From the NCBI RefSeq assembly GCF_947072685.1, contig NZ_CAMTIK010000024.1, positions 1-34,025 on the forward strand: DNA of 34,025 nucleotides, given 5' to 3'. The translations under genes and the position numbers were made by a program. The first letter of the stretch is position 1; each line of letters opens with the position of its first letter. Positions 1 to 34,025 of the stretch are shown piece by piece. The notes beneath the pieces are model-generated. The model searched no databases and was not told where the DNA came from. It saw only the letters and a list, made by a program, of their open reading frames with translations. Origin of the DNA: an uncultured Cetobacterium sp. (GTDB lineage Bacteria; Fusobacteriota; Fusobacteriia; Fusobacteriales; Fusobacteriaceae).

Positions 1-70
1 TTGAAAGTACCCCTAGTTAATATTGAAAGTACCCCTAGTTAATATTGAAAGTACCCCTAGTTAATATTGA
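1..70. repeat. Three tandem 22-bp direct repeats (iteron-like)
   Basis: Three perfect copies of a 22-bp unit lie end to end (1-22, 23-44, 45-66), with the first four bases of a fourth copy at 67-70. Each unit carries the core ttgaaagtacccctagtta. The window begins exactly at a unit boundary, so the array may continue to the left. A period of 22 bp is about two helical turns, as in Rep-protein-binding iterons of plasmids and chromids. No rep gene is visible in the window, so the origin role is inference; a simple tandem repeat or other protein-binding array is possible. Confidence 0.85.
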
Positions 71-143
71 TTGATAAAAACTGCTATCACATATTGATAA
101 CATTGGTCTAAACGCAATAATTACACGTGTATTTTTTGTACAT

Positions 144-170
144 AACAATATTAACAATATTAACAATATT
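144..170. repeat. Three tandem 9-bp AT-rich repeats (aacaatatt)
   Basis: The 9-mer aacaatatt occurs three times in a row, 74 bp after the 22-bp array. A short palindrome, acacgtgt, lies at 123-130 between the two arrays. Iterons followed by AT-rich short repeats resemble the duplex-unwinding region of replication origins. No convincing consensus DnaA box was found, so only the repeats themselves are certain. Confidence 0.75.
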
Positions 171-235
171 AAACAACTATATACAATGTATTTTATATTA
201 AAATTTTAATTTGTAAAAAAGTGAAAATTGACATA

Positions 236-264
236 TTGCTGTAACAAAAAAATGTTAATATAAT
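236..264 (+). promoter_or_regulatory. Candidate promoter of the two-component operon
   Basis: A -35-like TTGCTG (236-241) and a perfect -10 TATAAT (259-264) are separated by 17 bp, about 65 bp upstream of the response regulator start. An alternative -35, TTGACA (228-233), is badly spaced for this -10. Predicted by eye only. Confidence 0.45.
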
Positions 265-328
265 TTCATATTTTTGTTGTATACTTAAACTAAGAAATTT
301 AGTCAATATTTGTAAGGAGAATATAATT

Positions 329-994
329 ATGAAACGAAAAATTTTAATAATAGAAGATGAAAAAAATTTAGCAGAAATAATTGGAAAAACTTTAACAAAA
401 GAAAACTTTGAAACTAAAATAATAACAGAAGGTGATCTTGCACTAGATAATTTTTATTCCTTTTCTCCATCACTAGTTCTTTTAGATATTAACTTACCTA
501 AAAAAAATGGTTGGGATATTTGCAAAGAAATTCGTCAATATTCAAAAGTTCCAATTATTATAATGACAGCAAGAGATACAGAATTAGATGAAATACATGG
601 CTTAGAATTAGGAGCAAGTGACTATATAACAAAACCAATCAGTACTAAGATAATAATATTAAAAATAAAAAAACTTTTAAAAATGGAAGACAATGAATTT
701 TTTTATTTAAAAAATCTAAGTTTTGATTATAATAAATTTAAAGTTAAAATAGGAGATGAAGAAATCCTTTTAAGTAAAAGAGAAGCTTTACTATTGGAAT
801 ATTTTTTTAAAAATCAAAATTTAGTTTTATCAAGAGAAACTTTATTAAACATGATTTGGGGGTTTGAATTTAGTGGGGAAGAAAGAGCCGTTGATACTCT
901 TGTTACTCGTCTAAGAAAAAAACTAGGATTATATGGAGATTATATAAAATCCATAAGAGGAGTAGGATATGTCTTTAATCAAAATCAAAACTAA
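329..994 (+). CDS. OmpR/PhoB-family response regulator
   Basis: DNA-binding response regulator of 221 residues that would activate or repress genes when phosphorylated by the adjacent kinase. The N-terminal receiver domain (about residues 4-115) has the acidic pair E9/D10, phosphoacceptor D53 in LLDINLP, T80 and K102 in the conserved TKP. The C-terminal half (about 125-218) is a winged-helix trans_reg_C domain ending in the typical RGVGYVF. The start is supported by the binding site aaggaga seven bases before ATG. The gene overlaps the downstream kinase gene by 26 bp, showing one translationally coupled operon. The stimulus and target genes cannot be read from the sequence. Confidence 0.95.
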   Translation: MKRKILIIEDEKNLAEIIGKTLTKENFETKIITEGDLALDNFYSFSPSLVLLDINLPKKNGWDICKEIRQYSKVPIIIMTARDTELDEIHGLELGASDYITKPISTKIIILKIKKLLKMEDNEFFYLKNLSFDYNKFKVKIGDEEILLSKREALLLEYFFKNQNLVLSRETLLNMIWGFEFSGEERAVDTLVTRLRKKLGLYGDYIKSIRGVGYVFNQNQN

Positions 995-2345
995 CCTCTT
1001 TACTAAAATTTTTTCATTTTCACTTTTTATCATGTTGACTACACTCTTAATAAATTATGCTTTTAATGCAATTTTTTTAGAAAAATTCTATATCTATAGA
1101 AAAAAAGAGATGATGTTAAAAGTTATTGAAACAGCTAAATTTATTTATAAAACTCAATCAGAAGATAATTTTGATAATTATGTTTATGATATTAAAGAAT
1201 CAATGGGAATAGATATAGATATAAAAAACTCTCGTAAAAGAAATGGGCATTCAATGATGAGACGAAGTAATAATATAGAAAATATTCCCTATAATAGTTT
1301 TGTAGATAAAGAATTTTTAGGTAATGATGCGAAAATTTTATACTACGGAGAGGAAATCTCAGATAATAAAGGGATTTTTGTTAGTACCTCTCTTTCTGTA
1401 ATTCAAGCCCATAGTCATGAGAGCAATATTTTTAATATAATAACTGCTTTGATAGCTTTAATTATCTCTTTAGGAAGTGGAATTATTTTTTCTAGAAAAA
1501 TAACAAAAGATATAAGTTATTTAAATGAAAAAGCTTCCAAAATTTCAAAATTAGAATTTCCTGAAAATATTGAGATTGATAGAGATGATGAAATAGGGGA
1601 TTTAAGTAGAAATTTAGCTAAAATGTCAAATGAATTATCCACTTCTGTAAATAATTTAAAATCTTTTGTTTCTAATGCTTCACACGAACTAAGAACTCCA
1701 ATAGCGGTAATTTGTGCCCATGCCACAGCACTTCTTGAATATGAGGAGATGGATATTAATGAAAAAAAGAAGTATTACGAAATAATTTTAAAAGAGGGGA
1801 ATGAAATGAAAGAACTTATAGAAAATCTTTTAATTCTTTCTAAATTAGATAGTACAGTTTTTAAAATTAAAAAAGAGCAATTGAATATAAAATCTATTAT
1901 AGAAGAATCCTTAGAGAAATATGATATAATGGAATTGGAAAAAGATATAATTATAAATATTAATTTTAGCGATGAAAAAATAATAGGTGATTCTAGAATT
2001 TTAAAATTAGTTTTTAATAATTTGATTCAAAATGCTTTAAAATATAGTCTTATTGGAGGAGTTATAAATATTTATCAAAAAAATGAGAATTTGTTTATAG
2101 AAAATCATTTTGAAGGAGTTTTAGAAGTAGATGAAATTAAGCTTTTTCAACCTTTTACAAGAGGAAAAAATGCAGAAGATTTTAAATTTGAAGGAATGGG
2201 GCTGGGGCTTTCGATTGTTGCTAAAGCATTAAATTTAGCTCTAATAGATTATAGCATTGAAATACAAAAAAATATATTCAGAGTGAAATTAAATATATTC
2301 AAAGACAAACCAATCATACAACAGGGTTTAAAAAGCTTAAAATAG
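969..2345 (+). CDS. Membrane sensor histidine kinase
   Basis: Partner kinase (458 residues) of the preceding response regulator. The protein has a first membrane segment at about 12-36, an extracytoplasmic sensor region to about 153, a second membrane segment at about 155-175 and a HAMP linker at about 175-228. The HisKA dimerisation domain has phosphoacceptor H239 in SNASHELRTP, and the HATPase_c domain has the N box NLIQNALKYS and G box GMGLGLSIVAKAL. The sensor region carries a basic, His/Met-containing stretch (about 88-100) and matches no ligand domain I recognise. The start lies inside the upstream gene and has its own binding site, ggagtagg. A short basic tail follows the ATPase domain. 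Confidence 0.95.
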   Translation: MSLIKIKTNLFTKIFSFSLFIMLTTLLINYAFNAIFLEKFYIYRKKEMMLKVIETAKFIYKTQSEDNFDNYVYDIKESMGIDIDIKNSRKRNGHSMMRRSNNIENIPYNSFVDKEFLGNDAKILYYGEEISDNKGIFVSTSLSVIQAHSHESNIFNIITALIALIISLGSGIIFSRKITKDISYLNEKASKISKLEFPENIEIDRDDEIGDLSRNLAKMSNELSTSVNNLKSFVSNASHELRTPIAVICAHATALLEYEEMDINEKKKYYEIILKEGNEMKELIENLLILSKLDSTVFKIKKEQLNIKSIIEESLEKYDIMELEKDIIININFSDEKIIGDSRILKLVFNNLIQNALKYSLIGGVINIYQKNENLFIENHFEGVLEVDEIKLFQPFTRGKNAEDFKFEGMGLGLSIVAKALNLALIDYSIEIQKNIFRVKLNIFKDKPIIQQGLKSLK

Positions 2346-2765
2346 CGCTTAAACGGATTCTATACGTAAAACACTATTTATATATGATTTTAAAATGAAG
2401 TTCCAAAAAACTGTGTTTTAGAGCGTTTTATTGTGTTTGCGATATTTTTAAAAATTTTTAAAAAAATAAAGGAAGTTGCATCTTTATTTTGAATAAGGGA
2501 GTAACAGATAGTTAGAATTAGTTTTATTAAAAGTGATTTTGATAAACATAGCCATCACACATTTTTTATTAAAGATTTTAATTTAGTTTTAGTTTTAGAT
2601 TTAAAAGTTTTAAATGGGTTAAAGATTTTAGATTTAATTATTTCAAATTTGTTTTAAGATTTTAATGGTAGAAAAATTTTGAGATTCTAACTATTTATAA
2701 AGTGATAGATTTAAAGATGAAAAGGTTTTTTAAATTGTTATTTCGTAATTTAATAGTATTATAAG
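2346..2765. other. AT-rich intergenic spacer with an 11-bp inverted repeat
   Basis: This is about 420 bp without a credible gene. It is very AT-rich and contains repeated variants of ttaaagatttta. A perfect 11-bp inverted pair, atagttagaat (2508-2518) and attctaactat (2684-2694), bounds a 187-bp segment. No frame stays open long enough or has a binding site worth calling. It could be decayed sequence, a small element remnant or a long untranslated region; nothing here decides between them. Confidence 0.4.
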
Positions 2766-2800
2766 AAATAGAGGGCTTGTGATGGCGCCCTCTATTTTTT
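2766..2800. terminator. Bidirectional rho-independent terminator
   Basis: An 11-bp stem (2766-2776 with 2787-2797, core tagagggc/gccctcta) and a 10-nt loop are followed by a T run on the plus strand. The minus strand shows a weaker T-rich tail. It lies 36 bp beyond the stop of the small minus-strand gene ending at 2836 and separates that operon from the two-component operon. Confidence 0.8.
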
Positions 2801-2835
2801 AGTTATGGGATGGAAATACTCTTATCCCAAACTGT

Positions 2836-3087
2836 TTACATTTCAAATATGTCTTCTATTTTTAGTTTTGTACCATCTAGAACTTTAAATTCAACGTAAG
2901 TATAGATCTCTTCTTCAGTTTCTAAAGTTTTATTCTCAAAAGCAATAACTCCATTTTCTAAAGCTTCTTTAACTTCACTATTATTTAAATCGTCATAAAT
3001 ATTATAATAGTCTTGTTCCATCATATATTTATTTAAGTCTTCAAATTCAATCTCTTTTCCTATCAATTCTAATTCATTTTTTAACAT
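2836..3087 (-). CDS. Small acidic protein, partner of helicase gene
   Basis: I do not recognise this 83-residue protein. It is strongly acidic: about 23 Asp/Glu against about 8 Lys and no Arg. It has no signal peptide, membrane segment or cysteine, and looks alpha/beta with long acidic helices. It starts 19 bp after the stop of the large helicase gene with a strong ribosome binding site (agaggag), so it is almost certainly co-transcribed. A second gene of this kind behind a nuclease-helicase could be a regulatory or inhibitory partner or a DNA-mimic-like protein, but that is inference from charge and position only. Confidence 0.75.
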   Translation of the reverse strand: MLKNELELIGKEIEFEDLNKYMMEQDYYNIYDDLNNSEVKEALENGVIAFENKTLETEEEIYTYVEFKVLDGTKLKIEDIFEM

Positions 3088-3106
3088 AAAAACACTCCTC
3101 TATTAT

Positions 3107-5947
3107 TTATTTTTTTAAAGTTAGGTATTCAAACAAATTTAATTCAATCTCTTCTTTTAATTTCAACTCATATTCTACAAATGAAGAACTATCTGTAGTG
3201 AAAATCTCTTTAGCACTTGAAACTGTTTCAACCTGCCCTACATAATAAAAATTTTCGCTAGCTATTTTTTTTATAAAAATTTCTAAAGTATATAGATTTT
3301 TAGATATTTTTCCTTCCGTTGTCAATTGATTGTTCCTGATTAAACATCTCTTATTTTTAGAAAACCATGTAAAACGATATTGATCAAAAAATTGATTATT
3401 ATAGTTCGAAAGAGAATCAGGAGAAGCAGTTACGAAAATGATAACTTTTTTTTCGTCTTCAAAAGTAGTGTAACCACTGACTTGATACCCATTATTATAA
3501 TCTAAATTGAGATACCAAAAAGCTTCTTGTTTTGTATATTCTTTATATTTTATTATAGAATGATCATTAAACTGTTTATAGTTTGTTTCGACATAGTTAA
3601 GATTATAAGCAATTAAGTCATCAATTAAGTTTTTAAAATAATAGTTATTTTTATAAGCCATTTTAAATTCTAAATTTAACTTATAGATTTCATCTTTTTT
3701 TTCTAAAATTTTTAAAAATTCTTTAGCTGTCGAAAGACTTGTAAAAATCTCTTTTGTAAGATGTTTTAAAGCATTTTGTGTATTTGAAAATTGATTATTT
3801 AAATTAAATGTATTTTCTATTAAATTGTTTAATTTTACTATGTTTTCAGATTCAAACTCTAATAAGTATTTTAATATAAAAATTTCATGAACACGTTTTG
3901 CAGGGGTAAAAAAACTTGATAAAAACTTTAGAAAATTATTTTCATGAGCATTTAAATTTCCGAAGTCTATTTGAGGTTCTAAAACCTTTAAGACCTCATT
4001 GTAATCTTTCTTATATTTTAAAATTATACTGGGATCAATCATATTTCTTTTAAAAAAATCATTTAAATATGGAATTCTTCCGAGTTGTTTTTTTAAAAGC
4101 TTATAGTCATGTTCAATATTTTTTTTTGTGGAAAAGTTTGTTTTGGATATATTTTCAAAAATTCTTTCTTTTACAATCTCTTCAAAAGATATACTGCTTT
4201 CACCAGGAATATAATTGGTCCCTTTATTAATAAATCGTTTCATAAAATCTTTATCATAACTGTTATTTTGAGATATAGCAGTTGGGATTAAAAAAGTTTT
4301 TTCATAGTTTCCTATAAAATCTAAGATAACTACAAACTCTTTATTTGAAGACTTTCTAAGCCCTCTTCCCAATTGTTGAATGTAAACTATAGCAGAATCT
4401 GTGGGTCTTAAAAGTAGAACTTGATTGACACAAGGTATATCAATACCTTCATTAAAAATATCAACGGTTATTAGGTATTCGAGATGACCATTCTCTAAAT
4501 CTTGAATAGCTTGATCTCTTACAAAGTCACTGTCTTCTCCGGTTAATGCTTTAGTTTTTATTCCTCGTTCATTTAATTTTTCACTTAAAAGTTTAGCTTC
4601 ATCAACTTTGGATACAAAAATTAAACCATGAAGTTTTAGGCCACTATACCCGTAGTAATTGCTTTTTTCAATTATATGATCTACTCTTTCTTCAATAACA
4701 AGATTTTTAATTGTTGTTTTTTCATCAATTAATTTTCCATTTACCTCTATATCTGAAATTCCAAAATAATGAAATGGGCAGAGTAGTTTTTCTTTTAAGG
4801 CATCATGCAGTCTAATTTCAAATGCGATTGTATGATTGAAGAGCTCGTAAATGTCAAAATCATCTCCTCTTTCAGGTGTTGCGGTCATACCCAAAAAAAA
4901 CTTTGGAGAAAAATAATTTATGATATTTTGGTAAGTCTTGGCTCCACTGTGATGAACTTCATCTATTATTATATAATCGAAGTAATCTTTACTAAATTTT
5001 TTTAGATGTTTCTCTCTTGTCAAAGTTTGAACCATAGCAAAAATAAAATCAGCGTTATCAATATCGTCTTCTCCATAAATTTTCATATTTTTATTAGAAA
5101 TTATACTTTCGTATGTACTTTTAGATTTTTCTAAAATCGTTTTTCTATGTGCAATAAAAAGAACTTTTTTAGGATTTGAAATTTTCACATCAAATGCACT
5201 TAAATAAGTTTTTCCTGTTCCAGTAGCACTTATTAAAAGTGCTTTATTTTTTGTTTTTCTAATTTGTTCCAAATTTTCTAAAGCTTGTATCTGCATGTAG
5301 TTGGGTTGAATTTCATCAGCTATTGTTGGGGATTCAAACAGACGTTGATTTTTTCTATATTCTTTTGAACAATTATATAAATTCTCATATTTTTCAATAG
5401 CAATCATATCTAAAAGTGGCAATTTATTAAATACATCATAAAAGTTTTTTAAAATTTCGTCAGCTATTTTTCCATTTTCCAAAGAACTAATTTTCAAGTT
5501 CCATTCAAAATTAGTTGTTAATGCAGTTTGAGTTAGATTACTACTTCCAATGATTAAATTCCAAATATTGTCTTTTTTAAAAAAATATCCCTTAGCGTGG
5601 AAGTTTTCATTAGAAAGAATCTTAAGCTCTATATTTTCATATTCTAATAATTTTTTTAAAGCTTTAGGTTGAGTAAAATTTAAGTAGTCCCCTGTTAAAA
5701 TTTTACCTTTTATATTCTTATTAGAGAGTTTTTTTAATTGCTCTAAAAGTAGAGTAACTCCACCTTCGGTTATAAATGCGACTGAGATTATGAACTCCTC
5801 ACAACTTTCTAAATATTCTCTGATAGATGTCACTATTTTCTCATTTTTATTGCTTAACAATTTACTCTGATAGAGATTTACAGATTCAAAATCTTTATCT
5901 ATTGAACTTGTTTTAAGCCCATCTATTAAATAGCTTGTATTTTTCAT
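3107..5947 (-). CDS. PLD-like / superfamily II helicase / DUF3427 protein
   Basis: Large 946-residue multidomain protein. The N-terminus (about 35-175) is a phospholipase-D-like nuclease fold with an HKD-type motif, H117-x-K119 followed by GSSN 134-137. The middle is a superfamily II DEAD/DEAH helicase with Walker A ATGTGKT (241-247), DEVH (329-332), TATPER (355-360), and motif VI QQLGRGLR (524-531). The C-terminal region, with EAFWYLNLDYNNGYQVSGY and a following beta-rich part, fits the DUF3427 domain. Proteins with this order are known and resemble restriction or defence ATPases; substrate and trigger are not established by the sequence. Only one HKD half-motif is obvious, as in PLD nucleases that dimerise. 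Its binding site is aaagga. The gene heads an operon with a small acidic protein gene. Confidence 0.9.
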   Translation of the reverse strand: MKNTSYLIDGLKTSSIDKDFESVNLYQSKLLSNKNEKIVTSIREYLESCEEFIISVAFITEGGVTLLLEQLKKLSNKNIKGKILTGDYLNFTQPKALKKLLEYENIELKILSNENFHAKGYFFKKDNIWNLIIGSSNLTQTALTTNFEWNLKISSLENGKIADEILKNFYDVFNKLPLLDMIAIEKYENLYNCSKEYRKNQRLFESPTIADEIQPNYMQIQALENLEQIRKTKNKALLISATGTGKTYLSAFDVKISNPKKVLFIAHRKTILEKSKSTYESIISNKNMKIYGEDDIDNADFIFAMVQTLTREKHLKKFSKDYFDYIIIDEVHHSGAKTYQNIINYFSPKFFLGMTATPERGDDFDIYELFNHTIAFEIRLHDALKEKLLCPFHYFGISDIEVNGKLIDEKTTIKNLVIEERVDHIIEKSNYYGYSGLKLHGLIFVSKVDEAKLLSEKLNERGIKTKALTGEDSDFVRDQAIQDLENGHLEYLITVDIFNEGIDIPCVNQVLLLRPTDSAIVYIQQLGRGLRKSSNKEFVVILDFIGNYEKTFLIPTAISQNNSYDKDFMKRFINKGTNYIPGESSISFEEIVKERIFENISKTNFSTKKNIEHDYKLLKKQLGRIPYLNDFFKRNMIDPSIILKYKKDYNEVLKVLEPQIDFGNLNAHENNFLKFLSSFFTPAKRVHEIFILKYLLEFESENIVKLNNLIENTFNLNNQFSNTQNALKHLTKEIFTSLSTAKEFLKILEKKDEIYKLNLEFKMAYKNNYYFKNLIDDLIAYNLNYVETNYKQFNDHSIIKYKEYTKQEAFWYLNLDYNNGYQVSGYTTFEDEKKVIIFVTASPDSLSNYNNQFFDQYRFTWFSKNKRCLIRNNQLTTEGKISKNLYTLEIFIKKIASENFYYVGQVETVSSAKEIFTTDSSSFVEYELKLKEEIELNLFEYLTLKK

Positions 5948-6006
5948 GTATTTCGTTCCTTTCTAGTTCACTAGAATTTTAATAAATATTATTTCATCAT
6001 CTCTGT

Positions 6007-6015
6007 ATTATAACA
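6007..6015 (-). promoter_or_regulatory. Candidate extended -10 promoter of helicase operon
   Basis: On the minus strand TGT-TATAAT forms an extended -10 element about 60 bp upstream of the helicase start codon; no good -35 is seen. Between it and the start lies an inverted repeat, ttctag-ttca-ctagaa (5961-5976), that could serve as an operator. Confidence 0.4.
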
Positions 6016-6064
6016 TATATATCGCTTATCTAGTAATAAATTATATGAAATAAACTCAAAATAT

Positions 6065-6100
6065 AAACTTTAATTTTATTTTTCAATAAAATTAAAGTTT
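6065..6100. promoter_or_regulatory. 14-bp perfect inverted repeat abutting a promoter
   Basis: aaactttaatttta (6065-6078) and its exact complement (6087-6100) flank an 8-nt centre. The right arm ends in the -35 element of the downstream gene. Its position suggests an operator. The convergent XRE-cupin regulator gene (7273-7827) is the obvious candidate to bind it. There is no upstream plus-strand gene that needs a terminator here. Confidence 0.6.
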
Positions 6101-6127
6101 GACTTTATTTTTTGCTTGGTGTATATT
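6099..6127 (+). promoter_or_regulatory. Promoter of the D-amino-acid lyase-like gene
   Basis: TTGACT (6099-6104), a 17-bp spacer and TATATT (6122-6127) give a near-consensus sigma-70 promoter 33 bp before the start codon. Confidence 0.65.
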
Positions 6128-6160
6128 CTATACATAAATAAAATTTAAGGAGTAATAATT

Positions 6161-7276
6161 ATGTCAAAAAAAATTAAAGAACTAACAACACCAAGTTTTC
6201 TGGTAGATTTAGATGTTTTAGAAAATAATATTAATATGTATCAAGAACTCGCAGATAAAAATGGTGTCGATTTATATCCTATGCTAAAAACACATAAAAG
6301 TAGTTTTATAACAAAAATGCAAATCGATAAGGGTGCTAAAGGGGTTTTAGTAGGAACTTTAGATGAAGCTGAAAGTGTTATTTTAAAAAGTGGCGTAACA
6401 AAAGTGATGCTTGCATATCCTGTTATTGGAGAAAGTAATCTTGAAAGAGTTATATCTTTGAGTAATCTTTGTGATTTATATGTGGCTTTTGATAATGAAA
6501 TCCCAGCTAAGGCTCTTTCTGAGAGGCTTAAAGATCAAAAAATAAAATTTCAAATCATTATCAATAGTGGTCTAAATAGATTTGGTGTTCTTCCTGAAAA
6601 AGCGGTAGAACTTTATAATAATTTAAAAAAATATTCTAATTTAGAATTTAAAGGTATTTCTACACACACAGGTCAGGTTTATGGATTTGGAAAATCAGAA
6701 GTTGGAAAGATAACTGACCAAGAGATTTATTCAATGGTTACAGCAAAGAAATTGTTAATAGATGCGGGGGCTGAGGTGGAATTTGTAGCTACGGGAACAA
6801 CGCCTACATTTGAAAAAGCTATAAAATCATTAGATATAAATATTTCAAGACCTGGAAACTATGTTTTTTTTGATGCTATTCAAGTTGCTCTTGGTGCAGC
6901 AACAGAGGAGGATTGCTCTTTAACTGTTTTAGCTACAGTTATATCACATCCAACAGAGGATTTATTTATTCTGGATTGTGGAAGCAAGTGTTTGGGACTT
7001 GATCAAGGAGCTCATGGAAATTCGCTAACAAAGGGATTTGGAATTGTTAAAGATCATCCAGAATTAACAATAGTTGGACTTTCTGAAGAGGTAGCCAAAG
7101 TAAAAAAAGAGGGCCTTACAGCCCTTAAAATTGGTGATAAAGTTGAAATTATCCCAAATCATTCTTGTTCAGCAGCTAATATGACAAGCTACCTAATAGG
7201 ACATAGAAATGGGAATGTTGAAAAAATTATCGACGTTGATATTAGAGGAAACTCAAGAAAAATAGATTTAAATTAA
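6161..7276 (+). CDS. D-threonine aldolase / D-serine dehydratase-like PLP enzyme
   Basis: A 371-residue fold-type III (alanine racemase-like N-terminal barrel) PLP enzyme of the D-threonine aldolase/D-serine dehydratase family, acting on a D-3-hydroxy amino acid in the cytoplasm. The PLP-binding lysine is K43 in PMLKTHKS. The C-terminal beta domain carries the metal-binding pair H334/C336 in PNHSCSAANM that marks this family rather than plain alanine racemases. Whether it cleaves (aldolase) or deaminates (dehydratase) cannot be decided. The start is set by the site taaggag nine bases before ATG. The stop codon overlaps the convergent regulator gene by 4 bp, and a palindrome sits at its promoter. 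Confidence 0.9.
   Translation: MSKKIKELTTPSFLVDLDVLENNINMYQELADKNGVDLYPMLKTHKSSFITKMQIDKGAKGVLVGTLDEAESVILKSGVTKVMLAYPVIGESNLERVISLSNLCDLYVAFDNEIPAKALSERLKDQKIKFQIIINSGLNRFGVLPEKAVELYNNLKKYSNLEFKGISTHTGQVYGFGKSEVGKITDQEIYSMVTAKKLLIDAGAEVEFVATGTTPTFEKAIKSLDINISRPGNYVFFDAIQVALGAATEEDCSLTVLATVISHPTEDLFILDCGSKCLGLDQGAHGNSLTKGFGIVKDHPELTIVGLSEEVAKVKKEGLTALKIGDKVEIIPNHSCSAANMTSYLIGHRNGNVEKIIDVDIRGNSRKIDLN
7102..7126 (-). terminator. Antisense terminator inside the lyase gene
   Basis: Read on the minus strand, agggc-tgtaag-gccct is followed by a short linker and seven T residues. It lies about 150 bp past the stop of the XRE-cupin gene, inside the opposite-strand coding region. It would end the regulator transcript after it has run antisense to the 3' end of the enzyme mRNA. 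Confidence 0.55.
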
Positions 7277-7827
7277 AAATTAGGGGGAGTTATAGCAAAA
7301 ATTATTTTAGCAACTTCTGGTTGAGTGTTTTCCCAACTATGCTTTGTTAATCTGTCAATTTTTACGCTATCACCTTTGAATAGCGTAACTGTTTCTCCCT
7401 CTGTATTTAAGTTAACTTCTCCTTCTAAAATGAAGGCGACTTCTTCTCCCTCATGTCCGATATCTTTATCGCTTGATTTAGAGTTTTTCTCCAAAGTTAA
7501 GAGCATAAACTCAATATTTGTTTGAGGTTCTGGACTTAAAAGTTCATAAGAAACTCCAATTTCTTTAGGGGTTTTTATGATTTTCCTTTCATTTGCCCTA
7601 ACAATAGAACTTTTTTTTGATTCCTCACCTAAAAAAAATTTATAAAGAGGAATTTCTAAAGCTAAAGCTATGTTTTTTAAAGTGTTTATTGAAGGATTAG
7701 TTATTCCTTTTTCTATCTGCCCCAAAAGAGCAGCCGTACTTCCAATCATTTCTGAGAGCTCTTTTAAATTTAATTTTTTTTCGACTCTAAACTTCTTAAT
7801 TTTTAATCCTAAATTAATATCTTCCAA
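7273..7827 (-). CDS. XRE-family regulator with C-terminal cupin domain
   Basis: A 184-residue repressor/activator of the XRE-cupin type. The N-terminal helix-turn-helix (about residues 9-64) has the typical TAALLGQIEKGITNPSINTL recognition region. The C-terminal cupin (about 105-180) has GEEVAFILEGEV and GDSVKIDRLTKHSWEN and probably senses a small ligand. In this family such regulators usually control a neighbouring amino-acid or polyamine enzyme gene; here the convergent D-amino-acid lyase-like gene is the likely target (inference). The start codon is TTG, preceded by taggag at good spacing; no ATG fits. It lies 38 bp after the PhnA-like gene on the same strand. Confidence 0.9.
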   Translation of the reverse strand: MEDINLGLKIKKFRVEKKLNLKELSEMIGSTAALLGQIEKGITNPSINTLKNIALALEIPLYKFFLGEESKKSSIVRANERKIIKTPKEIGVSYELLSPEPQTNIEFMLLTLEKNSKSSDKDIGHEGEEVAFILEGEVNLNTEGETVTLFKGDSVKIDRLTKHSWENTQPEVAKIIFAITPPNF

Positions 7828-7865
7828 ATATTTACTCCTATTAATTATTATATATTAGCCCAAAT

Positions 7866-8270
7866 CTATTCAAAAGATATGGTACTTAAAATTTCTTTGC
7901 TCTCTTCTTCAAGATATGCATTTTCTAATAGTTCATCAGCCCAAGAATACTTTTCTTTTATACTGTTCAATATATATATAGCTGTAGCCTTAACAATCGG
8001 CGTTTCGCTCCACATAGAGTTACTTAAAAATCTAAAATCATTTTCCTTTGATTTTTTTATATTTGCTAAAAGCTTAATACAGTTATCACATAGAAAGATA
8101 CATCTATCATAGTTTGGTTCCTCTTTTGATGGTGGAACTTCAAATACAGATAGTTTAACCCCTGTAGCTTCACATAGTTCACATTTAGATTTTGATCTTC
8201 TTGCCAAATTTTTTCCAAACCCAGATACAATATTTACTCTTTCTAAATGCTTATCTAATCCTTTTGCCAA
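7866..8270 (-). CDS. PhnA/YjdM-like zinc-ribbon protein
   Basis: Small cytoplasmic protein with a PhnA-type N-terminal zinc ribbon: CELC (C30, C33) and CIFLCDNC (C57, C61, C64), followed by the family pattern SVFEVPPS and later NSMWSETPIVKATAIYIL. PhnA-like proteins were named from a phosphonate operon but their function is unclear, and no phosphonate gene is near. The open frame extends to an ATG at 8285, but the strong site gggagg lies within those first codons. It is ideally placed for a TTG at 8268-8270, giving 134 residues starting (M)AKGLDKHLERV. Probably co-transcribed with the downstream XRE-cupin gene. Confidence 0.8.
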   Translation of the reverse strand: MAKGLDKHLERVNIVSGFGKNLARRSKSKCELCEATGVKLSVFEVPPSKEEPNYDRCIFLCDNCIKLLANIKKSKENDFRFLSNSMWSETPIVKATAIYILNSIKEKYSWADELLENAYLEEESKEILSTISFE

Positions 8271-8443
8271 AATAATTCCTCCCATAATTTCTATTATAAT
8301 AATTTATTATATAACAATAACAACTAAAAAAACAGAAAAACTTCAGATATACCTAGTGTAGTTTAGATATAGTTGGACTATTATAACTTTTAGTAGTAAA
8401 ATTAAAAGGTTATATCAATACTAAAATATTTGGAGGGAAACAA

Positions 8444-9322
8444 ATGGGATTTACATTTTTAATTATTATTTTAATTTTAGTTTTAATAGTGCTACATGTA
8501 AAAATTGTATCACAATCACAAGCTTTTGTTATCGAGAGACTAGGAGCATATTTGACAACTTGGGATGTTGGTTTAAATATGCTTATTCCATTTTTAGATA
8601 GAATAGCAAAAAAGGTTTCATTAAAGGAGCAGGTTATTGATTTTCCACCTCAACCAGTTATAACTAAAGATAATGTTACGATGCAAATTGATTCAGTTGT
8701 ATACTATCAAATAGTTGATCCTAAGCTATATGCATACGGAGTTGAAAATCCATTGAATGCCATTGAAAATTTAACTGCAACAACACTGAGAAACTTAATA
8801 GGTGAATTAGAGTTAGATTCGACATTGACATCAAGAGATACAATCAATACAAAAATGAGAGCTATTTTAGATATTGCAACTGATCCTTGGGGAATAAAAA
8901 TTAATAGAGTTGAACTAAAAAATATAATGCCACCAGCTGAAATTCAAGATGCTATGGAAAAACAGATGAAGGCAGAAAGAGAACGAAGAGAGTCTATTTT
9001 AAGGGCAGAAGGGCAAAAAAAATCAGCAATATTGGTGGCAGAAGGTGAAAAAGAAGCGACTATTTTAAGGGCAGAAGCTAAAAAGGAAGCAGCTATCAGA
9101 GAGGCTGAAGGTGAGGCTGAAGCGATAATAAGTGTACAGAAGGCAAATGCTGAAGCGATAAAGCTCTTAAAGGAAGCAGCTCCAGATAAGAGTGTTCTAG
9201 CCATTAGAAGTATGGAAGCTTTTGAAAAGGTTGCAAATGGTCAGGCTACAAAAATAATTATACCCAGCGAATTACAAAGCATTGTAGCTTTAAGTGAAAT
9301 TTTCCAACAATCGAAAAAATAA
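8444..9322 (+). CDS. SPFH/Band 7 (stomatin/QmcA-like) membrane protein
   Basis: A 292-residue membrane-anchored scaffold protein. An N-terminal hydrophobic segment (about 2-20) is followed by an SPFH/Band 7 domain (about 20-190, with FVIERLGAYL, IDFPPQPVITKDNVTMQIDSVVYYQIVDP). An Ala/Glu/Lys-rich coiled-coil stretch (about 165-245) precedes a short hydrophobic end, SELQSIVALSEI. These are features of the QmcA/stomatin type, which oligomerises in the inner membrane and is linked to membrane-protein quality control. The usual NfeD-like partner gene is absent on both sides. Its ribosome binding site is tggaggg. It is a single-gene transcript ending at the shared terminator downstream. Confidence 0.93.
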   Translation: MGFTFLIIILILVLIVLHVKIVSQSQAFVIERLGAYLTTWDVGLNMLIPFLDRIAKKVSLKEQVIDFPPQPVITKDNVTMQIDSVVYYQIVDPKLYAYGVENPLNAIENLTATTLRNLIGELELDSTLTSRDTINTKMRAILDIATDPWGIKINRVELKNIMPPAEIQDAMEKQMKAERERRESILRAEGQKKSAILVAEGEKEATILRAEAKKEAAIREAEGEAEAIISVQKANAEAIKLLKEAAPDKSVLAIRSMEAFEKVANGQATKIIIPSELQSIVALSEIFQQSKK

Positions 9323-9418
9323 ATTCAAAAATAACTGTAACAGAGTAATTTTTCTGGTTTTAGATTTAATATTTTTGAATAAAATCTACTTAAAAATAGG
9401 AAAAGGGATTAAATAAAG

Positions 9419-9452
9419 AGAGGCTTAAGTTAAAAATTTAAGCCTCTTTTTA
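9419..9452. terminator. Bidirectional rho-independent terminator
   Basis: An inverted repeat (9419-9428 with 9438-9447, core gaggcttaa/ttaagcctc) is followed by a T run on the plus strand and by a T-rich stretch on the minus strand. It serves the convergent SPFH gene and the peptide-transport operon. Confidence 0.85.
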
Positions 9453-9466
9453 TTACAGTTTATTTG

Positions 9467-10945
9467 TTAGTTTTTTACAGAGGCCTTATACTCAAAATTT
9501 TTATCAAGAGGGAATATAGGTCTTTTAATCTTCTCATACTTTATATTTAAAATCTCTTCATTAGTACTTCCTGTTGTTAAAGCCATAATAGTTCTTCTAG
9601 AAAGAAGTTTATGGTGCTCTGTTAAATATCCCAATTTACAAACAATAATATTACGATTTTTAGGATCTAATCCCAAATCTGCGTACATTTCAGGAGTTAC
9701 ATACCCTACATGTTTCTCTGCTAAAATTATATCTACATTATTAACTCTTAAAACTGCTAAATCACTTTCATATGTTCCCCATTTTTCCAAATAGCTAATA
9801 ACCTTTCCTTTTAGAGTTAAAGGTTTTGTAGTTTTAGTATCAAACTTTGCTCCTGCTATAACTTCTATAGTTTGTCCAACTTTTCCCTTGCAAAATAATG
9901 TTGCCTCGGGATCATAAATTCCACCATAGATAATCGGAGTAGGGACATCTGTTGTTTTAGGATTTTCTAAAATTATTTGTAAAAATCCTGTACAATCTGA
10001 CGATGAACCAGCAGTAGGATTATCCCCAGAATCTGATAAATATATTGGAAATTTCGATTCATCTAAAGCATTTAGAGCAATTTCATAAGCTTTTTCGGGC
10101 TGATAAGTTTCTGTGTGAAAAGAAAATTCATCTCTTCTATCGAAAAACTCTTGTCCTATATCTTTTGAAATTGTATTTGCTAAATTTTTATCATCTGCTA
10201 CCACATAGATTCCAACAGCAGCCTCTTTACTATCAGCCCAAGGATACCCCATAAGAATAGAGACAGCTAAAACTCCCTGTTTTTTTTCATACTCTCTACA
10301 TTTATTTATAAAGTAAACCATAGGTTCGGTAGAAGTTTCTGATTGCTCACCAGCTATAAGCATAGGCACACTTACCCAAGCTTTTTTAGGGAGTATATTC
10401 TCTTTAAAAATATGTGTTAAAATCTTTGCTGCTTGCTCACCAGTTTCAAAGCAATCAGTATGTGGAGCACATTTATATCCAACAAATGCATCGGCATATC
10501 TATGCATTTTCTCAGTCATAGTTGTGTGCATATCAAGAGCAACAACAATGGGAATATCTTTAAAATATTTTCTAAGTTCCTCTAAAAGATCGCCTTCTGC
10601 CTCCCCTAACCCAACAACTCTCATAGATCCGTGAAGAGCTAGATTAATTCCATCTAATTTTTTAATTTTATCAGCTTCTAAAGCCCTTTCGATAAACTCC
10701 TTTTTTAATCTGTTGTAAAGTTCATAGCTGACCTCTCCATTTGGAACTGCTCTAGCACTAAGTGTTGGAACAACATCGTATCCATTTGCTTTTAAAGTGT
10801 CAACTATTCCTCTTAAAGCATTATTTTTTGTTTCAAAAACTAATGAATCCTCTCCATATTTTATAGAAAAATCTTTTTCATCCGTAATAATTGGATTAAA
10901 AGAATTAGATTCATGATGCATAGATCCCACTAAAACTCTTTTCAT
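9467..10945 (-). CDS. M81-family metallopeptidase (MlrC-like)
   Basis: A 492-residue protein of the M81 / DUF1485 (MlrC) family, named for the metallopeptidase that degrades linearised microcystin in sphingomonads. Family signatures include GSMHHESNSFNP at the N-terminus, ALDMHTTMT with likely metal ligands D138 and H140, PHTD (H162, D164) and SDSGDNPTAGSSSDCT. No signal peptide is present, so it is cytoplasmic. The open frame begins at 10984, but aaggagag sits correctly before the ATG at 10945, giving MKRVLVGSMHH. It is the last gene of a dipeptide/oligopeptide ABC operon, which suggests it processes the imported peptide or amide; the true substrate is unknown. Confidence 0.9.
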   Translation of the reverse strand: MKRVLVGSMHHESNSFNPIITDEKDFSIKYGEDSLVFETKNNALRGIVDTLKANGYDVVPTLSARAVPNGEVSYELYNRLKKEFIERALEADKIKKLDGINLALHGSMRVVGLGEAEGDLLEELRKYFKDIPIVVALDMHTTMTEKMHRYADAFVGYKCAPHTDCFETGEQAAKILTHIFKENILPKKAWVSVPMLIAGEQSETSTEPMVYFINKCREYEKKQGVLAVSILMGYPWADSKEAAVGIYVVADDKNLANTISKDIGQEFFDRRDEFSFHTETYQPEKAYEIALNALDESKFPIYLSDSGDNPTAGSSSDCTGFLQIILENPKTTDVPTPIIYGGIYDPEATLFCKGKVGQTIEVIAGAKFDTKTTKPLTLKGKVISYLEKWGTYESDLAVLRVNNVDIILAEKHVGYVTPEMYADLGLDPKNRNIIVCKLGYLTEHHKLLSRRTIMALTTGSTNEEILNIKYEKIKRPIFPLDKNFEYKASVKN

Positions 10946-10965
10946 TGCACTCTCCTTTTGTATAT

Positions 10966-11943
10966 TTATTTTACCAAATGACATGCTACTTTGTGTTCAC
11001 TTTTTCTGTCAGAACAATCCTTTAAAGTAGGCATTTTCTCTTTACATAAACTAAAGACTTTTGGACATCTTGTAGAAAATGGACACCCAGATGGTCTATC
11101 AATTGGACTGGGGATATCTCCTTTTAAAATAATTCTCTCTCGTTTTTTATTTGCTTCAGCTACAGGTATTGCTGATAATAAAGCTTCAGTATAAGGATGT
11201 TTAGGGCTATTATAAATATTTTTCTTATCTCCTATTTCAACTAAATTTCCCAAATACATAACTCCCACTCTATCAGAAATAAGTTCTACCACACTTAAAT
11301 CATGAGATATAAAAAAATATGTCAGGTTAAATCTTTCTTGTAAATCTTTAAAAATATTTATAACCTGAGCTTGAATACTGACATCTAAAGCAGATATAGG
11401 CTCATCTGCTATAATCAAGCTAGGATTTACAGAGATTGATCTAGCTATTCCTACACGCTGTCTTTGCCCTCCGCTAAACTCATGAGGAAATCGCTCACCA
11501 TGACTACTACTAAGTCCAACCAAATCCAAAAGTTCTAGAGCTTTTTTCTCCCTTTCTTTTACAGAAAGTTCCGAATGAACAAGAAGAGGCTCAGAAATCA
11601 AGTTTTTTATCTTCATTCTTGGATTTAAAGAGCCATAAGGATCTTGAAAAATAACTTGCATATCTTTTCGAAATGGAAGCATCTCCTTTGAATTATACTC
11701 AGTTATATCCACCCCTTTAAACTTAATTCTTCCTTCTTCAACATCCAATATTTTATTTATAACTCTTCCTAAAGTTGATTTTCCACAACCACTTTCACCA
11801 ACTATAGACAAAGTTTCACCCTTAAAAATTTCTAAAGAGACGTTGTTAACTGCGTGTACATATTTTTTTTCTTTTTTAAATCCTTTTTGAGAAACTAAGA
11901 ATTTTTTACTCACTCCATCTAGCTGAACTAAAACTTCTCTCAT
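10966..11943 (-). CDS. dppF: Peptide ABC transporter ATPase (DppF/OppF-like)
   Basis: ATPase subunit of the peptide importer, 325 residues from the supported start. It has Walker A GESGCGKST, Q-loop IFQDPYGSLNPRM, signature FSGGQRQRVGIARS, Walker B LIIADEPISALDVS, H-loop ISHDLS and the C-terminal OppF-type tail with GCPFSTRCPKVFSLC, a cysteine motif seen in the peptide/nickel subfamily. The open frame reaches 11976, but agggagg precedes the ATG at 11943 (MREVLVQLDG), which also removes overlap with the upstream ATPase gene. It pairs with DppD as a heterodimer at the inner face of the membrane. Confidence 0.93.
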   Translation of the reverse strand: MREVLVQLDGVSKKFLVSQKGFKKEKKYVHAVNNVSLEIFKGETLSIVGESGCGKSTLGRVINKILDVEEGRIKFKGVDITEYNSKEMLPFRKDMQVIFQDPYGSLNPRMKIKNLISEPLLVHSELSVKEREKKALELLDLVGLSSSHGERFPHEFSGGQRQRVGIARSISVNPSLIIADEPISALDVSIQAQVINIFKDLQERFNLTYFFISHDLSVVELISDRVGVMYLGNLVEIGDKKNIYNSPKHPYTEALLSAIPVAEANKKRERIILKGDIPSPIDRPSGCPFSTRCPKVFSLCKEKMPTLKDCSDRKSEHKVACHLVK

Positions 11944-11954
11944 GAAATCCTCCC

Positions 11955-12920
11955 TTAATCTAAAATCAAATGACATCTACATTTTCGTCCGTTTGATAAC
12001 TCTTTAAGTTTGGGTTCATCCACCAAACATTTTTGAACTGCCACCTTGCACCTTGGAGCAAATTTACATCCTTTTGGCATATTAGTTAAATCTGGAACTT
12101 TCCCCTCGATGTATGGCAACGTTGTTGCTCCACTTCCAAGTTTTGGAACAGAAGCTATAAGTCCCTTCGTATATGGATGCATTGGATTATCAAATAACTC
12201 TTGAACACTTGATTTTTCCATTATTCGTCCTGCATACATAACAATAACATTATCACAAGTTTCCGCAATAACTCCTAAGTCGTGAGTTATTAAGAGGATT
12301 CCCATTTGATGTTTTTCTTTTAATTCCAATAATAGGTCCATAATCTGAGCTTGAATGGTAACATCTAAAGCAGTTGTAGGCTCATCTGCTATTAAAAGTT
12401 GTGGATTACAAGACATAGCCATTGCAATCATAACTCTTTGGCACATTCCACCGCTCAGTTGATGAGGATACCTATTTAAAACACTTTCAGGGCTGGGGAT
12501 TCCAACTAGTTGCAACATTTTCAAAGCATGATTTTCCGCTTCTTTTTTACTATATTTTAAATGAAGTTTTGTACATTCCATAAGTTGATCTTTTATTTTT
12601 AAAATTGGATTTAAAGATGATATAGGATCTTGAAATATTGTAGCTATTTTTCCACCACGAATTTTTTTCATATCCCTATTAGAAAGATTTAAAATATTTT
12701 CTCCTTGAAAAAAAATCTCTCCATTTATTAGAGCATTTTCCTCATGAAGTCTCATAATAGACATAGAGGTCACTGATTTTCCACTTCCACTTTCTCCAAC
12801 AAGACCTAATGTTTCACCTTTTTCTATTTTAAAAGATACATCTTCAATAGCTGTTAAAATTTTTTTATCTTTTTTAAACTGTGTTTTCAAATTTTTAACT
12901 TCCAATAAGTAATTTATCAT
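11955..12920 (-). CDS. dppD: Peptide ABC transporter ATPase (DppD/OppD-like)
   Basis: A 321-residue ATPase with Walker [11 protein letters not shown]-loop [11 protein letters not shown], signature [14 protein letters not shown], Walker [23 protein letters not shown]-loop and a C-terminal oligopeptide-transporter tail containing [15 protein letters not shown]. Together with the next ATPase it powers the DppB/DppC channel. The start ATG has the site aggagcg. It begins 8 bp after the dppC stop, consistent with one operon. Confidence 0.94.
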
Positions 12921-12928
12921 AATCGCTC

Positions 12929-13780
12929 CTAATTAAGTTTTGGGTCTAAAGTATCTCTTAAACCATCGCCAAGTAAGTTAAAAGATAGTACTGTTAAAAA
13001 AATCATAAGCCCAGGATAAAAAAGCATATGTGGTGCTAATCCTATATAATCTCTTCCTGTTGAAAGCATAGCTCCCCAATCTGGATTTGTAGGGCTTGCT
13101 CCAAATCCCAGAAAACTTAAAGAAGCAGCAGAGATTATTGCTGTTCCAATTCTCATCGTTAAAGTTACGATCAATGCAGGAAGAGTACCTGGTAGAATAT
13201 GAACTAAAAGTATTCTAAAATCACTAACTCCAATAGATTTACAAGCTTCTATATAAAGTTGTTTCTTTAAAGAGATAGTAGCACTTCGAACTATTCTTGT
13301 AAAAGATGGGATTCCATATATCGCAATAGAGATGATAACGTTTATAAGTCCAGGACCTATAATAGCTACTATTCCAATAGCGAGAAGTAGTCCAGGAAAA
13401 GAAAACATAACATCACAACACCTCATGATAACACTCTCTATTTTTCCACCATAATACCCTGCGACAAGTCCTAATATACATCCAATAAATGCTCCAATCG
13501 AAACAGCTGTTAAAGAAACTAAAAGAGATAATCTAGTTCCAGCTATAACTCTACTAAAAAGATCTCGACCGTATTCATCAGTTCCAAACCAATGTTTCGA
13601 ATTGGGTTCAGCTAATAAATTTTCATAATCAGCATAGTTTAAATCATATGGAACTGGTTGAAAAACAGCTATAATAATTAAAAAAAATATAAATAAAAGT
13701 GAAATAACTGCGACTTTTCTTTTTAAAAAATTTTCCAAAAACTCCCTAATAGGATTTTTAAAAACATCGTTTTCATCCAT
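12929..13780 (-). CDS. dppC: Peptide ABC transporter permease (DppC/OppC-like)
   Basis: A 283-residue inner-membrane permease. An N-terminal membrane segment (about 26-46), a periplasmic loop with HWFGTDEYGRDLFSRVIAG (diagnostic OppC_N to BPD_transp_1 junction) and further hydrophobic segments fit the family. The EAA loop that contacts the ATPases is SIGVSDFRILLVHILPG. The start is supported by aggagag. It forms the channel with DppB, 14 bp upstream in the operon. Confidence 0.94.
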   Translation of the reverse strand: MDENDVFKNPIREFLENFLKRKVAVISLLFIFFLIIIAVFQPVPYDLNYADYENLLAEPNSKHWFGTDEYGRDLFSRVIAGTRLSLLVSLTAVSIGAFIGCILGLVAGYYGGKIESVIMRCCDVMFSFPGLLLAIGIVAIIGPGLINVIISIAIYGIPSFTRIVRSATISLKKQLYIEACKSIGVSDFRILLVHILPGTLPALIVTLTMRIGTAIISAASLSFLGFGASPTNPDWGAMLSTGRDYIGLAPHMLFYPGLMIFLTVLSFNLLGDGLRDTLDPKLN

Positions 13781-13794
13781 AATATCTCTCCTTT

Positions 13795-14715
13795 TTAATC
13801 GTATCTAATTTTTGGGTTTAAAACTCCATATAAAACATCTACAATAAGATTAACTATGATGAATTGTAGAGTAAAAATCAGTAAAATTACTTGAATAACT
13901 GTGTAGTCTCTAAAAAGAATAGAATCTATAAGTAATCTTCCAAGCCCTGGTATTGTAAAAACTGTTTCTACTAAAACTGATCCTGCCAGTAAAAATCCAA
14001 ACTGTAGTCCTACTATAGTAACTACATCTATAAGGGAATTTCTAAGAGTATGCTTCATTATAACCCAAAACTCACTGATTCCTTTGGCTCTTGAAGTTCT
14101 AATATAGGGTTCCTTTAAAATTTCACACATAGATGATCTTGTGTATCTTGCTATCATAGAAGTTATTCCAGCTCCTAAAGTTATAGCGGGAAGAATGTAA
14201 CTTTTAAATGAATCCGTTCCTCCTGTAGGAAACCAACCAAGGGTAACAGAGAACACTTGAATTAGCATCAGTCCTAACCAAAAAAGCGGTAAAGATATTC
14301 CAGAGATAGCTACTATCATCACAACATAATCTAGAATTTTACCCCTATTAACAGCAGAAATTATCCCAGCAATTACTCCAAAAATAGTTGCCCAAATAAT
14401 TGATAGAATAGCTAACATGAAGGTGGGTTTAAACCTAGGAGCAATCATATCCTTTATCGGAATCCCGGTCTTAATTGAATTCCCAAGCTCTCCACTAAAA
14501 AAACTTTTTATAAAATTAAAATATTGTATATAAAGTGGCTTTGTAAGTCCTAAATGCTCTCTCATCAATTGAATTTCATCAATTGTGGCATTTTGGCCAG
14601 CAAGTAATCTAGCTGGGTCTCCTGGAATTAAGTGAATAAACATGAAAATTAAAATTGAAACTATAAATAATATGGGAATTGTGTTGATTAATCTTCGAAA
14701 AAAATACCCGCTCAT
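13795..14715 (-). CDS. dppB: Peptide ABC transporter permease (DppB/OppB-like)
   Basis: A 306-residue permease with the DppB signature region FIHLIPGDPARLLAG near the N-terminus, about six membrane segments and an EAA loop AKGISEFWVIMKHTLRNSL. The open frame extends to 14763, but that start would lie within a stem-loop. The ATG at 14715 (MSGYFFRRLINTIP) has a strong binding site aaggagag at ideal spacing and the normal family N-terminus. Confidence 0.93.
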   Translation of the reverse strand: MSGYFFRRLINTIPILFIVSILIFMFIHLIPGDPARLLAGQNATIDEIQLMREHLGLTKPLYIQYFNFIKSFFSGELGNSIKTGIPIKDMIAPRFKPTFMLAILSIIWATIFGVIAGIISAVNRGKILDYVVMIVAISGISLPLFWLGLMLIQVFSVTLGWFPTGGTDSFKSYILPAITLGAGITSMIARYTRSSMCEILKEPYIRTSRAKGISEFWVIMKHTLRNSLIDVVTIVGLQFGFLLAGSVLVETVFTIPGLGRLLIDSILFRDYTVIQVILLIFTLQFIIVNLIVDVLYGVLNPKIRYD

Positions 14716-14740
14716 AGCACTCTCCTTTAAAAATTTATAA

Positions 14741-14769
14741 TAAAAAGGTAGTCGCAAAAACAACTACCT
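14741..14769 (-). terminator. Intra-operon stem-loop after the binding-protein gene
   Basis: On the minus strand aggtagt (14769-14763), a 10-nt loop and actacct (14752-14746) are followed by five T residues. It lies between the stop of the binding-protein gene and dppB. It is best read as a partial terminator or 3' stabilising hairpin that keeps binding-protein mRNA more abundant than permease mRNA. Confidence 0.6.
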
Positions 14770-14785
14770 ACATAATTTTATAGTT

Positions 14786-16303
14786 TTATTTAGTAGTGTC
14801 AGCTTTAGTAAAATTTATAGTTCCATCAGGCATTACATAAACACCTAGAGTGGTTTTTCTTTTGGCAGAAATTAATTGATCAGAACCAAGGAAAATCCAA
14901 GGAGCATCTTCCCATATAGTCTCTTGCAATTGAGCATAAATTTCCCCTCTTTTTTCAGAGTTTACTTCTATCGCTCCCTTTTCAAGAAGTTCATCAACTT
15001 TTGGATTGTTGTAGTATGCTGTGTTTGCAGAAACAGGAGGAGCAAATTTGCTGTGAAATAGATTTTTAGTAGCTCCATCTATATCAAATGAAGACCAGTT
15101 AACATACCACATGTTTATAGTTGCATCCTCTGGAGTTTGTACATTATAGATTGAGTTTGAAAGAGTACCCTCTTCCATTGGCATCACTTCAACATCTACT
15201 CCTATTTGGGCAAGTTGTTGGTGAATGAATTGCATTCCTTTCATATCTTCAGTGTTATTTGATCCCCAAATAGTCGCTTTAAATCCATTGGGATACCCCG
15301 CTTCTTTCATTAACTCTTTGGCTTTATTTACGTCATAATTATAAGGCGTTAATTTTACATGATACTCTAATGCTTCGGGAACTGGGGATGTAAGAGGAAC
15401 TAAATATCCCGATTTTACAACAGCAGAGTAAGCATTTTTATTGATGGCATGATTTATTGCCTGTCTCACTTTTTTATTTGAAAATATATCTTTATTAGTA
15501 TTTAGTGTTACGTATCTTGTTATAGTTGAAAAACCTTTCATAATCTCTATATCATTGGATTTTTCTAGTTTTTTAACCTGTTCAGTAGGCATTGGATAAA
15601 TGAAATCAGCTTCCCCTGTTTGAAGCATAGCAACTCTAGATCCATTTTCCATAACAGGTCTAAATGTTATTAGATCTATATTTGGTTTTTCTCCCCAATA
15701 CTCATCGTTTCTTTTAACAACGAGTTTATCCCCTTGGGTCCAATTTACATAAGTATAAGCTCCTGTTCCTACAGGATTTGTAATAATTCCCTGAGCTCCA
15801 TATTTTTCAAGAGCGGCAGGACTCACTATTTTCAGCGAAGCTATTCTATTTAACATAGGTGCAAAGGGTTGTTTAAGAATCAATTTAACTTCATACTCGC
15901 CAGAGACTTCAACTCTATCAACTGCAATAAAGTTTCTACGTCTTCTAAGATTATTTTTCTCATCCATAACCCTATCAAAATTAAATTTTACTGCTGCTGC
16001 ATTAAGAGCTGTTCCATCTTGAAAAATTATTCCCTGTCTAATTGGAATTGTATAAACTAAACCATCTTCAGATATTGTATATCCAGTTGCTAGTGTTGGC
16101 CTTAAAGTCATATCATCATTATATGTAAAAAGACCCTCGTACATAGTTGATACCGCTGTTCCAGAAAGTGTATCTGAAAGATTATGAGGGTCTAAAGATA
16201 TGAAATTAGCATTGACTGCTACTGTTATATCTTTTCCTTCAGAAAAACTAAGTGATGATGCAAGAAGCATTAAAATTCCAATTCGGCCTAATTTTTTTTT
16301 CAT
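14786..16303 (-). CDS. dppA: Periplasmic peptide-binding protein (SBP_bac_5)
   Basis: A 505-residue extracytoplasmic solute-binding protein of the DppA/OppA/GsiB family. It has a cleavable signal peptide (about 1-23) without a lipobox cysteine, so it is soluble in a periplasm, as expected in a Gram-negative cell. Family features are NFISLDPHN, the STMYEGLFTYND region, RQGIIFQDGTALNAAAVKFNFDRV and the RQAINHAINKNAY hinge segment. It delivers the substrate to DppBCDF; the ligand (dipeptide, glutathione, modified peptide) cannot be read from sequence. First gene of the operon, with the site gggaggg and a good promoter upstream. Confidence 0.93.
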   Translation of the reverse strand: MKKKLGRIGILMLLASSLSFSEGKDITVAVNANFISLDPHNLSDTLSGTAVSTMYEGLFTYNDDMTLRPTLATGYTISEDGLVYTIPIRQGIIFQDGTALNAAAVKFNFDRVMDEKNNLRRRRNFIAVDRVEVSGEYEVKLILKQPFAPMLNRIASLKIVSPAALEKYGAQGIITNPVGTGAYTYVNWTQGDKLVVKRNDEYWGEKPNIDLITFRPVMENGSRVAMLQTGEADFIYPMPTEQVKKLEKSNDIEIMKGFSTITRYVTLNTNKDIFSNKKVRQAINHAINKNAYSAVVKSGYLVPLTSPVPEALEYHVKLTPYNYDVNKAKELMKEAGYPNGFKATIWGSNNTEDMKGMQFIHQQLAQIGVDVEVMPMEEGTLSNSIYNVQTPEDATINMWYVNWSSFDIDGATKNLFHSKFAPPVSANTAYYNNPKVDELLEKGAIEVNSEKRGEIYAQLQETIWEDAPWIFLGSDQLISAKRKTTLGVYVMPDGTINFTKADTTK

Positions 16304-16357
16304 TAATTCCCTCCCGTAAATTCAAATACTGAGTATACAAATCAATATTAGTATAGG

Positions 16358-16386
16358 TATATACTTTATATTGACCTGAAAGTCAA
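16358..16386 (-). promoter_or_regulatory. Promoter and inverted repeats upstream of dppA
   Basis: On the minus strand TTGACT (16386-16381), a 17-bp spacer and TATATA (16363-16358) form a near-consensus promoter. The -35 is part of an inverted repeat, ttgac-ctgaaa-gtcaa on the plus strand (16371-16386). A second one, agtata/tatact, overlaps the -10. Both look like operator sites, regulator unknown. Confidence 0.55.
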
Positions 16387-16390
16387 GAAG

Positions 16391-16448
16391 AAAATTAAAA
16401 AAACCTTCAAATTAGATAGTATATTCACTACCTGAATTCGAAGGTTTA
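16391..16448 (-). terminator. Terminator of the glycerol dehydratase operon
   Basis: On the minus strand a long hairpin, aaaccttcgaatt pairing with aatttgaaggttt (one G-U), is extended by an inner aggtag/ctatct stem and followed by a T-rich run (complement of 16391-16402). It ends the pocR transcript just upstream of the dppA promoter. Confidence 0.85.
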
Positions 16449-16470
16449 TACAAATATTTAATTAAAATTT

Positions 16471-17352
16471 TTATTTTTGAAAAAGATCCCTATAATCTTT
16501 AGGGCAGATTTTTTCATATTTTTTAAATACTTTTGTAAAATAACTGCTATCCTCTATGCCTATTTCATTAGATATTTCGGATAGAGATTTATTAGTTATT
16601 TCTAAAAAATACTTAGCCTTTTCAACTTTTTTTATAAGAATATATTCCTTAAATGTTTTTCCTATTTCTTTTTTAAAAACTCTACTAAATTGTGAAATAC
16701 TTAAATTGCATAATCCAGCAACATCTTCTAAATAAATATTTTCTTTAATTTTTTCGTTTATATGGGTGATGGCTGCTGAGATTTGAGAGTGACTATATTG
16801 TACTCTTTCTTCTTTTATATTGTTTTCTACAATATGGTTGTACCATTTTTTGTTTTTAATACATTCACTTATATAAACTGATGTATAATGTAAAATACTT
16901 GCAATACTTTGCAAATCATTGTATTTAACTTTTTTTAAAAAATCGTAATTTTCAGCGATTTTCTTTAGATTAAACTCTTTACCCACATTTTCTATTAAAA
17001 TATTTTCTAATTCAAAAGTTTCTTCATCTTCTAAGAGTATCTGCCCTACTAAAAATGCTCCTATTAGTTCTCCTTGATAAATAATAGGAATTATCATATC
17101 CACTAAGCCAGCATGACATCTATAAATATAGGGTTTTAGGGATAAAAATACTTTGCTTAAAGCTTTCACATCACATTTTTCACAAAAACAATTAAGTTCT
17201 TTATTTTTTCTAAAAATTTTACAAAACTCTGAATAGTTACTCTTTTCTGTTAAGTAATTTCCTTCATCATCTACGATTACTATAGCCATTTTAGTCATAT
17301 TGACTATCTCTTCTTGAATTTTTATTAACTCTTTCCTATATTTATAAAGCAT
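16471..17352 (-). CDS. pocR: PocR-type AraC-family regulator
   Basis: A 293-residue transcription activator. The N-terminal PocR sensory domain (about 5-165) has the cysteine pattern C44, C55, C57, C60 and C79-H80 (RCHAGLVDMIIPI), seen in PocR proteins that sense diols or glycerol and possibly bind a metal. The C-terminal AraC domain (about 190-293) has two helix-turn-helix units (NIYLEDVAGLCNLSISQFSRVFKKEIGKTFKEY and a second ending SSYFTKVFKKYEKICPKDYR; pieces listed are only landmarks). Last gene of the operon, 20 bp after gdrB, so it would amplify its own expression. The likely targets are the divergent glcG/dhaB and dhaT promoters. Confidence 0.92.
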   Translation of the reverse strand: MLYKYRKELIKIQEEIVNMTKMAIVIVDDEGNYLTEKSNYSEFCKIFRKNKELNCFCEKCDVKALSKVFLSLKPYIYRCHAGLVDMIIPIIYQGELIGAFLVGQILLEDEETFELENILIENVGKEFNLKKIAENYDFLKKVKYNDLQSIASILHYTSVYISECIKNKKWYNHIVENNIKEERVQYSHSQISAAITHINEKIKENIYLEDVAGLCNLSISQFSRVFKKEIGKTFKEYILIKKVEKAKYFLEITNKSLSEISNEIGIEDSSYFTKVFKKYEKICPKDYRDLFQK

Positions 17353-17372
17353 ATTTTACACCTTTCATTTTT

Positions 17373-17696
17373 TTATTTTTTTAAAGGTAACCCTTTTAAG
17401 ATTCTAGCAGCATTTTGACCAAAAATTCGTAACTTTTTTTTTGAACTTTTTATATTTTCTTTTAAAATAAAATCCTTTGAGTATTTTTTTTGATTGAGGA
17501 CTATCTCGCCGTCAAAATCTATTCCTATTCCTATTTCAAACCTCCCATTTGTATATAGATCTTTGTTAATTTTTTCTAATTGTAAAAATTTAAAAATATA
17601 TGGGATTTCTTCTTCTTCTATTCCAAAAAAAATATCTTCGATATCATTAATTTTTATAATATTTGAACATACAATATCTATTCCAGCTTTTGTCAT
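17373..17696 (-). CDS. gdrB: Glycerol dehydratase reactivase small subunit
   Basis: A 107-residue small subunit (DdrB/DhaG type) of the dehydratase-reactivating factor. It replaces the dehydratase medium subunit during cofactor exchange. Family marks are the N-terminal V-C-S, GIEEEEIPY (the glutamate motif that can coordinate metal in this family), and C-terminal LRIFGQNAARILKGLP. It overlaps the large-subunit gene by 4 bp (ATGA), typical of coupled expression of two partners. Confidence 0.9.
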   Translation of the reverse strand: MTKAGIDIVCSNIIKINDIEDIFFGIEEEEIPYIFKFLQLEKINKDLYTNGRFEIGIGIDFDGEIVLNQKKYSKDFILKENIKSSKKKLRIFGQNAARILKGLPLKK

Positions 17697-19510
17697 ATCA
17701 TCTCACCTAAAACTAATCCTGTTGCAACCGCATTTCGAGGACCTTCCGTTCCTCTTATATTCCCACACCCAGCAACTACACCACATTTAGAAAGAGCTTC
17801 TGTTATCATTTCAGGTACTTCAAAATCAAGAGCCGACCCACCAACTATGATTACAAATTCAAAATCTCTTATATTTTTTGTAAGAGATATTTTTTTTAAT
17901 GCTCTTTTTGAATTTACTACAAACACTTTTTTTTTGCTCTCTCTTCTAATATTTCTGATTTTTTCTAAAGTAGCTTCAACTTCGATTGGAATTAATTCTC
18001 CATTTTTAATTAAAACAATTTTGGCATATATATTTGGAGATAAAGGTTCGTCAAAAAATTCAACACTTCCATCTTCATATCTAATATGAAAAAATGATTC
18101 AACTTTTGCCAAGGGATATTTTTTTATATCTTCAGCTAAAGTGAAATCTTTAATCCCAAGCTCTTTTTGTATCAACAAAGTTACCATATTTCCCGCTCCT
18201 GCTAAATGAGTATGGGCTTTTCTTCCAGCTTTATCTATACTACACGCATCTGTAGAACCAGCACCGATATCAATTATAGCTAAAGGTTTTCCTGTTCCAG
18301 GAGTAGTTAACGCTCCTTTGATTGCCATGTCGGCCTCTACTCCTGCAACTTCGACATCTACACCCAAATCGGTTTCAATCACCTTTGCTAAGTGGTCCAT
18401 TTGATTTTTCTCAGTACCAACCATTACCGCTAGACCTACTGCATTTTCTAACATAAACTCTCCAGCTAATCCACCTTTAATTTTTTGGGGAACAAAAGTA
18501 TCTACAGCAAGTAAATCTTTTATTTTTATAGCGTCTATATTTTCTCCTGTAAATTTGCTCATAGTATTTTTTACATTTTTAAGCATTCCACCTACATTGG
18601 TTCCATCCTCACCACAAATATCTTGTACATTTAAAAATGATAATTTTTCCATTATTTTTTCTGCACCTTCTTGGATACCAACTTCTTCGGTAGATTTATT
18701 TCCCTTTATATATAAATTTCCGGCAGGAATAATTTTTTCTTTTACATCTCCTTGAGGAGTTTTTATTACGACTCCCGATCTATTACCTATTAAAGCTTTA
18801 GATAACGGAACAACTTTTTTTGTTTCTTCTGGATTTAATTCAAAAATAGTTGCAATTCCATATGGATTTGATATTTTTTCAATAACTCTACCTTTTAAAG
18901 CCACTTCTACACAACACTTAACTCCTATAGGTATTTTTTCAAGCAGCTGAACTTCATCAACTATTGGAATTTTTATTGCTAATCTATTGTTTACAAGAAC
19001 ACCATCATCTTTTTGTAAAATAGCTCCTTTTATCCTGACTTTTCTCTCCATTTCAAGATTTAAAATTTTTGCTATCTCTAAGAAATTTTTTTCTTCATTT
19101 GCTATAACTATATAATCCTTATCCAATAACTCTTCACTTAAATTTTTAAGATCGTCTAGTTCAATTGTTATTCCAACTCCGATACCACAACCGCCAGGAG
19201 TGTCAGGATTATGTCCAATCATAGTTGATTCTGTTATTATAGTTTCAGTAATTGTTTCCATAGATACATCCCCTATTACAGGAGTAGCTTCATTTATACG
19301 AATCAAATTTAAATCATCTAAACTCAAATTAACTTTTGTTAATAGAGAAGAAATAGCTCTTTTTACTCCTTCTAGATTATCCTTAGTTCCTTTTAATCCA
19401 GTAGTTTTAGAAAGGGAACTTCCTAAAAATTTTATTCCAAAGTTGTCTATTTTAGCTAAAGCTACTTCTGTTGTTGCGTTACCTATATCTATACCTGCAA
19501 TAATTTTCAT
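17693..19510 (-). CDS. gdrA: Glycerol dehydratase reactivase large subunit
   Basis: A 605-residue DdrA/DhaF-type ATPase that acts as a chaperone, releasing inactivated cobalamin from glycerol dehydratase. Its actin/Hsp70-like nucleotide-binding motifs are visible: GIDIGNATTEVALAKI at the N-terminus, AIIDIGAGSTDAC in the second half, and VIIVGGSALDFEVPEM near the end. Length matches the Klebsiella protein. It lies 13 bp downstream of the dehydratase small-subunit gene, with site aggag. Confidence 0.96.
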   Translation of the reverse strand: MKIIAGIDIGNATTEVALAKIDNFGIKFLGSSLSKTTGLKGTKDNLEGVKRAISSLLTKVNLSLDDLNLIRINEATPVIGDVSMETITETIITESTMIGHNPDTPGGCGIGVGITIELDDLKNLSEELLDKDYIVIANEEKNFLEIAKILNLEMERKVRIKGAILQKDDGVLVNNRLAIKIPIVDEVQLLEKIPIGVKCCVEVALKGRVIEKISNPYGIATIFELNPEETKKVVPLSKALIGNRSGVVIKTPQGDVKEKIIPAGNLYIKGNKSTEEVGIQEGAEKIMEKLSFLNVQDICGEDGTNVGGMLKNVKNTMSKFTGENIDAIKIKDLLAVDTFVPQKIKGGLAGEFMLENAVGLAVMVGTEKNQMDHLAKVIETDLGVDVEVAGVEADMAIKGALTTPGTGKPLAIIDIGAGSTDACSIDKAGRKAHTHLAGAGNMVTLLIQKELGIKDFTLAEDIKKYPLAKVESFFHIRYEDGSVEFFDEPLSPNIYAKIVLIKNGELIPIEVEATLEKIRNIRRESKKKVFVVNSKRALKKISLTKNIRDFEFVIIVGGSALDFEVPEMITEALSKCGVVAGCGNIRGTEGPRNAVATGLVLGEMI

Positions 19511-19523
19511 AATTAAATTACTC

Positions 19524-19946
19524 CTAATCTCTTCTTAACTTGCCTCTTTTTTCATAAATTTCTGCAGCTTCTCTAATGAAGTTTGCATTTACGATAGCTC
19601 CATATTTATGTTCAAGTTCATCTGCAATTTCTAAAAGTTCCTCTTTTTTAGATCTATTTGGTCTTAAAGCATTGTATATTTCTAATATTCTTTCATCCGA
19701 AATTCTAACTAATTCACTAGCTCTTTGAAAATTTCTTTTTATAGTCGGTTGTCCTGCAGCCTCAGCTACCTCTCCTTGAAGATTTAGAGTTTCCGAAGAG
19801 ATTCTAATATCTTGTGCCTTAATATTTTCGTCTAAAACATTTTCTAAAGTGATCTCATCTAACGTTTTTCCAGTCGGAGTTTTTAGCCATTCTTTTCTTT
19901 TTTCTCCTAAAGGATAATCCAGTTCAATGTTAATTTTTTTCTTCAT
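19524..19946 (-). CDS. dhaE: Glycerol dehydratase small (gamma) subunit
   Basis: A 140-residue small subunit of coenzyme-B12-dependent glycerol dehydratase. Diagnostic stretches are DYPLGEKRKEWLKTPTGK, DEITLENVL, QDIRISSETL and DERILEIYNALRPNRS, then ADELEHKYGA. It stabilises the alpha-beta-gamma heterotrimer. The ATG has site aaggag, 11 bp after the medium-subunit gene. Confidence 0.96.
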   Translation of the reverse strand: MKKKINIELDYPLGEKRKEWLKTPTGKTLDEITLENVLDENIKAQDIRISSETLNLQGEVAEAAGQPTIKRNFQRASELVRISDERILEIYNALRPNRSKKEELLEIADELEHKYGAIVNANFIREAAEIYEKRGKLRRD

Positions 19947-19957
19947 TTTTCATCTCC

Positions 19958-20506
19958 TTATTCAAAAGTATATTCTAACTCTTCAGGTTTTTCGTTATCT
20001 TTTACATGTTTTGTTTCTTTTATATGTAATAGTGCTGCTTTTGCTTGGTATTTTGGTCTTACCATTTGATCACTTATAACAGGAACAGGATTTGGAGATT
20101 CCCCTTTAGCATATTTAGCGGCATTTTTACCGATTAACCTGTAAATTTCTGGTGTCAAAAGTGGGGCTTGGGGAAATAGTTCTAAGTTATTTAAGGGAAG
20201 CAAATCTTTTTGGTGTATAACTGTTGTTCCTTTAGATTGTATACCTATTCCTATACCTGAACCACTTAACTTAGCAGCATCATTAGCTATAAAACAAACA
20301 TCTGAAGTTCTATTTATTCTTACGACTCTAGCTATCAATCCCTCTTCTTCTATTCCAGCAATTAATTCCATCAATACTATATTATGTGGAACATCAGTTA
20401 TGGTTTTATTTTGATGTTTTTTAAATGCGGGTGCTAATCCAATAACAACTTCTTCTATTTTAACACCTTTTTTTGCAATTCCAACCTCTTTTATTTTTAT
20501 TTCCAT
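19958..20506 (-). CDS. dhaC: Glycerol dehydratase medium (beta) subunit
   Basis: A 182-residue medium subunit. It shows [50 protein letters not shown] and [16 protein letters not shown]; the last region contributes to binding the lower axial part of adenosylcobalamin. The N-terminal extension is short, as in glycerol dehydratases and unlike the longer microcompartment-targeted PduD, which fits a free cytosolic enzyme. The binding site is aggagga. Confidence 0.96.
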
Positions 20507-20515
20507 TTCTTCCTC

Positions 20516-22180
20516 CTATTCAATACTCTCTGGCTTTATAGCTGTCGGAATGTTAGAGATTTCACTCCATCTCTCCTCGCTCATTCTGTACCCACTTCCT
20601 GGGCCCATATAATCATTTTTATCATTTATTGCACTTACAATTTTAAAATCTTTATTCAGAATAGCTGACGTTTGAAGATAGTCACCTGAAACTCTTTGCT
20701 TTAACATATTTAGTACATTTTCTGCAACATCTTTAAATCCGCTTTTGCTTAAACCTTTGACTAAGTCTAATCCGGTTATTCCTCTTTTTAAAAGTTCTTC
20801 AGCTCCTTTTAAATCTTGAACAACATCTCTAAGTGGCATATCCTTACTTCCATGTGCATAAGTTGCCGCATATACCTCTTCATCAGTTATTTCTGGAAGG
20901 TCTAACTCTTTGAATAATCCTTGGATTGCTTTAGCAGCTTTATTTCTTATTTTTATTACTTCTTCTTCAGATACTGGTCTTAATCCACCATCAACTTTTA
21001 AATCTCTTTGTAAAATATTATAATCATCAAAATCTTCAGCATCAAAATTTGATCCAGCAAACATATTATCATAATTTGGGACTGCACTGTATCCAGAAAA
21101 AATAAAATCTGTTCCAGGTAACATCTGCATTAAAGTTCTAGCGGTCCTTCTTATATCAGAGTGAGAAAAAGTTTGATCATTAGCCGAAGCACACTCTAAA
21201 TCTAAAAGCATTGCTATTAAGTTTTCTCCTAGAACTGCTCTAATCCCTCCTGGAAGTGCACCAGGCATTCCAATACAGCTTACTGCTCCATTTTGTAGGC
21301 CTTGAACTCCAGCTCCTCTAGTTATATAGATACATCTAGTTTCTAAGTATAACATTGATTTTCCTTCAGAGTACCCCATTAACGCTTCTGAACCTGTTCC
21401 TGAAGTAAATCTCATTTTTAAACCTCTTGAAGCATAAGCGGATGCTAAAAATGCTTTTGACCAAGGAGTGTCATCGCCATCTGTAAATACTTGTTCTGTT
21501 CCGTAAACAGAAACTGTTTCTGCATAACTTGTAAATCCTTTCATTCCAAGCTCTAATTCTGTAGCTTCTTCAACTGAACACTGAGTTAAAACTCCACCTC
21601 TTCCAACTTGAGATCCAACAAAAATAGCAATAGCATTAAAAGGAGCATATCTTACAATTCCAACAGTTGTTTCTTGTTCATCAAAGCCTCTAATAGCAGC
21701 TTCAGCTGCATCTGCCGAAATTTGTACTGGATTATCTCTTAGATTTGTTACATGGCATTGATTAGAAGGCGTTTTTCTAGCTCTCATTTTTTGGACTGAC
21801 ATCATCATCTCAACAACATTTAGATGACTAATTACTTCAACCATTTTTGCTGGCGTTATTCCAGTAGTTATTTTAAGAATATCTTCTTTTTTAACATTTA
21901 TATCAACTAACTTTTTTGCAATTTCTAATGTTGATAATTTCATTGCTTCTTCAGCATATCTTAAATCAATAGCATAATCAGCTATGAAAAGGTCTATCAT
22001 ATCAAAATTTTCTCTTTTTTTTCCATCTAATTCTATTATTTTTCCGTGTTTAATTATTAAACTTGGTTTAGGATCTAAAGGACTATCCATAGCTATTAGG
22101 CCTTCTTCTTTCCACTCACCTATAAACCCATCTTTATTCACTGCTCGTTTACTTAAAACCTCAAAACGTTTTGATTTCAT
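20516..22180 (-). CDS. dhaB: Glycerol dehydratase large (alpha) subunit
   Basis: A 554-residue catalytic subunit of coenzyme-B12-dependent glycerol dehydratase (EC 4.2.1.30), which turns glycerol into 3-hydroxypropionaldehyde by radical chemistry in a TIM barrel. Length and sequence closely follow Klebsiella DhaB1. The active-site residues known from the diol/glycerol dehydratase structures are all present at the expected numbers: H143, E170, E221, Q296 and D335. Stretches such as TPSNQCHVTNL, YGTEQVFTDGDDTPW and FIFSGYSAVPNYDNMFAGSN are near-invariant. The binding site is ataggagga. It needs adenosylcobalamin; no cobalamin adenosyltransferase gene is in the window. Confidence 0.98.
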   Translation of the reverse strand: MKSKRFEVLSKRAVNKDGFIGEWKEEGLIAMDSPLDPKPSLIIKHGKIIELDGKKRENFDMIDLFIADYAIDLRYAEEAMKLSTLEIAKKLVDINVKKEDILKITTGITPAKMVEVISHLNVVEMMMSVQKMRARKTPSNQCHVTNLRDNPVQISADAAEAAIRGFDEQETTVGIVRYAPFNAIAIFVGSQVGRGGVLTQCSVEEATELELGMKGFTSYAETVSVYGTEQVFTDGDDTPWSKAFLASAYASRGLKMRFTSGTGSEALMGYSEGKSMLYLETRCIYITRGAGVQGLQNGAVSCIGMPGALPGGIRAVLGENLIAMLLDLECASANDQTFSHSDIRRTARTLMQMLPGTDFIFSGYSAVPNYDNMFAGSNFDAEDFDDYNILQRDLKVDGGLRPVSEEEVIKIRNKAAKAIQGLFKELDLPEITDEEVYAATYAHGSKDMPLRDVVQDLKGAEELLKRGITGLDLVKGLSKSGFKDVAENVLNMLKQRVSGDYLQTSAILNKDFKIVSAINDKNDYMGPGSGYRMSEERWSEISNIPTAIKPESIE

Positions 22181-22196
22181 CGCTCCTCCTATAAAA

Positions 22197-22613
22197 TTAT
22201 AAAGAATTTAATGCTGCTTTAGCTATCTCCATATCTTCTTCAACTGTCCCACCACTTACACCAACAGCTCCAACAATTTCTCCTTTTATAATAATAGGAA
22301 AGCCACCCCCAAAAGTTATTATTCTTGAGTTATTTGTTAAATTTAAACCATATAAACTTTCTCCAGGTAAAACAACTTCACTAAGCTGATCTGTTCCTAT
22401 TTTTAATGCCCAAGCAGTAAAAGCTTTGTTTATAGATATATCAACACTTGTTACAAAAGCTTCATCCATTCTTTCTAAATACAATAAATTTCCTCCGTTA
22501 TCAACAACTGAAAATACTACTGGTACCCCTATTTCTAAGGCTTTTTTTAGTACTGCTACACCCATTTTTTTTGAAGCATTTAAAGTAATCTGATTAAAAT
22601 TTTTTATAATCAT
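22197..22613 (-). CDS. GlcG/HbpS-family protein of glycerol operon
   Basis: A 138-residue protein of the GlcG/HbpS-like family (also the C-terminal domain of PduO), with the patterns VVFSVVDNGGNLLYLERMDEA, ISINKAFTAWAL and the glycine-rich GGGFPIIIKGEIVGAVGVSGG. Proteins of this family are common in B12-dependent diol/glycerol operons. The homologue HbpS binds haem and PduO-C binds haem or cobalamin-related cofactors, so a role in cofactor handling is likely but unproven. First gene of the operon, with site gggagg. Confidence 0.92.
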   Translation of the reverse strand: MIIKNFNQITLNASKKMGVAVLKKALEIGVPVVFSVVDNGGNLLYLERMDEAFVTSVDISINKAFTAWALKIGTDQLSEVVLPGESLYGLNLTNNSRIITFGGGFPIIIKGEIVGAVGVSGGTVEEDMEIAKAALNSL

Positions 22614-22657
22614 AACTTTTACCTCCCTACTTTATTATTTTTATGTTCATATATCGA

Positions 22658-22686
22658 ATAATAACAACTTCTTATACATACTTCAA
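22658..22686 (-). promoter_or_regulatory. Promoter of the glycerol dehydratase operon
   Basis: On the minus strand TTGAAG (22686-22681), a 17-bp spacer and TATTAT (22663-22658) lie about 45 bp before the first start codon. An imperfect inverted repeat, aaggtaattaaattcctt (22685-22702), overlaps its upstream edge. Confidence 0.5.
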
Positions 22687-22741
22687 GGTAATTAAATTCC
22701 TTAAATTGGTATTTTTTTGTCATTTTTAATAATTATGATTT

Positions 22742-22800
22742 TTTTTTACCATTTTTAGATGGTTTTTTACCTTGTTTAGATATTATTTTTTTGTTATTCT
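22742..22800 (+). promoter_or_regulatory. Direct repeats and promoter of dhaT
   Basis: Two copies of a 19-bp sequence beginning ttttttacc and ending ttagat (22742-22760 and 22763-22781, 17 of 19 identical) are offset by 21 bp, the arrangement of AraC-family half-sites. The second copy contains the -35 TTGTTT (22772-22777), followed after 17 bp by -10 TATTCT (22795-22800). PocR is the natural candidate to bind here. Confidence 0.5.
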
Positions 22801-22842
22801 AAAACTGAAACAATGATTACTTTATTTTGGGAGGAGATTATA

Positions 22843-24000
22843 ATGAGATTTTACGATTATTTAATGCCTAGCGTTAATTTTTTTGGACCAGGATGTCTTA
22901 GTGTAGTTGGCGATAGAGCTCAAATACTAAACGGAAAAAAAGCTTTAATTGTTACAGATAAATTTTTACACTCTTTAAAAGATGGAGCTGTTGAAAAAAC
23001 TATAAATTATTTAGATGAGGTTGGAATTAAAAGTGTTATATTTGATAATGTTGAACCTAATCCTAAGGATATAAATGTGTATGAAGGTGCTGATGTATAT
23101 AGAAAAGAAGGATGTGACATGATCATAACTGTTGGAGGAGGTTCCCCTCATGATTGTGGGAAAGGAATCGGAATAGCTGTTACACACCCAGGAGATATTT
23201 GTGATTATGCTGGAATTGAGACTTTAACAAATCCACTTCCTCCAATTATCGCGATTAATACTACAGCAGGAACTGCTTCAGAAGTTACAAGACATGCGGT
23301 TATTACCAATACCAAAACAAAAGTAAAGTTTGTTATTGTCAGTTGGAGAAATTTACCACAAGTTTCTATTAATGATCCATTACTTATGGTTGGTAAACCA
23401 GCTGGACTAACTGCGGCTACAGGTATGGATGCTCTTACTCATGCTGTTGAAGCCTATGTATCTAAAGACGCTAACCCTGTTACAGATGCTGCTGCTATTC
23501 AAGCAATTAAACTGATTTCACAAAATTTAAGACAGGCAGTTGCTAACGGTGAGAATCTAAAAGCTAGAGAAAATATGGCGTATGGTTCGCTTTTAGCAGG
23601 GATGGCATTTAATAATGGGAATTTAGGTTATGTTCATGCTATGGCACATCAATTAGGAGGACTTTATGATATGCCACATGGTGTTGCAAATGCGATGTTA
23701 CTTCCTCATGTTTGTCGTTATAATATGATTGCTAATCTTAAAAAATTTGCAGATATAGCTGAATTTTTGGGAGAGAAAATAGATGGGTTATCAGTTGTTG
23801 AAGCTGCTGAAAAATCTGTGGATGCTATTTTAAGACTTTCGAGTGATGTTGGAATTCCTAAGAGTTTAAGAGAAGCAGGAGTTAAAGAAGAGGATATCGA
23901 GCTTATGTCAATTAACGCTTTAAAAGATGGAAATGCATTTAGTAATCCAAGAAAAGGAAATGAAAAAGAAATTGCTAATATATTTAGAAATGCTATGTAA
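22843..24000 (+). CDS. dhaT: 1,3-propanediol dehydrogenase (Fe-dependent)
   Basis: A 385-residue iron-dependent alcohol dehydrogenase that reduces 3-hydroxypropionaldehyde to 1,3-propanediol with NADH, disposing of reducing power during glycerol fermentation. The nucleotide-binding GGGSPHD (98-104) and the four iron ligands D196, H200, H265 and H279 are all present (GMDALTHAVEAY, HAMAHQLGGLYDMPHG). The open frame starts at 22813, but gggaggag precedes the ATG at 22843, giving MRFYDYLMPSVNFFGPG as in other DhaT proteins. Divergent from the dehydratase operon. Confidence 0.97.
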   Translation: MRFYDYLMPSVNFFGPGCLSVVGDRAQILNGKKALIVTDKFLHSLKDGAVEKTINYLDEVGIKSVIFDNVEPNPKDINVYEGADVYRKEGCDMIITVGGGSPHDCGKGIGIAVTHPGDICDYAGIETLTNPLPPIIAINTTAGTASEVTRHAVITNTKTKVKFVIVSWRNLPQVSINDPLLMVGKPAGLTAATGMDALTHAVEAYVSKDANPVTDAAAIQAIKLISQNLRQAVANGENLKARENMAYGSLLAGMAFNNGNLGYVHAMAHQLGGLYDMPHGVANAMLLPHVCRYNMIANLKKFADIAEFLGEKIDGLSVVEAAEKSVDAILRLSSDVGIPKSLREAGVKEEDIELMSINALKDGNAFSNPRKGNEKEIANIFRNAM

Positions 24001-24010
24001 TAGATAATAA

Positions 24011-24036
24011 AAAAAGCCTCCAATCGGAGGTTTTTT
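24011..24036. terminator. Bidirectional rho-independent terminator
   Basis: A GC-rich stem, cctcc (24017-24021) and ggagg (24026-24030), is flanked by an A run and followed by six T residues. It ends dhaT on the plus strand and the cysteine-cluster gene on the minus strand. Confidence 0.85.
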
Positions 24037-24038
24037 AT

Positions 24039-24848
24039 TTAAATTTTTTTATTGTATTGAACATCGAGATCTTTTGTGGTTGTTAATTCTAGGGTTTTCA
24101 TAATATCATTGACAAAAGTTTGTCCTAATATATATTTTAAGATAGGATAATAAGATATTACGAAAGGTTTATAATCATCTTTTTCAAAGCCAATAGGATT
24201 CTCTCTTCTAAAATATGGAGATTTAGACATCTGTATATCCATACATGGAAATTTTGAATCGTTTAAAGCCAAATAATCATTTGTTTTAGTTGGAACAAAA
24301 ATATATAGTGTACCGTGATGATCTATTAAAATTTCAAGAGGATATATAGAGCACCATAAGGGTTTTGTATCAATTATTTCTTCCATTGAAAATCCTTTGT
24401 CCACACAAATTTTATGAAGAGCACATAAGTTTCTATCTATATGAACACATGAACAAGTGCATCTATCAAAAGTTTTTTCAACATGTATTTCTGGTATCAT
24501 CATATTGTCATGTTTTATTGAATTAATTATTTCGACCTCTGTCAAGCCCTCCTCTTTTAGAATTGACACAGCTTTTGTGAGATGATCATATTCCCTAATA
24601 TTTTCTAATATAATTTTTCTAGATTTTTTATTAAATTCGTAAGGGAATTGAACACAGCAGTTTGTCAAACAGTTAAAACAATCAAAATTTGTAGGTAAAA
24701 GAAAACTATTAATATCGACAATCGCTATGTACTTCTTACCTTCAATAGTGACCTCAGTTTCTATTGTTTTGGTGATAGTGAAGTACTTCTTTATTTGATC
24801 CTCTAATTTAGGGGATATTTTTTCTTTGTTATGCATAAAATATTTCAT
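24039..24848 (-). CDS. Cysteine-cluster protein (YkgJ/DUF3109-like)
   Basis: A 269-residue soluble protein with a striking cysteine pattern: C57, C60, C64, C65 (CFNCLTNCC), then C130, C132, C134 (CTCSC), C142, C148, C166 (WCSIYPLE) and C202. The spacing resembles the YkgJ/DUF3109 group of putative zinc or iron-sulfur binding proteins. No signal peptide is present. The function is unknown; metal binding, possibly an Fe-S cluster, is inferred from the cysteines. It follows the BglG/Mga-like regulator gene by 26 bp on the same strand. The binding site is agggag. Confidence 0.8.
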   Translation of the reverse strand: MKYFMHNKEKISPKLEDQIKKYFTITKTIETEVTIEGKKYIAIVDINSFLLPTNFDCFNCLTNCCVQFPYEFNKKSRKIILENIREYDHLTKAVSILKEEGLTEVEIINSIKHDNMMIPEIHVEKTFDRCTCSCVHIDRNLCALHKICVDKGFSMEEIIDTKPLWCSIYPLEILIDHHGTLYIFVPTKTNDYLALNDSKFPCMDIQMSKSPYFRRENPIGFEKDDYKPFVISYYPILKYILGQTFVNDIMKTLELTTTKDLDVQYNKKI

Positions 24849-24871
24849 TTTTTCTCCCTATTAATTCAAAA

Positions 24872-26245
24872 TTATTCAATAAAACTTTTAATTTTAATAT
24901 AATCCATTTTGCTCACTGGAAAATTAAAAGAGATTACCTTGTAATTCAAATTAAAAATATCTATATCTTCAAATATAATAATTCCATTGATTTCATTATT
25001 TTTACAGTAGTTATCAAACTCATATACAGAAATATAGTTTGTGTCTTTTATAATTTTTTCTAGCCCCAATTCCTTACAAATATTTTTTAAAAGTGGTTTT
25101 TGTAAAAATCTGTAAACTATTATAATATTATTGAGATTTTCAATTTTTTTTTCCATTTCTAAATGTAATGAATTTATAAGAGTTGTTGCTATAGATGTTT
25201 CATCAAAACTATCAATAGAATCAAAGTATTTTCTTAAAAAAAATGTTATCTGATGAAATTCTTCCATATAGAGACTAAATGTTTTTTTATTGAAACTATA
25301 GAACTCTTTGATATTAAATTTTTTTTTATAATCCATAATAATAGCTATATGAGCTATATGTATAAGTGTATCTTGAGATACTTTAAATTTATATGGAAGA
25401 TTTTTATTCAAATAGATTATTAAATTTTTTACAATTTCAATCTCTTTTGGGTTATTTTCAAAAATATTATTGATATCTTTCTGGAAATAAACTTCTTGAA
25501 TGCACTTAATTTCATAATCTGAAAGAAAGGGTGCTTTTTTAAAAAGTTCTTTAAAATTTTCGGAAATATCTATATGACTATAATTGACTGGATATTTTTG
25601 TCTTATTATTGCTATAATAAACAAAATTTCCATTTTTAAAATTATAAAACTTTGATATAAAACTTTCCTCATAGATAAGATCTTTTGTACAGAATAATCC
25701 ACATTATTCTCAATTTTTAGAGTTTTGAAATAGTTAAAAAATTCTGAAAATTCTTCAGGAAGATATTTTTTTTCATAATATATTTTAAATAAATATAATT
25801 CAAAAATCTCTCTTTTTTTCTCTTCCAGTCCTACCAGTTTAACTCCACTCGAGTTGAATCCTTCAATATTTAAGTTGTAATCATATAATATTTTTTTTAA
25901 TTCTACAATATCTTTTGAAATAGTTCTTCTTGTGACTTTAAGTTTTTTGCTAAGTTCACTTAAATTTACAAGTTCATTCCTTAAAAAAGAGAGCAAAATA
26001 AAAACTTTTCTCTCATCACAAGTTAACTTTTGTAGACATTTAAGATCTTCTTTTAAGTTCGGATTGTTATTTAGTTCATTATGAATTCCAAATATTTTTT
26101 TTTTACCTAAAAGTTCTCCTATCTGTTTGATACAGACTCTGATATTTGATTGCGAAACATTGAAAATATTAGCTAATTCATCTATTGTGTAGGAGTCCAC
26201 TGTTAGGCAATGCATGATTTTAAAATGAAAACTAGTTAAACTCAA
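24872..26245 (-). CDS. BglG/Mga-like HTH transcriptional regulator
   Basis: A 457-residue regulator with two N-terminal helix-turn-helix units: one at about 14-45 (TIDELANIFNVSQSNIRV), the second at about 88-125 (LVNLSELSKKLKVTRRTISKD, an HTH_Mga/HTH_11-type winged helix). A long helical middle resembles the PRD region of BglG/LicR/Mga proteins, but clear conserved PRD histidines are not obvious. The C-terminal 60 residues look like a degenerate EIIB-like alpha/beta part. The signal and target are unknown. The start is TTG with aggagg upstream; no earlier ATG exists. Likely co-transcribed with the cysteine-cluster gene. Confidence 0.8.
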   Translation of the reverse strand: MSLTSFHFKIMHCLTVDSYTIDELANIFNVSQSNIRVCIKQIGELLGKKKIFGIHNELNNNPNLKEDLKCLQKLTCDERKVFILLSFLRNELVNLSELSKKLKVTRRTISKDIVELKKILYDYNLNIEGFNSSGVKLVGLEEKKREIFELYLFKIYYEKKYLPEEFSEFFNYFKTLKIENNVDYSVQKILSMRKVLYQSFIILKMEILFIIAIIRQKYPVNYSHIDISENFKELFKKAPFLSDYEIKCIQEVYFQKDINNIFENNPKEIEIVKNLIIYLNKNLPYKFKVSQDTLIHIAHIAIIMDYKKKFNIKEFYSFNKKTFSLYMEEFHQITFFLRKYFDSIDSFDETSIATTLINSLHLEMEKKIENLNNIIIVYRFLQKPLLKNICKELGLEKIIKDTNYISVYEFDNYCKNNEINGIIIFEDIDIFNLNYKVISFNFPVSKMDYIKIKSFIE

Positions 26246-26409
26246 AAATACCTCCTACAAAAAAATGTTTTTCTAAAAATTATACCACAAATTCATTTAA
26301 TTACAAATAAGAAATTTTATAAATTCAAATAATAAAAAAATTCTATACCAATGAATATAGGAATCATAAGGTTTTTTTAAAAAAGTTTTAGATTAAAAAT
26401 ATAAGGTCT

Positions 26410-26437
26410 TTGAAAGAGTTGAATAATGTTGTATAAT
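26410..26437 (+). promoter_or_regulatory. Promoter of the MipA/OmpV gene
   Basis: TTGAAA (26410-26415), a 16-bp spacer and a perfect TATAAT (26432-26437) lie 55 bp before the start codon. The rest of 26246-26409 is AT-rich with nothing else recognised. Confidence 0.65.
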
Positions 26438-26491
26438 AGCATTTAGTTTAAAAATACTATTTCAATAAATTTTATTATGGAGGATTAATAT

Positions 26492-27232
26492 ATGAAAAAA
26501 ATAATATTAGGGTTAGTAGCATTGTCTATGGCTACAACAACGCTAGCAGAAAATAGATATGGTGTGGGATTAGGAATTGGAGTTTCAGATAGTGTTTATA
26601 AAGGAGCTGATGATGAAAGTTATCCAATGCCACTTTTAGATATTAACTATGGGGATTTGTATATAAAAGGGATCACATTAGGATATAAATTATATCAAAA
26701 TGATTTAATGGTAACCTCAATATTTGTAAATCCATTAGCTGGATTTGCTGTAGATGGTGCTGATTTAGCAAAAGGATATGACAATATTGACGATAGAAAA
26801 TTTCAAACTATGGCGGGAGTAAGAGTGGATTCACATCCAATTTTCTACGGAGTGAGATTAGGTGCATTAGCTCAATTTGGTAAACATGGTGCTGAAGCTA
26901 AACTGGGTGCGTTTAGACCATATTCGGTTACTGATAGACTTATTTTAGTTCCAGCTGTACATGTAAAGGGATACACTCAAGACTATACAGATTATTACTT
27001 TGGGGTAACAGCTGAAGAGAGAGATAAAAATAGAAATATAAAAGAGGAATATACTGCTGATGCAGGATATTCAGTTGGAGCAACTTTGACTGCAGACTAT
27101 AAATTAAATGATAGAATGGCATTAATGATGTTTGTAGGTGTTGAAAAGTTTTCAGACGAGATTGCAGATTCACCAATTGTTGAAGATAACACATTATTCT
27201 TGGTTGGAGCAGGAGCTAAATATTTCTTCTAA
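26492..27232 (+). CDS. MipA/OmpV-family outer membrane protein
   Basis: A 246-residue outer membrane beta-barrel. A signal peptide (1-19, ending TTLA before ENRYG) is followed by alternating strands: YGVGLGIGVSDSVYKGADDESYPMPLLDINYGDLYIKG matches the MipA/OmpV N-terminal pattern (landmark region 22-60). The protein ends in aromatic YFF, the C-terminal signal recognised for barrel assembly. MipA in E. coli is a scaffold for murein enzymes, but most family members have no proven role. Its presence supports a diderm host. Site ggagg; monocistronic with its own terminator. Confidence 0.92.
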   Translation: MKKIILGLVALSMATTTLAENRYGVGLGIGVSDSVYKGADDESYPMPLLDINYGDLYIKGITLGYKLYQNDLMVTSIFVNPLAGFAVDGADLAKGYDNIDDRKFQTMAGVRVDSHPIFYGVRLGALAQFGKHGAEAKLGAFRPYSVTDRLILVPAVHVKGYTQDYTDYYFGVTAEERDKNRNIKEEYTADAGYSVGATLTADYKLNDRMALMMFVGVEKFSDEIADSPIVEDNTLFLVGAGAKYFF

Positions 27233-27240
27233 AAAAACAA

Positions 27241-27279
27241 ACCCAAAGTACAGTTTGAATGTACTTTGGGTTCTTTTTT
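27241..27279. terminator. Bidirectional rho-independent terminator
   Basis: A perfect 12-bp stem, acccaaagtaca (27241-27252) and its complement (27260-27271), has a 7-nt loop. A T run follows on the plus strand, and an A run precedes it (T run on the minus strand). It is shared by mipA and yccF. Confidence 0.92.
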
Positions 27280-27652
27280 ACTTTTCTCTCAATGTGTATT
27301 TATATGGATTAAAAGCAACTTGAGCTAATTTAAAATTTTGTAGTCCTAACGGAATTCCAATTACTGTCAAGCACATCGCAATTCCAATAATAATGTGTGA
27401 TATAGCGAGCCATATTCCGAAAAATATTATCCAAAAGAAACCTGCAATTGGTCTTGGAGGTTGTCCAACTCTGGCTTGTTCAACAACTTCTTTTCCAAAT
27501 GGAGTAAGACATGCTGATGCCATTTCAAAACATCCTCTTGTAAAAGGTATTGTAACAATAAATATAATTGAAAATATACCACAAACTAGCCACTCTACAG
27601 CTAATGGTAATCCACCTAAAACCAACCATAAAATATTTAATATTAAATTCAT
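27278..27652 (-). CDS. yccF: YccF-family inner membrane protein
   Basis: A 124-residue membrane protein with two YccF domains: one at about 3-55 (ILNILWLVLGGLPLAVEWLV, then FTRGCFEMA) and one at about 68-120 (FFWIIFFGIWLAISHI, TVIGIPLGLQNFKLAQVAF). There are roughly four hydrophobic segments. The function is unknown. The N-terminus aligns with E. coli YccF at M1. The start has almost no ribosome binding site of its own; it follows a 13-codon leader ORF by two bases. Confidence 0.9.
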   Translation of the reverse strand: MNLILNILWLVLGGLPLAVEWLVCGIFSIIFIVTIPFTRGCFEMASACLTPFGKEVVEQARVGQPPRPIAGFFWIIFFGIWLAISHIIIGIAMCLTVIGIPLGLQNFKLAQVAFNPYKYTLREK

Positions 27653-27654
27653 TT

Positions 27655-27696
27655 CTATGTATGATAAACGTATAAACCACTTAAACTATTTATCAT
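27655..27696 (-). CDS. 13-codon leader ORF upstream of yccF
   Basis: On the minus strand a strong binding site (aaggagg) precedes an ATG and 13 codons, MINSLSGLYVYHT, then TAG; two bases later comes the yccF ATG in another frame. The leader sequence itself is an inverted repeat (tatgataaa at 27660-27668 with tttatcata at 27689-27697). It is probably a translational coupling or regulatory leader. An alternative is an upstream start lost by frameshift, but yccF homology begins at its own ATG. Confidence 0.5.
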   Translation of the reverse strand: MINSLSGLYVYHT

Positions 27697-27697
27697 A

Positions 27698-27939
27698 TCC
27701 TCCTTATTTATTATTTTTATTATCTTTAAATTTTATCAAATTTTCCTTCAAAAAACAAATTTTTTCATTGAATTCTTTTCATTTTCCTAAATTATCAATA
27801 ATTAACATATATTTCGCATAGAATATTCCTTTTTCTCTTTTTAAATAGCTATTTTCTTTAATTGAAAATAGAATATTTACTTGTTCTCTTACAAAATGTA
27901 TTATAAAGGAGAAATAATTATTTAATTGAGGTGAATTTT
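27698..27939. promoter_or_regulatory. AT-rich divergent regulatory region with inverted repeat
   Basis: The region between yccF and the sulfatase gene is very T-rich. It contains an inverted repeat, ctattttc-7-gaaaatag (27849-27871), about 70 bp before the sulfatase start, and two copies of tagaatatt (near 27822 and 27869). These may be operator sites for the sulfatase gene. No confident -35/-10 pair was identified. Confidence 0.35.
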
Positions 27940-29334
27940 ATGAAAAAACCAAATCTTTTATTTATTTTTGCTGATCAATGGAGAAGAGAAGCTGTTGGAT
28001 TTATGGAGAAGGAACCAGTAATTACTCCTAATTTTGACTCTTTTTCTAATGAGGCAGCTATATTTGAAAAAGCATATAGCAGTTGTCCGCTTTGTTCTCC
28101 AAATAGAGCTTCTATTTTAACTGGAAAGAATCCAATATCTCATGGGGTTATTACAAATTGTAAACCCGGTCTTGAAAATATTTTTCTAAAAGAAGATGAA
28201 GTAACAGTTGGCGATGTATTGAAATCTAATAACTATAGAACAGGTTATATTGGAAAATGGCATTTGGATGAGCCTGAGGAAAAGGAAGGATTAACGCCCA
28301 TTTCAGGAGCTAAAAATTGGGATGCCTTTACACCTCCTGGACCTAGACGACATGGATTCGATTTTTGGTATTCTTACGGTGCTGATGACAACCATCTCTC
28401 ACCACACTATTGGATGGATACCCCCGATATGATAAGTATTAAAAAGTGGTCTGTTGAGCATGAAACAGATGTGGCTTTAGATTTCATTGATAAAAATAAA
28501 GAGGAGAATTTTGCTCTTTTTTTATCATGGAATCCGCCACATACGCCTCTTGATTTAATCCCCCCAAAATACGTAAATATGTATTCTAACACTAAAATAC
28601 AAAAAAGAAGAAATGTAATTTTAGAAAATATAGTTGATCATCCTCAAACAATAGAACCATTTTCTTTAAATGAAGATACTTATTTGGAGTCAGTTAAAAA
28701 ATATTATGCAGCTATAACGGGGATCGATGAAAACTTTGGAAGAGTAGTTGACTACTTAAAAAAGAATGATTTATTTGAAAATACTATAATTATAGTAACT
28801 TCGGATCATGGAGAGATGTTGTGTTCGCATGGATTTTGGAGTAAACATGTTTGGTTTGAAGAGGCTGTTTCTGTACCATTCATGCTTTCTCATGGGAGTA
28901 AATATAAAAATAAAAAAATATTAACACCTCTTTCTGGAATAGATATTGCTCCAACTATTTTATCTCTTTTAGATATAAATATTCCTTTAGAGATGGAAGG
29001 TAAGGATATAGCGCCATCTTTAAATGGAGAAGTAGTTGATAACATAGTTGTTTCAGCATGTTATACAGGAAATTCTAAAGTTTTAAAAAGTTTAAAAGAG
29101 AGAGGGTTAGATACGCTTTCTTATGGTTGGAGAGCTGCAATTGATGAAAGATACACTTATGTTTATTACAGTGACTATTCAGCCAAAAGTACTCCTAAAG
29201 AATTTTTATATGATAATAAATCAGATGAATTTCAACTTAATTCTATTTTGGTAACAGATAAAACTAAATATCTAAAAGATTATTTGATTGAGTGGGGAAA
29301 AAAATATAGCGATCCATGTTTATCAAATATCTAA
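27940..29334 (+). CDS. Cys-type sulfatase of glycosaminoglycan locus
   Basis: A 464-residue type I sulfatase (family S1). The active-site motif C52-S-P-N-R56 followed by TG (61-62) marks the cysteine converted to formylglycine. An anaerobe would need a radical-SAM maturase (anSME), not found here. Metal-binding D12 with Q13 in FADQWRR, the GYIGKWHL motif and TSDHGEMLCSHG are present. There is no signal peptide, so it should be cytoplasmic and act on imported sulfated saccharides. A GTG at 27931 opens the frame, but it is part of the binding site gaggtg that serves the ATG at 27940. It converges on the chondroitin lyase gene. Confidence 0.93.
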   Translation: MKKPNLLFIFADQWRREAVGFMEKEPVITPNFDSFSNEAAIFEKAYSSCPLCSPNRASILTGKNPISHGVITNCKPGLENIFLKEDEVTVGDVLKSNNYRTGYIGKWHLDEPEEKEGLTPISGAKNWDAFTPPGPRRHGFDFWYSYGADDNHLSPHYWMDTPDMISIKKWSVEHETDVALDFIDKNKEENFALFLSWNPPHTPLDLIPPKYVNMYSNTKIQKRRNVILENIVDHPQTIEPFSLNEDTYLESVKKYYAAITGIDENFGRVVDYLKKNDLFENTIIIVTSDHGEMLCSHGFWSKHVWFEEAVSVPFMLSHGSKYKNKKILTPLSGIDIAPTILSLLDINIPLEMEGKDIAPSLNGEVVDNIVVSACYTGNSKVLKSLKERGLDTLSYGWRAAIDERYTYVYYSDYSAKSTPKEFLYDNKSDEFQLNSILVTDKTKYLKDYLIEWGKKYSDPCLSNI

Positions 29335-29376
29335 GAATGTGCAGATCTTAAACGATAAATAAAGAGTGTTATCCAT

Positions 29377-29420
29377 AAAAAATATTGAAAATAGGCGTTC
29401 CTATTTTCAATATTTTTTTT
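29377..29420. terminator. Bidirectional rho-independent terminator
   Basis: A perfect 19-bp stem (29377-29395 with 29400-29418) and a cgtt loop (29396-29399), with A run before and T run after. It ends both the sulfatase gene and the convergent lyase operon. Confidence 0.93.
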
Positions 29421-29421
29421 G

Positions 29422-32340
29422 TTATATCTTTTTTAAACTTTTAAAGTTTACCTTAATCTCTTCCCCATTTTTAGATGTAATTTTCAATTTGGTTGAATCT
29501 TCTAAAATTTCGGATTCTATATTTGAGTTGGGTTCAATTTCATATTGTCCTTTTAGGACAATTAGGCTGGTGTGCTCCATTCCATTGTTGCTAATCCAAC
29601 CTCTGGAGTAAATACTTGTTTCTTTCATTCTCCCTTCATTATATTGATCTTCATCAATGCCATCATAGAGCCTTAGGTCTGGATCAACAAAACTCATTTG
29701 AAAATTTTCTCCATCTGTTTGAATTAAAATTAAAGATGGTGTGTCCACTGAATTAATAAATTTATTTTCTTTTAAATTTCCAGATTCAAATATAGCATAT
29801 CCAATCATATCACTATCTAAATCTTTAACTATATGGCTTTTGTTATCATGATTTATAACCTGATATTTAGAAGATTTCATAAATTCACTTTTTTCTTTTT
29901 CATCTCCTTGGATTAATATGCTATACTCATATTTCTCATTTTTGGGAGATTTACCATGATTTATATAGGCCACCTCATAGTTATTTTCTGTTTTCTCTCC
30001 GGAGGTGTGATCTCTTGATTCCTGGTTACCTTTTTTTGAAATAATATTCCCTAGAACAACTTTATACATGTTATTTTGAGAATCTAAAAAAATATTTTTA
30101 TTGTTAGTGTAGCTTTTTTTGAAATTCTTTCCTAAATAGTTTTGGAAAAGAGTTGTGTGTGTTTCATTTTTATTGTCATTATTTTCAATACCACTTCCTA
30201 GTAAGATGGCTTTATTATTAAATAAAAAAATTGATTTTCTAGCTCTGTGGCTCCCATTATATTTTGGATGTTCGTGGAGTTTCATGGCAAACATTCCATT
30301 TGAATTTAAAGAATTTCCGCCGGAGTAAGTTTCATCTGATAAAAGCATCTCTTCTATACCACTTTTAGTATCAACTTGTGAGATACTTGATTTTAGGTCT
30401 TCAAAAGGGAGATCTATAGCTGTTGTTCCTGGGAAATGTTTCCAGTCCCAACCTTTTTGAACATATCCACTATCTTTCAATGAGTTTTGTAAAATTTGAA
30501 AAGCTCCATAACTCATATATCTACCATAAAGGTTATTTTTAAGATACGTTTCGTTTCCAACCAGATACCTACTATATCCTTTTACACCAACTAACCAGTT
30601 GTCTCTTCTATGAAGTTGAATAGAACCCATATTTAATGTCCACGATCCTTCTGGAGGTTTTTCCATTTCAAAACCGAGATTTTTTAGTTTTTCTATTTTT
30701 TTATTGTCTTTACTTAATCTTAAATAAGCTTCTGCTAAATCTCTATCGATACCATCTTCTCCACTTAAAGCCATTAATCTAAAAGACTCTACATCTATTT
30801 TTAATTTATCATCTGGATGTCTTCCACTTAAAGAGAGTAGATAGTTATATTTATTAGAGTAAATTCTTGTCAGTAATATAGCCTTTTTTAGAATTTTATA
30901 AGGTTCACCTGTAATTCCATAAGAGGTTCCGTTTAAGTAGTAAATAATAGGAGTCAATCCTTCAAAAGCTCCTTTAGCATATGCGGGATAATTTTGCATA
31001 TGATGAAATACAGTTCCGTCATATTTAAATCCACCCAGAACACCAGGAGAATATTTGATAGAATTCACGAGATAACTTTGTAGCTGGTATAACTGCTTAG
31101 CTTCAATATTTTGATTTTCATTTAATAGAATAGCAGTGAGCATTCCTGGAAGCATGGTATTTAAAACATCGATATTAACTCCATTTATTTTATCTTTGGG
31201 GATAAAGATCATTCCCATACCACTGTACCATGCTATCATATCTCTAGCTTTATCTATTGTTTTTAATTTTATAAGAGGTTCTTTCATCAAAAATATAGCT
31301 TCATAAATTTCTCTCATTTGGTATCCTAAATGATGAACGGTACCTTGAGAACTTCCTTTTGTCCAGCCTTGATCGTACATATATTCTAAACTTTCATTAA
31401 ATATATAGGCGATTGTATTTTTATCGTCTATATTCTTTGTAGAGTTATACATGTAGGATAATTCTCTTAGATATTTTCCAAATTCTTTTGTGGGAATATA
31501 TTTTATTTTTTCTTTTTCATCAGGTTTTAAATCATTGTATATGATTAATTTTTGAATGAATTCTAAATTTATTTTTTTATATTTTAAAAGCTCAGATTTT
31601 TTTTCATTTATAAGAGTTTCTGTCACAGCAATATTTTTAAGTAGTTTTTCTCGATACCTTTTCTCAATTTTATTTATTCCAATTTTTTCTTCTTGAGAGA
31701 GTTCTTTCTCGTTTTTTTCATTATCTATTTGATTATAGTTTTTATATAGGGCCATCCAATGAGCATTAGCAGAAGAATCAGCTTCTATATTAATAAAGTT
31801 AACCTGTTCATCTCTTGCATTATGTCTTGGATCTATTAGTACTGAAGGAATGATTTGATCTATTAATATGCTTCCTTTGACATTGGGTGCCACAAAAGTT
31901 ATCTCGTCCATTTCTTCCTCTGGATTCCCAATCATATCTCTATCATATTGAACCCACATAGTTCTCCAACCTTTGAAATTCATTTTTATTGGAAACCAAC
32001 ATTTGACCATATTCTTTTTTTTGAACTGAACCAAAAGTTCTCCTGCCAAAGGTGTTTCATTATATATCCACATAGTATAACTACTTTTAGATTTTTCAAC
32101 TTGTCCTTTTTTAAAAGCAGTATAGCCAACATCTCCTAAAATACTGAGTGTCTCAAATTCTGCAAAACTCCATTTTAAAGAACTTTCTCCATCTTTATAT
32201 TTATCTTTAGATATAGATAGTGAATCACTTGTTTTGGCAATCACATTTTTGGGTATCTCATTTTCGAATTGATATACTTTAATTTCTTTTCCATACAAAG
32301 ATCCAGCTAACATAATCACTCCCAATATAATTTTTTTCAT
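29422..32340 (-). CDS. PL8 chondroitin ABC-type lyase
   Basis: A 972-residue polysaccharide lyase resembling chondroitinase ABC I (about 1,020 residues). It cleaves chondroitin/dermatan sulfate, and probably hyaluronan, by beta-elimination to unsaturated disaccharides. A signal peptide (1-17) exports it. The N-terminal jelly-roll domain (about 20-190), the helical toroid (about 230-610) and C-terminal beta sheets are in the usual order. The catalytic tetrad fits by alignment from memory: H447 and Y454 in FHHMQNYPAY, R507 in LSGRHP, E597 in VGNETYLKNNLYGRY. WDWKHFPGTTAIDLP (631-645) is also typical. The site is aggggga. It follows the binding lipoprotein gene, with a hairpin between them. Confidence 0.93.
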   Translation of the reverse strand: MKKIILGVIMLAGSLYGKEIKVYQFENEIPKNVIAKTSDSLSISKDKYKDGESSLKWSFAEFETLSILGDVGYTAFKKGQVEKSKSSYTMWIYNETPLAGELLVQFKKKNMVKCWFPIKMNFKGWRTMWVQYDRDMIGNPEEEMDEITFVAPNVKGSILIDQIIPSVLIDPRHNARDEQVNFINIEADSSANAHWMALYKNYNQIDNEKNEKELSQEEKIGINKIEKRYREKLLKNIAVTETLINEKKSELLKYKKINLEFIQKLIIYNDLKPDEKEKIKYIPTKEFGKYLRELSYMYNSTKNIDDKNTIAYIFNESLEYMYDQGWTKGSSQGTVHHLGYQMREIYEAIFLMKEPLIKLKTIDKARDMIAWYSGMGMIFIPKDKINGVNIDVLNTMLPGMLTAILLNENQNIEAKQLYQLQSYLVNSIKYSPGVLGGFKYDGTVFHHMQNYPAYAKGAFEGLTPIIYYLNGTSYGITGEPYKILKKAILLTRIYSNKYNYLLSLSGRHPDDKLKIDVESFRLMALSGEDGIDRDLAEAYLRLSKDNKKIEKLKNLGFEMEKPPEGSWTLNMGSIQLHRRDNWLVGVKGYSRYLVGNETYLKNNLYGRYMSYGAFQILQNSLKDSGYVQKGWDWKHFPGTTAIDLPFEDLKSSISQVDTKSGIEEMLLSDETYSGGNSLNSNGMFAMKLHEHPKYNGSHRARKSIFLFNNKAILLGSGIENNDNKNETHTTLFQNYLGKNFKKSYTNNKNIFLDSQNNMYKVVLGNIISKKGNQESRDHTSGEKTENNYEVAYINHGKSPKNEKYEYSILIQGDEKEKSEFMKSSKYQVINHDNKSHIVKDLDSDMIGYAIFESGNLKENKFINSVDTPSLILIQTDGENFQMSFVDPDLRLYDGIDEDQYNEGRMKETSIYSRGWISNNGMEHTSLIVLKGQYEIEPNSNIESEILEDSTKLKITSKNGEEIKVNFKSLKKI

Positions 32341-32373
32341 TTTCTCCCCCTGATTTGAAGTAGATAAATCTAT

Positions 32374-32403
32374 AAAAAACTAGGTGCAAACACCTAGTTT
32401 TTT
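32374..32403 (-). terminator. Intra-operon stem-loop between lipoprotein and lyase genes
   Basis: A perfect 13-bp stem (32374-32386 with 32391-32403, core ctaggtg/cacctag) and a caaa loop, with a T run on the minus strand. Only 33 bp separate it from the lyase start, leaving little room for a separate promoter. It probably acts as a partial terminator that lowers lyase expression relative to the binding protein. Confidence 0.8.
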
Positions 32404-32409
32404 ATATTT

Positions 32410-33948
32410 TTAATCTATACTATTGTAATGAGTGTAACCTTTTTGGACAAGTTCAATTGCATCGCCAATTCCATTTTGTTTAATTCTATTGATATAAGTA
32501 TCCCAGTCATCATCTACATTAGAAACTCCTAAAATCCATTTTTGCATATATTCTTCAGTTGTTTGATTTACAGGAGCCATTATTTTTTCTAATTTCTTTA
32601 TATCCTTAGGGCTATATTTTAATATAGGTAAAGGCATAGTAGTATTTCCATCTTTCATATACATTTCGAATCCTTGTTTGGCAATATTATTTGAATATTG
32701 ATATTCGTAATCCGCATTCTGTTGAACTCCAGGTCCTGAAACTTGAGCTCCAACTTCTTGTAAAACTTTTAGTGGACCTTTTCCATCTGGATTTTTTAGA
32801 ACTAAGTCTGTAAATATAGGATTACCATCCACGATTTGATAGTGCTCTCCTTCAATCCCGAAATTCCAAGTTCTTCTACCTTCCTCTGAGAACCACCAAT
32901 CCATAAATTTAATAGCTAGCTCTGGATTTTTAGCTGCTGCTGAAATTCCCCATCCTATTTCAGGAGTTGTATTTCTACCAATAGTGACACTTTTTACTCC
33001 GTTTTTTATTTCTAATGGTTCAATTGGATAGAATTCAAATCCAGGTATTTGAGCAGTTAAACTGTTATAGCTTGCAGTACTTCCAAACCAGTCCAAAGTC
33101 ATTCCACCTATATTTGTTGGTAATACGGTATCTCTAGCCCCCCAGCCTCTTGTAAATACCTCTCTATCTATTAATCCCTTTTTATACCAATCCGCAGCTA
33201 ATTTTATAGCATCTTTAAAATTTGGATCAAGGGTTGCAAAAGTGACTTTGTCATTTTCAGCATAGAATGTTTTGTATGGTCTTGCTCCAAAAACTCCAGT
33301 TAAGTTGTTTAAAGCGGCCTGGATGTTTCCTCGAACAAAAATACCAACCTCATCTTTTCTTCCGTTTCCATTAGCATCTTGTTCTTTAAATACTGTTAGA
33401 GCATTTTCGGTTTCATCTATAGTTTTAGGTATTGATAAACCAAACTTTTTTAACCAATCTGTTCGAATAAAAAGCCCAGAGGAAACGCTTAATTTCTCTA
33501 GATCATAGTATGTCGGAATAGCATATATTTTTCCATCTAATGAATACATATCTTTTCTATATTTGGGATTTTCCTCTATAAATTTTTTTATATTTGGAGC
33601 ATGCTTATCTATTAAATCATTTAAAGCAATCATACCACCATCACTACCTAATTTCTCTAAATCAGGAACTCTATAAGCTATAATATCTGAAAAATCATTA
33701 GAAGCCAACATAAGATTATAAGCTTGTGTTGAGTCTGTATTGTTTTTAGATGCATATGATTTTATTTTTACTCCCATTGCTTCTTCTGCTTTTTTATAAA
33801 TTTTCCACTCATTGTTTAAAGGCATTCCATTAAAAACTAAAAATATAGAAAGGTTTTTTTCATTTTCTTTTGAGTCTCCATCTTTTGAGCATCCATTAAA
33901 CATAAGCGTCGATAAAAGTAACGCTCCTATTGCTATTTTTTTCTTCAT
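32410..33948 (-). CDS. Sugar ABC transporter substrate-binding lipoprotein
   Basis: A 512-residue extracytoplasmic binding protein of the CUT1/LplA-like (YtcQ-type) group. The signal peptide ends in a lipobox with C20 (LMFNGC), so it is membrane-anchored. It has a likely calcium-binding loop, DANGNGRKDEVG (about 195-206), typical of this group. Proteins of this kind import unsaturated glycosaminoglycan disaccharides or other oligouronides in fusobacteria (Smon0123 of Streptobacillus moniliformis, from memory), and the lyase next door supports that ligand here. Permease and ATPase genes are not in the window. The site is aagggga. It starts 22 bp after the SDR gene. Confidence 0.9.
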   Translation of the reverse strand: MKKKIAIGALLLSTLMFNGCSKDGDSKENEKNLSIFLVFNGMPLNNEWKIYKKAEEAMGVKIKSYASKNNTDSTQAYNLMLASNDFSDIIAYRVPDLEKLGSDGGMIALNDLIDKHAPNIKKFIEENPKYRKDMYSLDGKIYAIPTYYDLEKLSVSSGLFIRTDWLKKFGLSIPKTIDETENALTVFKEQDANGNGRKDEVGIFVRGNIQAALNNLTGVFGARPYKTFYAENDKVTFATLDPNFKDAIKLAADWYKKGLIDREVFTRGWGARDTVLPTNIGGMTLDWFGSTASYNSLTAQIPGFEFYPIEPLEIKNGVKSVTIGRNTTPEIGWGISAAAKNPELAIKFMDWWFSEEGRRTWNFGIEGEHYQIVDGNPIFTDLVLKNPDGKGPLKVLQEVGAQVSGPGVQQNADYEYQYSNNIAKQGFEMYMKDGNTTMPLPILKYSPKDIKKLEKIMAPVNQTTEEYMQKWILGVSNVDDDWDTYINRIKQNGIGDAIELVQKGYTHYNSID

Positions 33949-33970
33949 TATAACTTTCTCCCCTTGTTTG

Positions 33971-34025
33971 TTATCTAACTAACCATCCACCGTCGATAGC
34001 TAGAATATGACCATTTACATAATCG
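33971..34025 (-). CDS. SDR dehydrogenase, C-terminus only (KduD/DhuD-like)
   Basis: Partial gene cut by the window end. The last 17 codons read DYVNGHILAIDGGWLVR and stop at 33971-33973. The ending NGHILAIDGGWLVR is characteristic of KduD-type 2-deoxy-D-gluconate 3-dehydrogenase and the DhuD reductase of unsaturated uronate catabolism, in the short-chain dehydrogenase family. It would act on the sugar acid released from the imported disaccharide. Being 22 bp upstream of the lipoprotein gene it belongs to the same operon. The exact SDR type is an inference from the short tail. Confidence 0.8.
   Translation of the reverse strand, partial: DYVNGHILAIDGGWLVR

Follow-up and report, generated by a model that had tools for sequence, protein, structure and literature searches.

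A SauUSI-like type IV restriction enzyme gene in Cetobacterium and the genus-specific acidic protein gene beside it

We consider it highly probable that two adjacent genes of an uncultured Cetobacterium sp. are separate in function, the larger encoding a SauUSI-family, ATP- and modification-dependent type IV restriction enzyme that acts without a partner and the smaller, 83 codons long, being an independent Cetobacterium-specific gene. Both lie in the window, by which we mean the whole stretch of DNA analyzed (34,025 nucleotides; contig NZ_CAMTIK010000024.1, positions 1 to 34,025). An earlier note, made from the sequence alone, had read the pair as a two-gene immunity module, a false lead that is averted by comparing gene order across the genus.

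Both minus-strand open reading frames reported in the earlier note are real genes, and each begins with ATG. The 946-aa gene (3107–5947), identified through Pfam, PADLOC, PDB 7clg and Foldseek, is upstream, and the 83-aa gene (2836–3087), recognized by its distribution in the genus and by purifying selection, follows on the same strand. The 19-nt gap between them (3088–3106, minus strand) contains a GAGGAG ribosome-binding-type stretch 5' of the small gene. Beyond the small gene, the stretch at 2760–2835 (minus strand) holds an 11-bp hairpin (AGAGGGC..GCCCTCT) that is likely to end the transcription unit; RNA folding places it at about 2760–2800, with -25.8 kcal/mol and a z score of -5.43. In the sister genome G004, RNA folding likewise shows a strong hairpin of this kind 3' of the small gene (z -5.2). 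A terminator scan found no terminator-like site between the two genes, and it also missed the 2760–2800 hairpin, the loop of which is longer than the scan allows. Co-transcription of the two genes up to the hairpin is thus plausible from the sequence in both genomes, and in the window species the 83-aa gene would simply happen to occupy the terminal position in the transcription unit of the restriction gene. The surroundings of the pair at 9467–22613 are metabolic, with an M81 peptidase, an oligopeptide-type ABC transporter and then a diol dehydratase with its reactivase. The window genes that were scanned gave no sign of a defence island.

Judged by its sequence, the 946-aa protein is a SauUSI-type, type IV restriction enzyme, a further member of a known family. 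Pfam finds PLDc_2 (residues 56–169, E 1.8e-10), ResIII (213–360), Helicase_C (442–532) and DUF3427 (675–943, E 1e-41), the same fusion and order that the earlier note had described. The PADLOC type IV restriction model mREase_IV (PDLC03658) matches residues 11–943 of 946 (E 4.4e-186), with no distinguishing feature among those tested. The best PDB sequence match is SauUSI of Staphylococcus aureus, chain 7clg_A (phmmer, E 6.8e-184, residues 13–943), and 7clg is also the top fold match of the predicted structure (Foldseek, E 7.6e-55). That model (mean pLDDT 66.4, pTM 0.40, rmsd 22 Å to 7clg) has unreliable inter-domain geometry and served for family recognition only; membership rests on the sequence. 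The two proteins are similar in length (946 and 953 aa) and share the order PLD, SF2 ATPase, coupler and DUF3427/SRA, which in the window protein corresponds to a PLD nuclease at about residues 1–190, an SF2 ATPase at about 213–550, a helical coupler and a DUF3427/SRA-like reader at about 800–943. The full-length matches to mREase_IV and 7clg bear out the earlier suggestion that the large protein is a restriction or defence machine.

For SauUSI itself, PMC7913695 describes a dimer held together by its PLD domains and carrying an SF2 motor, in which an SRA-fold target reader recognizes 5-methylcytosine, activating the ATPase and leading to translocation and shredding of the DNA. By analogy, the C-terminal SRA-like DUF3427 domain of the window protein would flip out and read a modified cytosine on DNA entering the cell. 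Such reading would switch on the SF2 motor and set the enzyme translocating, after which the dimeric PLD nuclease would cut or shred the DNA. Substrate and cleavage activity are inferred from the same comparison. A single SauUSI polypeptide suffices in vitro and in E. coli, as stated in PMC3874153, and the window enzyme would therefore need no partner.

Many of the residues on which this chemistry would depend are retained. We aligned the window protein with those of 14 chosen loci (alignment A2, 15 proteins; two genus members were left out, G006 and G003, whose contig stops at the gene) and mapped SauUSI residues by comparing the phmmer pairing with 7clg against this alignment. In the same account, SauUSI has catalytic residues H119/K121 and E126 and a pocket for the flipped 5mC formed by Y831, W868, F841/I842, D858 and M829 (PMC7913695). 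The PLD catalytic pair H117 and K119 (SauUSI H119 and K121) is invariant (15/15), as are the Walker A motif ATGTGKT with T247 (SauUSI T256), the DExH motif of Walker B (D329, E330, H332), motif VI QQLGRGLR with the arginine finger R531 (SauUSI R544), and the reader-pocket residues Y826 and W861 (SauUSI Y831 and W868). The hydrophobic pocket positions F841/I842 stay hydrophobic.

Three positions set the window protein and its aligned relatives apart from SauUSI. At position 124 of the PLD motif, where SauUSI has E126, the acid of HxK(x)4E, every one of the 15 proteins carries K or R. Thus, the "HKD-type" domain of the earlier note holds for the HxK pair but not literally for the complete H(X)K(X)4D/E motif, which lacks its acid here. 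The loss of this acid is not decisive against membership in the SauUSI family, because the match is full-length and the HxK pair is kept. In the reader, the cytosine-contacting D858 is replaced by asparagine (N851) in 13/15 proteins and by histidine in 2/15, and M829 is replaced by S or A. The substitutions at E126 and D858 could alter enzyme activity, and N851 in place of aspartate may change which modified base the reader recognizes. Because D858 is N or H in the aligned relatives, the exact modified base is left uncertain, and the Asn-for-Asp change raises a small, testable question about substrate.

The 83-aa protein is strongly acidic, as first described, with 23 D+E against 8 K+R and a pI of 4.08. 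All 10 genomes with the gene have an intact copy. Comparing the copies of the window genome and G004 gives a dN of 0.092 and a dS of 0.73, indicating that the gene is under purifying selection and functional; the 946-aa gene is under purifying selection in the same comparison. The earlier note had not recognized the protein, and indeed it could be assigned neither to a family or PDB sequence nor clearly to a fold: we found no Pfam domain above cut-off, no PADLOC or NCBIfam hit, no meaningful PHROG match and no match among PDB sequences. Searches of viral contigs gave no relative and searches of phages no match; among plasmids only two C. somerae records matched, and among genome contigs three loci, all from Cetobacterium sp. 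An AlphaFold2 model (pLDDT 86.4, pTM 0.77) returned nothing at E <= 0.001 from PDB or BFVD with Foldseek. An anti-CRISPR-like reading finds no support in VIA-align, as the best Z of 4.2 is at or below background (6exp AcrID1, rmsd 3.4 over 65 aligned residues, and 3djw AFV1 ORF-99, rmsd 3.8 over 70, followed at Z 4.1 by 2r5x and 2h36).

The protein is confined to Cetobacterium. Its gene occurs in 10/12 genomes of the genus, and a profile search across 98 genomes of the phylum gave no convincing relative in the 86 that lie outside it, with one weak match of 54 residues. That match (E 1.2e-4, hhalign probability 69) lies in a histidine-kinase-like ORF of G030 (L078:3393-4934); by BLAST, the same ORF matches the window's histidine kinase at 27% identity. 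This hints at a relation to sensor-kinase domains, on which none of our conclusions rests.

Open reading frame maps place the small gene next to the helicase gene in only two of the 10 carriers, namely the sister genomes G000 (the window genome) and G004. The remaining eight have it 16–21 nt behind a porin gene of the Tsx type (Pfam Channel_Tsx), which in turn follows an aminotransferase gene adjacent to yvcK. A convergent aminopeptidase P gene lies 3' of the small gene in 7/8 of these genomes; in the eighth, G006, the contig stops with the small gene. None of the eight has its closest helicase match on the contig that carries the small gene. G009, for example, has the small gene on contig C2, which equals the C. 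somerae CS2105-BJ plasmid in length and coordinates, and its closest match to the helicase on the 1.9-Mb contig C1. The C. somerae hypothetical protein WP_240220356.1 (MKD34_RS11025) is 54% identical to the window's 83-aa protein over 83/83 residues, but, unlike the window's gene, its gene is on a 705-kb plasmid, 3' of an OmpK/Tsx-type porin gene and away from the restriction gene. This plasmid, of 704,842 bp, is that of C. somerae CS2105-BJ, and the order of porin and small gene recurs on another C. somerae plasmid. We conclude that the 83-aa product is most likely a cytoplasmic, genus-specific protein with a selected role independent of the restriction enzyme, because its gene is unlinked from the enzyme in 8/10 carriers.

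The window genome and G004 retain the yvcK-aminotransferase-porin-aminopeptidase block intact without the small gene. The spacing from porin to aminopeptidase is 49 nt in G004, and in the window genome it is 3.8 kb with two other ORFs. This gap in the window genome, on contig C12 (L074:4740-8550), holds a 515-aa ORF that is 41.6% identical to the window ORF at 32410–33948, and a 643-aa ORF. The pairing of the small gene with the restriction gene is not a misassembly, because it recurs in two assemblies. The pairing is kept across a divergence of 79–81% amino-acid identity between G000 and G004, which, in both trees, split from the other small-gene carriers in them; in the helicase tree, G001 falls outside, on a long branch. 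The two gene positions would fit relocation as well as duplication with differential loss, and either arrangement may be ancestral.

That the pairing was kept across the divergence of G000 and G004 makes a lineage-specific link between the enzyme and the 83-aa protein possible. The acidic protein could have been recruited under the restriction gene's promoter on this branch only, to modulate the enzyme or to be induced with it, and the adjacency conserved in two species and the purifying selection on both genes are consistent with this. We nevertheless regard such recruitment as unlikely: the 83-aa protein is also well conserved where it is unlinked, suggesting a selected role that is not tied to restriction. 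An elaborated version, in which one Cetobacterium branch captured a genus-specific acidic alpha/beta protein into the unit to regulate the enzyme, for example by mimicking DNA and so limiting self-cleavage, and in which the Asn-bearing reader recognizes a modified base other than plain m5C, seems to us very unlikely.

Still less probable is the dedicated immunity module of the earlier note, in which the acidic protein would bind the nuclease and restrain (or activate) it in the manner of an antitoxin or DNA mimic. The two genes do share a strand and a downstream hairpin across a short gap, the pairing is kept between G000 and G004, and the small protein is strongly acidic. However, the note had proposed collecting homologs and asking whether the small gene always accompanies the helicase, and this linkage is not conserved, an outcome that the note itself had named as a refutation: in most carriers the small gene follows the porin gene instead, and only 2/29 helicase loci with readable downstream sequence are followed by the small gene (30 loci were examined, one of which runs off its contig). 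Moreover, the helicase family is widespread where the small gene is missing. A helicase-family match is present in 47/61 relatives, including 12/12 genomes of the genus, where identity is 57% or more in every case. Two of these genus members have no detectable small gene, in assemblies that are 82% and 94% complete, and outside the genus the helicase family is matched in 35/49 genomes and the small gene is found in 0/49. The activity reported for SauUSI as a single polypeptide (PMC3874153) likewise argues against the 83-aa protein being a dedicated partner, inhibitor or antitoxin. Finally, it is very unlikely that the 946-aa protein is instead a DNA-repair or general helicase of the RadD or XPB kind, since its weaker matches to RadD and XPB span the ATPase core only, whereas its PLD domain, DUF3427 domain and full-length order match SauUSI.

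If the large protein is, as we favor, a SauUSI-type enzyme acting alone, it would be expected to attack methylated plasmid DNA brought into Cetobacterium, which would matter for transformation. A literature search combining Cetobacterium with restriction terms gave no mention of Cetobacterium among the matches listed.

At four of the 29 readable helicase loci (L029, L035, L037 and L038), an ORF of 129–137 aa lies at -4 to +20 nt 3' of the SauUSI-like gene. These ORFs are of two dissimilar types, with 56% and 88% identity within type and no BLAST match between types (E 1e-3), and may represent a more recurrent partner of the enzyme than the 83-aa gene. The three that were scanned all match Pfam NUDIX, and the L038 ORF is 88% identical to that of L037.
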